From Leptolyngbya sp. FACHB-261 (GTDB lineage: Bacteria; Cyanobacteriota; Cyanobacteriia; FACHB-261): DNA of 64,000 bases. The translations under genes and the position numbers were made by a program. The notes under the pieces were generated by a model. The model made no database searches and had not been told where the DNA came from. It saw only the letters and a list, made by a program, of their open reading frames with translations. Positions 1 to 64,000 of the stretch are shown one piece after another. Location of the stretch: positions 186,001-250,000 of the forward strand of contig NZ_JACJPL010000027.1 in the NCBI RefSeq assembly GCF_014696065.1, given 5' to 3'. Numbering within the stretch: position 1 is the stretch's first letter; every line of letters starts with the position of its first letter.

Positions 1-91
1 CATCAATTCACGCGAATTCTTCATGTTCTGACCTGCAACTTCAGAGCAGCTTAATGTTGATCTTCTTCTGAGTCTTCTGGTTCGAATTGCG

Positions 92-1171
92 GTGAGTTCT
101 TTGGTTAATCCAACTTGTGATGTCCTCATTGCGGGGGGCGGTATCGTGGGTCTGGCCACCGCCGTTGAACTGGCCCTGCGCGGGGCTCAAGTCACGGTGT
201 TGGAACGGGGGCAATGTGCGCGGGCCGCTTCTTGGGCGGCGGCAGGCATGCTGGCACCTCAGGCAGAAGCATTACCCTCTGGCCCCTTGCTCGAGCTGGC
301 CCTGCGTAGCCTGAGTTTGTATGCGGATTGGACAGCCAAACTCGAGACACTGACTGGCCTCAATACCGGTTACTGGCCCTGCGGCATTTTGGTTCCGCTG
401 CTGGCTGAGCATCAAAACCAACTATCCTGCCAAGAACGGCCTCAAGATTGGTTGAGCGCTGATGCGATTCACCAGTTACAGCCTGGTCTGAGCGCTCAAG
501 TTATCGGTGGTCGCTGGTTAGCGCAAGAGGGACAGGTAGACAATCGCCTCCTAGCTCAAGTATTGCTCGCGGCAGCTCTGCAACTGGGTGTTGACGTCCG
601 AGAGCAAGTTGAGCTTGAACAGTTTCAGAGTGATGGTGATCAGGTTAGGCAGCTGCTCACCACAGCAGGAGAATTTCGAGCTGACCATTACGTGCTGGCA
701 ACTGGAGCCTGGAGTTATGAGCTACTTAAGCTTCCGGTGACCCCACGCAAGGGCCAAATGCTTGCCTTGCAAGCGCCAGAGCCGCCCTTTAAACGCGTTC
801 TCTACGGGGAGGACATTTATCTGGTGCCTCGGCAAGATGGACGGGTTGTGGTCGGGGCAACCAACGAAGCGGTTGGTTTTACAAAAGGCAACACAGTTGC
901 AGGCATTTCTGCCCTGTTGAAGGGCGCCACTACTCTGTTTCCAGCACTGGCAGAGCTGACAATCGCTGAGTTGTGGTGGGGGTTTCGACCCGCTACGCCC
1001 GACGAAGCACCGATTTTGGGACCTAGCCCTTGGCAAAATCTTGTGCTAGCAACCGGACACTACCGCAACGGCATCCTATTAGCGCCGATCACAGCTCAGC
1101 TCATTGCCGATTTTTTGCAAACAGAAGCTGTTGACCCCTTGCTCTCCGCTTTCCGTTGGGATCGTTTTTAA
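92..1171 (+). CDS. thiO: Glycine oxidase ThiO
   Basis: FAD-dependent oxidation of glycine to iminoglycine (dehydroglycine) for the thiazole half of thiamine. The N-terminus has the dinucleotide fold with GGGIVG at residues 15-20, followed by an acidic strand end (VLERG). The C-terminus has the ThiO/DadA-type motif GHYRNGILLAP near residue 322. The 359-residue length fits a stand-alone ThiO; in several cyanobacteria ThiO is fused to ThiG, but no ThiG domain follows here. The start is GTG, and no obvious Shine-Dalgarno or TPP riboswitch is visible in the 91 bases upstream, which may be truncated by the window edge. Function is assigned by family; the substrate is inferred. Confidence 0.88.
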   Translation: MSSLVNPTCDVLIAGGGIVGLATAVELALRGAQVTVLERGQCARAASWAAAGMLAPQAEALPSGPLLELALRSLSLYADWTAKLETLTGLNTGYWPCGILVPLLAEHQNQLSCQERPQDWLSADAIHQLQPGLSAQVIGGRWLAQEGQVDNRLLAQVLLAAALQLGVDVREQVELEQFQSDGDQVRQLLTTAGEFRADHYVLATGAWSYELLKLPVTPRKGQMLALQAPEPPFKRVLYGEDIYLVPRQDGRVVVGATNEAVGFTKGNTVAGISALLKGATTLFPALAELTIAELWWGFRPATPDEAPILGPSPWQNLVLATGHYRNGILLAPITAQLIADFLQTEAVDPLLSAFRWDRF

Positions 1172-1291
1172 GCAGATTTTTCAGCTCATTTCGCAGCAAA
1201 GCGTGAATAAAGTTTGGGATTACGCGATTGCCTTAGAGAAGCTAGGCTAGAATCTGAAAATTAGGCTTTACAAAAAGACATAAAGGGTCAA

Positions 1292-2188
1292 ATGGCAGTC
1301 ACTTACCCCCGCAAGCTGCGCAACCAACTTGGCGCTCGCGACATCCTGAGCCAGGTTGTACGCGACCGAGAAATCCACCTGATTACCCTCAATCGCTATC
1401 GCTATAACGAGCAGCGCTCCTGTAAAGATTTAACAGATCTGATCGAAACCCTTAATGGTCAGCCCCGTGAACTGGTTCGCGACCTGTCGCATCACGTGGC
1501 TGATGAAGCTCGCCATGCTATGTGGCTCACAGATCTGTTGTACGAACTGAATTTCGACATTGGGACTCCCCCTGGCTCATCCTACATTGATGAATTCGAG
1601 CGTTTAATCGACCGAAATCTGAGCTTGGAAGACGGGATCATTGAAGCGTTAGCAGCGATCAATGTGACCGAAAAGCGGGGCTGTGAGTATTTCTCTGCTC
1701 ACATCAAAGCCCTCAAAGATGCGCCTCAAACCGAGGAGAACATCAAGATCCGTGAAACGATCGAAAAGATCATGCCGGAGGAGGCCGGGCATGTGCGCTG
1801 GGGCACCCGTTGGTTGGCCGAAGTTGCTCGGCAGAGCCCAGAAAAGCGCCTCAAGGTTGAGCAGGCTAAGCAAAAGTATGCGGCTATTGAGCAAGCAGCC
1901 TTTGAGGCAGGCATGGATATTACAATTGGCGCTGAGTTACGCCGTGTCGAGAAGTTAGTGAGCGTTGCCAATACTATGCCCCTGTGGGAGCGTCCGGCCT
2001 ACCTCATGGAGCGTCTACCCCAAACCCTCTTGGCACCCGACCTTCAACAAACCCGAATCATGGCAGTGCAGAAAGCTTGGGAACGTGTAAACGCTGATCC
2101 CAAGGCATTTATGGAGCGGTTTGTGCCCATGTTTCTCAGTGGGCTGAACGGCAAAATGCCAACAGCCCCACAGCAGGTTGAACCGTAA
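1292..2188 (+). CDS. Ferritin-like diiron domain protein
   Basis: A 298-residue all-helical protein with two ExxH motifs, E72-x-x-H75 (DEARHAMW) and E164-x-x-H167 (EEAGHVRW). E40 and E127 could complete a six-ligand carboxylate-bridged diiron site of the ferritin/ribonucleotide-reductase type. It has no signal peptide or membrane segment, so it is probably cytoplasmic. The precise reaction (oxygenase, peroxidase or iron handling) cannot be read from sequence. It appears monocistronic, bounded downstream by a strong bidirectional hairpin at 2280-2303. The family assignment is firm from the ligand pattern; the role is unknown. Confidence 0.75.
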   Translation: MAVTYPRKLRNQLGARDILSQVVRDREIHLITLNRYRYNEQRSCKDLTDLIETLNGQPRELVRDLSHHVADEARHAMWLTDLLYELNFDIGTPPGSSYIDEFERLIDRNLSLEDGIIEALAAINVTEKRGCEYFSAHIKALKDAPQTEENIKIRETIEKIMPEEAGHVRWGTRWLAEVARQSPEKRLKVEQAKQKYAAIEQAAFEAGMDITIGAELRRVEKLVSVANTMPLWERPAYLMERLPQTLLAPDLQQTRIMAVQKAWERVNADPKAFMERFVPMFLSGLNGKMPTAPQQVEP

Positions 2189-2279
2189 ATACTGAAGCGC
2201 CTACAGACAAGCAGATGTAGAACTAGGCCAATGCTTAGCCTCAGCTAGGTTGTGACCTTGGCATAGCTTCGCTTTACAG

Positions 2280-2303
2280 ATGGGTCAATCTAGGTTGACC
2301 CAT
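2280..2303. terminator. Bidirectional hairpin terminator
   Basis: A perfect 9-bp inverted repeat (ATGGGTCAA / TTGACCCAT) with a 6-base loop, followed on the plus strand by TTTCAATT. It lies between the convergent ferritin-like gene and the minus-strand gene at 2347-2661, and could end both transcripts. Confidence 0.65.
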
Positions 2304-2346
2304 TTCAATTGGGAATTTGTGAGTTCTAGACAATTTCTAAACACTC

Positions 2347-2661
2347 TCAAGCCAGTAGCTGCTGCCAGTAGCGATCATAGTCATTGCTGCTGGCAGTAGC
2401 GCTTACACCGGAATGCATCATTACCTCGGGCAGGTATTGGTTAGCAGGGCGAGTTGTTTTCCACTCAGTCGAGAGCTGCCGCACTAGTTGCCGCGCCTCA
2501 TAATAGGGCACCCCCACTGTCTGAGTCAGCATTAAGGCCACATCTTCAGGGCCACAGTTCTGACAGTAGGCCGCCTGAACTAGTTGAACCATGCGCTTAC
2601 GAAGCTGATCGCAACTAATCGAACACTCAAACTCTTGCAGTCGGTCTTCCCAGTGCAACAT
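2347..2661 (-). CDS. Conserved hypothetical protein
   Basis: A 104-residue soluble protein with no signal peptide and no domain I recognise. It begins MLHWEDRLQEFE and contains a short Cys pair (YCQNCG, about residues 33-38), too small to be a zinc site alone. The middle segment (residues 40-70) resembles two amphipathic helices. It lies alone between a terminator hairpin and the grxC-gshB operon, on the operon's strand but separated from gshB by about 90 bases, so it could be the last operon gene. Length, composition and a clean ATG support a real gene. Confidence 0.6.
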   Translation of the reverse strand: MLHWEDRLQEFECSISCDQLRKRMVQLVQAAYCQNCGPEDVALMLTQTVGVPYYEARQLVRQLSTEWKTTRPANQYLPEVMMHSGVSATASSNDYDRYWQQLLA

Positions 2662-2754
2662 ACGCCAATGGAACCTCTGAGTTGCCAGTTTTTCAGTTAG
2701 GCATCAGAGTAGCCGACTTCTGCCAAGATTGGTTGTCGCTGTAGCTACGAGTTG

Positions 2755-3723
2755 CTAAGAAGGTGGATGTTGCTCGATCCAGGCGACGACCTGCTCTCCT
2801 AGTCGTGTACCAGTCAGTCGATCAGCTTCGCGGATTCCCGTGGGGCTAGTGACATTCACTTCAGTTAAATAGCCACCGATGATGTCGATGCCAACAAAAA
2901 TCAGACCGTCCCGCTTGAGGGTGGGGGCCAACTGAGCGCAAATTTCTCGCTCCCGTGCCGTGATCTCTGTTGCGGCCACTCGTCCACCGACTGCCATGTT
3001 GCCGCGAAAGTCGCTACCTGTAGGGATGCGGTTCACTGCGCCAATAGGCTCTCCATCCAGCAAAATGATACGTTTATCGCCCTCTTTAGCCTGAGGCAGA
3101 TAGGCTTGCACCATGACCGGCACTTGCCCCATGTAGGTACTGACTTCTACTAAGGAGTTGAAGTTACGATCGGCGGGATCCAAGAAGAGAATACCTTCTC
3201 CAGCCTTACCGCCTAGAGGCTTGAGCACAGCAGCGCCCTGGCTTTCTAAAAACTGACGGATAACCTTCTTGTCCTGACTCACTATCGTTTCAGGAATGGC
3301 ACCACTGAATTGCAGGGCATACATCTTTTCGTTGGCTGCCCGGATTCCAGCCGGAGTGTTGATCACGCGGGTTTTGGCGGGATCAACATAGTCGAGAATG
3401 TAGGTCGCGTAGAGGTAGGGAACTGTTACAGGGGGATCTGTGCGCATGAACACAGCGTCCATTTGATCCAAGGCCTGCAAGCGCCGATCGCCAATGCTGT
3501 ACCAGGGATCAGCTGCCAGCCACCGACCCTCAACTAACTGCACTGCCTCTAGATGGGCCTGCTCTAGCAAAGCCCAAGCCCGGCCCTGCACAACACTGAG
3601 CAGTTGCGCACCCGTGATCCAGACCTCATGGCCAAGGCGACAAGCTGCTTCCATAATCGCCACGCTAGTATCGTGGGTTGGATCTAGCTTGGCAATCGGG
3701 TCAATGATGAAGGCAAATTTCAC
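2755..3723 (-). CDS. gshB: Glutathione synthetase
   Basis: ATP-dependent ligation of gamma-glutamylcysteine and glycine to form glutathione. The 322-residue protein has the prokaryotic GshB layout: an N-terminal substrate domain beginning MKFAFIIDPI, the FMRTDPP motif near residue 90, an ATP-grasp region with VLKPLGGKAGEG (about residues 165-176), and a C-terminal metal-binding end (GGYLTEVNVTSPTG). It is transcribed just after the glutaredoxin gene with a gap of about 40 bases, so glutathione synthesis and a glutathione-dependent reductant are probably co-expressed, a common cyanobacterial arrangement. Confidence 0.93.
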   Translation of the reverse strand: MKFAFIIDPIAKLDPTHDTSVAIMEAACRLGHEVWITGAQLLSVVQGRAWALLEQAHLEAVQLVEGRWLAADPWYSIGDRRLQALDQMDAVFMRTDPPVTVPYLYATYILDYVDPAKTRVINTPAGIRAANEKMYALQFSGAIPETIVSQDKKVIRQFLESQGAAVLKPLGGKAGEGILFLDPADRNFNSLVEVSTYMGQVPVMVQAYLPQAKEGDKRIILLDGEPIGAVNRIPTGSDFRGNMAVGGRVAATEITAREREICAQLAPTLKRDGLIFVGIDIIGGYLTEVNVTSPTGIREADRLTGTRLGEQVVAWIEQHPPS

Positions 3724-3765
3724 GCCTTGAATGCCTCATAAAGATTCAGCCTAGATTTACAACAC

Positions 3766-4026
3766 CTAGGCTTGCAATAGGGGATCGAGTTTACCCATTC
3801 GATCAAGGGCATGAATATCATCGCACCCACCAACGTGCTGGTCGTCGATAAAAATTTGAGGTACCGAGCGTTTGCCATTAGACCGTTGCGACATTTTAAA
3901 TCGCGCCTCCTCGTCGCCGTCGATCGAGTATTCGATGTAATCTACCCCTTTACTGTCGAGTAGACGTTTGGCACGGACACAAAATGGGCAAGCTTGCCAG
4001 GTGTAAATCTCAATACGGGGGGCCAT
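3766..4026 (-). CDS. grxC: Glutaredoxin 3
   Basis: Small dithiol glutaredoxin that reduces protein disulfides and mixed disulfides with glutathione. It has the CPFC active site (Cys13 and Cys16, counted from MAPRIEI), the TVP-equivalent segment SVPQIFI, and the GGCDD glutathione-binding end. An upstream in-frame TTG at 4056 would add ten residues, but the ATG at 4026 gives the usual 86-residue length with the typical start, so I chose it. First gene of a likely grxC-gshB operon, divergent from rsmH. Confidence 0.9.
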   Translation of the reverse strand: MAPRIEIYTWQACPFCVRAKRLLDSKGVDYIEYSIDGDEEARFKMSQRSNGKRSVPQIFIDDQHVGGCDDIHALDRMGKLDPLLQA

Positions 4027-4177
4027 AGAAACAGGTGTATTAGAAACCTTTTCCAATTCTACGGTTGCCTATTGAAACTTATGGCAGAAGCCTCTGTTTT
4101 TTAGGCGGAATTTAAGTGATTTACGCCAAAGCTGGTCTATCCTAAAGTTTCATCTATTGCATAGCTGAGCAACTCTC

Positions 4178-5104
4178 TTGCCGTCCTGCTCTTCACCCTC
4201 TTTGCCGTTCCATCACATCCCAGTACTTTGTACTGAGGTTGTAGCTGGGCTAGTGGTGCGACCAGGGGGTCTCTACCTAGATGCAACTGTAGGTGGTGGC
4301 GGGCACAGTGCAGCAATTCTAGCGGCGGATCCGACAGCTCAACTTGTAGCAGTAGACCGTGATCCCACAGCCCTTAATGCGGCAAGAGAGCATCTAGCCA
4401 TCTATTCAGAGCGGGTTCAATTTTGGGCTGGCAACTTTGCTGCCTTTGATCTCGCAAACATTGATCCCGCAATCTTTGGTCTCGGTCGGCGTTTCGATGG
4501 CATCCTTGCCGACTTGGGTGTGAGCTCAGCTCAGCTTGATGTCCCAGAACGGGGCTTTAGCTTCCGCCATGAGGCTCCCTTGGATATGCGAATGGATCCG
4601 GATCAGGATTTGACAGCAGCGGAGCTGATTAATACTGCCTCTGAGACGGAGTTAGCGGATATCTTTTATCAGTATGGCGAGGAGCGCTTCTCTCGACGCA
4701 TTGCTAGAGGAGTAGTCGCTGCCCGTCCTCTGCAAACCACAACCCAGCTGGTTGAAGTGGTGTTTCGTTGCCTACCTCGCTTCTCTAAGCGAGGTGACCA
4801 CGGTCGCATTCATCCAGCAACGCGAGTCTTCCAGGCCCTACGCATTGCGGTTAACCAGGAACTTAAAGCTTTGGAAACCTTCTTGCAACGGGCACCAGAC
4901 TGGTTGAATTCAGGTGGTAGAATCGGCGCCATCAGCTTTCATAGCCTCGAAGACCGCATCGTTAAACATCGGTTGCGCGAGGATGAACGGCTGAAGGTGC
5001 TCACCAAAAAACCAATCTGGCCCCAGGAGGCAGAGCTAGAGGCAAACCCTCGGGCTCGTTCTGCCCGCCTTAGGCTTGCTGAACGGTTAATTCTCGACCA
5101 GTAA
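4178..5104 (+). CDS. rsmH: 16S rRNA (cytosine(1402)-N(4))-methyltransferase RsmH
   Basis: Transfers methyl from S-adenosylmethionine to N4 of C1402 in the ribosomal P site. Family motifs are clear: FHHIPVL at the N-terminus, the SAM loop [11 protein letters not shown], the segment [15 protein letters not shown], the helical domain, and the C-terminal [14 protein letters not shown]. The called start is TTG; a second in-frame TTG at 4202 gives the compact beginning common in the family and is equally plausible. It heads a rsmH/FtsL-like/ftsI cluster, a remnant of the division and cell-wall (dcw) cluster. Confidence 0.92.
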
Positions 5105-5163
5105 TTGAGGCGATCACTCGGTTCCATCGCCCGCGCATTTGACTAAGGAGTGAGGTCACCCGG

Positions 5164-5637
5164 ATGAATACGGCTGCCAGACAAGCTTTTGTCCCCCCCC
5201 CTCAGCGCAGGCGTTCTACAGAACGCCGGTCGGTGGGACGTCGGCAATACCAGTCTGGTGTAACCTCACTACCCCAGTCTCAACCGTTGCCTCGCTGGCT
5301 GGTTTTGTTATTGGTGTTGCAACGCTACTCCCTGGTCACAACTCTCGGTCTGGCAACCTGCACCTTTGGCATCTACGGCTGGTCCGTCTATTCCCAACAG
5401 GTCTGGTCCGACCAGTATCGTCAGCTAGAGCAGCTCAAACGCGATGAGCGCCAGTTGACCGGTGCTAACGCCGCTCTCTACGACCAGGCTAGTCGACCCA
5501 CGCAAGGCCAACTCAGTGGTCTGGTGTTGCAGAAACCTGACCAGACCCTATTTTTGCCACCGGAGCCCCAGCGTCCCTGGCAAACACCCGCGTCCCCACC
5601 ACTAGAACCTGTACGCTCCTCACCAGTAGGCTACTAA
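5164..5637 (+). CDS. FtsL-like division membrane protein
   Basis: A 157-residue protein with a basic N-terminus, one transmembrane helix at about residues 44-75 and a short predicted coiled coil (VWSDQYRQLEQLKRDERQL), then a Pro-rich tail. Sequence similarity to FtsL is weak, but topology, size and position exactly between rsmH and ftsI match the place of ftsL in the dcw cluster. By family analogy it would sit in the cytoplasmic membrane and help recruit the FtsI/FtsW wall synthase. An AGGAG-like site lies upstream of the ATG. The assignment rests mainly on synteny. Confidence 0.6.
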   Translation: MNTAARQAFVPPPQRRRSTERRSVGRRQYQSGVTSLPQSQPLPRWLVLLLVLQRYSLVTTLGLATCTFGIYGWSVYSQQVWSDQYRQLEQLKRDERQLTGANAALYDQASRPTQGQLSGLVLQKPDQTLFLPPEPQRPWQTPASPPLEPVRSSPVGY

Positions 5638-5655
5638 AAGGCAAGGAGTGGCTAC

Positions 5656-7563
5656 ATGGCATGGAGTACCCCAACCGGGCGACCTGGGCGTCGTCGTGCC
5701 GGGACCAATCCTCTTTCGTCGCGCCGGTTGCTCATCGTTTGGATCGTGCTACTGCTGGCAGGTTTAGGCTTAGTGCTGCGTCTGGTGACCCTACAGGTTC
5801 AGGATGGCACCAGCCTAAGGGAAAAAGCTCGACAGCAGCAGATGGTCGCCTTGCGACCCTTTATCCCGCGCCGTCAGCTTGTTGATCGCAATGGCACAGT
5901 GCTGGCAGTGGATAAGCCGGTTTACACGCTGTTTGCCCATCCCTTTCTCTTTGATCCCGGGGTGACACCAGCGGACGTTGCGGCCAAGCTCTCACCGATC
6001 CTAGAAAAGCCCATTGATCAGTTAACTGAGCGGCTCTCTAAGGAAGACACCAGCATTCAGCTTGAATACTGGATGTCCGAAGATGTAGCAGACCGCATCA
6101 ACCGGCTGAACATTAACGGTTTGGAGATGGTGCAACAACAGCGCCGACTCTATCCCCAACAAGAATTGATGGCTGAAGCAGTGGGCTACGTGAATGTAGA
6201 CCACGAGGGTCAAGCGGGCGTGGAATACGCCCAGCAAAAGCTCCTAGAGCGAGATATGAAGCCGGTGATGCTGTCCCGTGATGGGCACGGCTCTTTAGTT
6301 GCGGCCAATGTTCCGCCGGGCTTTCTCAATGCGGATCAAGTCTCAGTGCAGCTGACCTTGGATACACGCCTCCAGCGCGTCGCTCGTTATGCCTTGCGGC
6401 AGCAACTGCGCAACTATCGAGCCAAGCGCGGTGCCGTGCTCGTGATGGATGCCACCGATGGCTCGATCTTAGTAATGGCCTCTGAGCCGACTTACAATCC
6501 CAACCAGTACTACAACTACGATGTCAGCCTGTTTCGGAACTGGACGGTTACAGACCTCTACGAACCTGGCTCAACCTTCAAACCAGTTAACGTTGCTATT
6601 GCGCTTGAAGCTGGAGCCATCAAACCTGACACAACCTTTTACGACGAAGGCCAAATCAGCGTTGGCGGCTGGCCTATCCAAAACTTCGACTACCGAGATG
6701 TAGGACCAAACGGCGAAATAGCAATCCCGCAGATTCTAGAGCGCTCCAGCAATGTGGGCATGGTTCATATTATCCAGCAGCTCGAGCCTGAAGTTTACTA
6801 TGGCTGGCTGGAGCGGTTAGGGCTGGGGCAGACAACCGGGATCGATTTACCCTTCGAAAGTTCTAGCCAAATCAAGGCGCAGGACCAGTTCACGGCTTAC
6901 CCGATTGAACCAGCGACTACCGCCTTCGGTCAGGGTTTCTCGCTGACGCCTATTCAGCTTGCTCAGTTTCACAGCATGCTAGCCAATGGCGGACGTCTAG
7001 TCGTGCCCCATGTTGTGCGTGGTCTTCTGAACGAGCAACGGGAGCTGTTCTGGCAACCCTCTCTGCCGCCGCCGCGCCAAATCTTCTCCACGAATACAGC
7101 ACAGACAGTGGTGAGCATGATGCAGGGCGTGGTTGACAAGGGCACAGGCCGCCCCGCCTATGTCCCTGGCTACCGGATTGCCGGTAAAACTGGTACTGCC
7201 CAGAAAGCAGCTCCGGATGGCGGGTATATGGAGAGCGCGAAAATTACTAGTTTCGTCGCAATTTTTCCAGCCGAAGCGCCACGCTACACAGTCTTAGCAG
7301 TGATCGATGAGCCCCAAGGCGAAGATGCATTTGGTTCGACGGTTGCCGCACCTATTGTCAAAGCCCTTGTTGAAGCGATTATTACTAGCCAAGGCATTCC
7401 GCCCAGCCATCCTGACGAAATGCCACCTTTAGGGAGCACGCCGACTCCTGGCCCTTTTGATAACGGTGCTTTAACTCCAGATTCTCCAGACTCTGCAGAG
7501 GGCAGCCAGACTGAGGCAGGCAGCAATGCCAGTCCCATGCCAGAGCCGACCAGCACTCCCTAG
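5656..7563 (+). CDS. ftsI: Septal penicillin-binding protein FtsI (PBP3)
   Basis: Class B penicillin-binding protein, the transpeptidase for septal peptidoglycan. One N-terminal membrane anchor (about residues 24-46) precedes a PBP dimerisation domain and the transpeptidase domain. The three active-site motifs are intact: S306-TFK (SxxK), S364-SN (SxN) and KTGT at 511-514. The last 45 or so residues form a Pro/Ser/Thr-rich tail. A good AAGGAG ribosome site precedes the ATG, and only 18 bases separate it from the FtsL-like gene, indicating co-translation in one operon. Confidence 0.93.
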   Translation: MAWSTPTGRPGRRRAGTNPLSSRRLLIVWIVLLLAGLGLVLRLVTLQVQDGTSLREKARQQQMVALRPFIPRRQLVDRNGTVLAVDKPVYTLFAHPFLFDPGVTPADVAAKLSPILEKPIDQLTERLSKEDTSIQLEYWMSEDVADRINRLNINGLEMVQQQRRLYPQQELMAEAVGYVNVDHEGQAGVEYAQQKLLERDMKPVMLSRDGHGSLVAANVPPGFLNADQVSVQLTLDTRLQRVARYALRQQLRNYRAKRGAVLVMDATDGSILVMASEPTYNPNQYYNYDVSLFRNWTVTDLYEPGSTFKPVNVAIALEAGAIKPDTTFYDEGQISVGGWPIQNFDYRDVGPNGEIAIPQILERSSNVGMVHIIQQLEPEVYYGWLERLGLGQTTGIDLPFESSSQIKAQDQFTAYPIEPATTAFGQGFSLTPIQLAQFHSMLANGGRLVVPHVVRGLLNEQRELFWQPSLPPPRQIFSTNTAQTVVSMMQGVVDKGTGRPAYVPGYRIAGKTGTAQKAAPDGGYMESAKITSFVAIFPAEAPRYTVLAVIDEPQGEDAFGSTVAAPIVKALVEAIITSQGIPPSHPDEMPPLGSTPTPGPFDNGALTPDSPDSAEGSQTEAGSNASPMPEPTSTP

Positions 7564-7631
7564 CGACCGCTTCTAGCTGAGTTTTTAGATGCAGTGCTTT
7601 CTCAGTTTGCTAAAGCTTGAAGCGAATAGTC

Positions 7632-8081
7632 CTAAGCGAAGACCAGAGAGCGCTGGCACTCTGGACAAACTGCATGAACAACGAGTTGGCAATCCTGTAG
7701 CTTGTAGCCCTCGTGCTGAGCAACTTTACTGCCGATCTTGAGCACAGAATTGCTCTTGAACTCAATAATGCGGTTGCACTTGACACACACCAAATGGTGA
7801 TGGGGGCGAATCAGCTCGTAGTGCTTGTGTCCTTCTGCCAATTCCAGCTCGCGCAGAATTCCCATCCGAGCCATCAACTTCAAGGTGCGATAGATCGTAG
7901 ACAAGCTGGTGCGGCTACCTTGCACTCTCAGTTGGTCGTAAAGATCTTCAGCACTGAGGTGATCCCCTTGTTTGAGGGTCTGAAAAACGTTCAGAATCTC
8001 TTCCCGTTGAGGGGTCAATCGCCAGCCCTTCTGGTTGAGTTCTGCCTTCAGCGACTGTGCTGTGACCACGTAGGAGGACAT
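7632..8081 (-). CDS. zur: Fur-family repressor, Zur (FurB) type
   Basis: Metal-responsive DNA-binding repressor. The winged helix (RLTPQREEILNVF and STIYRTLKLMARMGIL, residues 21-75) is followed by the metal-binding half with HHH at 94-96 and two structural zinc pairs, C99/C102 and C139/C142. As I recall the families, its N-terminal half and the GILRELEL/GHKHYE segment look closer to cyanobacterial FurB/Zur than to FurA or PerR, so zinc is the likely effector. It is divergent from the NfeD gene; the shared region holds an ATCAT-N5-ATGAT element at 8114-8128 that could be its own operator. The subtype is inferred. Confidence 0.78.
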   Translation of the reverse strand: MSSYVVTAQSLKAELNQKGWRLTPQREEILNVFQTLKQGDHLSAEDLYDQLRVQGSRTSLSTIYRTLKLMARMGILRELELAEGHKHYELIRPHHHLVCVKCNRIIEFKSNSVLKIGSKVAQHEGYKLQDCQLVVHAVCPECQRSLVFA

Positions 8082-8113
8082 CTATAATTTTCAAGAAAAC
8101 CTGCTTATTGAGA

Positions 8114-8128
8114 ATCATACAAAATGAT
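8114..8128. promoter_or_regulatory. Possible Fur-family operator
   Basis: ATCAT-acaaa-ATGAT, an AT-rich dyad 33 bases upstream of the zur start codon. Fur-family boxes are AT-rich dyads of related shape, so autoregulation is plausible. This is weak positional evidence. Confidence 0.3.
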
Positions 8129-8129
8129 C

Positions 8130-8145
8130 GCTAGCTTCGGCTAGC
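8130..8145. other. GCTAGC-TTCG-GCTAGC hairpin
   Basis: A perfect 6-bp stem with a TTCG tetraloop in the zur/nfeD divergent region. No T-tract follows, so it is not a clear terminator. It would be a stable element in the 5' leader of whichever gene starts transcription outside it. Confidence 0.4.
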
Positions 8146-8266
8146 CCAAGGTGTAACCCTAGACAAGGCTTCAGCCGGGCAGAACCCTTAAGTTTTGTTT
8201 CAATGACGAGAGTGGTCAGGTGATACTAGGGGTGAGGTGCATCGGGCTTGACAGCCCAATTTTTCG

Positions 8267-8737
8267 ATGATGATCTTGCTCTCCATCCTGCCCTTAGCTT
8301 CAGCAACAACCCTGTGGTGGTTGGGAGCTGGGTCCCTACTCCTATTAGCTCTTAGTGCTCCCGATCCTGCTCTACCCGCTATGGGCATTGCCGCATTCTT
8401 GATTGGGCTACTCATTCTGAAGGTCAGCTTACCGGCGTTGGTTCAGGTATTTGCTTGGGGTATTTTATCGACGGCGATCACACTCCTGCTGCGTTGGTTT
8501 GTAGTGCCCAAACAGCGTCCTCCCGAGAGCCTGAGTGGAACAGCGGAGGCACGCACTTTAACACCCATTCAGGCTGGCTATCCGGGTCAGGTATTCTATG
8601 AGGGAACCAGTTGGAGTGCTCGCTGTGAAGTGCTCAAGCCAGGGGAGACAATTGGGGCTGAGCGATGGGTTTATGTCGTCGGACGAGAGGGAAACACACT
8701 GGTTGTCGTTCCACTGACCTACTTCGACGCGGTCTAG
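8267..8737 (+). CDS. NfeD-family membrane protein
   Basis: A 156-residue protein with a hydrophobic half of three to four membrane helices (residues 1-85) and a C-terminal OB-fold of the NfeD type (GYPGQVFYEGTSWSARC ... VYVVGREGNTLVVVPL). Short NfeD proteins partner with SPFH/stomatin proteins and help organise membrane microdomains or quality control. An SPFH protein gene follows about 80 bases downstream on the same strand, exactly this pairing. Molecular activity is not established; the long form's ClpP-like protease domain is absent. Confidence 0.8.
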   Translation: MMILLSILPLASATTLWWLGAGSLLLLALSAPDPALPAMGIAAFLIGLLILKVSLPALVQVFAWGILSTAITLLLRWFVVPKQRPPESLSGTAEARTLTPIQAGYPGQVFYEGTSWSARCEVLKPGETIGAERWVYVVGREGNTLVVVPLTYFDAV

Positions 8738-8820
8738 ATCAAACGGGCCAAACCCACACCTCCAGATAACAGCCTTATCAGAAACCAACAGTCAACAGAA
8801 AAAACGGGAGGAGAGGCAAA

Positions 8821-9690
8821 ATGGGCGCTCTGATGCTGCTGCTGATTGTGATCGTTCTAGTCGCTTTTTATGTGACCCGATCGATTAAGCAAATTGAGCA
8901 GGGCAATGTAGTCGTTGTGGAACGGTTGGGACGATACAGCCGAACACTACAACCCGGTTTGAATTTGATGATTCCGTTTTTTGAGCGTATTGCGGTCGAG
9001 TACTCAATGCGAGAGCAACCGCTTGATGTCCAACCACAGCAGTGCCTCACCGCAGACGGGATTTCTGTGATGGTAGATGCGATTATTTTCTGGCGAATTA
9101 TTGATCCTTACCGCGCTTACATTTCGGTGCAGGAGCTCAGACCTTCTTTAGGGAGTTTGGTTCAAGCCTTTCTGCGCAGCGAAATTGGTGAGATGGACTT
9201 GAAAGAAACCTTCGCCTCGCGAGCCGAAATCAACCGAAAATTGCTGAAAGAAGTGGATAGCGTCACTGAGGGCTGGGGCGTTAAGGTCACCCGAGTCGAG
9301 ATCCAAGAAATTAAGCCACCGCAGCAAACTTTGGATGCAATGGCTCGTGAAGTCGAAGCTCGCAGCCTTAGGGAGGCGACTGAAACCGAGGCCAAAGGTA
9401 ATGCTGAGGCAACCCGCACTGAAGCCAAAGCCAATGCTGAGGCGATGAACATGATTGCTAACGAGCTAAGCAGGGGTAATTACTCAGCAGCAGCTCTGCA
9501 ATTTCTGATTGCCCAGAATTACCTCAAGACTAGCGGTGATCTTAGCCAGAGCCCAAACGCCAAGGTTCTGTTTATGGACCCCAATTCACTGCCCGGTGCA
9601 GTTCAAGGAATTCTTTCAATGTTGGAAGGAGGAAAACGAGGTGAACCTAACGACTCTCCCGACTCCTCCAATGGCAAACCCAACGCTTAG
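8821..9690 (+). CDS. SPFH/stomatin-like (QmcA-type) protein
   Basis: Membrane-anchored scaffold of the stomatin/prohibitin superfamily. An N-terminal hydrophobic anchor (residues 1-18) is followed by the SPFH core beginning VVVVERLGRYSRTLQPGLN, and then an Ala/Glu-rich coiled coil (residues 185-215) with repeated TEAKGNAEA-type units. The 289-residue length fits. A strong GGGAGGAGAGG ribosome site precedes the ATG. With the upstream NfeD-like gene it forms a conserved two-gene unit. Confidence 0.87.
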   Translation: MGALMLLLIVIVLVAFYVTRSIKQIEQGNVVVVERLGRYSRTLQPGLNLMIPFFERIAVEYSMREQPLDVQPQQCLTADGISVMVDAIIFWRIIDPYRAYISVQELRPSLGSLVQAFLRSEIGEMDLKETFASRAEINRKLLKEVDSVTEGWGVKVTRVEIQEIKPPQQTLDAMAREVEARSLREATETEAKGNAEATRTEAKANAEAMNMIANELSRGNYSAAALQFLIAQNYLKTSGDLSQSPNAKVLFMDPNSLPGAVQGILSMLEGGKRGEPNDSPDSSNGKPNA

Positions 9691-10441
9691 ACAGAATGCT
9701 TACATCAAAGTCTAGAACAGCAGCATGAATAAGCTAATGATGCTACCCTAGAAGCCAATTCCTAGAGCCAGCGCTGTTAAGCTGCCACGGATTGCGTAGG
9801 GGTAGCAATCGATCATTTGGTTGGTAAGCTCAGTTTCACAGATCACATAATTAGATGTCTGTGCCGCAGAAAAGCGAATAGAGGTGGTTTCTTGTCCCAA
9901 CATGCTGCGACTCCAGAGATAAGTCTATGTAATGTTTTATGAGCAAGCTTTTCTGACCGGATTGGAGAGGAATTGGAAGCTTTCGCCCTGAGCACCTTGG
10001 GCACCAATACCACTCTCAGTAGCTTTATTATGCTGACTATTAAAAGCCAATCACAATAGCAGTTTCCCCGAGACTTAACCAATGAGTCTTCAGCTCAAGC
10101 CAGTAATAGTGCTGAAGGATAATAAGGGTAGACACATCTGCAATATTTCGGTCTGGTTACTGACAGGCAGACATCAAAAGTACAAATCTGCGCAGGCTAC
10201 GTCCCCCCATAGGCCTGAGGCAGCTACTACTCAGATGTCGGTTAGCCATAAAAACCTTGCCGTAAGAGCGCTGTTACCTGAAGCGTACCGTTTGAGGAAT
10301 TTAGTTTCAGCACCCAAAGTAATGTACAGGCTCAGGTATACCCTGTCAACAGAGACTTCTACCCATGCCTGCATCGGTGAGTTACAGCTGGATGGTAGAT
10401 TAATCAGGACTTTATGGAGGCTTTGAGGCCTGCACAAATCC
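9691..10441. other. 750-bp intergenic region without a supported gene
   Basis: The only longer open frames here, about 80 codons at 9843-10082 (minus) and 114 codons at 10082-10426 (plus), have no recognisable motif, no convincing ribosome site and shadow-like composition. I see no tRNA, repeat or strong terminator. It may be relic sequence or hold an RNA I cannot identify. Confidence 0.5.
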
Positions 10442-11785
10442 ATGCCTTGCCAGAGTAGCTTAGCTCGAATTGCTGAAGGTCTCGATGCAGAGCCTGTGGG
10501 TGTCGATCTATCCCAATCTTTCCACGGAGTCTCCACTGATACACGCAGCCTCCGACTTGGACAACTGTTTGTGGCGCTACGAGGTGAGAACTTTGACGGT
10601 CACCGGTTTGCCAGTGCAGCCTTAGCCCAAGGCGCGGTAGCCGTACTTGCTGATATGCCTCTGGCAGTACCTCATTTACGGGTTGCTGATACGCTCAAAG
10701 CCTATCAGGACTTGGCTCAGTGGTGGCGACAGCAGTTTGCGGCACCAGTCATCGCAATCACGGGTTCAGTTGGCAAAACGACAACTAAAGAGTTGATTGC
10801 AGCAGTTTTGGCAACCCAAGGCAAAGTGCTCAAAACTCAGGCCAATTACAACAACGAGATTGGCGTACCTAAAACCCTATTGGAACTTGGGCCGGAGCAC
10901 AGCTATGCCGTGATTGAGATGGGCATGCGCGGTGCAGGTGAGATTGCCCGTCTCAGCCAAATTGCAATTCCCGATATCGCTGTGATCACCAACGTGGGAA
11001 CAGCCCATATTGGTCGTCTCGGTTCAGAGCAAGCTATTGCTGAAGCTAAGTGTGAATTGCTGGCTTCAATGCCAACAGCAGGGACAGCCGTTCTAAACCA
11101 CGACAACGCTCGCCTGCTGTCAACAGCGGCAACGGTTTGGCAGGGCAAAACGTTAACCTACGGGCTAGAGGGGGGCGATCTGCAGGGGGAGCTGCTTGAT
11201 CCTCAGACCCTTCTGGTTGCTGGCGTTGCCTTGCCCTTACCTCTGCCCGGTCGTCACAATGCCCTCAACTATTTAGCAGCTCTAGCCGTTGCTCAGCTGC
11301 TTCAGGTGAACTGGGAACCCCTAAAGGTTGGCCTGTCGGTGCGCTTACCGGATGGACGGGCTCAGCAATACCAGTTCGCCAACGATGTTGTCATTCTGGA
11401 TGAAACCTATAACGCAGGTTTAGAGTCAATGCTGGCAGCTCTGCACCTGCTGTCCCAAACTCCGGGTCAGCGACAGATTGCAGTACTGGGCACGATGAAG
11501 GAGCTAGGCGAGCGGTCGTTAGAATTTCACCGCCAAGTTGGAGCCCAGGCTCGACATCTCCAGCTCGACCGGCTGCTAATTTTGGAGGATGGGCCGGAAG
11601 GAGAGGCGCTAGCCGTGGGAGCCACGCCTTTGCCCACTGAGCGTCTCCTAACTCAAGCAGCCCTTGTTGAAAGATTACAGCAGCTGATTCAACCCGGCGA
11701 TCGACTCTTATTTAAAGCATCTCATTCTGTAGGGTTAGACCGAGTGGTTGAACAACTACGGACAACACTTGCCAATGCCTCATAA
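10442..11785 (+). CDS. murF: UDP-N-acetylmuramoyl-tripeptide--D-alanyl-D-alanine ligase
   Basis: Final cytoplasmic ligation of the peptidoglycan pentapeptide precursor. The Mur ligase order is present: an N-terminal UDP-binding domain with GVSTDTRSL (about residue 29), the ATP loop GSVGKTTT (residues 108-115), the central motif YNNEIGVPKTLL typical of MurF, and the C-terminal domain with LDETYNAGLESMLAAL. The 447-residue length is normal. It stands apart from the rsmH-ftsI cluster about 5 kb away. A 9-bp terminator-like stem begins at the stop codon. Confidence 0.92.
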   Translation: MPCQSSLARIAEGLDAEPVGVDLSQSFHGVSTDTRSLRLGQLFVALRGENFDGHRFASAALAQGAVAVLADMPLAVPHLRVADTLKAYQDLAQWWRQQFAAPVIAITGSVGKTTTKELIAAVLATQGKVLKTQANYNNEIGVPKTLLELGPEHSYAVIEMGMRGAGEIARLSQIAIPDIAVITNVGTAHIGRLGSEQAIAEAKCELLASMPTAGTAVLNHDNARLLSTAATVWQGKTLTYGLEGGDLQGELLDPQTLLVAGVALPLPLPGRHNALNYLAALAVAQLLQVNWEPLKVGLSVRLPDGRAQQYQFANDVVILDETYNAGLESMLAALHLLSQTPGQRQIAVLGTMKELGERSLEFHRQVGAQARHLQLDRLLILEDGPEGEALAVGATPLPTERLLTQAALVERLQQLIQPGDRLLFKASHSVGLDRVVEQLRTTLANAS

Positions 11786-11814
11786 GCTCAGTTCCTCGCA
11801 ATAATACTGAGCTT
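11784..11814 (+). terminator. Hairpin after murF
   Basis: AAGCTCAGT / ACTGAGCTT, a perfect 9-bp stem with a 13-base loop, overlapping the murF stop codon. The following T-tract is weak (TCATGTG), so termination may be partial. Confidence 0.45.
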
Positions 11815-11894
11815 TCATGTGACCTCACAGCCGAGGTTCCAAATCTCGCATAATCCCCGAGATAGTCTCAGCTAGGATTGGGCCAACCTTGATA

Positions 11895-11931
11895 TACCTA
11901 CTTCTGGGCTTCCAGACAGGTAGTTATTTTT
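11895..11931 (+). terminator. Terminator-like hairpin just upstream of the GAF/kinase-like gene
   Basis: A composite stem (TACCT/AGGTA outer, TCTGG/CCAGA inner, GCTT loop) followed at once by TTATTTTT at 11924-11931. It ends only about 20 bases before the kinase-like start codon. It could be a second murF terminator or an attenuator in the kinase-like mRNA. Confidence 0.45.
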
Positions 11932-11952
11932 ACGGGGGGTTTGGGATTCGGT

Positions 11953-13404
11953 ATGCTGGGATTCAGTAGGCAGACGCTTGCCAATGAAATTTTTGAGAGT
12001 AACCCTTTTTGCAGTTTGAGTTTGGTTCCAGCTCAAGTTCGAGAGCAGCAGCGCAACCAAACGCTCAACCGGTTAGGGCTTTTACGAAACAGCGTTGAAC
12101 CGATCTTTGAAGAAGCGGTTCAACGGGTTAGCCGCTTTTTGCCGTTGCCGCTCTGCTTACTCAACCTGGTCAACCATGACCAGCTCCAGGTTCGAGCGGC
12201 CGTGGGACTTTCTAGCCTCAGTCGGGTTGCTGGCAGTTTGCGCTTCACCACAAATATTGCTTCCTTTGACACACTGAACCTTAACCAATCACGACAGTTT
12301 CCCTTAGCTGAATCCTTTTGCGCTCACGTCATTGATGCACATCAACCGCTAGCAGTCACAGATACTTTGGCAGATCCTTACTTTTCGAGTTCCCTGCTGG
12401 TGCAGCAGTACGGAGTGCGCTCCTATTTAGGTGTGCCTCTGATCAGCACTGGGGGAGACTGCTTAGGGACTTTGAGCGTCATGGATCTGTCGCCGTACAG
12501 CTTTACGACTCAAGAAGTCGAACTTCTGGAGTTGGTTGCGCAATGGGCTGTGAGCGAAGTTGAGCGTCGTTACCTCTCCAGTGCTCAGGCTGAACAGTCT
12601 TCTCAGCCTAGACTCACCAGCCCAACCAACCGGACTAAGGCTGGGCTGCTGAGCCAGGTTTCCCAGGAGTTGCGCACGCCCCTCACGTCTGTGCTGGGCA
12701 TGACCAGCGTGCTACATCGCGAAGTCTTTGGGCCTCTCACCGCTAAGCAGCGGGAGTACCTAGATGTCATTCACCGTAGTGGCCAGGATTTGCTATCGCT
12801 GGTGGACGAATTGTTGGATTTAGGGGCACTTGATGGCGATACCTGCGAGTTGAATTTAGTAGCAGTAGACATCGAGATGCTGGGTCAGCAAATTCTCAAG
12901 ACCGCCAGCCACAGTGCTGCTCGACGCCAGCAACAGTTACAGTTGTCGATTGAGCCAGGTTGCCGGCTCTGGGTTTTGGACAAATTGAAGGTGCGACAAA
13001 TGCTCTATCACCTGCTGATGCATTTGCTCCAAAGCTCAGCTGAGGGAGGTGTGGTACAACTACAAATCACCAGTTCTGCCGATTTGCTGTCTTTGGCGGT
13101 CTGGAGTTCAGATGGATTAGTACCGGGCAGCCTTGGCAGTCCTGCCAGCTACTACAGCAGCCCTCTTCCAGCAGACTTCCAGTTCATGGATCAGGTGGCG
13201 TTACGACAGCTAGATGTACCAGTAGATGTACCAGCCAGCGGCTTAGACGCCCTGGCGATCTTGGAATGGGAGAAGAGCTTGAGGCTCCTATTGAGCTACC
13301 AACTCGCTGAGCTGCACCAAGGCAGTTTAGGGCTACAGGTCATGCCTGCCTCCAGCACTGGCTTCTGCTACAGGCTCGATCTACCTCAGCTCACTCTGGC
13401 TTGA
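11953..13404 (+). CDS. GAF-domain degenerate histidine kinase
   Basis: A 483-residue soluble protein. A GAF sensory domain covers about residues 40-200 (SFCAHVIDAHQPLAVTDT and YLGVPLISTGGDCLGTLSVMD). A HisKA-like helix pair follows, with the H-box reading VSQELRTPLTSVLGM: the phospho-acceptor His is Gln238 (codon CAG at 12664). The ATPase region is eroded: the N-box Asn positions are His353 and His357, and no DxGxG lid is visible. It probably senses or scaffolds rather than autophosphorylates. I prefer the ATG at 11953; an in-frame TTG lies at 11941. A strong terminator follows at 13491. Confidence 0.8.
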   Translation: MLGFSRQTLANEIFESNPFCSLSLVPAQVREQQRNQTLNRLGLLRNSVEPIFEEAVQRVSRFLPLPLCLLNLVNHDQLQVRAAVGLSSLSRVAGSLRFTTNIASFDTLNLNQSRQFPLAESFCAHVIDAHQPLAVTDTLADPYFSSSLLVQQYGVRSYLGVPLISTGGDCLGTLSVMDLSPYSFTTQEVELLELVAQWAVSEVERRYLSSAQAEQSSQPRLTSPTNRTKAGLLSQVSQELRTPLTSVLGMTSVLHREVFGPLTAKQREYLDVIHRSGQDLLSLVDELLDLGALDGDTCELNLVAVDIEMLGQQILKTASHSAARRQQQLQLSIEPGCRLWVLDKLKVRQMLYHLLMHLLQSSAEGGVVQLQITSSADLLSLAVWSSDGLVPGSLGSPASYYSSPLPADFQFMDQVALRQLDVPVDVPASGLDALAILEWEKSLRLLLSYQLAELHQGSLGLQVMPASSTGFCYRLDLPQLTLA

Positions 13405-13734
13405 GGCCTACTCTCGGCCCTTTTGCAGAGAAAATTAGTCTTTCTCTGCTGTTTCAACAGCCCACCAGGGCAATTAACTATTGGAAGCTGAAACAGACGG
13501 TGCAGTAACTCCGTCTGTTTTCTTATTTGCGTGGCTAACTGTCTTAATACATCTACACAGATTTAAAGCCCACCGACCTCAAGACCTACAGAACCAGTGT
13601 GGCCAAGAGTTGCCTGCCAGTGATTTGTTTCAGGCATCCGGTTTGAGAAGCTGCTCTAGTGAAAACAGACAGAACCGCTTAACCTGGATTCTCAGCAGTC
13701 CCCCCTGTTCTCCTTTGTTCCTGCCCTAGAGTCT
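13405..13734. other. Intergenic region before the TonB-like gene
   Basis: Apart from the terminator at 13491-13528 I see no feature. An 82-codon open frame at 13481-13729 begins within the terminator stem and has no recognisable content, so I treat it as spurious. The TonB-like promoter should lie between about 13530 and 13700, but no consensus pair stands out. Confidence 0.5.
13491..13528 (+). terminator. Intrinsic terminator of the GAF/kinase-like gene
   Basis: AAACAGACGG / CCGTCTGTTT, a perfect 10-bp stem with a 10-base loop, followed by TCTTATTT. It lies 87 bases past the kinase-like stop codon. Confidence 0.75.
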
Positions 13735-14751
13735 ATGAATCCTGTCATGCGCAAGCGCAGATTCCCCAAGGGCCTATCAACCCGCTTGCAAAACCCTTTC
13801 TGGCTTGCATTGGTGGGTTCGTTGGGCCTCCATGTTGTCTTGTGGCTAACGGTTGCCCAAAATCCCCTCAGCGCAACCTCGACGCCCGAGAAGCTGGCCC
13901 CAGAATCAATGGTGAACTTGGTGGACCTGCCTACAACTGACACTCCACTAGTCGATCAAGGTGCCATCTCTGCATTACCTCAACAGGTGTCTCCCTCGGT
14001 GCCGCCTGCTCCCCCAGATCCAACCCCTCTGCCCGATCTGCTGCTGCCGCCCCTGCCGCCTCTACCTTCCCTAACAACGGTGGTCCCGGCTCCACCTGCG
14101 GCGCCCGCGCCAGTACCAACGCCAGTACCAACGCCAACAGCATCGGCAACACCTACCCCCCCCTCGGTTGCTCAGAGTACGCCACAACCAACACCAACGG
14201 GGGCAGCAACACCTACAGCGAGGCCAACTCCTGGCATTTTTAATGACCCGATCTACAGCCGCAGGCCCCAAGCTCAGCCCACACCTCAATCCACGCCTCA
14301 ACCCAGCTCAGCTAGTTCAGGTACCTCTAATAGCGAGGGAGCATCTACTCTCACGCAGTGGTATCAGCGGCTAGCGGCTAGTTTGCCGCCGGGAGCCTCC
14401 CTCTCTCCCAAATACGTTCGCATTCAGGCAGGCCCTGCTGCCCAGCAGGAGCTAGAGGGCAAAGGCATCACTGGTTGGGTAACGCCAACCTACCCAGAGC
14501 AGGCATGCTCTGCTGGCGTACGGCCACAGGTCAGTATTGCTGTTGCCGTTAACGACTCAGGCAAGCGGTTCGGGGCCCCAGCCCTGGTCCAGGGTAGTGG
14601 ATCAGAGCCCTTAGATAATGCAGTTTTGTCAGCTCTGTTGAAACTGGAGTACACCAACGCAGGCAGCGATGGGTATCGCGCTTTCATATATCTTGTGACT
14701 ATGGAGCCACCCGCTAACTGCCGGACGGCTGCTGATTCTGAGCGTCCTTGA
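13735..14751 (+). CDS. TonB-like energy-transducer family protein
   Basis: 338 residues with TonB architecture: a basic N-terminus, one membrane helix (about residues 22-42), a long Pro/Thr/Ala-rich spacer with VPTP- and TPQP-type repeats (about residues 75-205), and a C-terminal globular domain with [19 protein letters not shown] and a TonB_C-like beta-alpha-beta segment. By family it would couple the inner-membrane proton-motive force to outer-membrane transport. No ExbB/ExbD or receptor gene is adjacent, so partners must be elsewhere. The C-terminal domain carries two Cys, which could form a periplasmic disulfide. Similarity is mainly architectural. Confidence 0.62.
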
Positions 14752-14761
14752 TGATTTTCTT

Positions 14762-15493
14762 ATGCCGACTCTGGGCGTCAATATTGACCACGTTGCCACA
14801 ATCCGCCAAGCTCGCCGCACGGTTGAACCGGATCCTATAGCGGCGGCTGTTCTGGCTGAATTGGGGGGAGCAGATGGCATTACCGTCCATCTGCGCGAAG
14901 ACCGGCGTCACATTCAGGACCGGGATGTTCGCTTGTTGCGGCAGACCGTGCGTACTCATCTCAATTTAGAGATGGCAGCCACACCGGAGATGGTCGCGAT
15001 TGCCCTAGACCTCAAGCCCGACTACATCACCTTGGTGCCGGAAAAGCGGGAGGAAGTAACCACCGAAGGTGGCTTAGATATCGCCAGTCAGCAAAGCCGG
15101 ATAACTGAAATTGTTGACCAGCTACAGCAGCAGGGAGGCATTCCGGTCAGTCTGTTCATTGATGCTGATCAACCTCAACTAGAAGCAGCAGCTAAAGTTG
15201 GAGCCAAGTTTGTTGAACTGCACACCGGACGCTATGCAGAAGCCCGAGGGGAAGCTGAACAGCATCGCGAGCTAGCAGTGCTACAACAGGGAACAACTCA
15301 GGCCCGACAGCTCGGCCTGCGGGTCAATGCGGGCCACGGTCTTACCTATTGGAATACGGCAGCAATTGCCGCCATTCCAGGCATGGAGGAATTGAATATT
15401 GGTCACTCGATCATCAGCCGAGCTGTACTAGTTGGGTTGGAACGAGCCGTACGCGAAATGAAACAACTGATTGTGGGCCAGCAATCGGTATGA
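14762..15493 (+). CDS. pdxJ: Pyridoxine 5'-phosphate synthase
   Basis: Condenses 1-deoxy-D-xylulose 5-phosphate with 3-amino-2-oxopropyl phosphate to give pyridoxine 5'-phosphate. The 243-residue TIM barrel shows family signatures: [15 protein letters not shown] at the N-terminus, [20 protein letters not shown]-type [15 protein letters not shown], the VSLFIDAD strand, [20 protein letters not shown] and the C-terminal [13 protein letters not shown]. It starts 11 bases past the TonB-like gene, so the two are probably cotranscribed. Confidence 0.95.
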
Positions 15494-15528
15494 TCAAGCG
15501 ATTGCAGCCTGAAATCTGAGACCGTTCT

Positions 15529-15855
15529 ATGCAGACTTACTACTTTGTTGCTGCCAGCCGCCGTTTCTTGTTAGAAGAAGAGCCGCTTACTGAAGTGCTC
15601 AAAGAGCGTCAGCGCCATTATCGTGAGCAAGAAAAGAATATTGACTTCTGGCTAGTGGAAGCCCCTGCCTTTCTGGAAGCACCTGAATTCGCCAACCTGA
15701 AGCAGCAAATTCCCCAACCAGCCGCCGCGGTGGTCTCTACGGATGCTCAGTTTATTCGCTGGCTGCAGTTGCGCCTAGAGTATGTGGCAACTGGGGAATT
15801 TCAGGCTCCTTCTGAGCAGATTGCCGATCCTTTGGCGTCTTTGATATCAGTTTAA
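15529..15855 (+). CDS. ycf54: Ycf54-type Mg-protoporphyrin ester cyclase factor
   Basis: A 108-residue protein of the Ycf54 (DUF2488) family, restricted to oxygenic phototrophs. It is required for assembly or stability of the aerobic Mg-protoporphyrin IX monomethyl-ester cyclase (AcsF/CycI) in chlorophyll synthesis. Recognisable segments are TYYFVAASRRFLLEEEPL, NIDFWLVEAPAFLEAPEFA, PAAAVVSTDAQFIRWLQLR and LEYVATGEF. It follows pdxJ closely on the same strand. This gene is one of the best indicators that the window is cyanobacterial. A degenerate tandem repeat starts four bases past the stop codon. Confidence 0.9.
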   Translation: MQTYYFVAASRRFLLEEEPLTEVLKERQRHYREQEKNIDFWLVEAPAFLEAPEFANLKQQIPQPAAAVVSTDAQFIRWLQLRLEYVATGEFQAPSEQIADPLASLISV

Positions 15856-15858
15856 GAA

Positions 15859-15904
15859 CTGGGTCAAAGACTGGTCCAAAGACGGCTCAAGGACGGCTCA
15901 AAGA
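15859..15904. repeat. Degenerate 11-12 bp tandem repeat, four units
   Basis: Units ctgggtcaaaga, ctggtccaaaga, cggctcaagga and cggctcaaaga follow directly after the ycf54 stop codon. Similar short tandem arrays occur at other gene ends in this window. Confidence 0.7.
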
Positions 15905-16024
15905 TGAGGAGCTGAGGGACTGGAAAGGATACTGCCCATTTAGTAGCCTTACAAGCTACAATCGGGTGGATTTTCTGTGGGCTGAGGCATTTGGGGCACC
16001 GCACCCACTCACGGGGAAAAGCCC

Positions 16025-17086
16025 ATGAGCTATAACGTCTTGCAACTCCTGTACCGCCAAATTGCAAGTTTGGCAGTGGCATTGGCGCTGGGACAAATGG
16101 CACTGGCACAGATGGCTCCAGCAGCAGCTCAAGTCTCACCCGCACCGCTCAGTACAAACCTCTCAACTGGAACCACAACTGGCAGCTATACGCTGCCAGA
16201 CTGTCAACTCCCAGGTGTAGCAGGCGCTTTACTACTCGTGCTACGCAGTGACTACACGGCACTATCGCAGGTGCAGCCGCTGTTTGCGGGAGCAACGCCT
16301 TGTAGCTACTACAACCAAACCGCGACCCGATTAGGGTATATGGACCTGGAGCGGGCCAACCAGTGGGCAAACTATTTAGGGTCAACTTATGACCTACCTG
16401 CTCTGGTGGTCGCTGCTCCAAGCAACTCTAGTCAAGAGGTGACGGTTGTGCAACGCACCAACACCCAAACGGGCAATAACCTCTTTGCCCGTTACCTGGT
16501 CCTGATTGATCCTCGGGGCAATGGCAATGCTCTACCACTCCTGCGCCAGAATACGGGGTTAGACGCTCAATACATTCTCTATGGTCAACAGACACTGATC
16601 GCGGCCTATGGCACGAATATCGCAGCTCAGGCGAACCAAACCTCTGCTGAACTCCGTCGCCGTGGCTTTGAGGCCAACGTCTTGGACCGCCAACTGAGCA
16701 CTTCTCAGCCCTTGAGAGTCACCCAGATTGCTAGTCGTCCTATAGGATCAGCAGCTAATTACTCTAACTCCCGACTCCCAGGTCGGACAAACCAACGGGC
16801 CAATAGTAGCCCAGTTAGCCTGAGCAGCCAAGGTAGCCAGGGGACCAATCGTTCTCGTTCTGAACAAGAGCGACGCGTGATTTATCGCATCCTGATTCCC
16901 CGCTACAATCCCGGCACGCTAGGGCAGGTGCAGAAGTTGGCGCCAGATGCATTCGAGCGGGTTGTCAACGACCAACCTTTTATCCAGGCTGCGTCCTACT
17001 TAGATCGGGATACGGCTGAACGCAATCGTTCCCAATGGCTAGAGAACAACTTCCCTGGCACGTTGATCGAAGCAGCCCGAGACTAA
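16025..17086 (+). CDS. Secreted protein of unknown function
   Basis: A 353-residue protein with a clear Sec signal peptide (hydrophobic core about residues 13-34, probable cleavage after AAAQV). The mature part has a first domain (about 50-150) with one possible disulfide (Cys near 59 and 96), a second segment (about 155-215) ending in a SPOR-like TSAELRRRGFEANVL pattern, a Ser/Asn/Gln-rich linker, and a C-terminal domain (YRILIPRYNP ... RNRSQWLENNFPG) of similar beta-alpha character. These could be two diverged SPOR-like modules, which bind denuded peptidoglycan, but the match is too weak to assert. Probably periplasmic. Confidence 0.6.
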   Translation: MSYNVLQLLYRQIASLAVALALGQMALAQMAPAAAQVSPAPLSTNLSTGTTTGSYTLPDCQLPGVAGALLLVLRSDYTALSQVQPLFAGATPCSYYNQTATRLGYMDLERANQWANYLGSTYDLPALVVAAPSNSSQEVTVVQRTNTQTGNNLFARYLVLIDPRGNGNALPLLRQNTGLDAQYILYGQQTLIAAYGTNIAAQANQTSAELRRRGFEANVLDRQLSTSQPLRVTQIASRPIGSAANYSNSRLPGRTNQRANSSPVSLSSQGSQGTNRSRSEQERRVIYRILIPRYNPGTLGQVQKLAPDAFERVVNDQPFIQAASYLDRDTAERNRSQWLENNFPGTLIEAARD

Positions 17087-17224
17087 GTTCCATCAGTCCG
17101 GTGCCATCTCTCAGTCAGGCTACTGCCTTTGCGATCCCGGTATAAGCCTGAGTCTGAGGAGAAAAACCTAGACAAATAGTTTAATGAAGGTTGTATCTCT
17201 CCCCCTGCTTATTCCAGGTAACCT

Positions 17225-18070
17225 GTGACAGAAATCGCCATCTCCCTTGAAAACGTCTCCAAGAGCTACAACGGCGTGCCAGTGGTCAATGACCTGTCTC
17301 TGGCAATTCGACGAGGTGAGATGTTTGGCCTGCTGGGTCCTAATGGGGCCGGCAAGTCGACGACCATTCGCATGTTGACCACGCTGACTGCCCCTAGCTC
17401 TGGTCAGCTCCAGGTTGCTAACTACGACGTCACCCGTGAAACTTTGGCGGTGCGACGCTCGATCGGTGTGGTTTTGCAACAGCTAAGCGTGGATCTCGAT
17501 TTGACGGCGTGGGAGAACATGGAGCTGCATGGGCGGCTCCATCACATTCCCAATCCGGACCGGCAGAAGCGAATTGAATCTTGGCTGGATTATGTCGAAC
17601 TCAGCGACCGACGCGATGATTTGGTCAAGACGCTATCAGGGGGCATGAGGCGCCGCTTACAAATCGCGCGGGCTCTGCTGCATGAGCCCTCGATCCTATT
17701 TCTAGACGAGCCCACCGTAGGGCTTGACCCTCAAACCCGTCGCCGTATCTGGGAAATTATCCGGGATCTCAATAGCAAGGGGCTTACCCTATTGCTAACT
17801 ACGCACTACATGCAGGAGGCAGAGACTCTCTGTCAACGAGTTGGGATCATGGACGCGGGTAAGCTGATTGAACTGGGTCGGCCCTCGGAGTTACGCTCTC
17901 GCCATGGCGAAGGCGTAGTGATTAAAGGCAACGGAGATCATAACTTTTTCCCAGATTTGCCGGCGGCCATTGCCTATGTCGATGCGCAGGAAGACCGAAC
18001 CGGTATGATGGCTCGCCCCTCCAACCTGGAAGATATTTTCATTGAGCTGACAGGCCGACGTCTCGATTAG
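17225..18070 (+). CDS. ABC transporter ATP-binding protein (ABC-2/DrrA type)
   Basis: A 281-residue nucleotide-binding subunit. Walker A is GPNGAGKST (residues 38-46), followed by a Q-loop, the signature LSGGMRRRLQIARAL, Walker B ILFLDEPTVGLDP and the H-loop LTTHYMQEAE. The C-terminus (MMARPSNLEDIFIELTGRRL) is typical of ATPases that drive ABC-2 exporters such as DrrA/NodI. The start is GTG. No permease gene adjoins it; the next gene is on the opposite strand, so the membrane partner is encoded elsewhere. Substrate unknown. Confidence 0.88.
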   Translation: MTEIAISLENVSKSYNGVPVVNDLSLAIRRGEMFGLLGPNGAGKSTTIRMLTTLTAPSSGQLQVANYDVTRETLAVRRSIGVVLQQLSVDLDLTAWENMELHGRLHHIPNPDRQKRIESWLDYVELSDRRDDLVKTLSGGMRRRLQIARALLHEPSILFLDEPTVGLDPQTRRRIWEIIRDLNSKGLTLLLTTHYMQEAETLCQRVGIMDAGKLIELGRPSELRSRHGEGVVIKGNGDHNFFPDLPAAIAYVDAQEDRTGMMARPSNLEDIFIELTGRRLD

Positions 18071-18107
18071 ACAAAGCGATGTTTTGACCAGACAAACCGA
18101 GACGAGC

Positions 18108-19052
18108 CTAAGAAACGCCGCCGAAGCCAATCCGTAAGGCCCAAAAGCCGCCCAGGACCGCCAGGGCTAGCCAATCCCATAGGCGGAGTTGCAGCCGACT
18201 CCAAATCACCCGGTGCTCGTTAGGGCTAGTAAAGCCCCGGACCTGCATAGCACTGGCGATCTGCTCAGCCCGCAGCAACAAATTCTCCAGCAGTCGCTCA
18301 GCTACGGTTAACCAGAGATTGAGCGCGCGGCGAACTCCCAGCTTTTTCCAGTTAATCGCTCGGGTCCGCACGGCTCGGAACAGATTTTGCACCTCTTCGA
18401 GGACCAAAGGAACAAAGCGCAGAGACAGCGTCAGTGCCAGTGAAATCTCCGTAACCGGTAGGCCGAAGCTGCGCAGTGGCCGCATCAAGCTTTCTAGACC
18501 ATTGGTAATTTCTTCTGGCGCAGTGGTCAGCAGGAATAGAGTTGTGGCGTAGATCAGGGTGAAGAGCAGCGTACTCACTCGCAAGCCCAGTTGTAGCGAC
18601 CGCCGAGTGACATGGAGCGGCCCAATATCCACCAGTTTGTAGTGGTAGTCAGTGGGTTGGGGCAGTTCACCCGGTGGACGTAGCAAATTGAAAAAGAGTG
18701 GGCTTTCTGTCTCCTGCCCACTGGCAGACGTGGTTGAGACTAAGCCCTCACGCCGAGGTTGATGGCTAGCTCTAATGCCATCAGGAGCCGCAGAGGTCAC
18801 AACCAGGACAAACAGCGCTAGGATCATCAACCAACCCATCTGTTGCCGCCATACCCGCAAGGGCACTCGCACGGCAATAGTTAGGAGGATAAGGCCAGCG
18901 ACCATCGCCAGTCGCCAGGCATTACTCGCCAAAATGGGAGCTGCCAGAAAACTGAGCAGCCATGCCATTTTGATCCGGGGATCTAAATAATGCAGCCAGG
19001 TGAGTGGCTGCTCTAGATACAGACCGATGGGCAGAGAGCGCAGGATATCCAT
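18108..19052 (-). CDS. CbiQ/EcfT-family transmembrane protein
   Basis: A 314-residue integral membrane protein of the energy-coupling-factor T family. It starts LYLEQPLTWLHYLDPRIKM, a family hallmark, has four to five membrane helices, and ends with coupling helices bearing RAVRTRAIN and ASAMQVRGF, the Arg-Gly-type motifs that contact ECF ATPases. A hydrophilic insert (about residues 95-140) separates the second and third helices. Homologues occur across cyanobacteria and plastids. No S component or EcfA ATPase is adjacent, so its transport partner and substrate are unknown. Convergent with the orphan ABC ATPase. Confidence 0.82.
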   Translation of the reverse strand: MDILRSLPIGLYLEQPLTWLHYLDPRIKMAWLLSFLAAPILASNAWRLAMVAGLILLTIAVRVPLRVWRQQMGWLMILALFVLVVTSAAPDGIRASHQPRREGLVSTTSASGQETESPLFFNLLRPPGELPQPTDYHYKLVDIGPLHVTRRSLQLGLRVSTLLFTLIYATTLFLLTTAPEEITNGLESLMRPLRSFGLPVTEISLALTLSLRFVPLVLEEVQNLFRAVRTRAINWKKLGVRRALNLWLTVAERLLENLLLRAEQIASAMQVRGFTSPNEHRVIWSRLQLRLWDWLALAVLGGFWALRIGFGGVS

Positions 19053-19108
19053 TCGCTCAGCTTACCCTTCTAGGTTGAGAAACGGCGATACAACGTCACC
19101 CCTCATAC

Positions 19109-19804
19109 TTGTCAGGTATTCAGTCTTTGAGCTACTACACCGCCACGACTCAGGCTTTTCCATTGGCTTACCTCAATGAGCTGAGAGGGCAAATTCTGGC
19201 TTGCCCTTACCTAGCTACGAATAATCTCAATCGTGATTTTGTGGGAACACGCGGCTTCTCTGTGGTATTCCAGCGCGCTGGGCTAGATCAGGTTGAGCGC
19301 CGCTTTCCCTTTTTTAGACCTTATTTGCAGCAAGCTTTGCAAACTACCTGTAATGCTTTTTACCTTAACCCTCTGTTGCTAAAGACGGGCTCTCGGGTGG
19401 ACCCCCATATCGACCGCAGTCTGCGCTCTTACTGCAAAATTATTGAGCCGCCCCTCACTGTGAGTGTTCTCTATGTCCAGGTTCCGCCTGATCTGGAGGG
19501 CGGCGAATTGGTGCTGCGCTATGGCAAACGTCAGGTCGGTCAAATTCGGCCGCAGACTAATACCTTGCTTCACTTCCAGGGCGACCTAACTCACTCAGTG
19601 AATGCCGTACACAGTGCTGGCTCTCGACTCAGTTTAGTTTGTGAGCAGTACAGTCTCAGTGACAGTGAGTTGAGCGAAATCCCCAACTTTACGATCGAGT
19701 CTAGGGCAACTGCACCTGACCCGAGACTGGCGAAACCCCTTAAAGCCGCTAGTCCCAGTCATCAGGCCAATCATCAGGCCAGTCGCCAGGCCAAAAGTAG
19801 CTGA
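19109..19804 (+). CDS. 2OG-Fe(II) oxygenase (prolyl-hydroxylase-like)
   Basis: A 231-residue soluble protein with the double-stranded beta-helix iron triad H100-x-D102 (DPHID) and distal H162 (DLTHSV), plus the 2-oxoglutarate-binding Arg173 (SRLSLV). The GGELVLRYGK strand is typical of prolyl 4-hydroxylase-like enzymes. Substrate unknown. The start is TTG with another TTG six codons in. The last 25 residues are a low-complexity tail encoded by three 12-bp repeats (19756-19791), probably dispensable. Confidence 0.78.
   Translation: MSGIQSLSYYTATTQAFPLAYLNELRGQILACPYLATNNLNRDFVGTRGFSVVFQRAGLDQVERRFPFFRPYLQQALQTTCNAFYLNPLLLKTGSRVDPHIDRSLRSYCKIIEPPLTVSVLYVQVPPDLEGGELVLRYGKRQVGQIRPQTNTLLHFQGDLTHSVNAVHSAGSRLSLVCEQYSLSDSELSEIPNFTIESRATAPDPRLAKPLKAASPSHQANHQASRQAKSS
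19756..19791 (+). repeat. 12-bp tandem repeat, three units, in coding sequence
   Basis: cagtcatcaggc, caatcatcaggc and cagtcgccaggc at the 3' end of the oxygenase gene. The period of 12 keeps the frame and gives a Ser/His/Gln/Ala tail. Confidence 0.7.
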
Positions 19805-19967
19805 CACTGACAATCAACATGGCTGACACGGATAGTTAAGACTACCGGTTGACACTGCTAAAGGACCTGGTCAACAGTGAAGGTAGTCTCCGTATATTTT
19901 CGGAGCAGGGGGCGGGCACGGGGACCATCTCTCCCAGGCCGAGGAACTTTCACAGCCCAAGGAACAG

Positions 19968-20252
19968 ATGATGAGAGCAAGCTGGAAATGGCTAGACCAG
20001 ACCTTAAGGAGCTTGGCTGAGAGCATCCAATGGATGCTGACGAACGCCATTGCTCTGCTCAGCCTATTGGTTCTAGCCTTTGGCAGGAGCTTGCTGCTCC
20101 ACCTTGTGCTGAGCGGCTGTGTCTATCTGCTCTGGCATTATCTGCTGGTGCCAAATACTGGTTTCCCAGAACTGGCATTCTGGCAGATTTTCCTTGGGAT
20201 CTTTTTCTTCAGCTTGGGCCTGGAACTGGTACAGACAAAGCTCCGGTCCTGA
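19968..20252 (+). CDS. Small membrane protein of unknown function
   Basis: A 94-residue protein with an amphipathic N-terminal segment and two hydrophobic helices (about residues 27-55 and 66-86). No family recognised. It is convergent with the ABC exporter gene of the polysaccharide locus, which ends about 50 bases away. A tandem ATGATG start and consistent hydrophobic pattern support it moderately. Confidence 0.5.
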   Translation: MMRASWKWLDQTLRSLAESIQWMLTNAIALLSLLVLAFGRSLLLHLVLSGCVYLLWHYLLVPNTGFPELAFWQIFLGIFFFSLGLELVQTKLRS

Positions 20253-20304
20253 GCCTCTAAGTCAAAATTGGCTGAGGCGCTCGCTTGCCCAATCTTGAAA
20301 GACT

Positions 20305-22137
20305 TCAGACGGGCAGCGACTGAAGGTTGTGGTAGGACCAGTAAAGCCCGCGGGTTGCCAGCAGTTGGTCATGTTCGCCCTGTTCCACGATTTGTCCTTT
20401 CTCCAACACCACAATCCGGTCAGCATTACGCACCGTCGATAAACGGTGAGCAATCACAATCACTGTTCGGTTGCAGCGCAGCCGCTCGATCGCCTCTTGA
20501 ACCAGATGCTCTGACTGAGAATCTAGGGCGCTGGTGGCCTCATCCAAAATCAGAATCTCTGGGTCACGGAGCATAGCCCGGGCAATCGAGATGCGCTGAC
20601 GCTGACCGCCAGACAGTTTCACACCCCGATCGCCAACTACAGTATCGTAGCCCTCTGATAATTGACAGATAAAGCCGTGAGCATTAGCGAGACGAGCAGC
20701 CTCAACGACCTTAGCTCTATCTACACCCTTAAGCCCGTAGGCAATATTCTCCAGAATCGAAGCGTTGAAAATATAAGTATCCTGGCTAACAATGCCAATG
20801 CATTGGCGCAAAGAGATTGGATCGTACTGGCGAATATCTTTGCCATCTAGGGTGATAGAACCTTCGGTGACCTCATAAAAACGTGGGATCAAGGCCGCGA
20901 TTGTAGACTTTCCGGCACCTGATCCTCCCACCAGGGCAATCGTTTTGCCTTGGGGAATTTCTAGCGAAATACCATTGAGAACATTGGTTCTACCGTTGTA
21001 AGAAAAACGCACATTGTTGAAGGCAATGCTTTGGCGTAAGCCCCTAAAAGGTTCAGATCCTGACGGCACGGGATACTGAAGCGGTATGCTCAAAGCTTCA
21101 GCAACTTTAGCTAGTGAAGATTGGCTCTCCTGAACCAAGCCTCTAGCGCTGTTGATACGTTTGGTGATTGGAACAATTTTGATCAAAACCAGCATGAAGA
21201 TGAGCAACTCTGACGTACCGAGTAGCCCTTTAGAAATTAATAATGTATAGCTGCCCACTAATATCAGCATGGCAGCCATGAGCGTGACGAGCTCGGTGAG
21301 TGGGTCAATCAGGCTTTGCTTTCTGGCTAAGCCTAAATTGGCCTCCATGTAGTCATCACAAATGTGATTGAACCGCTCTAGTTCAAACTCTTCGGTGCCA
21401 TAGGACTTAACAATGCGGATGCCACCTAGCGAGTCCAGAGCTAGAGCATTGAGGGCACGTTTAGCAACTACCACTGCGTTGCCATCTCTCTTGATCTGCC
21501 GGAGCAAAACCGTAAGCCCTAAAGCAACGCTTGAGATCAAAAGCGCAGTGAGCAAGGTCATGCGCCAGGACACCAGTAGAAGCACACCCAGGTAAGCGAG
21601 CAGGATCATCAAGCTCGACAGGCCTAAGAAAAAGGCTCCTATCAGCTTCTTCGTATCGAGCAGCTCACCATGAAGCGTACTCATGATCTTACCGATCTGA
21701 GCTTCATCGAAAAAGCTCATTGGCGAATAGAGGTAAATTTGATAGATCCGTTTTTTGAGCAGCTCGATTACCGATTCCCGGTAGAAAGCGGTGATGACTT
21801 GCGCAATATAATAAAAGGCGCTTTTAAGAATAAAAACCCCTACCAAAATCAAGGCAAAAAGCCCAACAATCTCACTCTTGGGTTGCTGAACTAGCCAGCT
21901 GTTTAAGCCTTCAGTAAAACGGGTTTGAGGAAAGTAAGACGTATTACCTTCGTTCAGCAGAATCTTTAAAAAAGGAATCATCAGGCCGATGCTAATTGCG
22001 TCTAGTACAGACGCGACAAACATCATGACCAAGCCAAAGTACAAAGACTTACGAGGCACTTGCCAAACAGAGGAGGCTAGCCTTTCAAAGGGTCCTAGTT
22101 TTTTAAAAAATCTGGGGTTGGAAAGGGCTTTGATCAT
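20305..22137 (-). CDS. MsbA/HepA-like ABC exporter (fused permease-ATPase)
   Basis: A 610-residue half-transporter: a six-helix type IV exporter domain (about residues 30-330), then an ATPase domain with Walker A GGSGAGKST, signature LSGGQRQRISIARA, Walker B ILILDEATSALD and an H-loop in VIAHRLST. It would work as a homodimer. Its place at the distal end of the polysaccharide locus suggests export of a lipid-linked glycan. HepA, the heterocyst-envelope polysaccharide exporter of Anabaena, has this size and architecture, but orthology is not shown. Substrate inferred from context only. Confidence 0.88.
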   Translation of the reverse strand: MIKALSNPRFFKKLGPFERLASSVWQVPRKSLYFGLVMMFVASVLDAISIGLMIPFLKILLNEGNTSYFPQTRFTEGLNSWLVQQPKSEIVGLFALILVGVFILKSAFYYIAQVITAFYRESVIELLKKRIYQIYLYSPMSFFDEAQIGKIMSTLHGELLDTKKLIGAFFLGLSSLMILLAYLGVLLLVSWRMTLLTALLISSVALGLTVLLRQIKRDGNAVVVAKRALNALALDSLGGIRIVKSYGTEEFELERFNHICDDYMEANLGLARKQSLIDPLTELVTLMAAMLILVGSYTLLISKGLLGTSELLIFMLVLIKIVPITKRINSARGLVQESQSSLAKVAEALSIPLQYPVPSGSEPFRGLRQSIAFNNVRFSYNGRTNVLNGISLEIPQGKTIALVGGSGAGKSTIAALIPRFYEVTEGSITLDGKDIRQYDPISLRQCIGIVSQDTYIFNASILENIAYGLKGVDRAKVVEAARLANAHGFICQLSEGYDTVVGDRGVKLSGGQRQRISIARAMLRDPEILILDEATSALDSQSEHLVQEAIERLRCNRTVIVIAHRLSTVRNADRIVVLEKGQIVEQGEHDQLLATRGLYWSYHNLQSLPV

Positions 22138-22175
22138 AGAGAATTCCTCACACTGCTTGAAAAGCTGCCTTGGAC

Positions 22176-23405
22176 TTAAACACTCATCAGTTTTTGGTAC
22201 TGGTCAACCAGTTGGTCATTCAGTCGATACAGGTCATAATGCTGCTCTACATAGGCCCGTCCAGCTCGGCCCCTGTCAGGCCATTGTTCTGGGTGTTCGA
22301 TCAACTCGTTCAATCTTGCAGCCAGAGTCTCACTGTCTCGCTCAGGCACCAGGAAGCCAGAGATACTATCTTCAATGAGTTCAGGGATACCCCCATGCCA
22401 AGTACCAATGACGGGTAAGCCCATTGCCATTGCTTCCTTTAAGACATTTACCGGTGCGTCTTGATTACCATCTCTGCTAGTCACACAGGGCGCGATGAAA
22501 ATATGGGCGCTGTCAAGAATCTCAATCAATTCCTGCTGTTGCTTGCGGCCCACTAATTTGACGGCATGGCTAACTTCCAATTGGTCAATTAGTTGCTGTA
22601 ATTCAGGTTTGAGTGGGCCATCGCCAACCACAATATATTCAACATCTCGATTGGTTTGAATCAGTTGAGCAACCGCCCGAATACCATATTCGATGCCCTT
22701 TTTCTCAACTAAGCGACCCGAGGTGACAATGCGAACTCGTCCATCGGCAGGCCAATGACGGGGTGCAAATCGAAAACGGCTACAGTCAATACCTGAACGG
22801 TAAACAGAGATTTTTTGTTCTTCGCAACCTAGTTTGATCAACCGTTGTTTAAAGTAGTCACAGTTGGGCATGAAAAGATCGCCGACTTGAAAGAGCTGGT
22901 CATAAACTCTGTCACCAACCTCCTGAAGATACTTGCTAATGTCATGGCCTCGAAACGCAACCACTAGTTTGCCCTGCTTCCCATTCAGGGCGTGAAATGA
23001 CATGCCTCTAAATCCCAGAGTTCCAAACTGGCAGTGAATAATGTCGTAAGGCTTTTTGTCTAGTAATGCCACAAGTGAATATAGCAGCCCAAATGAGGTG
23101 ACCTGGCTGCCATGCGCGAAGACATTGAGAGTATCTAAAAACCTTAAGGGGGCCCTGTGGAAATGGGTGAGCAGCAATCTCAGTGCCTTGAGCGCACATT
23201 CCGAGCGGTCTAGCGGCCGCCGAATAAAATAGGTGCGCTCCAGAAGGTTGTACTTTTCCACATCGGGATGAATTTTTAATGTGTCACCTGGTTGATTGGC
23301 GTAAATATCAACTTCATGCCCCCGGTCAATCAAGCCTGTAATCTGATTCAGGACGAAGGTTTCCGACAGAACAGGAAATTCACCAACCAGGCAAGCTACT
23401 CTCAT
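22176..23405 (-). CDS. Glycosyltransferase family 4, WcaL/ExpC-like
   Basis: A 409-residue GT-B retaining transferase. The N-terminus MRVACLVGEFPVLSETFVLNQI is the pattern of colanic-acid WcaL-type transferases. The donor-binding half has TSGRLVEKKGIEYGI, GDGPLKPEL, and the acidic motif KEAMAMGLPVIGTWHGGIPELI with the E-x7-E spacing (GxPV). It probably adds one sugar to the repeat unit on a lipid carrier at the cytoplasmic face. It lies 38 bases upstream of the ABC exporter gene on the same strand, so the two are likely cotranscribed. Donor and acceptor unknown. Confidence 0.88.
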   Translation of the reverse strand: MRVACLVGEFPVLSETFVLNQITGLIDRGHEVDIYANQPGDTLKIHPDVEKYNLLERTYFIRRPLDRSECALKALRLLLTHFHRAPLRFLDTLNVFAHGSQVTSFGLLYSLVALLDKKPYDIIHCQFGTLGFRGMSFHALNGKQGKLVVAFRGHDISKYLQEVGDRVYDQLFQVGDLFMPNCDYFKQRLIKLGCEEQKISVYRSGIDCSRFRFAPRHWPADGRVRIVTSGRLVEKKGIEYGIRAVAQLIQTNRDVEYIVVGDGPLKPELQQLIDQLEVSHAVKLVGRKQQQELIEILDSAHIFIAPCVTSRDGNQDAPVNVLKEAMAMGLPVIGTWHGGIPELIEDSISGFLVPERDSETLAARLNELIEHPEQWPDRGRAGRAYVEQHYDLYRLNDQLVDQYQKLMSV

Positions 23406-23636
23406 CGCGATGTCCCTGCGCTACTGTACTTTCGGCTGTGTTGTCATCTCTGAATCTTGAGAACTTAGTAGACTCTTATCATGCCAAATAATTTATTCAT
23501 TATTTTTTGAATAGTATGGTATTTCTCAACACGAGCACGGCTTGCCTGCCTCAGTTTGGCCTCAAGATTCTGCGTGCTCAATCAGGTATCTCAATCTATC
23601 TACTAGGCAGGCAGAGCACCTTAACCCGCTTTGTTT

Positions 23637-24611
23637 CTAGGGCCCTACAGAAAGCCCCGGCATTTGGACAGACCTATCTTTGAAGCGTTGTAGCAAACGG
23701 TTAGTTACTTGTGGCGAGAGCAGGCGCATCAGCGACCATTTCAGCAGCAACTTTTGGGTCTCCCGCTTGAATAACATCTTGGGGTACAGGTGCAACATCT
23801 CACCCAGTCTTTGACCTGCTTGCTGCACTCCTTCGGTCGTAGGGCGGTGAAACAGATACATACGCGCTACATGCTGATAAACATTGGCGAGACTTTGTTT
23901 TTTGAGCGGTTGAAGTTCTATGGGTGCGGCTTGATATGACTTTTCCACAGCTAGCAGGCTGTACTTCTCTCGAAAGTCAAGGTTAGCCGATAGAGAACTA
24001 GAGGACTGACGATACTGAATTTGGTACTGGGGAACTAGAACAAAAGGCCACTGAGCAGCCAAACGTTGCCAGTAATCCCGGTCGTGAGCCAGTTTCAGGG
24101 CAGGATCGAACTCGCCAACTGAGTCAATTGCGGCTTTACGAATCAGCGGAATCGAGCCACAGACAAAGAAATTTCTAAGCAGGAGCTGAGCGTAGACATT
24201 GCCCTCAAAATGAACAGGCTTCTGCGCGTACAAAAACTTGCCATCCTTGTCCACGAATTCTGTCCAGCTATAAGCAACACCTGCTTCTGGATGTTGCTGC
24301 AATGCCCGAAGCTGAGCCTCTAGTTTATCTGGCGTCCAAAGATCATCAGCATCGAGAAAAGCAATAAACTCGCCTTTAGCTTGGACCATGCCTCGATTGC
24401 GGGCAATGGCAGCACCAGCGTTCTCATAAGAGAAAACTTTTAGACGCTCATCTTCAATGGTTTCTAGAACCTTCAATGTGCGATCTCTAGAGCCATCATC
24501 AACAACAATCAATTCAAAATCAGTGAAAGTTTGCTGCTGAACTGAGCGAATCGTTTCTAGAATAGTGCCTTCAGCATTGTAGGCAGGAACAATGACAGAT
24601 ATCACTGGCAT
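23637..24611 (-). CDS. Glycosyltransferase family 2 (A)
   Basis: A 324-residue GT-A inverting transferase with the GT2 start ISVIVPAYNAEGTILETI, nucleotide-binding ELIVVDDGSRD, the DxD-type DADDLW at about residues 91-96, and the acceptor-side HDRDYWQRLA. It closely resembles the GT2 at 32453-33463 along its length, including the C-terminal helical region (PLKKQSLANVYQHVA), so the two are paralogues. A possible minus-strand promoter precedes it (24623-24652). No membrane segment. Confidence 0.87.
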   Translation of the reverse strand: MPVISVIVPAYNAEGTILETIRSVQQQTFTDFELIVVDDGSRDRTLKVLETIEDERLKVFSYENAGAAIARNRGMVQAKGEFIAFLDADDLWTPDKLEAQLRALQQHPEAGVAYSWTEFVDKDGKFLYAQKPVHFEGNVYAQLLLRNFFVCGSIPLIRKAAIDSVGEFDPALKLAHDRDYWQRLAAQWPFVLVPQYQIQYRQSSSSLSANLDFREKYSLLAVEKSYQAAPIELQPLKKQSLANVYQHVARMYLFHRPTTEGVQQAGQRLGEMLHLYPKMLFKRETQKLLLKWSLMRLLSPQVTNRLLQRFKDRSVQMPGLSVGP

Positions 24612-24622
24612 ACTTTGAAACC

Positions 24623-24652
24623 CTGATATGGCAAGAGCAATCTAGCAGTCAA
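24623..24652 (-). promoter_or_regulatory. Possible sigma-70 promoter for GT2 (A)
   Basis: On the minus strand TTGACT (24647-24652) is followed after 18 bases by TATCAG (24623-24628). This is a partial match at fair spacing, close to the start codon at 24611, so any leader would be very short. Confidence 0.28.
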
Positions 24653-25047
24653 GCAATCAGTGCTCGCCGCAGGAAAAGAACTATTCACGCCTAAGCAGGC
24701 CAATGGCTCAATATTCCTAATCGAGTGAGATTTCTTGATCGTTCAGTCAGTTCTGAGCGACTCTACGTTGCTTCGCGCTACGCCACTTGATCAACATCTT
24801 AGAGAGTTTGCGTAGTTACACTAACTTGTTGTTGATGCTTTGCTGAATCTTTGCCGTTTTTACCAATTTTCATGAAGTTCCGGTGAAGATAACAGACCTG
24901 TCTTTAGCTTAAAAGGGTCGATTTACTGGGCTATGGTTGCCTTACTTCAGTCTTTTTTCCCTACAGGATAAGGCTTTTGAGGATTCATCAGCGGTTACTG
25001 AACAAAGATTGAGCAACTGTGCAGATATCAAGCTTCTGTAAAGCTGC

Positions 25048-25065
25048 ATCATTCTTAAGAATGAT
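25048..25065. other. Perfect 18-bp palindrome
   Basis: ATCATTCTTAAGAATGAT, self-complementary with no loop, just past the stop codon of the minus-strand GT4 gene. It lacks a T-tract on the minus strand. It may be a protein-binding site or part of an inefficient terminator. Confidence 0.4.
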
Positions 25066-25074
25066 TGTTGCGGC

Positions 25075-26409
25075 TCAATGTCCTATTGAGCTCTGAGGAA
25101 TTAACTCGGGAAAGGGCATGCCGAAGTCAGGTTTATCGGTCCGTTGACCCAGCACCCATTGATAAACTGCCAGAGTTTGCTTCGCCTTAGCCTGCCAGGT
25201 GAACTGCTCCAAGGCTCGATTTCGGGCATTCTGGCTCATCTGAGCTAGACCACTGGGATCGGACGCCAAGCGATTGAGCAAATCGCGTAAACGGGTTACC
25301 AGTTCTGTTCTTGAACCTAGAGGTAGGGCATAGCCAGTTGATGGGGTAACGAGTTCACCTGGCCCCCCGTAGTTAATCACGATCGGGACTAGCCCTATTG
25401 ACATCGCCTCAAGTACCACCGCGCCGCCAAATTCGCGAATGCTGGGGAAGGCAAAGACATCGGCTTCAGCGAGATAGCCTTGAACGCGAGTGTGCTCCAC
25501 TCGACCTGTGAGTTCAATGCCTTCACTAACCCCTTCCCGTTCGATTAACGCCTTGAGCACAGGGAGTTCAGGCCCATGCCCCAAGATTTTCAGGGTTAAT
25601 CTTCCTGCTCGGACCAACGGAGCCACTGCCTCAATCAGCATGTCAGCGCCTTTGTAAGGAACCAGGCGTCCGACAAAAATAGCTCGCAGAGGCTGAGTAA
25701 CTTGACGACTACGCTGCCGAGAAAAGCGTTGGGGATCAATAGCATTCTCAGGCATGTAAATGCACTTGTCTCGATAGCGAGCGGGCATCTGCTCCCAAGT
25801 AGCCTGTGAGCCAACCATAATCGCCGCCGCATGGCGTCGAGTCACAGTGTAACCAGGCAACAGCCGATACATCCAGCGAATATAGGACAGCCACTCTTTC
25901 TCCTTGCGACGCAAGGCATCAAAGCCTCGAGGCCAGGGGAGGCCACCGTTGAGAGGACCGAGCACGAAGGGTACACCCGCCTGCGCACACTTGCGGGCAA
26001 GCAGGCTAGGGACCGTCGGGCTGACCGGTGTGACCCGATGAACGAGGTCGAACTGACCTGCGCTGATTCGATCTCCGAACTGTTGCCAGACTAAGTGCTC
26101 AAAGTAGTAGTACGACAGAACCGATAGCGCCATCACTGTTGTCCAGCCTCGGCCCGCTCCACCGCGCAGCCAAGATGACGCCTGATTAATCGGCTTGCTG
26201 ATTCGCTTGACATCAATTGCAGTGAAGTCTTTACCCTCCACACAACCGGCTCGGACAAAGCCTTTGCGATTGCGCGAATGGGTGACGATGTAAGCATCAG
26301 TCAGAGCTGCAATTGCTTGGCTATGGGACCAACCAACCAGGGGCACGCTGCCCCATTCAGGGTTAGCCAGTTCAGCAATCAGCAGGACACGGGGACGGGC
26401 TAGAGGCAT
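25075..26409 (-). CDS. Glycosyltransferase family 4
   Basis: A 444-residue GT-B transferase. The N-domain has the PEWGSVPLVGWSHSQAI region and GPLNGGLPWPRG; the C-domain has AIFVGRLVPYKGADMLIEAV, KILGHGPELPVL, and the donor motif REFGGAVVLEAMSIGLVPIVINYGGPGELV. A conserved Phe-Gly-Gly before Glu is typical of GT4 members acting on surface polysaccharides. No membrane span. It is downstream of the GH74-like gene on the same strand; substrate unknown. Confidence 0.87.
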   Translation of the reverse strand: MPLARPRVLLIAELANPEWGSVPLVGWSHSQAIAALTDAYIVTHSRNRKGFVRAGCVEGKDFTAIDVKRISKPINQASSWLRGGAGRGWTTVMALSVLSYYYFEHLVWQQFGDRISAGQFDLVHRVTPVSPTVPSLLARKCAQAGVPFVLGPLNGGLPWPRGFDALRRKEKEWLSYIRWMYRLLPGYTVTRRHAAAIMVGSQATWEQMPARYRDKCIYMPENAIDPQRFSRQRSRQVTQPLRAIFVGRLVPYKGADMLIEAVAPLVRAGRLTLKILGHGPELPVLKALIEREGVSEGIELTGRVEHTRVQGYLAEADVFAFPSIREFGGAVVLEAMSIGLVPIVINYGGPGELVTPSTGYALPLGSRTELVTRLRDLLNRLASDPSGLAQMSQNARNRALEQFTWQAKAKQTLAVYQWVLGQRTDKPDFGMPFPELIPQSSIGH

Positions 26410-26503
26410 TAGTTTCTCCTAAGGGCAGCCAGTGAACAAGTCAGCAAGTCAACAATGAGCGGGTCAAAAATATTTCGATGGGTTTGTTTTAAACCGTGTC
26501 CGA

Positions 26504-28798
26504 TTAGGACGTGCCATAGTAAACTCCCCTGCCGCCAGTACCAACGAAGACCAAACCAAATTGCTGACGACTCGCTTCCATCACTTTCGGGTCTTTGCCA
26601 ATTGGTCTTTGTGGGTCACCCAGCCGTCGCCAAGTTTTACCCCGATCTAGCGAACGGAAAATGCCTTCGCCGAGGTCAGCTAGCTCACCGTTCAGCTCAC
26701 CGTATAGATATAAGGCTGGTGTTGTACTACCCGATTGCGGTTTGCCAAAAGCAAACAGATACGCTCTTTTCACACCTGAGACGGCATTGAACGTTTTACC
26801 ACCATTGGTTGATTGGTAAAGCCCTTGCTGGTCCAGACTCAGCCAAACTTCTCCCTCAACACCTGGCACTGTTTTCAGCGAGTGCCAATCTTCACGAGGT
26901 AGGCTGCGATTGACAGGCACAAACGAGTTCCCACCATCAATGCTGCGATAAACTTTGCCATTGCTGTAGTAATAGAAAACATCACCATTGACCTTATCGG
27001 CAGTCAAAGATTGGGACCAATTCCACGGTCCTTTACTGGCATCTGGCAAACCAGAAACCCTTTGCCAGGAAGCACCACCATCGGTACTACGTAGGGCTTG
27101 GTCTTCACTAATCGTCACTACAAACACATCGGGCTGAGTTGCCGATACCGCAACCCGTAAGGGCATTTTATTGGTGGGAAAGTCTGCAAATGGTTGCCAG
27201 GTTCGACCACCATCGGTTGAGGTTGCTCCGTTATAAGTCGAGTTCCAGCGTCTGGCGCCCACACGCACCAGCCGCTGAGGATCAGCTTCACAAAAGGCGA
27301 TGCTGTAGGTGTCTTGCAGCGACTCTCCAGCTTTGCCTAATTCCAATTTCCGGGACGGATATTGGTCCAATCCCTTGTCGTGATAGAAGCCTTCGACATC
27401 AGCCGCGCCACTAATCAACAAGGCTCCTTCAGGCGGCGATACCAAGCTAAATAAAACCAATTCTTCGTGGCCTTGCTCTTGGTTAGTCCAGGTTGCTGGC
27501 TGGCGACTAATATCGTCAGTGCGCCAGATACCATACCAATCTGTTAGCCACACTCTACCCGTGTTCTTCGGGTCAAAAGCGATGGCAGCAATCCAGGGTT
27601 GCGAACGCATAAAACGAGTCCACCAAGGCACAGTGCTATGCCTACGGCGAGCTTGTTCGGTCCAACTCGATCCACCATCTAAAGAGCGATAGATTTTTGT
27701 TGAGGTTGTCTCCCCTAAGCTAACCAAAAGGTCGTTGGCATTGCTCGGATTAACGCTCAGGGCGTTGAAGGTTTTAGCTCTTCTAAAGGGTGTGATATCT
27801 TGCCAGGTGTCATTAGCGTATTTGCTTACCCCTGATTCGTGGGTCACATAGAGGCTGCCATCCCTAGCCACAGCTAAACGCTTAGGTTCGGCTGGGCTAC
27901 CTGTTAATTTACTCCAAGTGATTCCGGCATCAGGGGACTGATAAATGCCGTCTTTATAAGCGACTGCGTAAACAAATCCGGGCACTTGCGATTTGAACAC
28001 AACGGCTGTGATGCCAATACCAGGTTTGAGGGTGCCGGGGAAAGCAGTGACTGGGTGCCAATTCAAACCAGCATCCAAGGACTGCCAAAGCCCATCTCGC
28101 CGAGAACCGAAAAAAAGCATTCTGGAATCCTGCGGATTCACAGCTAATCTTTCGCCAGTCCAACGTAGTTTTTCATTGCCGCCCATTTTCAAATCCAGGT
28201 TTAATTTAGTCCAGATTTCACCTCGGTTTGTGGACTTGAAAATCGTGCCCTGATGTGGCCACCAACGGGCAGTGTAATTGCCAACTGCAATGTAAACAAG
28301 ATCAGGATTGTTGGGATCAAGTGCTAGCGCCTCACCCCCATAGTAATTTTTTTGGGCTAACGGAAAATGGTCCGTGAGTGGAATCCATCTTCGATCAGCA
28401 GCATTCCAGCGATAAAAACCGCCGACATCAGTTTTGATGTAAATCAGATCAGCTTGCAGCGGGTGCAGATAGATGCCAGTAACATAGCCGCCACCCCCAA
28501 TAGCGACATTGGTTCTTCCCAAAACGGCGTTACGTTGATATTCTGAAGCACTTCCTGAAACAGGTCCAGAATTGGAAGAATTTAAAAATTCACCACCCAT
28601 CCTGCCAACTTGAGGCAATCCGAAAACTGCCAAGATCAGCAGCAGGAGCAACAGCTGTCGCCCCCTACGTTGATGGAACCAACGAAGTCCCTTGGTCAGG
28701 AGCTGAAGCGCAAGTTGAGACTGTCCCACCAGGAAAACTACTAACCCGGCAAGGATCAATCCCGTAACTGCCCCTGTAAAGACCAGCAGCTCACTCAT
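26504..28798 (-). CDS. Membrane-anchored GH74-like beta-propeller glycanase
   Basis: 764 residues: two hydrophobic segments at the N-terminus (about 7-27 and 48-64), then beta-propeller repeats with many Asp-box motifs (RSLDGGSSW, STDGGRTW, STDGGASW, SLDRGKTW). It matches GH74 endo-xyloglucanase signatures: VAIGGGGYVTGIYLHP, IKTDVGGFYRW with Asp124 at the catalytic-base position, TGERLAVNP, and GAADVEGF with Asp467 at the catalytic-acid position. GH74 enzymes cut beta-1,4-glucan backbones. In a polysaccharide assembly locus it may trim or edit the polymer outside the membrane. BNR annotations without GH74 activity are the main alternative. Confidence 0.72.
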   Translation of the reverse strand: MSELLVFTGAVTGLILAGLVVFLVGQSQLALQLLTKGLRWFHQRRGRQLLLLLLILAVFGLPQVGRMGGEFLNSSNSGPVSGSASEYQRNAVLGRTNVAIGGGGYVTGIYLHPLQADLIYIKTDVGGFYRWNAADRRWIPLTDHFPLAQKNYYGGEALALDPNNPDLVYIAVGNYTARWWPHQGTIFKSTNRGEIWTKLNLDLKMGGNEKLRWTGERLAVNPQDSRMLFFGSRRDGLWQSLDAGLNWHPVTAFPGTLKPGIGITAVVFKSQVPGFVYAVAYKDGIYQSPDAGITWSKLTGSPAEPKRLAVARDGSLYVTHESGVSKYANDTWQDITPFRRAKTFNALSVNPSNANDLLVSLGETTSTKIYRSLDGGSSWTEQARRRHSTVPWWTRFMRSQPWIAAIAFDPKNTGRVWLTDWYGIWRTDDISRQPATWTNQEQGHEELVLFSLVSPPEGALLISGAADVEGFYHDKGLDQYPSRKLELGKAGESLQDTYSIAFCEADPQRLVRVGARRWNSTYNGATSTDGGRTWQPFADFPTNKMPLRVAVSATQPDVFVVTISEDQALRSTDGGASWQRVSGLPDASKGPWNWSQSLTADKVNGDVFYYYSNGKVYRSIDGGNSFVPVNRSLPREDWHSLKTVPGVEGEVWLSLDQQGLYQSTNGGKTFNAVSGVKRAYLFAFGKPQSGSTTPALYLYGELNGELADLGEGIFRSLDRGKTWRRLGDPQRPIGKDPKVMEASRQQFGLVFVGTGGRGVYYGTS

Positions 28799-28831
28799 AA
28801 GATTAGGAAAGCAAAAGGCCGCAGTGAATGC

Positions 28832-29881
28832 TCACACCAGTTGCCCAACCTGTTGCTCCTGCGCTTGGTCCTGCAAAATGCGACGCTTTTGATTGGCACC
28901 GGTTACTTTCAGTGCCAGAGCTTCTAATTGGTAGTACAGAGGCTGGGGTAGAAGCCAGATCAAATAGGCAGCTGCCCCTGTCAAAACCGTCCGTCGAGGT
29001 TCTTCCAGTAGCATTCGCCAGTAAGTTGTTAGAGCCTGTTGAAAGAGTTGCACGGCAACAGCACCGTCCCGCAAACTGACAGCTCGGCGGGCCAGGTAGC
29101 GCAGGTGATAAGCACGAGCTGGATTCTCCCACTGGGCGACTAGGGCAGGCGCATAGGCGCGGGTTTTCTCAATTACTTGCTCCCAAGAGGCCTGCTTTCT
29201 GAGTAGATTCGCCGATACCCCGCCTGAATTGACCCGATACAAAGTCAAAGCCTCAGGAATACCCTCAACTTGCCAAGGAGTTTGAATTGCAATGCGAAAC
29301 CAGCAATCTAAATCCTGCGAGCCCTGAAGCTGTTCATCCCAATAAAAATCCTGGAGGGTACCATCAAGCTCATCCTGAAATTTGATTGCTTCAAATACGG
29401 CCCGTCGGATCACTGCCGCCGAACCATTGCCAATTGGGTTACGGCACAGAGTATCGGCAAGGGTGATTCCCTGAAGCTTGGGCATTTGATAAATGCCTAA
29501 AGGATTGCCTGCCTCATCAATAAAGGCTGAACGGCTGAAGCTAATACCAACCTTAGACGATTGCTCCAAATGCTCAATGTGTTTAGCTAGTTTTTCTGGC
29601 AGCCACAAATCATCGCCATCCAAGAAGGCAAGGTATTGACCTTGAGCCTGACGGATACCGGCATTTCTGGCAGCATTAGCACCCCGATTTTTCTGACGGA
29701 TGATCCGAATGCGAGGGTCTTGGAACTGTTGGCAAATTTCAACGCTGCGGTCGGGTGAACCATCATCGACAATCAATAATTCAAAGTCTTGGTAGGTCTG
29801 CGCCAAAACTGATTGCACCGTAGCAGCAATATACTGCTCTACTTTGTAAACCGCGATAATGACTGAAACGTTCGGAGTCAT
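28832..29881 (-). CDS. Glycosyltransferase family 2 (B)
   Basis: A 349-residue GT-A transferase with VSVIIAVYKVEQYIAATVQ, ELLIVDDGSPDRS, and the DxD-type LAFLDGDDLW motif. It is strikingly similar to the next upstream gene (29967-30998) over its whole length, including the shared DPRI segment, NPIGNGSAAV, ALTLYRVNSGG and the C-terminal LIWLLPQ, so the two arose by tandem duplication. About 85 bases separate them. They probably add two different or successive residues to the repeat unit. Confidence 0.87.
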   Translation of the reverse strand: MTPNVSVIIAVYKVEQYIAATVQSVLAQTYQDFELLIVDDGSPDRSVEICQQFQDPRIRIIRQKNRGANAARNAGIRQAQGQYLAFLDGDDLWLPEKLAKHIEHLEQSSKVGISFSRSAFIDEAGNPLGIYQMPKLQGITLADTLCRNPIGNGSAAVIRRAVFEAIKFQDELDGTLQDFYWDEQLQGSQDLDCWFRIAIQTPWQVEGIPEALTLYRVNSGGVSANLLRKQASWEQVIEKTRAYAPALVAQWENPARAYHLRYLARRAVSLRDGAVAVQLFQQALTTYWRMLLEEPRRTVLTGAAAYLIWLLPQPLYYQLEALALKVTGANQKRRILQDQAQEQQVGQLV

Positions 29882-29966
29882 AGACCTTCATTACCTCATG
29901 CAACCTGAAATTGAGTCTTTGCCCACGCTGCTCAGAACCGTTGTTCAGAACTTGTAAAACACGGTT

Positions 29967-30998
29967 TCACGCTGATTGTCCAGACTGCTCTTGTAAAATG
30001 CGACGTTTTTGCAGCGTGCTTGCAATTTTTGCTGCCGAGTTTTCAAGTTGGTTGTAGAGCGATTGAGGTAGGAGCCAGAGTAAATAGGCCGCTGCCAAAA
30101 TACGCAGTGTACGGCGTGGTTCTTGCCAGAGGATGCGTGGATCCAGGCGTAGGGACCGATGCAGAAATTGCACAGCCATTGGTCCTGCTTGAAGCCGGAC
30201 GGCACTGCGAGCCAGGTAGCGCAAGCGATAGGCTGTGCCCAACTTGCCCCATTGCTCGGCCAGATCTGGAGCGTAGGATTGCACCTTTTCAACCACCTGT
30301 TGCCAGGCAGCCAACTGCTGTTCTAAGTTGGCTGAAAGCCCTCCTGAGTTAACACGATATAGGGTCAAGGCTTCAGGTAAACCTTCGATTTGCCAATCCG
30401 TCAAACTGGCGATGCGTAACCAACACTCAATATCTTCAGCTCGACGGAACTGCTCGTCAAAGTAGAAGTCTTCAGGTGTGCCATAGAGATTGGCTTGAAA
30501 GCGAATAGCCTCTAATGTTTGTCGACGCAGAACAGCAGCGGAACCATTGCCAATGGGGTTAACTCGAAACAGAGAAGCGGCGGTAATGTTCTGAAGCTGT
30601 GGCATCAAGTAGGTTCCTAGCGCCTCTCCTGCCTCGTTGATCAAGGCCGAACGGCTAAAACTTACGCCCACTTCGGGTGAACGTTCGAGATGTTCCACAT
30701 GTTTAGCTAGCTTCTCAGGCAGCCATAAGTCATCTCCATCTAGAAAGGCCAGATACTCACCCTGAGCCTGCCGAATCCCTGTATTTCTAGCTCCAGCCAA
30801 CCCCCGGTTCCGCTGATGAATAACTTTGATTCTGGGGTCTGAGAACTGCTGGCAAATCTCTACACTGCGCTGCGGGCATTGATCATCAACGATCAGCAGC
30901 TCAAAATCTGAAAAAGTTTGCTTAAGCACAGACTGCACAGTGGCAGCGATATATTTCTCGACGCAGTGGACTGGAATAATGACAGCTACTTTAGGCAT
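29967..30998 (-). CDS. Glycosyltransferase family 2 (C), tandem paralogue of B
   Basis: 343 residues with VAVIIPVHCVEKYIAATVQ, ELLIVDDQCPQRS and LAFLDGDDLW. In the first nucleotide-binding motif the usual DDGS is DDQC, a substitution its paralogue does not share, which may mark divergence in donor use. The acidic DGDD motif is retained, so it is probably active. It follows the Wzx gene on the same strand. Confidence 0.86.
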   Translation of the reverse strand: MPKVAVIIPVHCVEKYIAATVQSVLKQTFSDFELLIVDDQCPQRSVEICQQFSDPRIKVIHQRNRGLAGARNTGIRQAQGEYLAFLDGDDLWLPEKLAKHVEHLERSPEVGVSFSRSALINEAGEALGTYLMPQLQNITAASLFRVNPIGNGSAAVLRRQTLEAIRFQANLYGTPEDFYFDEQFRRAEDIECWLRIASLTDWQIEGLPEALTLYRVNSGGLSANLEQQLAAWQQVVEKVQSYAPDLAEQWGKLGTAYRLRYLARSAVRLQAGPMAVQFLHRSLRLDPRILWQEPRRTLRILAAAYLLWLLPQSLYNQLENSAAKIASTLQKRRILQEQSGQSA

Positions 30999-31051
30999 TG
31001 TGGTAGTTCATCTAAAAAGTTAGCAATTACGAAATCATCCACATTTAGGAT

Positions 31052-32335
31052 TTAGACATTGGAGGTGAGCAGCTTGGATGAGTGAAAGACATGATTCGTA
31101 GCCCAGATCACGAACAGGGGCAGAAAAATCGCGTGAGTTAACAGAACAGAAGTTGCAACCCCCCAGGCCTGCCAGCGGACGCCAATTAATAAGCCAATCG
31201 CGAAGATGGTTGTAAAGAGCACATTCCATCTCAAGTCAAGATTTGGTTTACCAACAGCGGTTAGCAACTGAGAAGCGGCCTCGGCGAAAGGTCTTGGAAT
31301 AGCCGACAAGCAGATAATGATCAAAATAGGAATGGCAGCGGTCCACTCTTTACCAAAAACGGTCGGTACGTAGAAAGACGCGAGACTTGACTGCAAAACA
31401 ACCAAAGGAACAATAATGCAGGCAATGATTTTCAGGCTGCTCCAATAGCGTTTCCTAAATTCCAACCAGTTGGAACGAGCAGCACACAAATGGGGCAATA
31501 ATGCTGAGTTGAGCGCACTAATAATGCTGAGACTGATACCCAGACCAGCATTAAAGGCAAAGTAATAAATTCCGAGTTCTGCGATGCCAATGAAGCGGCC
31601 AACGATGAGATAGTCTAGATTATTTCTCAGGGCCTTCAGCAACTCAACTCCTAAAATATTTCTGCCGAAACTAAAGATCTCTGGCCAATCTTTGGTTGTC
31701 AAGCCGGAGGTTGGCTGCCAACTGTGGTGGCTATAGTAAACCCAAACCCAAACTGGGGCGACTAAAACTCCCGGCAGAACAATTGCCCACATTCCTAGCC
31801 CTAAACAAGCCAGTAGCGCAGACAGAACGTAATTTGAGGAGTTCTGAAGAGTTTTCGCTAAAGCTGCGATTTCAAGACGGTTCTCCCGATGGATGAGAGC
31901 GGCTTGTACCGCAGCCATAGGCGTGAGCAAGTAAACCAGGGCAGAGACACAAATGGGTAGGATCAGCTTGCTATCGTGATAGAACCAAGCAACTGGAAAG
32001 GCAACCAGGCATTGGCCTACGAATAAGCCACAAAAAACTACCCAATTTAACCAGTAGCCAGCGTTGCACAAGCGCTCTAGATCTTCTGAATCGGCCTGGA
32101 CAATTTTTGCGCCAATGCCAATGCGCGTGAAGACCTGCGTGAACTCTCGAACGGCTAAGACCACTGCCCCCAACCCGTAGTCATAGGGAGTCAGGAAGCG
32201 GGCTAGAATGACCGTTACCGCTAAGCGCACCAGCCGAATTGCGATTTCTGATCCGCCTAGCCAGCCCAAATTACGAATGAACTTGCTTCTCAACTGTTGC
32301 TTGAGTTTCACCCCAATTTTGTCAACCAGTATCAC
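31052..32335 (-). CDS. Wzx-type polysaccharide flippase
   Basis: A 427-residue polytopic protein of the MOP superfamily (polysaccharide transporter family), with about 12 hydrophobic helices. The N-terminal pattern IRLVRLAVTVILARFLTPYDYGLGAVV and the AALIHRENRLEIAALA loop are typical. It would flip undecaprenyl-diphosphate-linked repeat units across the cytoplasmic membrane for Wzy-dependent polymerisation. It is followed by the GT2 pair and preceded by another GT2. It partners logically with the Wzy-like gene at 33804-35099. Confidence 0.87.
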   Translation of the reverse strand: MILVDKIGVKLKQQLRSKFIRNLGWLGGSEIAIRLVRLAVTVILARFLTPYDYGLGAVVLAVREFTQVFTRIGIGAKIVQADSEDLERLCNAGYWLNWVVFCGLFVGQCLVAFPVAWFYHDSKLILPICVSALVYLLTPMAAVQAALIHRENRLEIAALAKTLQNSSNYVLSALLACLGLGMWAIVLPGVLVAPVWVWVYYSHHSWQPTSGLTTKDWPEIFSFGRNILGVELLKALRNNLDYLIVGRFIGIAELGIYYFAFNAGLGISLSIISALNSALLPHLCAARSNWLEFRKRYWSSLKIIACIIVPLVVLQSSLASFYVPTVFGKEWTAAIPILIIICLSAIPRPFAEAASQLLTAVGKPNLDLRWNVLFTTIFAIGLLIGVRWQAWGVATSVLLTHAIFLPLFVIWATNHVFHSSKLLTSNV

Positions 32336-32452
32336 TAGCGAGTCCCCAACCGTCTCTTACTACAGTAATCTCGCTCAATCGCTAATTTCCTAGCTCTCGA
32401 ATCCCAAACCTCCGACACTAGCAGTTGATTGGGAAAACACCTCTCTTTTAGG

Positions 32453-33463
32453 TCAATTAGCGGCAGGTCGCAAACTTAGAGAAACTCCCTCCTCTGATAG
32501 CACTTGACTGGCAGCAGTGGGGAAATGTTTACCCAGAAAACCGACCCAGTCACTTGCCAGCTGATAAGGCAATAACTGCAACAGCCCCAATCTTAATGCC
32601 AGCCGCTGCGTTTTGCGCTCCATCAAAAGATCAGGATTTAAGCGAATTGCCATTTGTAGCCGTTGAGAAGCTTGCTTAATACTCTGCGAGTTGAGGGCGT
32701 GAGTTGAATAGAGTTGAGCAATGTATCGATAGGTGTTAGCAAGGCTACATTTTTTCAAGTACTGCAACTCTAACGGTGCCGACTGGAAGGCCCTCTCAAT
32801 AACCTGCAGATTGTACTTTTCCATAACGTCTACTTTGGAGGTCATAGACTGTGAGGACTGCCGATACAAAATCTGATACTTTGGCACCACCGCAAACTGG
32901 CAGCGAGAAGCTAAGCGCAGGTAATAGTCCCAATCCTCTGCCGACTTAAGTGTTGGCTCAAAGCGACCAGCACACTCGACAACTCGGCGACGAACCAGGA
33001 TATTGGAACCATTCGAGATGAAGTTCTTAACCAGTAGATGGGGATAGATATCACCCTCTAGAAAAATTGGCTCACGGGCATACAAAAATCGTCCTGCGGC
33101 ATCGATAAATGCAGTCCAACTATAGGCAGCCCCAATTTCGGGAGATTTTTGAATCGCCATCAACTGTAGCTCTAGTTTATCTGGAACCCACAAATCATCG
33201 GCGTCAATGAAAGTAATGAACTCCCCTGTAGCTATGCCAATGCCGCGATTACGAGCCATGGGCAAGCCTGCATTGGCATAGGTAAAGATTTTCAGCCTTG
33301 GGTCTTGAATCTGCTCAAGAATGTCTAAGGTTTTATCAGTCGAGCCATCATTGATGACAATTAGTTCAAAGTCTGTGAAAGTTTGTTGCTGAACGGACTG
33401 AATAGTTTCAGAAATTGTCTGTTCAGCATTGTAGGCAGGAACGATGACAGAGATTGTCGGCAT
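32453..33463 (-). CDS. Glycosyltransferase family 2 (D), paralogue of A
   Basis: 336 residues with ISVIVPAYNAEQTISETI, ELIVINDGSTD, and DADDLW. It is clearly homologous along its length to the GT2 at 23637-24611 (shared QQQTFTDFELIV, VPDKLE/TPDKLE, YRQSS, LKKCSLANTY). The C-terminal 100 residues are helical with no recognised domain. First gene after the terminator that ends the Wzy transcript, so it may open a second transcription unit whose promoter lies in 33464-33713. Confidence 0.87.
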   Translation of the reverse strand: MPTISVIVPAYNAEQTISETIQSVQQQTFTDFELIVINDGSTDKTLDILEQIQDPRLKIFTYANAGLPMARNRGIGIATGEFITFIDADDLWVPDKLELQLMAIQKSPEIGAAYSWTAFIDAAGRFLYAREPIFLEGDIYPHLLVKNFISNGSNILVRRRVVECAGRFEPTLKSAEDWDYYLRLASRCQFAVVPKYQILYRQSSQSMTSKVDVMEKYNLQVIERAFQSAPLELQYLKKCSLANTYRYIAQLYSTHALNSQSIKQASQRLQMAIRLNPDLLMERKTQRLALRLGLLQLLPYQLASDWVGFLGKHFPTAASQVLSEEGVSLSLRPAAN

Positions 33464-33803
33464 AAAAACTGCTCTCCTAGCGGGAGATTCTCAGCCTTTG
33501 TAGTGCAGCTGAAATTCTCGTTTTTCTGTAAAAATCATCAACAGAATCTTGCCATTCTGCTGAAATCAATTCATTGCAGAAATAAGTAGCTTTATTAGTT
33601 CGAAAGCTATGGCAACATCGTACATTTGAATAGTGAATATTGTCAGCTGTCGCTGATATTTTCACAAGAGCATTACATATTTGAAGCAACAATAAAGCAG
33701 ATAGATTGACAGCAAAAAATTAGCCTGAGAGAGCAAAAATCTCACTAAGCTAATTGAGAGTTTATTTATTGGAATATAGGTCGAAAATCATCCAAACTAT
33801 GCT
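33464..33803. other. 340-bp AT-rich intergenic region splitting the polysaccharide locus
   Basis: It contains the terminator at 33714-33755 and otherwise AT-rich sequence with no gene. It probably carries the promoter of the Wzx/GT2 segment, but no consensus is convincing. Confidence 0.45.
33714..33755 (-). terminator. Intrinsic terminator after the Wzy-like gene
   Basis: Read on the minus strand, a 7-bp outer stem (AATTAGC/GCTAATT) and an inner 5-bp stem (TGAGA/TCTCA) are followed directly by a run of T (A at 33714-33719 on the plus strand). It lies about 50 bases past the Wzy-like stop codon. Confidence 0.65.
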
Positions 33804-35099
33804 TTAGCCAAGAGCCCCAACACCCATTGGCTGACTAGGTAGACTGGCTGCCATCCGCTTCTCCTTCAGCGCCAGACCAATGGAAACCAGACCGGGCCAA
33901 TAAACATAAGCCAAAGATTCTAAATTCTCGCCGAAAGAGTAGAGAAATAAGACCAAAATGACGCTCAAGCCTGCCTGGGCAATTTTGCTAGTTTGAGCCT
34001 TCAGCAATAGCTCAATAAAGCTCCAGGCAAAAGGGATTGCCAGGGCCATAAAACCCACTAAACCATGCGTAAATAGAACGCCAAACCAGGTATGGTGAGA
34101 GCCGATCGGCTTGAAGACCACAAGCTCAGGGCCTCGTCTCTCTTTTAAGCCATGCCCCCAAATCGGGGCATCATTCCACCACCGATACAGGGCAATACGG
34201 CCCAGAAGCTCTCTAATTTCTGAAGATCTTGCTCTTTGGCTGTCAAAGTAATTTTTGAAATCACGAAGTGCGCTCAGAAGTTGAAAGCCAAACAGACCTC
34301 CGAAAAAACTACCAACGCCAGCGGCAATCTGCATTTGAGGTCGGCTGACCCGAGCGAGAACATAAGTAGCAATTGGCACAAAGAACAAGCACACTAGGCC
34401 AAGCCGCGAGACCGATACCAGCGTCATTGCGATGGCACCAATCATGCCAATCCAACGCCATTTCCGATCTGGTTCTTGTGAGGCCAGCACGAAACAGACA
34501 TTGCCAACTAACCCCATCGCGGGTGACCAAGGTGCAAACAGTTGAAGGCGGATGCGTCCAGTTGATTCCATCACATAAAGGCCCACATTGTAATACTCTG
34601 GGCCAATACCGCCGATTTTTAATAGTGGAGAAGTGTATAGGATTCCGGGTAAATTTAGTTGACTGAGCAGATAGAGAACGGGAATAATCAGCAGGCTTTG
34701 CAAACAGAGAATGCAAATAGCTCGACTCAGCAGTTGGAATCGAATGTTGAGACAGCCGACTAAAGGAAACAGTGCTAACAGAGCCCAGGTTCTAGCAAAC
34801 CCGTTAATACTAGATTTAACGATTCGGAATGTATCCGCACCGAAGTCTGATAAGCCCATAACTAGGGCCAGTTCGATGAACAGAATAGAGATGGCCCATA
34901 CCCACACTCCTAGGGGAATGCGGACTCTGTCTTCAACTGGTGTTTGATCGGTTTGCTGCCAAAGCTTTTTACCCAAATACAGCACCAGCAACCACGCGAT
35001 TGCTGGTGCCGAAATATGTTGCGCCCCCAGAAAATACAGCAGGTAGGTGCCTATGATGTAGTACCAAACTACTTTCTCTTCTAGGTTTTGGGGCTTCAT
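33804..35099 (-). CDS. O-antigen ligase/Wzy-like polymerase
   Basis: A 431-residue polytopic protein with about 10-12 membrane helices and a large periplasmic loop near residues 270-330 (RALSALRDFKNYFD ... WWNDAPIWGHGLKERRG), then SHHTWFGVLFTHGLVGF. This is the Wzy_C layout of polymerases and ligases, with the loop's Arg and His residues typical of the family. It probably polymerises repeat units at the periplasmic face. Its ATG shares a base with the stop of the upstream GT4 (TAATG), so the two are translationally coupled. Confidence 0.83.
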   Translation of the reverse strand: MKPQNLEEKVVWYYIIGTYLLYFLGAQHISAPAIAWLLVLYLGKKLWQQTDQTPVEDRVRIPLGVWVWAISILFIELALVMGLSDFGADTFRIVKSSINGFARTWALLALFPLVGCLNIRFQLLSRAICILCLQSLLIIPVLYLLSQLNLPGILYTSPLLKIGGIGPEYYNVGLYVMESTGRIRLQLFAPWSPAMGLVGNVCFVLASQEPDRKWRWIGMIGAIAMTLVSVSRLGLVCLFFVPIATYVLARVSRPQMQIAAGVGSFFGGLFGFQLLSALRDFKNYFDSQRARSSEIRELLGRIALYRWWNDAPIWGHGLKERRGPELVVFKPIGSHHTWFGVLFTHGLVGFMALAIPFAWSFIELLLKAQTSKIAQAGLSVILVLFLYSFGENLESLAYVYWPGLVSIGLALKEKRMAASLPSQPMGVGALG

Positions 35100-36472
35100 T
35101 AGCGTCCGGCTCCAACACTAAGCGTTGATTGCGTGACCAAGCTCTGATAGAGCTCTGCAGTATCGGCTGCTTCCTCACTCATCGTGCGAAGGGGCTTAAT
35201 TCCTGCTCGTAGCTCTGCTAAGAGGATAGGATCGGTTGCCAATCGCGCCAATGCATCCGTCCAAGCTTGTACATCCGTAGGGGGCAGCAATAAGCCATCA
35301 ACCCCGTGCCTAATCAGCTCAGGAATTCCGCCCATATTTGAGCCTAGAACAGGCACCCCTGAGGCATGAGCTTCTAGAACAACCATCGGCCGGACATCGA
35401 ACCACTGGGCAGGCAAGGCAAACACATCAAAACCAGCCATAGCAGCGGGTACTTCCTCGCGAGCGAGCTTGGAGGCAACCCGGATGCGCGGCTCTTGTTC
35501 AATTTCAGCTAACAATCGTTGTTCATAAGGCTGGCTATCTGGCACTGCGTGAATCACTAACTCAATTGGAATCTCTGCTGGTAGTGCGCGAACCGCATCT
35601 ACCAAAATGTGGATTCCTTTCGTATGGTTCCAGCGTCCCAAAAAACCGATGCGCAGAGGCCCTGTTCTAGCTTGGGCCTGAGAACTTGGTTTAGGAAATG
35701 AATCAGGAATCCCTGTACGGCAGATGACTAGCTTATCTTCAGGAATGCCATTAATTAACAGCATCTCGTACAGACGCTCGCTAAGCGTGACAATTCGATC
35801 TGCGAACTTGGCCATTTCTAACAGGCCTTGCCGACGAGCTGCGATGTAGGCTGGCACAACTAAAGGCCGCACTATTGATCCTGCTGAGCCACTGGATGTA
35901 GCCAAGTGAGCACTTTGGGGCAGTGGCAACCTACTGAGCACTGATATAGGCAGGCGGCTTAGATTTCTGATCACTGGCTCAGGCAAATTGGCGGTTAAGT
36001 TGTCACAGCAGCGGCTACAACGCACTTCATCAATCTTGCCGTCGCAGGCTTCTTGACCATTCAGCATCAAGGTTTGCCGTTGACAGATAGCCTCTGGCAA
36101 GCGAATCGAGACAACTGTTGTCATGCCTAATTCTTTAGCTAGGCGCAAATGGGGTAAACCACAGCGAGGGTTCCACTGATGTTGATGGTAGAGATCGGCT
36201 CGCTGTGCTTTTAGCCAACGTGCGAAACGCTCAAAGCCACCGTGGGGAACCTCTCCATGATTGGGCTCCAGTCTAGGAGTGGACGAAATGGGATATCGAT
36301 AAACTTCAGTTCCAGCGTAATGATAGAAATCTTCCTGAGCGTTGCTGCTGGCTGCCGCAACTGTACTGTCTATGCCATGGGCCCGCAGAACCGGTAGTAG
36401 TTCACTGAGGCGAATTTGAATACCCCCACAGTCATCTGGGAGATAACGGGCAACTGCTTGGATCGTTTTCAT
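35099..36472 (-). CDS. Glycosyltransferase family 4 with Cys-rich insert
   Basis: A 457-residue GT-B transferase. The N-domain starts IQAVARYLPDDCGGIQIRL. Residues about 135-165 contain a Cys-rich insert (ACDGKIDEVRCSRCCDNL), seen in some surface-polysaccharide GT4s and possibly metal-binding. The C-domain has IGFLGRWNHTKGIHILV and the donor motif VVLEAHASGVPVLGSNMGGIPELI. Translationally coupled to the downstream Wzy-like gene by a one-base overlap. Substrate unknown. Confidence 0.86.
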   Translation of the reverse strand: MKTIQAVARYLPDDCGGIQIRLSELLPVLRAHGIDSTVAAASSNAQEDFYHYAGTEVYRYPISSTPRLEPNHGEVPHGGFERFARWLKAQRADLYHQHQWNPRCGLPHLRLAKELGMTTVVSIRLPEAICQRQTLMLNGQEACDGKIDEVRCSRCCDNLTANLPEPVIRNLSRLPISVLSRLPLPQSAHLATSSGSAGSIVRPLVVPAYIAARRQGLLEMAKFADRIVTLSERLYEMLLINGIPEDKLVICRTGIPDSFPKPSSQAQARTGPLRIGFLGRWNHTKGIHILVDAVRALPAEIPIELVIHAVPDSQPYEQRLLAEIEQEPRIRVASKLAREEVPAAMAGFDVFALPAQWFDVRPMVVLEAHASGVPVLGSNMGGIPELIRHGVDGLLLPPTDVQAWTDALARLATDPILLAELRAGIKPLRTMSEEAADTAELYQSLVTQSTLSVGAGR

Positions 36473-36536
36473 CCTGCACCTTTCAGCCTATTGAATTGGT
36501 ATATTTCGCTGTGAATTTTGTTACCCCGAAGGATTA

Positions 36537-37226
36537 CTAACTCTGACAAACTTGCATCTCTTCGCGTTTGGAGATCACTTTGGCGGGAACTCCCACGGCA
36601 ACAGAATAGGGTGCAATGCTTTTGGTTACGACAGCTCCTGCACCAATGACACTGCCCCGGCCAATGGTGACACCATCCAATACCCTGACACCACTGCCTA
36701 ACCAGCAATCATCCTCAATCACAATACCTCGGTAATTACTTCCCTGTTCTTTGATAATTCGATCTCGATCAGAGAAGTTGTGATTGTTGGCATAGATGCT
36801 TGAGTGCGAGGCGATCAAGCAATCACGGCCAATCTTGATATAGCGTCCGGAAATGCAGGTGTAAGGACCGATATAAGTGTTTTCACCAATCTCAATATAG
36901 TCATCAAGACCGGGATGAGCTTTGATATCAATGCCCCGATCTAGGTGCACCCGATTGCCAAGTTTTATTTTACTATTCGGCCCTACATTTTTGATTCGTA
37001 CCTGCTGATCAATCCGAGTACCATGCCCTACTTCAATACGATCAGCTCTTACAAATTCAAAGCCAGGTTGAATTTGTACTGCAGTGCCTAATTGTCTAAA
37101 AATTAGACGGTACAGAAGCCTACGAAGAGTTTTTCCTGGGAAGTAGGGAACCCAACCGACCAGGGCAACAAGAACAAGTTCAGGCCAACGGAACCACTTT
37201 GCAGGTGAAAAAAGATCGATGCTCAT
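36537..37226 (-). CDS. Hexapeptide-repeat acyltransferase
   Basis: A 229-residue left-handed beta-helix enzyme. Hexapeptide repeats run from about residue 60 to 205 (VGHGTRIDQQVRIKNVGPN, IGENTYIGPYTCISG, IEDDCWLGSGVRVLDGVTIGRGSVIGAGAVVTKSI). An N-terminal amphipathic segment may touch the membrane. The residue pattern (SHSSIYANNHNF) places a likely catalytic His in the loop near residue 145. It probably O-acetylates a sugar of the polymer using acetyl-CoA. Usual family length. Confidence 0.85.
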   Translation of the reverse strand: MSIDLFSPAKWFRWPELVLVALVGWVPYFPGKTLRRLLYRLIFRQLGTAVQIQPGFEFVRADRIEVGHGTRIDQQVRIKNVGPNSKIKLGNRVHLDRGIDIKAHPGLDDYIEIGENTYIGPYTCISGRYIKIGRDCLIASHSSIYANNHNFSDRDRIIKEQGSNYRGIVIEDDCWLGSGVRVLDGVTIGRGSVIGAGAVVTKSIAPYSVAVGVPAKVISKREEMQVCQS

Positions 37227-37360
37227 GCCGGTGCAGATCCATACGAGCCAATCAGAATTTGTAATATCTGAGTTAGTCTTCAGAAACAGCTCGATCTAGT
37301 TTCTAAGCTGGTTTGAAATCTGTTCGTTTTGTGGGAGAGCAATGCCTGTTTGCTTAGCGT

Positions 37361-39031
37361 TTAGTTAGCAAGGGCAACCGTTTCGAGCAGTGGCTTACCC
37401 TCGTAATGTTGAGGGATCGGCGCTCCCATCAGATTGAGAATAGTGGGGGCTAAGTCCAGCGCATGACCAACCGGAAGCTGAGAGCCAGGAACAATTCCAG
37501 GTCCCTGCGCTAGCAGAAATCCATTGGCTCGGTGACTGCCAGTACGGTTGTAAGGAACTGGACCAATTCGACCTAAGTCTGGGCTATCAACGACATCAGT
37601 GGCATATTCCTCTTGCCAAATCACAACTAGATCGGCATCAGGCAATTTGGGATCATTGTCCGTTGCTGATTGCCGGGTTCGCAGCACTTGTTTGACCGTC
37701 GGCTGACCAGTTCTGCCATCTTTAAGGGCATAGAGACAGCCACTTAATTGATCACAGAGAGCCTCATATTCAGAAGGGGTAACAACACCCTCTGGTTCGC
37801 GCCCTTGCAGGTTAATTCGAACGTAACCTTCCGAATAACTCGGAATCGCAAAGGCTTTCATCTGAGGCCAGAAAGGCTTGTACCATCTAGCTGGTTGAAA
37901 GAAGAGGGGATCAGCTTGTTTGTAGAGCTGGTGAGGTGAAACTAAATCGGGTTGCTCAGTGGTACCAATGAACTTCTCCAATAAGTTGAAAAGTTTGGTT
38001 GGTGCCTCGCGTCTTAGGAAGCAGCGGAGCTTATTAGAGTCATGCTTCTGGCTCCATATCTCTCCTAACCAGCCCCGTGACCTATAGGCTGTAATGGGAG
38101 GCTCTAGGGGTTCTTCCCTCTGACCTAGAGCAAGGCCAAATTTGCCTGGGTAAGAGAACCGATAAAGCAGCTCAGGTAAGAATAGCATACTGGGAAGGTC
38201 CATCACGTTAGTTCCCATGCCATGAGCCGCAAAAATTAAGATCGTAGCTTGCTCAGGAGCTTGGGCTAGAATCTCGCCAATAGCTTGATCCACTGCTTCA
38301 AAAATCGCCAACATAGCATCGTCAGGGCAGTGACCTGATTGCTTATGAACTAACTGCCCATAAAGGGGATGATCGGGTTGGCTAAGATGCCAAAAGAAAT
38401 GCCCTGCTGAATGGGTTTCGCCAAAGATGGTCAAAAACAAATCCCAAGGCTCGCGCTTTAATAAGTCTTGGCAAATGGCTGAGCGGCGGGTAATACCAGT
38501 CTCTAAAGATTGCTGAAGCTTCTTAAGCGCTGCTAAGTTTCGAGTATCAGCGTGGTCTCGGTTGAAGACTGGATGCTCACCATACTGCTCAACCAGTTCC
38601 TGCAATAAGCTTGGGGGTTGGGAGCTGCTGGGCGTCAGGGCAGAGTGCGCTCCCCAGGCCAGAACCTGCACACCATTCACCTGCTCAGACAAGGTGGATT
38701 GGGGCATATCAAAGACTGCGACTCGGTGCTCTTCTCCTAATGCATAGAAAGGCGAGTATTCTCTGAAATCGTAAGCGCCAATATCTTCAACCTCATAGCT
38801 ACCCTGCCGTAGTTTTACAGGCGACCAGTAGCCTGTCTTCTGCGGGGAACAGCCGGTCAAAAAGGTTGTCCAGGGCGTTTCGGCTCGGTAGTAGTCGATG
38901 TTTTTTAAGCGGGTGTAGGCTCCCTGCTCCCGTAAGCGATTGAGATTTTGCAAATATCCCTGCGACATCCAGTTCTCAAGCAGGGTAGGGTCTGCCGCAT
39001 CTAGTCCAATCGCAATCACAGGGCTTTTCAT
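37361..39031 (-). CDS. Alkaline-phosphatase-superfamily (phosphodiesterase-like) protein
   Basis: A 556-residue protein of the type I phosphodiesterase/nucleotide pyrophosphatase group. It starts KSPVIAIGLDAADP, with the first metal Asp in LDAAD and a Thr nucleophile candidate in ETPWTTFLTGCSPQKTG. Other metal-site segments are IFGETHSAGHFFWH, FAAHGMGTN (Asp of the usual DHG is Ala) and NGFLLAQGPG ... HALDLAPTILNLMG. No signal peptide, so it is probably cytoplasmic. I chose the ATG at 39031, which has GGAG six bases upstream, over the ATG at 39049. Its place in a polysaccharide locus suggests a role on phosphorylated sugars or glycan carriers. Confidence 0.78.
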   Translation of the reverse strand: MKSPVIAIGLDAADPTLLENWMSQGYLQNLNRLREQGAYTRLKNIDYYRAETPWTTFLTGCSPQKTGYWSPVKLRQGSYEVEDIGAYDFREYSPFYALGEEHRVAVFDMPQSTLSEQVNGVQVLAWGAHSALTPSSSQPPSLLQELVEQYGEHPVFNRDHADTRNLAALKKLQQSLETGITRRSAICQDLLKREPWDLFLTIFGETHSAGHFFWHLSQPDHPLYGQLVHKQSGHCPDDAMLAIFEAVDQAIGEILAQAPEQATILIFAAHGMGTNVMDLPSMLFLPELLYRFSYPGKFGLALGQREEPLEPPITAYRSRGWLGEIWSQKHDSNKLRCFLRREAPTKLFNLLEKFIGTTEQPDLVSPHQLYKQADPLFFQPARWYKPFWPQMKAFAIPSYSEGYVRINLQGREPEGVVTPSEYEALCDQLSGCLYALKDGRTGQPTVKQVLRTRQSATDNDPKLPDADLVVIWQEEYATDVVDSPDLGRIGPVPYNRTGSHRANGFLLAQGPGIVPGSQLPVGHALDLAPTILNLMGAPIPQHYEGKPLLETVALAN

Positions 39032-39100
39032 ACACTTCTCCAGAGCCATTAACGGATTTAAAAATTTGCAAGCTCAGAAATTTCAGTAAGGCAAAGCTGA

Positions 39101-40774
39101 TTAGGCAAAGCTAGTTTTCGTGTGTTCTCGTTGACGAATAAATACCAGCACCTTGACCGGCTCAAACTGTCCCATCTCCAATTCGATCGGTTCCTGAAAA
39201 TTTGAATTGGTTTCAAGCCGGTGTGCAAGTTCAAAGTTGTGCTGGTTGTCTAAATGGTCTTTATTCGCGTTTTCGCGAACCATTTGGACATAGGTAGGGG
39301 CCGTCAAAACAACATCGCTGGCATTGACCCTATTCGTCACGGTCTGCCAATCGATTTCTCCCAGCTCATAGCGCCACAGCCATTCAACCTGTACAGCTTC
39401 ACCCACTTCAACCCAGGGGTAGCGAATTTGGGGAAGATTAAACGCGCCACCATTGCCTCCTATATAGGCAATCACAGGCTTTTGAATTTGGTGTTGGAGG
39501 CAGATTTGTCGTAATGGACTCCAATCCCACTGTTCCCGTCGCAGTAGGACAGTGTCTGAGCTGTCCGTTAGAAAGACTTTGGCTTGCACAGCTTGAAACT
39601 GGGCCTGAGGATCTCGCAATGTGGGGGTAATTAACACAAACAATTGAGTGCAAAAGACCACGCTGGCCGTCAAAGCCAATAGGCGAATTTGAGTCCATTG
39701 CAGAGTTGCCGCAATCACGGCTAGGCCAATCGCCAAAGGCAGTAGTGACGGTGATACCAGACGCAGGTTGTGATTAGTGGCAAAGAGCTGGGCTGTGAGT
39801 AGGGGTAATGAGCCCGCACAGCAAAGCCAGAGAGCAGTTTTTTGAGTCAGGTTCAGGTCAAGTCCCTGCTTGAGATAGCCCTTCAATAGCAGGTTCAACA
39901 GGATAGCCACGGCCAGGATAGCTAGAGCGGGGCCAGTTGCTGTCTGAACAAAAGCAATTAGCCACTTGGCCCAGGTTTCCAAGGAGGGAGACCCCATAGA
40001 ATGCCGCACAAATTTGGTGCTGGAGCGAGTCGCATTGCCCAGGGAATACTGAGCATTCAGCAGCCACCAAGGAGCCGCTACAACCCCTGCTAGAGCCAAG
40101 GCTTTGAGTAGAAATTTCGGTTCTGGTCCGGTTACAACTCGGCGCCAACTCAATAGAAGCGCCAGCAAGATTACAGGACCGGCAATGAGAATAAAGGTTG
40201 GCTTGGCCCACGTACCTGCACCTAAAGCCAAACCTAGACCAATCCAGTTGCAAGGCGAAGTTTGCTGATGATTCCAATCCTGAAATAGGAAGAACAGCAT
40301 CGCCGAAATTGCCAAGAATAGAGAGAACTCGGTGTAGAACCTCATGCTCGACAAAATGGCAATTGGGCAGAGCGCGAGCCACAGGCTAGCGAAAGCCCCG
40401 GCAGTCGGACCTGCTAACCGTTGAGCCGCAAGGTAAATCAAACCCAGGCTCAAAGCCCAGCCGCTAAGCGACACCAGACGAAGCAAGATTGGACTCACAC
40501 CAGCCAACAGCGTGACCGGTAATGCCAACAGCCGATTCGCCGGAGGCCTGCCTCGGTCTGCACCCATAATCGACTTTGCTAACCCGTAGAGGCCGTCCTT
40601 CTGAAAGGAGCCAACATCTTCGTAAGCACGGTTGATGTAAGCTGCCTCATCCCAAGTTGTCGCGTAGGGATGGTTAAGCACCCAAAATAAACTGGCCAGC
40701 AGAACAACGCTAACGATCGAGACAGTGAGAACTAGCCAAAATCTCTGGGCAAAGGTCTTCGATAGAAGGTGCAT
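39101..40774 (-). CDS. GT39-like membrane glycosyltransferase (ArnT/PMT type)
   Basis: A 557-residue polytopic protein with about 11-12 membrane helices in the first 380 residues and a soluble C-terminal domain. The first extracytoplasmic loop has TTWDEAAYINRAYED with Asp42-Glu43, the acidic pair typical of GT-C enzymes that use polyprenyl-phosphate sugars. It probably adds a sugar to the polymer or carrier on the periplasmic side. Family placement is by motif and topology; donor unknown. Confidence 0.78.
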   Translation of the reverse strand: MHLLSKTFAQRFWLVLTVSIVSVVLLASLFWVLNHPYATTWDEAAYINRAYEDVGSFQKDGLYGLAKSIMGADRGRPPANRLLALPVTLLAGVSPILLRLVSLSGWALSLGLIYLAAQRLAGPTAGAFASLWLALCPIAILSSMRFYTEFSLFLAISAMLFFLFQDWNHQQTSPCNWIGLGLALGAGTWAKPTFILIAGPVILLALLLSWRRVVTGPEPKFLLKALALAGVVAAPWWLLNAQYSLGNATRSSTKFVRHSMGSPSLETWAKWLIAFVQTATGPALAILAVAILLNLLLKGYLKQGLDLNLTQKTALWLCCAGSLPLLTAQLFATNHNLRLVSPSLLPLAIGLAVIAATLQWTQIRLLALTASVVFCTQLFVLITPTLRDPQAQFQAVQAKVFLTDSSDTVLLRREQWDWSPLRQICLQHQIQKPVIAYIGGNGGAFNLPQIRYPWVEVGEAVQVEWLWRYELGEIDWQTVTNRVNASDVVLTAPTYVQMVRENANKDHLDNQHNFELAHRLETNSNFQEPIELEMGQFEPVKVLVFIRQREHTKTSFA

Positions 40775-40846
40775 CTAATAGCTCCGGTGCAGCGTTGCGT
40801 TGTTCCCCAGTTTCTATTCCAGTAGCTTGACTTCAGCGATCAGGCA

Positions 40847-42379
40847 TTAAGGGTCTTTGGTCTTATCGGCTTCATTGGCTGTTCCCTGCCCACTTAGAAC
40901 AGGACTAGTGCCGTTCAACGAGACAGTTTCAGCACTGTTTTCAGGCAAGTAAAGGATTTTGTGGGGCACCTCTGGAGACACTTCACTCGGTGGCTGAGCA
41001 CCGCCACCGCCCCCACGCAGCCACAGCAGAATCAAGCCGCCCGTAATTAGCGCAGAAGCAAAACCCGAACCCATAAAGGCCAGAAGTGGATTGGGAGAAC
41101 TGGGTGAACGCGACAGGCTTGGTTTCTCTAGCAGTTGAACCAGGGGATAAGAGGCGTACAGATCCGATTTACCCAGATCGAGCTGAGCCAGTGTCGAGGT
41201 AAAAACCGCTTCTGACACTTTCAAATTGCGTTGTAAATCCTCTAATCCAGGCTCCTGTCGCACTAGTTCGCTCAGTTTTTCTTCCTGGCGAGAAATTTGC
41301 TTGGCTAACTCATTAACCTGACTTGTAATGCCTTTTTGATCTGCTTGAGAGGCGATCAAATCCTTGTACAGAGTTTCACGGCCCTCGACTTCACCCGGCA
41401 AGCCCAATCTTTGCAGTGTTACTTCATCTACGGGTCGGCCTAATAGGGTACGGCCCCGCTTGAGCAGCGCCTCTCGCGTCGCCTCTTGTTTATCTTCTGC
41501 AATCAGTACGCCTGGATACTCGGTCCCCCATTTAGAACGCAGCACTGTTAGAGCTGCGCTGGTTTCAGCGTAATCTTTCAAATTTTGCTGAAACTGTCGA
41601 TCTGACTGGAGGAGAAAAGCTTCTGAAGCCTGCTGAGGGGTCAGCCCTAGATCTTGCGACAAGCGCGCCAGACGGCTGCTGGACTGTTGCTGTTGTGCCA
41701 CCAGCGCAATCCACTGTTTGCGCAACTCCTCAATGCCTTGCAGCAGGTTCTCAACTTGGTCAGCAGAGACCAAGCCAGACTTAGCTTTGTACGCCGATAA
41801 TCGTTGTTGTTCACCCTCAAGTTTCTTGGCAGCTTCGCCAATCGCCCGTTGAACCCCGATTTCCCGTTGCTCTGCTTCATCCGAGCGCAGTTCGTTAAGA
41901 CGCGCATTCAACGCTTCGTAATAAGCCAGAGACTTACGTTGAGCTTCTTCAGGACTGTCACCAGTCACGGAAAATTCAATCACCGAAGTGGAATCGACCA
42001 GCTCAATTCGAGGCTTATCTAAATCTCGGGGTTCGATTTTTAAAGATTTAGCAGCAAGCTCGCGAACCTCATCACTTGCAGCAATTGCCTTATAGTTGGC
42101 TTTCGGATCCAGAACCGAACCACCTGCATAGGCAGAATCAGCAGAGTAAGAAGCCTGTCCAATGCCGCCGATGTTGACACTGGAATTCGCCCCAGCGCCC
42201 GGCAAGATCAAAGACCAGTCACTGGTGTAAGCCTTAGGCGCAAGTTTTAGGTAAGCCAGTGTCAAACCCCAAATCAAAACATTAGCGCCGACGATTGCGA
42301 TTAAATAGCGTGACGCACGGGGCAGGCTCAGTAGAGCTTTAGGCGGTGAGACTGGAATTGCTGAGCTGGAAATGTTCAT
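40847..42379 (-). CDS. Wzz-like polysaccharide co-polymerase without kinase domain
   Basis: A 510-residue protein with membrane helices near residues 26-46 and 432-455 that bracket a large periplasmic domain rich in coiled coil (about 165-400). This is the polysaccharide co-polymerase layout controlling chain length with Wzy. The C-terminal cytoplasmic tail is Pro/Ser-rich and lacks the Walker motifs and Tyr cluster of Wzc-type kinases, so any partner kinase is encoded elsewhere. A Gly/Ser-rich loop follows the first helix. Confidence 0.78.
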   Translation of the reverse strand: MNISSSAIPVSPPKALLSLPRASRYLIAIVGANVLIWGLTLAYLKLAPKAYTSDWSLILPGAGANSSVNIGGIGQASYSADSAYAGGSVLDPKANYKAIAASDEVRELAAKSLKIEPRDLDKPRIELVDSTSVIEFSVTGDSPEEAQRKSLAYYEALNARLNELRSDEAEQREIGVQRAIGEAAKKLEGEQQRLSAYKAKSGLVSADQVENLLQGIEELRKQWIALVAQQQQSSSRLARLSQDLGLTPQQASEAFLLQSDRQFQQNLKDYAETSAALTVLRSKWGTEYPGVLIAEDKQEATREALLKRGRTLLGRPVDEVTLQRLGLPGEVEGRETLYKDLIASQADQKGITSQVNELAKQISRQEEKLSELVRQEPGLEDLQRNLKVSEAVFTSTLAQLDLGKSDLYASYPLVQLLEKPSLSRSPSSPNPLLAFMGSGFASALITGGLILLWLRGGGGGAQPPSEVSPEVPHKILYLPENSAETVSLNGTSPVLSGQGTANEADKTKDP

Positions 42380-42438
42380 AAGACAAGTTAAAACAGGCTT
42401 TGAGTGAACTGTGCTCTACGGACGCACCTGGTCAGAAT

Positions 42439-43239
42439 TCAGCCATGTTTTCTCCCGGAAATCTTAGTCCTTTGCCATTCATCCAACAGCAGTTTGAAAA
42501 AGTAGAAGTCGTGCAAGTACCGTGGAGCAAGACGTTGCGGTTCTTGCATCATTCGGTGTAGCCACTCTAGACCTCGCTCGCGCATCCAAGCTGGGGCTCT
42601 GGGCTTTGTTCCCACCAAAAACTCAATACTCGCTCCAATCCCAACAGCTAACTTGGCTGAAGTTTGGCTACCATACTTAAAAATCCAGGTTTCTTGCTTA
42701 GGAAAGCCTAGACCCACTAACAGAATATCGATTGGCAGTTGATGTAAGGATTGGGCATGAGCAGCCGCAACTGAGCTCTGCACATCAAACATTTTTGGTG
42801 CGGCCCAAAGGGAAACTAAATTTATCCCAGGATGATGCTTTCGACAATAGGCTTTGAATTGATTGAGGAGCTCTGAGCTAGCCCCAATCACCGCAACATT
42901 GAATTGACGCTCCGAAGCACCAGCCAGCAACTGTGGCAACAAATCGGAGCCGGGAATCCGCGACCGCAGAGGATAGCCCAAGAGCGCTGATGCCCAAACC
43001 ACCGGCATGCCATCTGGAAGACGCCAATAAGCACCGGCATAGTCCTGATTGAACTTGGAAGACTGATTCCTCAAATTCACAATGTGATCAACATTTGGGG
43101 TAACTACAACCCGCAGATGGTCACCTTGGCGAACCCACGAAAGCATCTCAGCAACGGCAGTTTGCAAATCGCCGTTATAAAAGCTCATGCCAAATAGCTG
43201 CTGGTTCCGAGCTTTTTCCTCAAGCATGCTAAAAGACAT
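42439..43239 (-). CDS. WecG/TagA/CpsF-family glycosyltransferase
   Basis: A 266-residue inverting GT26-type transferase. Key segments are RVVVTPNVDHIVNLR near the N-terminus, GAYWRLPDGMPVVWASALLGYPLRSRIPGSDLLPQLL, DILLVGLGFPKQETWIFKYG and AKLAVGIGASIEFLVGTKPRAPAWMRERGLEW. The family adds the second sugar to undecaprenyl-diphosphate-linked sugar. I chose the ATG at 43239, as the ORF extends to 43287 but the extra 16 residues are unlike the family. First gene of the locus, so its promoter region is 43240-44112. Confidence 0.88.
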   Translation of the reverse strand: MSFSMLEEKARNQQLFGMSFYNGDLQTAVAEMLSWVRQGDHLRVVVTPNVDHIVNLRNQSSKFNQDYAGAYWRLPDGMPVVWASALLGYPLRSRIPGSDLLPQLLAGASERQFNVAVIGASSELLNQFKAYCRKHHPGINLVSLWAAPKMFDVQSSVAAAHAQSLHQLPIDILLVGLGFPKQETWIFKYGSQTSAKLAVGIGASIEFLVGTKPRAPAWMRERGLEWLHRMMQEPQRLAPRYLHDFYFFKLLLDEWQRTKISGRKHG

Positions 43240-43350
43240 GGGGCAACCTGTACTAACAAATGAGCTAACACACCTACAACGGTGCAAACGAGTAGATCCG
43301 GTAGCAATTAGCCCGGCAGTAATCAGCCTGTTACTCGAATGTGCTTTGGG

Positions 43351-43374
43351 GCTTAACCCTTATTGGGTTTAAGC
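43351..43374. other. Imperfect hairpin in the divergent region
   Basis: GCTTAACCC and GGGTTTAAGC pair with one bulged T around a 5-base loop. It lies about 112 bases upstream of the first polysaccharide gene's start. It could be an operator or a leader structure. Confidence 0.35.
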
Positions 43375-43787
43375 TTGCCCTCGAAATCTTACACAAGGGC
43401 TGAGCACTCAAGACAGCTAGCTTTCAGGTTCAGGCACAGGGTGAAACTCAGGTTAGTCACTTTCAGGATTGTGAGCCCTTTGCGGGAAATGCGCCCATCT
43501 CTTTAGGTAGATCAGGAGAAATATTAACCGCTTAAAGATAGGGATCTCAGCCAAACAGTTTGGGGGTTTAAATGAACGGGTTAGAAAAGTGGTGAAGACT
43601 TTGCATCTTAAAACATGCAGGCGGATGGCAGTTGTCTATATCGTTAAACACCGAGGTATAGATAGCTTTGTACGCCAGTTCGGACCACCAACCTTTAGCT
43701 TGATCCTTAATTTTTCTGAAACTTCACCGCTTTGTTAGCACTCTATGAAATTTCAGCGTCAAGCACAGAATAGCCACAAAAATAGAG

Positions 43788-43793
43788 TATAAT
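43788..43793 (+). promoter_or_regulatory. TATAAT -10 element upstream of lgt
   Basis: A perfect -10 hexamer 320 bases upstream of the preferred lgt start; the -35 position (43765-43770, ACAGAA) is poor. It may be the lgt promoter with a long leader or a chance match in an AT-rich region. Confidence 0.3.
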
Positions 43794-44112
43794 CTCGCCC
43801 GTTTTTATGTGTGTTTAATTCGAGCTTATGTGTAGCCAGCATAACACGTAAGCAATTCTTTTAAGTCCCTTCCTCTGTCTAGAGATTGAATTTATTTAAT
43901 TTGAATTCTGTCTAAAGGTAGAAGTAGAATCCCTGGCTTTGTATCGAGGTCTATAGCCTGTTTTTGACCAGCTTTCGTCACCTGCTGACCTTGGTCTGAG
44001 ACGTGCTAACTTGCTCCCCTCTCCCCCACAAACTAGAACGCCTCTGGCTGCGCCCTCGGAGTGGGCTCAGGGAGTTATCTTTCAAAGGTGGGACTTTCTG
44101 ACCCTGTCACGT

Positions 44113-45000
44113 ATGCTATCGACTCTATTTCATGTCGCCCCGTCGCTGCCTCTAGCCTTTGAGTTCACCTCGCCTGGCCCTATTTTGGTACAGCTTGGTC
44201 CTTTCGCTATTCGCTGGTACGGCCTACTGATTGCCAGTGCTTTGTTACTGGGCACATTCCTAGCCCAAAATCTTGCTAAGCGCAGTGGGGTCAATCCCGA
44301 GTTGATCGGGGACTTAGCGATCTGGCTTGTAGCTGGGGCTATTCCCGCTGCGCGAGCCTACTATGTGCTATTTCAGTGGAGCTACTATCGCGACCATCCC
44401 TCAGAGATTCTGGCGATCTGGCAGGGCGGCATTGCCATCCACGGTGCCATCATCGGCGGCAGCTTGGCGGCCATTCTCTTTGCCCGACGTAACGGCGTGT
44501 CTTTTTGGCAGCTGGCGGATCTGGTTGTACCGGCGCTGATTCTGGGCCAGGCAATTGGCCGTTGGGGAAACTTCTTCAACTCCGAAGCATTTGGTGTCCC
44601 TACTGATCTGCCCTGGAAGCTATTCATCCCCCCCGACCGTCGCCCTCCCACGCTGGAAGCCTTCAGCTATTTTCACCCGACCTTTTTATACGAGTCGCTC
44701 TGGAATCTGGGAGTTCTGAGCTTACTGCTCTGGCTATTTTTTAGGGGCAATTCGAAGCGCGGCACCCTAACGATGGTGTACCTGATTGCCTACAGCTTGG
44801 GCCGCGTTTGGATCGAAGGTTTGCGTATCGATAGCTTGATGCTCGGCCCATTACGCATTGCCCAGTTGGTTAGCCTCAGTGGGGTTCTGCTAGGTAGCTT
44901 GGGCCTAGTCTGGCTCTACGTTCTGAAGCGGCCTCTACCCGACACCGTACCTAACGAGGCAGCTAGCCCGGAGAGTGCCGCTGTCAGCAACGATGGCTAG
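44113..45000 (+). CDS. lgt: Prolipoprotein diacylglyceryl transferase
   Basis: Transfers diacylglycerol from phosphatidylglycerol to the lipobox Cys of prolipoproteins. 295 residues with about seven membrane helices; [22 protein letters not shown] at the N-terminus, [10 protein letters not shown] near the first catalytic region, and the signature [12 protein letters not shown]. The ATG at 44113 matches the family start; the open frame extends upstream to a TTG at 44011, but the extra 34 residues look unlike Lgt. The lipoprotein at 54605-55480 would be a substrate. Confidence 0.9.
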
Positions 45001-45085
45001 AGAATGGCTAGATATACAGCTCAGTAGATTAGCCCGCCAACTGAGACCGCAAATGGATTTGTTAATGGGTCTCAAGTGAGAGCTT

Positions 45086-45634
45086 TTAATAGGTGCGCCA
45101 CTTAATCGAGCAGCCAACTGCCTCTTCCACTGACGCTGTAACGGCTGCACCTGCTAGAACCTGGTCAAGCGCCTGACGTAGTTGAAGCGTGACAGTCGGG
45201 TCGGTGTCTTGCAAGTCGTTGAGGAGCCGACCGTGGTAACGCAGGATGCCCTCGGAGTCGATGACAAAGGCTTCGGGGGTTTTCTGAGCGCTAAAGGAAC
45301 GGGCTACATCCTGAGTGACATCACGCAGGTAGGGCAAAGTCAGGCCCTGCTCCTGGGCAAAGACCTTCATCTTGTCAAAGCTGTCTTCTGGAAACGCCTC
45401 GGCATCGTTAGGGTTGATGCCTACAACCACTACCCCTTGGTCCTGGTAATCTGCTTGCAAGCGCTTGATCCGTTCTAAAGAAGCTCGCACAAAGGGACAG
45501 TGGTTACAGATAAAAACCACCACCACCGCCCGTGTCTGCTCTAGGTAGCGCCTGAGGTGATGTACCTGCCCATCCACACCAGGGAGTTCAAAGTCTGGGG
45601 CGTAGGAGCCGAGAGAAGGACGGGTAGCAGTCAT
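45086..45634 (-). CDS. Peroxiredoxin-like/thioredoxin-fold protein
   Basis: A 182-residue soluble protein with thioredoxin fold (redoxin/AhpC-TSA type). It starts SLGSYAPDFELPGVDG, and the active site VVVFICNHCPFVRA has a CxxC pair, as in the cyanobacterial redoxin group with CNHCP. The segment TLPYLRDVTQDVARSF and the PEAFVIDSEGILRYHG strand with cis-Pro-type loop are usual. Probably a thiol peroxidase or thiol-disulfide reductase. Family is clear, substrate is not. Monocistronic and convergent with lgt. Confidence 0.82.
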   Translation of the reverse strand: MTATRPSLGSYAPDFELPGVDGQVHHLRRYLEQTRAVVVVFICNHCPFVRASLERIKRLQADYQDQGVVVVGINPNDAEAFPEDSFDKMKVFAQEQGLTLPYLRDVTQDVARSFSAQKTPEAFVIDSEGILRYHGRLLNDLQDTDPTVTLQLRQALDQVLAGAAVTASVEEAVGCSIKWRTY

Positions 45635-45798
45635 GGACGTTCCTTACGAAAGGGTGATACTAAAGCTATCTTTCTCATTAAATCAACGGCTGTCCGAAAA
45701 TCCAGCCAGAATCGCGGCATGATGATGAGGATTGGCATTAATCCTCGTCGATCAATTGCATTGGGAACGGCAGTGGCAGCGGCGATAGCAACAGTGGT

Positions 45799-48183
45799 AT
45801 GAGACTGGGTCGACGGGCATTTCTAGAACGGGTGCTCTCAGCCCTGGCTGGTATCGCTTGTAGCCAAGCGTTAAGTCTGCGCTACGCTCAGGTTTTAGCC
45901 CAACCCACCCAGCGCAAGTTGGCGCTCCTAGTGGGAATTAACCAGTATCGCGCTGCTGGGTCAGACAGTGGGCCACTACTGGGATGCCTGACCGACGTTG
46001 CCCTGCAGCGAGAACTACTGATTCACCGCTTTGGTTTTGCATCCAGCGACATTTTGACCCTCACGGATCAGCAGGCCAGCCGCACTGCCGTTGAGGCTGC
46101 TTTTCGCCAGCATCTGATCGGGCAGGCTCAGCCAGGTGATGTGGTCGTCTTTCACTTCAGCGGCTATGGCTCGCGCCTAAAGGCACCCACTACAGCCTCA
46201 AACACGGTCCCTAGCGCAGCGCCAAACACAGCCTCTGAAGCTCAAAGTGCTCAAACAGATAAAGCCGGGCAGGAAACGCTTGTGCTCGCGGATCCCGTTG
46301 TTCTAGACGACAGCGCGGAGGCCGACCTGCCAGCCGATACGCTGCTGCTGCTGCTACGGTCACTGGCGACTGATCAAGTCACTACTGTGTTAGATACTTG
46401 CTACACCGATCCTGTTGGCGGCCTGCTAAGCGGTGCCCTGCTCGGACAATTGCGCGTGCGTTCCCGCCCAGGCCGACGCCTTGCTCTACCCGCATCCGAG
46501 CTAGATTTGCAAGCCCAACTGCAAGCCTCATTGGGCCTGGAAGCAAATCAATTGGCAGTTCAGCGACGAGCAGGACAGGTGCCTGGCGTTGTGCTCAGTG
46601 CTGCTTCCCCCAGCGCTCTAGCTTTGGACGGTCTGTGGCAAGGCTACAGTGCTGGGCTATTCACCCGCAGCTTGACTCAGCAGCTCTGGCAGATGACCCC
46701 TGCGACCACCCTGCGAATCGTGCTCAGCCACAGTAAGGCAATGGCTCGCAGTCAGTCACAGCAGGAACAACCCCAGTTGCAAGGTCAGAAAAGCAGCCAG
46801 TCCGCCCTAGCGGCTTACTTTAGCCCGCCTACTCAGAACCCGATAGGCGCAGGAGCAGTCATTGCAGTCGAGGACGGGGGGCGAGGAGGCCAACTTTGGC
46901 TGGGTGGGCTACCGCCAGCTGTGCTCGAAGCCTACGCACCGGGTTCAGTTTTGACTGTTGCTGGCACAAGCCCAGATGTGCTTCCGCGCCCCGACCCTCT
47001 ACAAGTGCAAGTACGGGCTCGTAATGGTCTCAGTGCTCAGGTCAGAGTGTTAGAGGTTGGGGCCAACGAGTCGAGCAGTTCGCTTCAGGACAAGTCACTT
47101 CAGGTCGGTCAGCACTTGCACGAGCAGGTACGAGTCCTGCCGCGAAACCTGAATCTAGTAGTGGCCCTCGATCCAGCCTTGTCCCGCATTGAGCGAGTTG
47201 ATGCAACTAGTGCGCTCTCGACCTTGGCTCAAGTGCAGGCGGTCCAGGCTGGGGAGCAGGCAGCAGACTGTCTATTTAGCCAATTAAGAGCAGCAGACCA
47301 GGCAGCTCTGACAACCCGCTCAATGACTGGCCCAGACCTGCCCACTGTTGGCAGCTACGGCCTCTTTTCCCTGGGGCGCGATCCCATCCCGGAGTCCTTT
47401 GGCGAGAGTGGGGAATCAGTTGGCAGCGCTATCCGTCGTTTGGGTCACCGTCTTCAAAATCTGCTAGCCCTGAAGTTGTTGCGTCTGCTCAACAATGGCA
47501 ACTCCTCTCAGATGGAGGTGGCTGCTACGCTCGCTTTAGCAGATCCAGGACGGGCAGGGGAGTCAGGTTCTGTGCCCCGTCAGTTAGCGGGACGAAGCAC
47601 TCGCCCCTGGGATCAGACAGAGCAATTGCAGGCATCTAAAGCTGGACTACCTACAGCTGGACTGCCCGCAGCTGGGCTATTGGAGCTGCCTGTGGGCTCG
47701 TCTTTGAAAATGCAGCTAAGCAACCACGATAATCAGCCACTCTATGGCTGCATTGTGGCCCTCTCTCCCAATAGCAAAGGCAGTATCCGCTTTCCAACCT
47801 CAGTTGATCCAGGGACTGAGGCAGACAACCAGAAGGATTGGGGACTGCTAGCCTCCCAAGGTTCGCGCACCGTACCTCACGCAACTGAGCCGATCCCCTG
47901 GATCGTGCGTGAGCCCCGAGGCTTGGTGGAAGTGGCGGTGATCTTCAGTCGGGCTCCCTTTAAACAGGTGCGCCAGAACCTGGGGCAGGCGGCCCGTCAG
48001 ACTGGCGCAGCTCAGACAGTAGCCCAGGAAATGCTGACATTGCGCAATCCCCTGTCGCTGATGCGAGGACTGCTTCTAGACTTGGAGCAGGCCAGCCCTC
48101 GACCCTCTGGCCTCGCTGACGACTTACTGGCTCTAGATGTGAATCATTGGGCTGGCTTGATGTTCACAACTCAGATCGTTTGA
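45799..48183 (+). CDS. Caspase-like (orthocaspase-type) protein, Tat-targeted, His-deficient
   Basis: 794 residues. The N-terminus has a twin-arginine signal (GRRAFLERVLSALAG, residues 4-18), unusual for this family. The p20 caspase-like domain covers about residues 40-210: LALLVGINQY, a site where the catalytic His of the HG dyad is Tyr123 (HFSGYGSR), and Cys201 in VLDTCYTDP. The Cys remains but the His does not, so it is probably a pseudo-protease. The remaining 580 residues contain a beta-rich region and a C-terminal part with low-complexity AGLPTAGLPAAG repeats. It ends before a 14-bp tandem repeat. Confidence 0.8.
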   Translation: MRLGRRAFLERVLSALAGIACSQALSLRYAQVLAQPTQRKLALLVGINQYRAAGSDSGPLLGCLTDVALQRELLIHRFGFASSDILTLTDQQASRTAVEAAFRQHLIGQAQPGDVVVFHFSGYGSRLKAPTTASNTVPSAAPNTASEAQSAQTDKAGQETLVLADPVVLDDSAEADLPADTLLLLLRSLATDQVTTVLDTCYTDPVGGLLSGALLGQLRVRSRPGRRLALPASELDLQAQLQASLGLEANQLAVQRRAGQVPGVVLSAASPSALALDGLWQGYSAGLFTRSLTQQLWQMTPATTLRIVLSHSKAMARSQSQQEQPQLQGQKSSQSALAAYFSPPTQNPIGAGAVIAVEDGGRGGQLWLGGLPPAVLEAYAPGSVLTVAGTSPDVLPRPDPLQVQVRARNGLSAQVRVLEVGANESSSSLQDKSLQVGQHLHEQVRVLPRNLNLVVALDPALSRIERVDATSALSTLAQVQAVQAGEQAADCLFSQLRAADQAALTTRSMTGPDLPTVGSYGLFSLGRDPIPESFGESGESVGSAIRRLGHRLQNLLALKLLRLLNNGNSSQMEVAATLALADPGRAGESGSVPRQLAGRSTRPWDQTEQLQASKAGLPTAGLPAAGLLELPVGSSLKMQLSNHDNQPLYGCIVALSPNSKGSIRFPTSVDPGTEADNQKDWGLLASQGSRTVPHATEPIPWIVREPRGLVEVAVIFSRAPFKQVRQNLGQAARQTGAAQTVAQEMLTLRNPLSLMRGLLLDLEQASPRPSGLADDLLALDVNHWAGLMFTTQIV
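47641..47685 (+). repeat. 15-bp tandem repeat, three units, in the caspase-like gene
   Basis: gctggactacctaca, gctggactgcccgca and gctgggctattggag encode AGLPT/AGLPA/AGLLE. In frame, so tolerated in a linker. Confidence 0.7.
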
Positions 48184-48188
48184 GCCCT

Positions 48189-48244
48189 CAGTTCTGCAAC
48201 TCCAGTTCTATACCCACAGTTCTGCAACCACAGCTCTGCAACTA
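48189..48244. repeat. 14-bp tandem repeat, four units
   Basis: cagttctgcaactc, cagttctataccca, cagttctgcaacca and cagctctgcaacta begin five bases past the stop codon of the caspase-like gene. The period is not a multiple of three, consistent with noncoding sequence. Confidence 0.75.
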
Positions 48245-48354
48245 TAAATTGCAAGCCAATGGGCTTGAGCTAATGGATTCGAGACAATAAGTTCGAGCTA
48301 GTCGCTTTGAATCAATGGTTTAATCTGTGGTTTGAAGCTTGTGTGAGCAAGTTC

Positions 48355-48376
48355 AAAAAAAACTGAGTTCACTCAG
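48355..48376 (-). terminator. Minus-strand intrinsic terminator beyond clpS
   Basis: On the minus strand CTGAG-TGAA-CTCAG (5-bp stem, tetraloop) is followed by eight T (A at 48355-48362 on the plus strand). The nearest minus gene upstream is the malic enzyme at 48754-50145, so its transcript could run antisense across clpS to this point. The stem is short. Confidence 0.4.
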
Positions 48377-48451
48377 CGCTACTGAATAGATAAGATGTGA
48401 GTTAATGCGAGTTTGATGTAGTTCTGTTTAGATTCGCAAGGTAGTATTGCT

Positions 48452-48757
48452 ATGCCAACCGCCACTCCCGCCCGGACTGCACCCGAGAAAGCAACCGGGC
48501 AGCAGGTTGTTCGCAAGACTTATCCCAATTACAAAGTCATCGTTCTCAACGACGACTTCAATACCTTTCAGCATGTCCAGTCTTGCCTGGTGAAATACAT
48601 TCCCTGCATGACACCAGACCAAGCCTGGCAGTTGACCAACCAAGTTCACTTTGAAGGACTGGCAACCGTTTGGGTCGGCCCCCAGGAGCAGGCCGAACTC
48701 TACCATGAGCAACTCAAGCGAGCAGGGCTAACCATGGCCCCTGTGGAGCCAGCTTAA
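48452..48757 (+). CDS. clpS: ATP-dependent Clp protease adaptor ClpS
   Basis: A 101-residue N-recognin that delivers N-degron proteins to ClpC/ClpP. The core VIVLNDDFNTFQHVQSCLVKY carries the binding-pocket Asn-Asp-Asp, and VHFEGLATVWVGPQEQAELYHEQLKRAGL is the C-terminal ClpC-facing half. Cyanobacteria usually have two ClpS forms; this one has a short N-terminal extension of about 20 residues. Its end overlaps that of the minus-strand malic enzyme by 4 bases. Confidence 0.9.
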   Translation: MPTATPARTAPEKATGQQVVRKTYPNYKVIVLNDDFNTFQHVQSCLVKYIPCMTPDQAWQLTNQVHFEGLATVWVGPQEQAELYHEQLKRAGLTMAPVEPA

Positions 48758-50145
48758 GCGCGGGCCAAACCCTCAGCGCGGGCGGCGCGTTGCACGGCAG
48801 CAGCCACAGCTTGCACAACTCGCTTGTCAAATACTGAGGGAATGATGTAGTCGGGGGCTAGCTCGGTTGCCGAGACTAGGGAAGCAATGGCCTGAGCTGC
48901 TTCTAGGTTCATGGTTGTGGTGATCTCTGGGCTACGGCTGTCTAGAGCGCCCCGGAATACGCCCGGAAAAGCCAACACATTGTTAATTTGGTTGGCGTAA
49001 TCGCTGCGTCCAGTCGCGATCACTGCGACATCTTCCTCGATCAGCTCGGGCTGAATCTCGGGCACGGGGTTTGCCATGGCGAAGACGATGGGTTGCTTTG
49101 CCATTGAGTGCACCATTTCTGGCTTAACAACGTTAGCGACGCTGACGCCCAAGAACACATCTGCACCTCGCATAGCATCAGCCAGGTTCCCTGACTCCGA
49201 GGCCGAAAACTCCCGCTTCTGGTCGGTGAGGTCAGTACGATTGGCGGAGATGATGCCGCGCGAGTCACACAATAGAATCTCATCTGCGCCCGCTTTACGC
49301 AGCAGACGAGCAATGGCTACGCCTGCTGCCCCTGCACCATTGACGACAATGCGGCTCTTCGCCATTTTTTTGTCAACAAGATTCAGGGAGTTGATCAGAG
49401 CGGCCAGGGTGACGATGGCGGTGCCATGCTGGTCGTCGTGGAAGACTGGAATGTCTAGCTCTCGACGCAGACGCTCCTCTACTTCAAAGCAACGGGGAGC
49501 ACTGATATCCTCCAGGTTGACCCCACCGAAGACGGGCTCTAGGTTCTTGACTGTCTCAACGATGGCATCAGTGTCCTGAGTAGCCAGACAGATTGGAAAG
49601 GCATCAATGCCAGCAAATTCTTTGAACAGCATGGCCTTGCCCTCCATCACCGGCAGGGCAGCTTCGGGTCCAATATTACCCAGCCCCAACACAGCACTGC
49701 CATCGGTGACAATCGCAACCGTGTTGCTCTTGATCGTCAGGGTATGCACCAGCTCTGGCTTGTTGGCGATAGCGGTACAGATGCGACCGACACCGGGGGT
49801 GTAGGCCATCGCCAAATCGTCGCGCGAGTTGAGGGGCTGCTTACTGTGGATCGAGATCTTGCCGCCTCGGTGCAGATTGAAGGTGCGGTCGTAAACGTCT
49901 AGAAAGCGGATCTCGGGCAGTTGTTTGATGGCCTCAATGATCGCGTCAGCATGATCTGTACTCGCTGCATCCACTGTGATATCTCGTACAGAGATCTTGC
50001 GCGTCTGCTCGATCAGGTCAATCTGGCCGAGACTACCGCCCAGTTCAGCAATTGCACGGGTAATAGAAGCCATCATGCCAGCACGGTTCGGCACCTGACA
50101 GCGGATCGTGAGGCTAAAACTGGAATTGGGCGTAAGCTGTACCAT
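48754..50145 (-). CDS. maeB: NAD(P)-dependent malic enzyme with N-terminal ACT domain
   Basis: Oxidative decarboxylation of malate to pyruvate. 463 residues: an ACT domain at about 10-85 (LTIRCQVPNRAGMMASITRAI), allosteric in other enzymes, then the malic-enzyme catalytic domain with AYTPGVGRICTAI, VAIVTDGSAVLGLGNIGPEAALPVMEGKA cut here by residues I do not fully list, the FHDDQHGTAIV metal and substrate motif, and the Rossmann loop GAGAAGVAIARLL. The start is chosen at the ATG giving this domain. The ACT fusion is common in cyanobacteria and Gram-positives and may bind an amino acid. Confidence 0.92.
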   Translation of the reverse strand: MVQLTPNSSFSLTIRCQVPNRAGMMASITRAIAELGGSLGQIDLIEQTRKISVRDITVDAASTDHADAIIEAIKQLPEIRFLDVYDRTFNLHRGGKISIHSKQPLNSRDDLAMAYTPGVGRICTAIANKPELVHTLTIKSNTVAIVTDGSAVLGLGNIGPEAALPVMEGKAMLFKEFAGIDAFPICLATQDTDAIVETVKNLEPVFGGVNLEDISAPRCFEVEERLRRELDIPVFHDDQHGTAIVTLAALINSLNLVDKKMAKSRIVVNGAGAAGVAIARLLRKAGADEILLCDSRGIISANRTDLTDQKREFSASESGNLADAMRGADVFLGVSVANVVKPEMVHSMAKQPIVFAMANPVPEIQPELIEEDVAVIATGRSDYANQINNVLAFPGVFRGALDSRSPEITTTMNLEAAQAIASLVSATELAPDYIIPSVFDKRVVQAVAAAVQRAARAEGLARA

Positions 50146-50252
50146 GCCTGGGAAAACCCTCGGGTTAAGTTGCCGTCAATTTAGTGCAGAGGTCAGGCTT
50201 GCCATTGTATCTGTTGACGCCATTCACACCGAAAGCCCTGCGCAGATTCTTC

Positions 50253-50978
50253 TCACAATCTTGATTGGGCAAGCTGAGCTTCAAGCAGATCGGCCCAGGC
50301 TTGGGCAATTTTGTAACAGAAGTGCTGGGACGCTTCAGTGTGTATCTGGAGCTGATCAATCACTTGGCCCAGAAAGTCAGGATAGTTCTGCGCGAGGAAC
50401 GCCTGCTCAGCTTGAACCCAGTTTTGTACTAACTCAGCAGTCACTTCAAAGTGAAACTGAAACCCATAAATGTGCTTGCCGATGCGGTAAACCTGGTTTT
50501 GGCAGGTGGCACTGGTCATGAGTAGCGTAGCGGCATGGGGCAAATCAAAGGTGTCAAAATGCCACTGCATTAAGCATTGCTCAGGAGCTAATCCTTGCAG
50601 CAATGGATCTGTACTGGCGGCTGTGGTGGCAACCACAGGCGTAAAACCTAGTTCAAAAAGATCATGGCGGTAGACTCGTTGGCCAAAGGCTCTAGCAATT
50701 AATTGAGCACCCAAGCAAATGCCCAGGACAGGCTGGTTGTGCTGATCAAATTGCTGAATCAGCTCTACTGTCTGTTTGAGGTGAGGATAGTTGGCATCTT
50801 CCTCAGCATTCATGGGACCGCCCATAACAATGAGACCTGCAAAGCCCTCACTGCTCAGGGGAACTGGATCACCTTGAGTTGGAATCACGATTTTGAGCTG
50901 AGCACCTCGGGCTACTAAACACTCTCCTAGCAGGGCCGGTGGATCAGAGGCAACATGTTGAATCACTAAAATGTTCAT
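50253..50978 (-). CDS. Class I glutamine amidotransferase-like protein
   Basis: A 241-residue GATase1 (GMP-synthase-like) protein with an intact triad: nucleophile Cys88 in GICLGAQ, and His176/Glu178 in FQFHFEV. Stand-alone proteins of this type hydrolyse glutamine for a partner synthetase or act as gamma-glutamyl peptidases. No synthetase is adjacent. Expressed divergently from the DUF3445 gene at 51060. The family is clear; the substrate is unknown. Confidence 0.85.
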   Translation of the reverse strand: MNILVIQHVASDPPALLGECLVARGAQLKIVIPTQGDPVPLSSEGFAGLIVMGGPMNAEEDANYPHLKQTVELIQQFDQHNQPVLGICLGAQLIARAFGQRVYRHDLFELGFTPVVATTAASTDPLLQGLAPEQCLMQWHFDTFDLPHAATLLMTSATCQNQVYRIGKHIYGFQFHFEVTAELVQNWVQAEQAFLAQNYPDFLGQVIDQLQIHTEASQHFCYKIAQAWADLLEAQLAQSRL

Positions 50979-51059
50979 TGGCGATATCCATCAGCGCTCG
51001 TAGTATACGCTACCGAAATCAGCCAGCAAGAGCTAGCAAAAGCTATTCCATAAGTCATT

Positions 51060-52004
51060 ATGCAAAACAATAGCGCAAGCCCAACTCAACCCATTTATTT
51101 GCCATTTGCCGACTGCCCATCTACCAATGGGCAGTGGCAAAGCCGCATGAGTCTTCTGCCACTCGACCTATCATCTTGGATTGAGATTGATGAGCATTTT
51201 GCGGCAGAATTAGAGCTAAAGAACCAGCTCTTGCAGCAGCGTCATTCAGAAGTTTTTGCGAGTTTAGCAGACAGTGAGTTCGGCCAGAGAGAAGCTCTAG
51301 ACCTGCTGTTGCAGCATCTGCTTCAAACCTTTCCTCAACACTACAGTTGCAAGGGACCAATCATCGAGAACCATCTGGCAGGCCAAACCTGGCAACGCGA
51401 AGCGTTTGCAGCTGCGCCTCTGGATTTAGCTGGACGTTTAGTGCAAGAGGATCTCTGCTTGATGCAACCTAGTCCGCAGGGTTACGTTCTAGCGGCGGCA
51501 TCAGTTTGCTTTCCCTCGCGTTGGTTGCTGCGTGAAAAGTTGGGCCGACCCATGAGTCAAATCCATCAGCCAGTTCCAGCCTATCCAGAGCAATTGGAGC
51601 GACCTGTTGATCGTTTTTTTAATTATTTCAAAATCGACAAACCAGTTTGGCGTTTGAATTGGAGCGTCACTGATTCTCCCGAGCTTTTTCTATTGCCCCG
51701 TCAGAATCAGTCGCCTGTGGACTCCCAGGCCAATTCGCAGATTAATGCTACGAACGCAGGAGAAAATCTTTGGATCCGAGTGGAACGTCAAACCCTGCGA
51801 CGTCTGCCCCAGACTGGCAACATTCTGTTTACGATTCGCACTTATGTCCAGCCCCTTAAGCGGCTAGAAGCAAAGCCCAAAGCAGCCCAAAATCTCGCAG
51901 CCATTATTCAGCAATTGCCAATCAATATGCAGCGTTACAAAGGCATCACACCGATTCGTGAGGCATTGCTGGGTTATTTAGCCCAAATTAAAACTAGCAA
52001 TTGA
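51060..52004 (+). CDS. DUF3445 (heme-dependent oxidative N-demethylase-like) protein
   Basis: A 314-residue soluble protein matching DUF3445, whose characterised members are heme-dependent oxidative N-demethylase subunits. Recognised segments are YLPFADCPSTNGQWQSRMSL, LQEDLCLMQP-type VQEDLCLMQPS, AAASVCFPSRWLLREKLGRPM, IHQPVPAYPEQL, and RVERQTLRRLPQTGNILFTIRTY. I cannot identify the heme ligand with certainty. Divergent from the GATase, convergent with the methyltransferase. Biochemical function in cyanobacteria is unknown. Confidence 0.8.
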   Translation: MQNNSASPTQPIYLPFADCPSTNGQWQSRMSLLPLDLSSWIEIDEHFAAELELKNQLLQQRHSEVFASLADSEFGQREALDLLLQHLLQTFPQHYSCKGPIIENHLAGQTWQREAFAAAPLDLAGRLVQEDLCLMQPSPQGYVLAAASVCFPSRWLLREKLGRPMSQIHQPVPAYPEQLERPVDRFFNYFKIDKPVWRLNWSVTDSPELFLLPRQNQSPVDSQANSQINATNAGENLWIRVERQTLRRLPQTGNILFTIRTYVQPLKRLEAKPKAAQNLAAIIQQLPINMQRYKGITPIREALLGYLAQIKTSN

Positions 52005-52009
52005 AGCAA

Positions 52010-52618
52010 TTAAATTGATTCCAGCGGCTTGAGCCGGAACTGGCCTATATGTTCCTCACCTTGGCGTGCCGGTATAGAGTTCAGGTTAGGAGTAAGACTC
52101 AAAATTTCAAAATCGGCCCGGAAGTATTGCTGAATCTCTTCAGACGTCACGCCAAAGGGAGGACCACCTGGTCGTTGGTGTGTAAAAAACAAACCCAGCA
52201 GTTCACCTTGAGGCCGCAGCAGAGTGCGCACTAAGCGAACATAGTCGGGTCGTTTTTCGGGGGCAATAGCGCAGAAGCAAGTGTGTTCGACAACATAGTC
52301 AAACTGATTTTCAAACTCGGGGATCAGCTCAAAAATATCGCGCTGCAAAAACTGAGCAGAACTTCCAGCTGCCTGCGCTAAGGCTGTGGCCGCAGCAATG
52401 GCAGAGGGGGCAAAGTCAAAACCAACAACCTCAAAGCCTTGGTCTGCGAACAGCAGAGCATCGTAGCCCCGCCCACAACCGAGCACCGCAGCTCGACCGG
52501 GTTTAGGTTTGGCAGCCTGTAATAGCTCCACTAACGGCGGTGCAGCTTGACCTAAATCCCAGCGGAGCGTGCCTTGCTGATAGTACGGCTCCCAAAAAGT
52601 TGCTTCCTCGACAGACAA
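52010..52618 (-). CDS. TPMT-family SAM-dependent methyltransferase
   Basis: A 202-residue class I methyltransferase. The N-terminus ATFWEPYYQQGTLRWDLGQAAPPLVELL is the signature of the thiopurine S-methyltransferase/HOL group, which can methylate halide and thiol nucleophiles. The SAM loop is RAAVLGCGRGYDALLFADQG, with a downstream acidic strand VVGFDFAPSAI. It is the last of a minus-strand run (lipoprotein, ccdA, hydrolase, methyltransferase). Substrate not determinable. Confidence 0.83.
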   Translation of the reverse strand: MSVEEATFWEPYYQQGTLRWDLGQAAPPLVELLQAAKPKPGRAAVLGCGRGYDALLFADQGFEVVGFDFAPSAIAAATALAQAAGSSAQFLQRDIFELIPEFENQFDYVVEHTCFCAIAPEKRPDYVRLVRTLLRPQGELLGLFFTHQRPGGPPFGVTSEEIQQYFRADFEILSLTPNLNSIPARQGEEHIGQFRLKPLESI

Positions 52619-52664
52619 GACAGTAACCCTATAAAGTTCTCAAAAGCCTTTTCTAAATCATTTT

Positions 52665-53516
52665 CTAGATCGATTGTCGCCGCAAGAACGGCAGTAGCAC
52701 CTCAGAGACTTTTTCATGCCAGTCTTCTTGAGGATAGTGCCCGACTTCTTCTAGTTTGGCCAATTCAGCATTTTGGAGCAGGCTGGCAGATTGCTCCGCC
52801 ATACTGAGCGGCAACCAGGGGTCTGCCAAGCCCCAGATCAGCAGTGTGGGATGCTGCCATTGCGCAAAGCCAGTTTCAATTTCGGCAGTTGCTTTTGGCA
52901 GTTGTAGATTGCGTACGGTTGCCAGCAACGAGCGACCCGCTGCTGAACTTTTGAGAAAGGGGCGACGATAAACATCTAGATCTGTCGCGGCGACCTGGTA
53001 CTTGCCACCCCCCTCTAGGGTCCGGTCCACCAACAGCGGATCTTGGGTCAGCATCTCTCCGGCCAGAGGCAAAGCCAACTGTTGAATTCGCCAGGGCAGT
53101 TTGGTGCTGCTGCTTAGAGGTGCGTTGCAAATGGCTAAACGCTCAATCTGCTCAGGATGACGCAAGGCATACTGCAAGCCCACGGAGCCGAGAAATCCCT
53201 GAAGGACCAGCGAAAACTGTTCGATCTCTAGAGCTTCGAGTAACCCGCCTAGGGCAGTGATGAAGCTATCGGGGGTGTAGGCAAAGTCTCGTCGGTCCGG
53301 TTTGGCTGAAAGACCAAAACCAATCCAGTCTGGTGCAATCGCTCGAAAGCCTTGCTCTGCTAAGGCAGGCAAGATGTGCCGCCAGCCGTAGCTCAGCGAG
53401 GGCAGGCCGTGCAGTAGCAAAACTGGGGGTCGGTCTAAGGGGTTATTCGGCTTGGCTTCTCGATAAAACCACTCCAGCGCACCGACCTGAATCGAGCGCT
53501 CCTCTACTACTGCCAT
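52665..53516 (-). CDS. Alpha/beta-hydrolase-fold protein lacking a canonical nucleophile
   Basis: A 283-residue protein with the haloalkane-dehalogenase/epoxide-hydrolase-like sheet: LLLHGLPSLSYGWRHIL (oxyanion region), APDWIGFGLSAKP, and the nucleophile elbow position reading LVLQGFLGSVGLQYALRHPE, where Ser/Asp/Cys is replaced by Gly107-Phe108. The acid (LIWGLADPWLPL) and His (EEVGHYPQED) are present. It may use another residue, or be a non-hydrolytic binding protein. No signal peptide. Three AAGTATTA repeats lie upstream in its promoter region. Confidence 0.8.
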   Translation of the reverse strand: MAVVEERSIQVGALEWFYREAKPNNPLDRPPVLLLHGLPSLSYGWRHILPALAEQGFRAIAPDWIGFGLSAKPDRRDFAYTPDSFITALGGLLEALEIEQFSLVLQGFLGSVGLQYALRHPEQIERLAICNAPLSSSTKLPWRIQQLALPLAGEMLTQDPLLVDRTLEGGGKYQVAATDLDVYRRPFLKSSAAGRSLLATVRNLQLPKATAEIETGFAQWQHPTLLIWGLADPWLPLSMAEQSASLLQNAELAKLEEVGHYPQEDWHEKVSEVLLPFLRRQSI

Positions 53517-53572
53517 TGCTACTTCGCCTTGCGTCCAGTGGTTTGAGCTTACCGCCCTCTGGATCCCCAGCC

Positions 53573-53604
53573 AAGTATTAATAAGTATTAGTGCCCAAGT
53601 ATTA
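53573..53604. repeat. Three AAGTATTA direct repeats upstream of the hydrolase gene
   Basis: AAGTATTA occurs at 53573-53580, 53583-53590 and 53597-53604, inside the 100-bp gap between ccdA and the hydrolase-like gene. Spacing of 10 and 14 bases. They could bind a regulator or be a small tandem array. Confidence 0.5.
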
Positions 53605-53619
53605 ATGCCAGCCAGGCAG

Positions 53620-54492
53620 CTAGCTCGCTAAGGCCAGTGCCCAGCCAATACCCGTGACCAAGTAGTAACTGCCCATCAGCACCAGTGCCACACTACCGAA
53701 GCGAAGAATGGCCTCAGAGTAGTTCAACAAAATACGCGTCTGCTTGAGCAAGCCTGCAAACAAACTGGCTAGAAAAATCACGGCGGTGTAACCCAGCGCG
53801 TAGCTCACCATCGCTAGGGTGCTTTGCATGGGAGAGCCAGTGGCCGCAGCAGCCGCTAAAACCGAAAACAGCACTGGACTGGTGCAAGGCGAACTCACCA
53901 GTGCGAAGGTTAGCCCCACACCATAAGGTCCCGCTAGGGATGCGCCAGTCGGGGTTGGTGGCAGGGGCAAGCGCACCAGACCAGCCAAGCTCAAGCCCAT
54001 CAGCAGAACGATCAGACCCACGGCGATTTGAATGTAGCCTCGAAACTGTACCAGGACTAAACCAGCCAGAGACGAGAACAGGCCGAACAGGCTCAGCACC
54101 GTCACCACACCCAGCACAAAAGCGCCAGCTTTCAGGAAGGCGTCCCAACGGGAGCTGATCTCACGAGTACCGATATAGCTAAGGTTAACTGGCAACAGCG
54201 ACAAGATGCAGGGCGAAAGGCTAGCAATTAAACCACCGCCAAAGGCCAGAGGAATCAAGACCAACGGGTTCTGGTTTGTCTGCTGTCCTAGCCAGGGTTG
54301 ATAGCTGTCTTCTAGGGCGAAGACCAGAGCCTCAACGGCGTGGGGAATCGCTCCGTTTTGAACTCGCCCTGCCAGCATCAGCAGCCAGGCCGTTAGCCCA
54401 CAGAGCAGCGCTGGCAGCAGAAACTTCGAGCCGATCTGCTGGGCCAGTTTGAGCGAGAACGGTTTCGGAGCGAGCCGTTTAGTGCGGGTCAT
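53620..54492 (-). CDS. ccdA: CcdA/DsbD-type thiol-disulfide transmembrane protein
   Basis: A 290-residue polytopic protein that carries reducing equivalents from the stroma/cytoplasm side across the membrane. It has the two signature Cys in SLSPCILSLLP and LVSSPCTSPVLF, each at the start of a three-helix repeat, with helices LASLSP.., FVLGVVTVLSLFG, IAVGLIVLLMGLSL and others. A 50-residue N-terminal extension includes a signal-anchor-like segment. It lies downstream of the thioredoxin-lipoprotein gene, suggesting that protein as its lumenal or periplasmic acceptor, a pairing also used in cytochrome c maturation. Confidence 0.88.
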   Translation of the reverse strand: MTRTKRLAPKPFSLKLAQQIGSKFLLPALLCGLTAWLLMLAGRVQNGAIPHAVEALVFALEDSYQPWLGQQTNQNPLVLIPLAFGGGLIASLSPCILSLLPVNLSYIGTREISSRWDAFLKAGAFVLGVVTVLSLFGLFSSLAGLVLVQFRGYIQIAVGLIVLLMGLSLAGLVRLPLPPTPTGASLAGPYGVGLTFALVSSPCTSPVLFSVLAAAAATGSPMQSTLAMVSYALGYTAVIFLASLFAGLLKQTRILLNYSEAILRFGSVALVLMGSYYLVTGIGWALALAS

Positions 54493-54509
54493 AGGGTTCC
54501 AAGGGCATC

Positions 54510-54546
54510 ACACCGGAGGCAGGGGGCAGTCAGTTGTCTCCGGTGT
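54510..54546. other. Intercistronic 9-bp hairpin
   Basis: ACACCGGAG/CTCCGGTGT, a perfect 9-bp stem with a 19-base loop, between the lipoprotein gene and ccdA. No T-tract. It may protect or separate the two coding parts of a shared mRNA. Confidence 0.45.
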
Positions 54547-54604
54547 CCAGTGGTCTGTTATCTGTCTGCTATCTAGGAATGAGTGGGAGCAGGGGTCAGG
54601 GCTC

Positions 54605-55480
54605 TCAGTGGTCAAAGTCGCGTGGCCCTTGATAACCAGACAAATTGGCAAGCTCTTCTAGCGAACGCAAGCCTGGATAAATCTGGCCCTGAATCTCCCA
54701 GGTTGGATAGCTGCTCACACCTGCTTTGACGCAGAGGTTGGGCTGCGCATTTTGCCCCTGGGGATCGCACTCAACGTAGCTGATTTGAGCCACCGCTTCT
54801 GTGCCCAATAACTCTTTCTGCCGCTGACAATAGGGACACCAGAAAGTGCCGTACATTTTGGCACCCATCTGTTTGAGGTGAGTTGCTAAAGCCACCTTGG
54901 GCGCTGCTACTGCTAGGGTTGGCGTGCTGGTTGCAGCTGGGGAAACCATGGGTGTAGGTGCGACCGATGGCTCAAGGGGTGGCGGCGCAACCGGCGGTAC
55001 GGCTTTGACCGGGTTAGCCGGAGGCTCCATTTGCAAAACAATTCGAGGCGCAGAACGGACAGCAGGACGGCTGGCAGTTTGAGCGCGTTGGGGAGTGGCG
55101 GGGGGATTAGCTCTGGTCTGAACTGGTTTAGTCTGGCTTTCAGCTCTAAAATGACCAGAGGTTTGACCAGCCGTTTGACTAGCTGTTTGACTGGCCGTTC
55201 GACCAGAGCCAGCAATGGCAGCTGCGCCAATGTCGGGGTCCTCTGTTGGCTGAGGAGATAAGCTCGGTTCTGCCACAGGAGGCAAGCTAGCCTGAGCAGT
55301 AGCTTGTGGCGTAACTCTCGAGGCAATGGGAGTGGTGGCGACTGGCACAGGGACAGTAGCCGGAGCGAGCGTAGCCTGAGGAGGCTCGTTAGCGGAACAA
55401 GCTCCTAGCAATACCAAAAGGGCCAGAGTGCTTGACCACCCGGTTGGCTTGCCTGGAATCTGCCAGGGGCGATGCTTCAC
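54605..55480 (-). CDS. Lipoprotein with proline-rich linker and VKOR-type thioredoxin domain
   Basis: 291 residues. A lipobox LLGAC ends at Cys28, so the protein should be lipidated by Lgt. A Pro/Ala/Thr/Gln-rich linker (about 30-190, including a TASQTASQTAG repeat) leads to a C-terminal thioredoxin-like domain with C215-PY-C218, C238 (ECDPQGQNAQPNLC region, with C250) and cis-Pro259 (SYPTW). This domain pattern, with the additional Cys pair, is the one fused to VKOR in cyanobacteria; here VKOR is absent and CcdA is the neighbour. Likely a membrane-tethered thiol oxidoreductase fed by CcdA. Confidence 0.83.
   Translation of the reverse strand: MKHRPWQIPGKPTGWSSTLALLVLLGACSANEPPQATLAPATVPVPVATTPIASRVTPQATAQASLPPVAEPSLSPQPTEDPDIGAAAIAGSGRTASQTASQTAGQTSGHFRAESQTKPVQTRANPPATPQRAQTASRPAVRSAPRIVLQMEPPANPVKAVPPVAPPPLEPSVAPTPMVSPAATSTPTLAVAAPKVALATHLKQMGAKMYGTFWCPYCQRQKELLGTEAVAQISYVECDPQGQNAQPNLCVKAGVSSYPTWEIQGQIYPGLRSLEELANLSGYQGPRDFDH
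55161..55208 (-). repeat. 12-bp tandem repeat, four units, in the lipoprotein linker
   Basis: Plus-strand units gtttgaccagcc, gtttgactagct, gtttgactggcc and gttcgaccagag. In frame on the minus strand, encoding the SGRTASQTASQTAGQT-like linker. Confidence 0.72.
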
Positions 55481-55601
55481 GAGGAGTGCCTAGGCGATGG
55501 GGATTGATGACGAGATTACCCCTATCGCCGTAGACTTTACCACCCCTCGGGCGTCATTTTTGTCAATCTACACAATGGTAGAAATACTTCTGCACAGTTG
55601 C

Positions 55602-55799
55602 TCAGTCCGAAAGCCGGGGGTTGAGTGGCTTCAGAAACAGAAAGAAAACGAAGAATAAGCTAGAAACAAACAGCAAAGCTAAGGTTTGAGCCGACGGCCA
55701 GCTCAGGACAGCAAAAATCCGGTCAGAAATGCCGAACACGAAGCCAGAGACGCCAGTCCACCAGAACCCGGTACGGATAGTATGAAGCTCTTTTGACAT
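55602..55799 (-). CDS. Small two-helix membrane protein
   Basis: A 65-residue protein from the ATG at 55799 (MSKELHTIRTGFWWTG) with two hydrophobic segments (about residues 11-28 and 34-58) and a basic end. The open frame extends to 55991, but the extra N-terminal 64 residues have a random look, so the short start is preferred. No family recognised. The hydrophobic pattern and a short ORF support it moderately. Confidence 0.42.
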   Translation of the reverse strand: MSKELHTIRTGFWWTGVSGFVFGISDRIFAVLSWPSAQTLALLFVSSLFFVFFLFLKPLNPRLSD

Positions 55800-55978
55800 A
55801 ACGTCACAAAAGTTAAAGCTATTAGGTCGATGATAGCTAAAGCAAAAAAGAAGCTGCCTACGTACGCAGGTAGAGAAGACCGTCCGTTCGTCTCTCGTAG
55901 GGTACAGGCGCTTCGGCTCTGGCTCAGCGTGGGCCAGGAGGTTCAGTAAGGGCAGTGCCTTGTGTCTGCCTGGCAAGA

Positions 55979-56002
55979 CTTGAGGCAACACCTTGAGGCA
56001 AC
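55979..56002. repeat. 11-bp direct repeat CTTGAGGCAAC
   Basis: Two copies, at 55979-55989 and 55992-56002; the second overlaps the possible -35 element of the promoter at 55993. Confidence 0.5.
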
Positions 56003-56021
56003 CCAGGGGTTTGCCTATATA
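55993..56021 (+). promoter_or_regulatory. Candidate sigma-70 promoter with long leader
   Basis: TTGAGG (55993-55998), a 17-base spacer, then TATATA (56016-56021). Transcription would begin near 56028, over 300 bases ahead of the start codon at 56351 and through several hairpins. Confidence 0.42.
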
Positions 56022-56119
56022 AACATCAGACTTCCAAGGGCAAGGTCAAACTTTGGCTCTGGTTCTTGATTTCTGCTGCCAGGTGCGATGTGTTTTTTGC
56101 CAATCCGGCGATATAACGC

Positions 56120-56266
56120 CGCTTGGGAGGGGATCTGCCTCCCAGGCGACTAACTCCCAAACTGACCGGCAGTCTGGAAGCTGAGCGAATTTTACTCAGC
56201 CCCAGGCTTCACCACAACGGCACGGGGGGCTTTGCCGAAGGATGGGGACGCTTCATAACCGTCCCC
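56120..56266. ncRNA. Candidate structured RNA or leader with five hairpins
   Basis: Five consecutive stems: 56120-56148 (11 bp with one G.U and a 7-base loop), 56157-56177 (7 bp with one A.C), 56180-56200 (6 bp), 56218-56237 (5 bp) and 56244-56266 (GGGGACG/CGTCCCC, 7 bp). No known cyanobacterial RNA (rnpB, SRP, tmRNA, 6S, glutamine riboswitch) was recognised. The last two stems lie inside a possible minus-strand small gene (56192-56308), which is an alternative reading of that part. Confidence 0.33.
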
Positions 56267-56308
56267 TAAAAACCATGACTCAAGCTCTTTAGGAGTGTGC
56301 ATAATCAT
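56192..56308 (-). CDS. Possible small protein, 38 residues
   Basis: An ATG-initiated minus-strand frame giving 38 residues (MIMHTPKELESWF ... APRAVVVKPGAE). It reads like a natural protein: mixed helix and strand potential, charged ends and no low complexity. An in-frame TTG at about 56329 would add seven residues. The start lies 42 bases from the divergent ORF at 56351. No ribosome site is strong, and no family is recognised. Composition is the main evidence, so treat it as a candidate. Confidence 0.33.
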   Translation of the reverse strand: MIMHTPKELESWFLGDGYEASPSFGKAPRAVVVKPGAE

Positions 56309-56334
56309 GCGCCCAGTTTTTGTTGCCAAAAATC

Positions 56335-56350
56335 GGGAGGTTCAACTCCC
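56335..56350 (+). promoter_or_regulatory. Ribosome site within a small hairpin
   Basis: GGGAG (56335-56339) pairs with CTCCC (56346-56350) immediately before the ATG at 56351. The GGGAGG is also the Shine-Dalgarno site, so folding would hide it and could control translation of the small ORF. Confidence 0.35.
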
Positions 56351-56572
56351 ATGAACCCAGTTGACGGACCCAGTTTCAGCGAGAGCGACTTTGAAATTCT
56401 GGTCATCCTGGTCGAGCGCTACACCTTGTCTACGGTGATTGCTGCGCTCAGCCGCATCTGCCTGCGCTGGGCAGAACGCACGGAGATCATGGTGCAAGGT
56501 CGAGACGCGATTAGAGAATGGCGCAAAGACGCTGGCACCCTGACCAAAGCGCTAATCCAGCTTCACCACTAA
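56351..56572 (+). CDS. Hypothetical 73-residue protein
   Basis: An ATG at 56351 preceded at 10 bases by GGGAGG, giving a 73-residue, mostly helical protein (MNPVDGPSFSESDFEIL ... KALIQLHH) with one long hydrophobic-amphipathic helix (about residues 17-45). Not a known family. The frame is open from 56297, but the preferred start has the ribosome site. A possible promoter lies over 300 bases upstream, with hairpins between. Confidence 0.5.
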   Translation: MNPVDGPSFSESDFEILVILVERYTLSTVIAALSRICLRWAERTEIMVQGRDAIREWRKDAGTLTKALIQLHH

Positions 56573-56603
56573 ACTGCTCAGCCAGCACCACTCACAGAGA
56601 GTT

Positions 56604-56648
56604 CCCCAGCTCTTTGAGTTGGGGGCTCCACTCCTCTTTTGAGTCCCC
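56604..56648 (+). terminator. Competing GC-rich hairpins after the 56351 ORF
   Basis: CCCCAGCTC/GAGTTGGGG (56604-56624, 9 bp with one G.U) and GGGGCTC/GAGTCCCC (56622-56648) share bases and exclude each other. Only a short T-run (56637-56640) lies in the loop of the second. Termination or alternative folding is possible but uncertain. Confidence 0.35.
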
Positions 56649-56797
56649 AACTGGCTACAGCCTCAGTTCAAGGGACAAATTTGTCGTTCAAAGCAACGCT
56701 GGTCTCACTCTGGACCCCAGCAGTCTCACTTTGAACCGCTTTTGATGAGACTAGACAGACTCCAAACACCAATAGTCTCGGTACCTAGCAGACCCCG

Positions 56798-58852
56798 CTA
56801 ACGCTGCGGCACGGGAATCCCTTGAGTAACCAGGGGCAAATACGCCAAAGACTCCAGAATCTTGCGTCCATAAGCTTTGCTCAACAGACGAGGATCCAGA
56901 ATCGCCACCACACCCTTGTCACTGCCCGACCGGATCAGCCGCCCACTGCCCTGACGTAGACGCAAAATCGCACTGGGCAGCGCCAACTCGCTAAACCATT
57001 GGTCACCGGCCCGCTCGCATAGCGCTGTCCAAACTGGATCGCCAGGAGACTCGAAGGGAATGCGGTTGATTACCACCGCCGAGAGACCAGAAATACTCAC
57101 ACCCTCCCAAAAAGAGCCTGTACCCAGCAGAATGCCCTGCTCGGTATGCCGCAGCCAGTCAGTGAGCAAAGCAATACTCATCTGGCCCTGGGCGCGGATC
57201 TCCACTGGCAGCCGCCCCGACAGCCAAGCCTGAGCCTCCTGCATCGCAGCATAGGCCGTGAACAGACATAACATCCGGCCCCCAATGCGTTCATAGAGTC
57301 TCTGGATCGACTCTAAGCTGGCCTGGGTGTAGTCAGGTTGGTTGGGTAGGGGCAAGCGAGTGGGGATGTATAGACGAGCTTGCTTGGTGTAGTCGAAAGG
57401 ACTGGCATAAAGCTCGCTGGCCGTTTCTGGCGGTAGCCCCACCTGCGCCAGAAAAAAGCCAAAGGGCTGCTCTCCAGGCACGGCTAAAGTGGCGCTCATC
57501 CCAATTGGTGGAAAATCCTGCCAGATGCCTCGACGCAACAGTTCCCCGGTATCCAGCGGCGCACTCACGAGATAGCCAGTGGGATCCAGATAATGGCAAA
57601 AATCGGTGCGATTGCGATGCAGCCTTAGGTGCTCGGCAGTGGTAATCAGAGCACTGCTGACCCGATCGAACAGTGTCTCAAACGCGGCAACTTGGGACTG
57701 AGCGTCAGCCGCTGCGCCATCGTCCGCAGCTTCCAGGGCTTTGTCGAGTTGAACCTTGAGGTCGCGCAGATGACCACCACCCAACGACAGCACCTTATCG
57801 CGCAAGCTCTCGGTAATGCTCAATAAAGGTTCAACTTCTGAGGGGAACTGCCGCAGCAGTTGTGGCGCTTTAAGCTCTGCCAATCCCAGGATTTTGTAGA
57901 AGGATTCAATGCTGTCTTCAAAACTCTTGAGTAGTTTGAGCAGCTCAGCATTCTGACCCAGCGTCGTGTCTTTGAGCAGAGCTTGCTGCAGGCGGCGGGT
58001 TCGATGAGGCCCCAACTTTCGGGCAAGTTGATCGCGAGCAATGGTAGGCAAGTGATGCATTTCATCCACGATCAGCCGGTGGTAGCTCGGGATCACGGAG
58101 CCGCCCGCTACTAAGCGATCGACCACCAACAGATGATGAGTAGCAATGAGAATGTCTGCCTGCTCCGCTTCATGACGAGCCTGGTAGTAGAAACAGCTGT
58201 CGTGGTGGGGACAGAGGCGGCGAAAGCAGTCTTCACGGTCGGAACGGACATTGGCCCACATGTCCTCGGGCATTGCGAAAGTCCACTCATCGCGATCTCC
58301 TCGAACCGAGGCTTGCTGCCACTCGTCGAGACGGCTTAGAGCTGCCAATTTCTCCGATTCGAAGAAAGTGGCAAACTCGTTCTGCACAGCCTGCAAGCGT
58401 CGCTTCGAAAGATAGTTCTGCCGTCCCTTGACCAAGACCACCCGCAGATCGCTGACCAGGCCATGCCGCTGCGCCACGGGTTCCACTGCGGCACGGACGA
58501 CGGGCACATCTTTGTTTAGGTACTGAGCCAGCAGGGCCAGGGTGCCGGTGCCCACAAACACCCGGAAGCTCTTTTGATTCCGAGCCAGGGAACGTTCGCG
58601 CAAGGCCCACAATCCGGCCGGGATCAGAGCCGCCAGACTTTTGCCCGTGCCCGTACCGGCCTCCGCCACCAAAGGTCGGTCTTGCTCTAAGCTCTGGGCA
58701 ATGCGCAAAGCCAGGTCGAGCTGGGCAGTTCGGGGCTCGTAGTCCGGCAGAATAGCCGCCAACTCGGCAAACGCCTCACGCACCAGTTCCTCTAAATCGG
58801 GAACTGAGTCCGGTGGGGTATAGGTTCGTTCGCGTTCACGCTGGCGGGCCAT
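56798..58852 (-). CDS. DinG/XPD-like ATP-dependent DNA helicase
   Basis: A 684-residue superfamily 2 helicase. Walker A is EAGTGTGKS (residues 64-72), the DEAH-like motif is VDEMHH (263-266), and motif VI is RLRQGSGRLIR near the C-terminus. The Fe-S region has Cys209, Cys214 and Cys220 (EDCFRRLCPHHDSCF), but the first ligand position in KGRQNYLS is Ser149, where DinG/XPD have Cys. It may hold a three-ligand or no cluster. A likely role in resolving R-loops or repair forks is inferred from the family. Confidence 0.85.
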   Translation of the reverse strand: MARQRERERTYTPPDSVPDLEELVREAFAELAAILPDYEPRTAQLDLALRIAQSLEQDRPLVAEAGTGTGKSLAALIPAGLWALRERSLARNQKSFRVFVGTGTLALLAQYLNKDVPVVRAAVEPVAQRHGLVSDLRVVLVKGRQNYLSKRRLQAVQNEFATFFESEKLAALSRLDEWQQASVRGDRDEWTFAMPEDMWANVRSDREDCFRRLCPHHDSCFYYQARHEAEQADILIATHHLLVVDRLVAGGSVIPSYHRLIVDEMHHLPTIARDQLARKLGPHRTRRLQQALLKDTTLGQNAELLKLLKSFEDSIESFYKILGLAELKAPQLLRQFPSEVEPLLSITESLRDKVLSLGGGHLRDLKVQLDKALEAADDGAAADAQSQVAAFETLFDRVSSALITTAEHLRLHRNRTDFCHYLDPTGYLVSAPLDTGELLRRGIWQDFPPIGMSATLAVPGEQPFGFFLAQVGLPPETASELYASPFDYTKQARLYIPTRLPLPNQPDYTQASLESIQRLYERIGGRMLCLFTAYAAMQEAQAWLSGRLPVEIRAQGQMSIALLTDWLRHTEQGILLGTGSFWEGVSISGLSAVVINRIPFESPGDPVWTALCERAGDQWFSELALPSAILRLRQGSGRLIRSGSDKGVVAILDPRLLSKAYGRKILESLAYLPLVTQGIPVPQR

Positions 58853-58915
58853 TCCCCCATACTATGGGCTACAACTGGGTCTAAACGCTTTACAACGACC
58901 CTGTGTCTGGCCTTC

Positions 58916-59185
58916 ATGTCTGAGCCCCAGTTTGATCCCCAGTCTAAACTTGAGTCTGAGGTTGCCAATCCCTGGTCCCACAAACCCTGGTGGTGCCAGC
59001 CTTGGTCAATTGCGCTCACGGGCTGTGCCCTGATTGCTGGGGCCTGGTCTCTATTCGGTACGCGCTGGCCCTGGGTGTTGCTATCCGCAGGGGCGTCCAC
59101 TCCCGTTTTAGTGTGGATGGGATTCTTCCTGTTAGTCTGGCCGCGCTTAATGCGGTCTAGCAATGGCTTGAACGATGAACTGTAG
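58916..59185 (+). CDS. Small cyanobacterial membrane protein (DUF6737-like)
   Basis: An 89-residue protein with a hydrophilic N-terminus, the Trp-rich segment SHKPWWCQPWSIALTG and two hydrophobic helices (about residues 34-50 and 56-76). This combination is the pattern of the cyanobacterial DUF6737 group; I am recalling the family rather than matching it by search. Likely in a membrane; function unknown. Divergent from the helicase gene. Confidence 0.7.
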   Translation: MSEPQFDPQSKLESEVANPWSHKPWWCQPWSIALTGCALIAGAWSLFGTRWPWVLLSAGASTPVLVWMGFFLLVWPRLMRSSNGLNDEL

Positions 59186-59202
59186 GTTCATGAGCCTTGT
59201 CC

Positions 59203-60543
59203 CTACTCGTTCATATTCCTGTAGGTTGCCACTGCCGAAGGCGAAATCTGGTTGAGGTAACGAAAAATCCAGTATTTGAAAATGGCATCTAGAATCACGG
59301 GAAAAGTAGCGATAAATAGATAAATAAAATCTCGGTTCTCCGGCAAACCGAAATGGTGCAAAGTTGATTCTAGTAAGACTTCCCAGCCGTGGGTGGAGTG
59401 AAAGCCAACAAAGATATCTGTAAACAAAATAATTAGAAAGGCTTTAGCACTGTCACTCAAGCCATAGACCACATCATCCATGAAAGATTTGAGGGCTACA
59501 ATCCCTCGTCTACTCGTGACTAGCACCGTGGCAAAAGCTCCAGCTGCTAGCAAATCCGAAAAGATATTTGTGAGCCCTTGTGTTCTGACTGCGTTATATT
59601 CTTCTGCAATCTCAACGGCTTTTCCCCTCACTCGTGCTTCCATTTCTTCAGAAGACAGTTCAGGAGTCTCGTTAATGAGGAATTGAAACCTCAGTCTCCT
59701 TTCAAAGTGCTCTAGTTCATCTAAAGTCTCCTCTTCCAAATCAAGATTGTGCGGAACCTCTAGCCTTTCTGTATCAGCAAAGTGGTTGATGATGGGCCCA
59801 ACCAGAAAATTCTTAGAGAGTTGCTGGGTCAGCAACGGCACAATCAAGAGCAGTGCCAGCAGCCGGAGGGCAACAGTGGTCCTAGCCCGGGAGAGCCGAA
59901 AGTCTCTAACCACTTCCTCTTCAGAACGGGGATCAAGCTCCCGACGGAAACGATTAGCAGTCCTAAAAATTGATCGGGGCAGAAAACTAGTTTTACCAGA
60001 GTTAATCTTCGTGTTCGTATCAGCACTGGCTGTTGAGGAAGCTGTTGAGGGAATTGGTTTTCTCTCAACCTTTTCGATGGGTATCGGCTCCGCCTTGACC
60101 AAACTCGAATTCTTAGGCACTACCGCTGGCTTGGCAGCATAACGAGCCAGAACTTTATCGACAAACCTTAGTCTCTGTAAAACGGTGTTGGGCTCGGCTC
60201 TGACCTCCAGTATTTGTTGGTCAGCTCCGGTCGAAATTTGAGTTTCACCAATCTGAGTCGTGCTTTGTCCTGTCGCTTCAACAATGGAATTACTGGCTTT
60301 AAACTCCGTCAGTCCTAACTTGACAGTCCTTAAATTCTTGCGCAGTTCCGCCTGAAAATAGGCAGTCACACTGTCGCCAGAATCAGCGTGGACAGGAATT
60401 TTATTGCCATCAAAGTGTTCATCTTCAATTTTTTTAATTACCAGAGCTGCATGGTAGGCTCGCTCCAAGGACCGTTCAGGAGTTCCCAGCAGCCACTGAT
60501 TGGCAAAGCGAAGATACTTCTCAACTCTTGCGAAGATTCTCAT
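59203..60543 (-). CDS. pcxA: Proton extrusion protein PcxA (CemA/Ycf10 homologue)
   Basis: A 446-residue protein of the PcxA/CemA family, required for light-induced proton extrusion and linked to CO2 uptake and Na+ dependence. The N-terminal half is hydrophilic and variable; the C-terminal half holds four membrane helices, with the family segment GLTNIFSDLLAAGAFATVLV, ALKSFMDDVVYGLSDSAKAFLIILFTDIFVGFHSTHGWEVLLE broken here across several parts, and a conserved end YLNQISPSAVATYRNMNE. It sits in the cytoplasmic membrane, or the plastid envelope for CemA. Monocistronic as far as I can see. Confidence 0.92.
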   Translation of the reverse strand: MRIFARVEKYLRFANQWLLGTPERSLERAYHAALVIKKIEDEHFDGNKIPVHADSGDSVTAYFQAELRKNLRTVKLGLTEFKASNSIVEATGQSTTQIGETQISTGADQQILEVRAEPNTVLQRLRFVDKVLARYAAKPAVVPKNSSLVKAEPIPIEKVERKPIPSTASSTASADTNTKINSGKTSFLPRSIFRTANRFRRELDPRSEEEVVRDFRLSRARTTVALRLLALLLIVPLLTQQLSKNFLVGPIINHFADTERLEVPHNLDLEEETLDELEHFERRLRFQFLINETPELSSEEMEARVRGKAVEIAEEYNAVRTQGLTNIFSDLLAAGAFATVLVTSRRGIVALKSFMDDVVYGLSDSAKAFLIILFTDIFVGFHSTHGWEVLLESTLHHFGLPENRDFIYLFIATFPVILDAIFKYWIFRYLNQISPSAVATYRNMNE

Positions 60544-60788
60544 AGCAAAAACTTTGAGGGCAATTCGATCATGACAGTTCAGCCCTGGTTTTAACGTTCA
60601 GGAGCTTCAATCAAGCAAAAAATATGAGCGTTTTTTGACGTTTAAACAGTTCTTGCACCCAAACTTTGAGACAGATCAACAAAGGTTGATTTGGCATATG
60701 TCGTCCCGACGCACACAGAGGTTCTATACAGAGGACGATAAAATGCCTACGCAGTTCAAGTAAGCGCCTTTTTTCTTGGGATCAGCCT

Positions 60789-61908
60789 ATGCACATCGTC
60801 GTTCTGGTCCTAGTTGAGGTTCTGATTGTGATCAGTCTATCGCGGCTGGTCGGTTTGGCGTTCCGCTGGATTCGTCAGCCTCTAGTGATCGGCGAGATTG
60901 TAGCTGGAATCATGCTAGGCCCTTCTCTGTGTTGTGCCTATCGCCAACCCAAGTACGCAACAGGGCTTACTCAAGCTAGCAACCGCCTTGGCAGGTTTCC
61001 GATTACAGCCCTCGGCAGTCTAGCTGCTCAGCCTGATCGAGTTACCTCAGGAACACAGCTTTGAGGCAACGCCTGCCGAGGTTGACCGCTGGTTAGGCCA
61101 GCGCCGTGAGCAGATGCAACAGTTAGTTGCAGCCGCGATCTCACCCGAGACTTCAAGCCCTACATCAGCCACGCCATCGCATGCACCGAAGATTTACCCA
61201 CTTGTTTAAGTTGCAGATGATGTCGCTCAAGAAGCTTGTCAAATCGCTCTGGTTGAACGGGCTGACTTAATTGTTGTGGGCTGGCACCGTCCCACCTTTA
61301 GCAGTAATCGCCTGGGAGGGCGGGTTGGCTAAATTCTCAGTCATGCCCAAACTGATGTAGCTGTATTTGTTGACCGGGGCAGCAAGCATCTCCGGCGTCT
61401 CTTGGTTCCCTACGCCGCTGGTGTGCATGACGATTTGGGCCTAGAGCTTGCCTTACGCCTACTTATGGAACATGACGACTGTACATTGACAGTCCTGCGA
61501 GTGAGGGAACCTGGGGAGCAGGAACCTGAGCTGAGCTACGAATTCCAAACCGTTCTCGCCCAGTTACCCGAGGCTTTGCGGTCTCGGGTTTCGACTCCAG
61601 TCACAGAAGCAAGCGATCCCTTGGCCACTGTGGTCAAGGCCTCAACTGAGGCTGATCTGACAATTGTTGGTGCTAGCCGAGAGTGGGGACTAGAGCGTCA
61701 AACGCTGGGTCGCCACGCCGATGAATTGGCTGTGGAATGCAAATCGTCCCTGTTGATTGCCCGCAAGTACAGCGGCGTCACTTCCCACATGGCCTCTGTG
61801 ATGGTCGGCATTCGTCATCCAAACTTTCACCCCCTGATCAGGCTCAAGAATCTCCCCACACAGAACTCTGACAAATCGCTATGGATCACTTCAGCCCTAA
61901 ATCTCTAG
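60789..61908 (+). pseudogene. Decayed cation:proton antiporter-USP gene
   Basis: The N-terminus (VLVEVLIVISLSRLVGLAF ... RQPLVIGEIVAGIMLGPSL) is the start of a KefB/NhaS-type antiporter, but the membrane core is missing after about 50 residues and the frame ends at 61064. Later sequence in another frame continues as the universal-stress-like tail (ERADLIVVGWHRPTFSSNRL ... DVAVFVDRG ... LLVPYAAGVHDDLGLELALR), interrupted by in-frame TAA at 61207 and 61330. The deletion, the frameshift and two nonsense codons indicate a true pseudogene, not a sequencing error. Confidence 0.82.
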
Positions 61909-62372
61909 CCTTCTATACCGTGGCTATTGGCTCAGTTGTCGTCCTTTTTAATGTAGTCACAGCTTATGGAGAAGCCAATCTAAAAGCGCCTGCCGAGATG
62001 GAGGGTCGCTATCGTCTGAGCAGCAATAATTTACCCAACTGCTTGCAGCAACCCATTGTGCTGTTTATTCAGCAATCCGGTGTTTACCTCAATGCTGGTT
62101 TGGAAGCTGCCCCAACAGCCACTACCCCAAGCACCAATTCCACTTCCAGCAGTGAAGCGCCTCTACCCTTATCGGGGCATTTGCAGAAGGGACAGTTTTG
62201 GCTAGCTGGTTCCACCTCAGCAGCGTTGACCTGTACACCCACAACAGCCCTGCGTTTGGAGGGAACGAGCAGTGGCAATCAAATCCAGGGACAACTTCAG
62301 CTGGGCGGGGCAGAAACAGAAACGTTCTCAGGGCAGAAACAGTCTTCCCCAGAAGTAACAGAAAGCCACTGA
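61881..62372 (+). CDS. Antiporter-associated hypothetical protein
   Basis: A 163-residue protein with one N-terminal membrane helix (about residues 9-28) followed by VTAYGEANLKAPAEMEGRYRL and a Ser/Thr-rich region, then LPLSGHLQKGQFWLAG and a Gln/Thr-rich end. I recall similar proteins encoded next to cyanobacterial antiporter-USP genes; here it overlaps the pseudogene's frame by 28 bases and has no strong ribosome site. Two Cys (about residues 54 and 117) could form a disulfide. Its partner has decayed, so it may be obsolete or re-purposed. Confidence 0.6.
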   Translation: MDHFSPKSLAFYTVAIGSVVVLFNVVTAYGEANLKAPAEMEGRYRLSSNNLPNCLQQPIVLFIQQSGVYLNAGLEAAPTATTPSTNSTSSSEAPLPLSGHLQKGQFWLAGSTSAALTCTPTTALRLEGTSSGNQIQGQLQLGGAETETFSGQKQSSPEVTESH

Positions 62373-62453
62373 CTTTTGACTTTGACTTTTTTCTTGAGGT
62401 TTACGTTAACAGCCAGTTTGAAAGACAGAAGGCTGGTTTGATTAGCTCATTGA

Positions 62454-62513
62454 CTGGCTCGCTATCTGGCTCGCTGCCTGGCTCACTAACTGGTTCACTA
62501 ACTGGCCCATCAA
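62454..62513. repeat. 12-bp tandem repeat, five units
   Basis: ctggctcgctat, ctggctcgctgc, ctggctcactaa, ctggttcactaa and ctggcccatcaa, 81 bases past the stop codon of the antiporter-associated gene. It reads LTGSLSGS-like in one frame, but I do not regard that frame as a gene. Confidence 0.72.
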
Positions 62514-62636
62514 CTGTCTAATTCATTAGCTCATTCATTGGCCAGTTCAGATTGTTTCTTGCGATAGAGAGAGACTTTGGACCAGCTTGCTAGTCTCTTC
62601 AGTGATGAGTCATTCGCTTGGGAAAGCTACTGCGTC

Positions 62637-62894
62637 ATGAGTATTCTGTCTTGGATCATCGTTGGTCTTCTAGCAGGCGCAATTGCCAAGGCAATTTATC
62701 CTGGCCCTCAGGGTGGTGGGATTATAGGCACAATCATTTTGGGCATTATTGGTGCCTTGGTTGGCGGATTCGTTGGCAGCAACTTGTTCGGAGTCGCTCT
62801 CACCGGCTTCTCACTAAATACCCTACTGATTGCAGTACTTGGCGCAATAATTGTAATCTTCCTATGGAGCTTGGTTACTCGGAGTGCTGCCTAA
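62637..62894 (+). CDS. GlsB/YeaQ/YmgE-family small membrane protein
   Basis: An 85-residue protein (transglycosylase-associated protein family) with three glycine-rich helices: SWIIVGLLAGAIAKAI, the GGGIIGTIILGIIGALVGGFVGS segment and the final LLIAVLGAIIVIFLW. The family is small, stress-induced in several bacteria, and of uncertain function. I chose the ATG at 62637; an earlier in-frame start at 62577 adds 20 atypical residues. A hairpin terminator-like element lies at 62950-62977. Confidence 0.8.
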   Translation: MSILSWIIVGLLAGAIAKAIYPGPQGGGIIGTIILGIIGALVGGFVGSNLFGVALTGFSLNTLLIAVLGAIIVIFLWSLVTRSAA

Positions 62895-63424
62895 AACTCA
62901 GTAAGCTTTGAATTCAGATTCAGGCCATAACTAGGTGCTAGGCAAATATAGGCTGAGCAGTTTAGACTACTCAGCCTTGTGGCTTCTGTAGCAATCTCTG
63001 CCACAGAGCAATACTAAAACCAAGCAACACTAAAGAAACATCATTTAACACTAATATTTTATTTGACACTAATTTTGATGCTGAGTCTGAGGCTGTCCCG
63101 CATTTAGTTTGGCTTGCAGTCATGACTCTTAATTATTAAAATTCACCTCTCATAGCTGCTTGGTTAAGTTGCTTAGTTGGTCATTAAAAGTTTCCAATTG
63201 GTTATTCTCTTTTTAAATTAAAATTTAGTTAACATCGGCACTTTCAGCCACGCCAGCCATCTCAACTTCAGCCATAATCAGCCATAAGTAGATCACAACT
63301 GAATAGCTCAAGAGGATTCAGTTCGGAATTCTCACTCTACCCGGCGTACTTTGCCCCCTCCAATTCAAAACCCTGGCGTTGATAATGGAAGAGTCTGTGT
63401 AGCTCCCCCATCAACGCTGCGCCT
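62895..63424. other. 530-bp AT-rich intergenic region before uvrC
   Basis: Apart from the hairpin at 62950-62977 I see no gene. The middle (about 63040-63240) is AT-rich, and short CAGCCAT-like units recur near 63250-63290. The uvrC promoter is probably in the last 150 bases, but no consensus stands out. Confidence 0.45.
62950..62977 (+). terminator. Terminator-like hairpin after the GlsB-like gene
   Basis: AGGCTGAG/CTCAGCCT, an 8-bp stem with a small inner AGT/ACT stem. The following T-tract is weak (TTGTGGCTTCT). Confidence 0.45.
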
Positions 63425-64000
63425 GTGACTGCTGCCCCCCAACTCCAACCACTGGTCAAAGACCCCGAACGCCTCGAAGGTCGGCTCAAAGAGATCCCGC
63501 CAGAGCCAGGGGTCTATATGATGCGCGACCTCAGCGATCAGATCCTCTACATCGGTAAGTCCAAGCGTCTGAGGTCACGGGTGCGCTCGTACTTCCGCAA
63601 CGCTTGTGATCTGTCCCCCCGGATTGCCATGATGGTGAAGCTGGTCGCGGAGATCGAGTTTATTGTCACAGACAGCGAGGCTGAGGCGCTCGCACTTGAA
63701 GCTAACCTGATCAAGCAGCACCAGCCCTACTACAACGTGCTGCTCAAGGATGACAAGAAGTATCCTTACCTCTGCATCACCTGGTCTGAGTCGTACCCTC
63801 GAATTTTCATCACTCGCCGCCGCAATTTAGGCAACGCTAAAGATCGTTACTACGGCCCCTACGTTGATGTGCGAGCGTTGCGCAGCACTCTCAATTTGGT
63901 CAAGCGCATTTTTCCGTTGCGTCAACGCCCCAAACCCTTGTTTGCAGACCGGCCCTGTCTCAATTACGATTTGGGCCGTTGTCCTGGTGTCTGCCAAAAG
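63425..64000 (+). CDS. uvrC: UvrABC system protein C, 5' part
   Basis: The first 192 codons of UvrC, running off the window's end. GTG start at 63425. The GIY-YIG nuclease domain is clear: [33 protein letters not shown] is represented by GVY at 29-31 and YIG at 42-44, with the following [18 protein letters not shown] and [13 protein letters not shown] segments of the family. It makes the 3' incision in nucleotide excision repair with UvrA and UvrB. The helix-hairpin-helix and 5' nuclease domains would lie beyond the window. Confidence 0.93.

Follow-up and report, generated by a model that had tools for sequence, protein, structure and literature searches.

The window, that is, the whole 64,000-nucleotide stretch of DNA analysed here, contains a run of genes between positions 20305 and 43287 that all lie on the minus strand (Table 1). 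Together they encode seven GT2 and GT4 glycosyltransferases, a Wzx flippase, WecG-type and PMT-type transferases, a hexapeptide transferase, a phosphodiesterase and an ABC transporter, and they surround the gene of a 764-residue protein that we assign to glycoside hydrolase family GH74. Over 26504-28798 the plus strand is full of stop codons and the open reading frame lies on the minus strand. The sequence-only reading had placed this gene between glycosyltransferase genes inside a polysaccharide assembly locus. Such genes indeed flank it, 33 bp upstream and 94 bp downstream, and the neighbours read as a locus of the Wzx/Wzy type.

Table 1 Features of the polysaccharide locus, in order of position in the window.
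Feature	Position	Strand	Remarks
ABC transporter, fused membrane and ATPase domains	20305..22137	minus	Locus edge
GT4 glycosyltransferase, WcaL-like	22176..23405	minus	WcaL match below cut-off
GT2 glycosyltransferase	23637..24611	minus	
GT4 glycosyltransferase	25075..26409	minus	Directly downstream of GH74; 582 bits to EpsH family, below 800-bit cut-off
GH74 two-propeller glycanase (predicted), 764 aa	26504..28798	minus	Catalytic domain ~97-764; candidate catalytic Asp124, Asp467
N-terminal membrane hairpin (predicted), codons 1-67	28598..28798	minus	Hydropathy; segments 6-24 and 49-67
GT2 glycosyltransferase	28832..29881	minus	Directly upstream of GH74 and its most conserved neighbour
GT2 glycosyltransferase	29967..30998	minus	64% identical to GT2 at 28832..29881
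Wzx-type flippase	31052..32335	minus	Polysacc_synt_3, E 1e-52
GT2 glycosyltransferase	32453..33463	minus	
Wzy-like polymerase/ligase, multi-TM	33804..35099	minus	No own Pfam match; L003 and L005 orthologues match Wzy_C above cut-off
GT4 glycosyltransferase	35099..36472	minus	
Hexapeptide (acyl)transferase	36537..37226	minus	
Type I phosphodiesterase / alkaline-phosphatase-superfamily protein	37361..39049	minus	
PMT_2-type membrane glycosyltransferase	39101..40774	minus	
PCP/Wzz-like co-polymerase	40847..42379	minus	TM near both ends, long middle; weak sub-threshold Wzz match
WecG/TagA/CpsF glycosyltransferase	42439..43287	minus	

Wzx, Wzy-like and PCP-like proteins are thus encoded together, the last being recognised by topology and a weak Wzz match only. 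The PCP-like protein (40847-42379) carries no kinase domain, and Wzc-style length control by PCP phosphorylation therefore seems absent from the locus. Neither an OPX exporter (PF02563) nor a priming transferase (PF02397) is encoded within the locus, both being found elsewhere in the genome; their presence in a Wzx/Wzy locus is common but not obligatory. Promoter and terminator scans returned no more than chance. The adjacent, 64% identical GT2 genes at 28832-30998 probably arose by tandem duplication, and several relatives also carry two copies here. Just outside the locus, a 794-residue caspase-domain protein (Peptidase_C14; 45799-48183) is encoded next to lgt and AhpC/redoxin genes.

Family, fold and active site

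A phmmer search of the PDB with the 764-residue sequence returned GH74 proteins as all of its best 17 chains, the top match being ClGH74a (6p2m; E 1.4e-107, residues 96-762 of the open reading frame). A profile built from 29 cyanobacterial sequences, comprising the window protein and its relatives, matched GH74 structures with E-values from 5e-176 (CtXgh74A) to 3e-131, and sortilin with ~1e-12. In Pfam, the window protein matched Sortilin-Vps10, BNR and similar repeats only, with no GH74 model among its matches; these hits arise because Asp-box repeats are common to both groups. A match to the F510_1955 family glycosylhydrolase model (NF045728) reached 113.7 bits, under the curated cut-off of 175.

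The AlphaFold2 model, built from only four sequences, has a mean pLDDT of 70 and a pTM of 0.53. Its best 23 Foldseek matches are all GH74 (TM 0.60-0.67), as are its best 17 VIA-align matches (Z 38.8-41.3 over 612-627 residues), the first non-GH74 protein there being the next propeller at Z 28.5. The predicted structure is a pair of seven-bladed β-propellers as in GH74, judged from the overall fold match. By family and fold, the open reading frame is a full-length GH74 two-propeller protein, and the GH74 assignment of the sequence-only reading is borne out. VPS10/BNR as the true family was considered and rejected, since the E-value for GH74 is over 160 orders of magnitude lower than that for sortilin (1e-176 against ~1e-12) and the Foldseek TM is at most 0.26 for sortilin/VPS10, against 0.60-0.67 for GH74.

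The same reading had named two candidate catalytic residues, Asp124 in TDVGGFYRW and Asp467 in GAADVEGF, and both motifs are present at these positions. In HMMER alignments, Asp124 falls on the Asp of 2cn2 that is Ala in the mutant 2cn3, and Asp467 on Asp465 of 1sqj, which is Asn in 2ebs, a structure whose title names D465N. Both residues therefore fall on positions mutated in crystal structures of the family, and both columns are invariant in 29/29 aligned cyanobacterial sequences. Such invariance would be unexpected for a binding-only protein, and we consider it very improbable that the protein has lost catalysis and acts in the assembly complex as a scaffold or lectin with a GH74 fold, even though β-propellers often serve as binding platforms and the aromatic platform of the known enzymes is altered here. 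GH74 enzymes are inverting, so that cleavage, and not transfer, would be expected of the window enzyme.

The endo-xyloglucanases ClGH74a (6p2m), CtXgh74A (2cn2/2cn3) and PoGH74 (6mgj) share with the window protein the two-propeller fold over the whole catalytic domain and the same two catalytic Asp positions, at 28-38% identity. These enzymes degrade plant xyloglucan, whereas the window protein is predicted to be anchored and is encoded in a polysaccharide assembly locus. In PoGH74 and XEG74 a tandem Trp is needed for processivity, W347/W348 of PoGH74 lying at the +3/+5 subsites (PMC10317168). The corresponding position of the window protein reads ETTSTK, and none of the 29 aligned sequences has WW there; the subsite comparison is based on a review and HMMER alignments. 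The missing tandem Trp suggests that the window enzyme, if active, is probably not processive in the known way. It also leaves xyloglucan or another β-1,4-glucan, the backbone type that the sequence-only reading associated with the family, as a candidate substrate only.

The N-terminal membrane anchor noted in the earlier reading holds as a prediction, although in a more elaborate form than a simple anchor and in one that relatives do not uniformly share. Hydropathy analysis points to two hydrophobic segments separated by an Arg/Lys-rich loop (Table 1), and the low-confidence part of the AlphaFold2 model has helices at 2-41 and 48-60. By the positive-inside rule, the basic loop would be cytoplasmic, with the N-terminus and the catalytic domain outside the cytoplasm. 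The enzyme would accordingly be periplasmic, held by a predicted two-helix hairpin. A double hydrophobic segment resembling that of the window protein occurs in four relatives (L016, L025, L043, L044), while others have a single hydrophobic segment or a lipobox-like Cys motif (L005, L019, L049, L050). Since nearly all GH74 relatives carry an N-terminal TM, signal or lipobox-like motif of one kind or another, export appears to be the common trait and the mode of anchoring does not.

Conservation of the arrangement among cyanobacteria

In a class-wide sample, a GH74 match was found in 26/390 genomes. Close relatives (at least 45% identity), L003 and the two copies in the window's own genome add up to 20 distinct loci, the apparently identical records L004/L042 and L005/L053 being counted once per pair. 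Three of these (L025, L047, L052) are cut by contig ends, which leaves 17 assessable loci, each viewed over ~20 kb. Fifteen of the 17 lie among polysaccharide genes; the two exceptions, which stand alone, are L046 and the second copy of the window's own genome (L012). A homologue of the window's Wzx lies within the ~20 kb viewed in 13 of these 15 polysaccharide loci, and a homologue of the window's GT2 lies directly upstream on the same strand in 12/15, often with an overlap of a few bases. Many genera share the gene order PCP - Wzy - GT2 - Wzx - GT2 - GH74.

The Wzx subfamily of the window is present in 15/17 genomes with a close GH74, compared with 94/390 overall (Fisher 2e-8), and GH74 and Wzx lie within 10 kb of each other in 12/17 genomes (chance assumed to be 0.005 each). 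Because the genomes of the sample are related by descent, these p-values are too small, though many families and genera are involved. GH74 distances correlate with those of Wzx (Mantel r 0.66) and of Wzy (r 0.62), which fits co-inheritance but is inseparable from species phylogeny. The genes of cyanobacterial GH74 proteins at 37-43% identity, more distant from the window protein, likewise tend to lie among transferase genes (L019, L054, L055, L057, L058).

This synteny across many cyanobacterial genera gives strong support to the earlier suggestion of an enzyme acting on the cell's own polymer. It also bears on the possibility that the protein is a nutritional or competitive secreted xyloglucanase that lies in a polysaccharide locus by chance. 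Its closest solved relatives are indeed xyloglucan degraders, the same genome has the stand-alone copy and two GH31 genes elsewhere, and one relative is a domain of a 3109-residue open reading frame (L052). A chance location, however, sits poorly with the recurrent position directly after the GT2 gene of the locus in many genera; the window protein has a predicted membrane anchor, it lacks the tryptophan pair of processive xyloglucanases, and no uptake or side-chain glycosidase genes were found beside its gene. We therefore regard this explanation as rather improbable.

Most genomes with the window's Wzx subfamily are without GH74. Among 20 such loci with this Wzx subfamily, none had GH74 in the stretch viewed, although the block PCP - Wzy - GT - Wzx - GT2 was often the same; one of them (L078) almost matches the window's locus apart from the missing GH74. 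The pathway does not generally require the enzyme, as the many similar Wzx/Wzy loci without it show, and GH74 is probably a modular accessory, tied to particular polymers or uses. A replacement glycanase was sought in GH74-less loci, and Pfam recognised no glycoside hydrolase in a small sample of eight genes; these encode abhydrolases, transferases, a helicase and an ATP-grasp protein, with one gene giving no match. Genome G050 has no GH74 in its main locus (L085) but carries the gene paired with a GT2 on a different contig (L014), an arrangement suggesting that the two genes are able to move together.

Proposed role in polymer assembly

We consider it likely that the protein works outside the cytoplasm as a GH74 endo-glycanase dedicated to a Wzx/Wzy-type EPS locus, whose own polymer it cuts. 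In the proposed scheme, the GT2, GT4 and WecG-type transferases would build repeat units on a lipid carrier, Wzx would flip them, and the Wzy-like and PCP-like proteins would polymerise them. GH74, hairpin-held on the periplasmic face, would then cut backbone bonds of the polymer; its most likely purpose would be to release or shorten chains before export, or to remove chains that have stalled in the periplasm. Family, fold, both catalytic Asp positions and the conserved gene order are established here, whereas we infer the periplasmic location, the hydrolysis of the locus's polymer and the step that this may serve, be it release from the lipid carrier, length control, clearance or later remodelling.

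The same components allow a narrower arrangement, in which GH74, anchored beside Wzy, would detach the polymer from its lipid carrier by cleavage during growth and thereby set chain length, replacing kinase-type PCP control. It is the absence of a kinase domain from the PCP-like protein of the locus that brings this chain-terminating function into consideration, and we hold it to be unlikely.

A role outside the cell in remodelling polymer that is already complete (softening of the sheath, release of filaments or dispersal), instead of a step in assembly, appears similarly doubtful. The anchoring of relatives does vary (hairpin, single TM or signal, lipobox-like), many otherwise similar loci do without GH74, and hydrolases of Actinoplanes degrade a Wzx/Wzy-made matrix after its assembly (PMC13390465). 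For the window protein and several of its relatives, however, attachment to the inner membrane is predicted, and there they would meet nascent rather than finished polymer; nor is there a need for genes of later remodelling to be part of an assembly operon.

For an endo-glycanase acting during assembly, parallels exist in synthase-dependent systems, where the genes of the periplasmic polymer-cleaving enzymes BcsZ, AlgL, PgaB and PelA accompany those for biosynthesis of the polymer. A synthase is used in those systems, in contrast to the Wzx and Wzy-like proteins of the window locus. Functionally, PslG (GH39) of Pseudomonas aeruginosa comes closest, likewise a glycoside hydrolase in a Wzx/Wzy-like EPS operon, although it differs in enzyme family, polymer and phylum. 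PslG is associated with the inner membrane, its deletion or active-site change lowers Psl, and the Psl system has been likened to group 1 capsule (Wzx/Wzy-type) assembly; an earlier study disagreed on the need of PslG for Psl output, as the same report notes (PMC6813494). Further glycoside hydrolases of Wzx/Wzy-type EPS clusters are PrmQ (GH16) of the Sphingomonas promonan locus, whose deletion changes colony texture (PMC11340318), and WpsE (GH26) of the Actinoplanes wps-1 cluster (PMC13390465); both belong to other families than the window enzyme, and GH74 is not mentioned in either report. The Wzx/Wzy-type EPS locus of Myxococcus xanthus encodes a predicted hydrolase, EpsB, and also holds EpsH (PMC7484181), which the window gene next to GH74 (25075-26409) resembles, at a score under the family cut-off (Table 1).

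Loci that encode a hydrolase along with the Wzx/Wzy machinery for its own polymer are thus already known, while no report of GH74 in such a role, with a gene order conserved across cyanobacteria, was found in the open-access literature searched. Termination and length setting of Wzx/Wzy polymers are poorly understood, and according to a 2025 review it is still unclear which signal stops polymerisation (PMC12220298). In this context, a predicted anchored glycanase with identifiable catalytic residues, encoded in some loci and not in other, near-identical ones, makes a clean comparison possible. If the proposed role is true, a biosynthetic function would be added to the plant xyloglucan degradation for which GH74 has been known until now, and the protein could provide a tool enzyme for cyanobacterial slime.

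GH74 copies in other settings

The second GH74 copy of the window's genome (L012:12997-15447; C28:98002-99981 in the genome's own numbering) is 62-64% identical to the window protein. It has a long N-terminus without a hydrophobic segment and no recognised polysaccharide genes around it; standing alone, it indicates that members of the family can be of use away from such loci as well. In the 3109-residue open reading frame (L052:9007-18336), a long stretch rich in repeats precedes the GH74 domain, which is located near the C-terminus; the same genome encodes an operon-type GH74 too (L051). In another genome (G076, C11:120208-121524; L037/L062), a GH74 match contains an in-frame TGA and is apparently decayed, with a Wzx gene within the same 20 kb. 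Lastly, two viral contigs encode GH74-like proteins of 800-900 residues, one (L065:4815-7511) beside terminase and head-tail genes, the other (L063:1915-4314) beside a major head protein gene. The first catalytic Asp is Asn in the former and both are kept in the latter, and the two may be phage-borne polysaccharide-binding or -cutting proteins.
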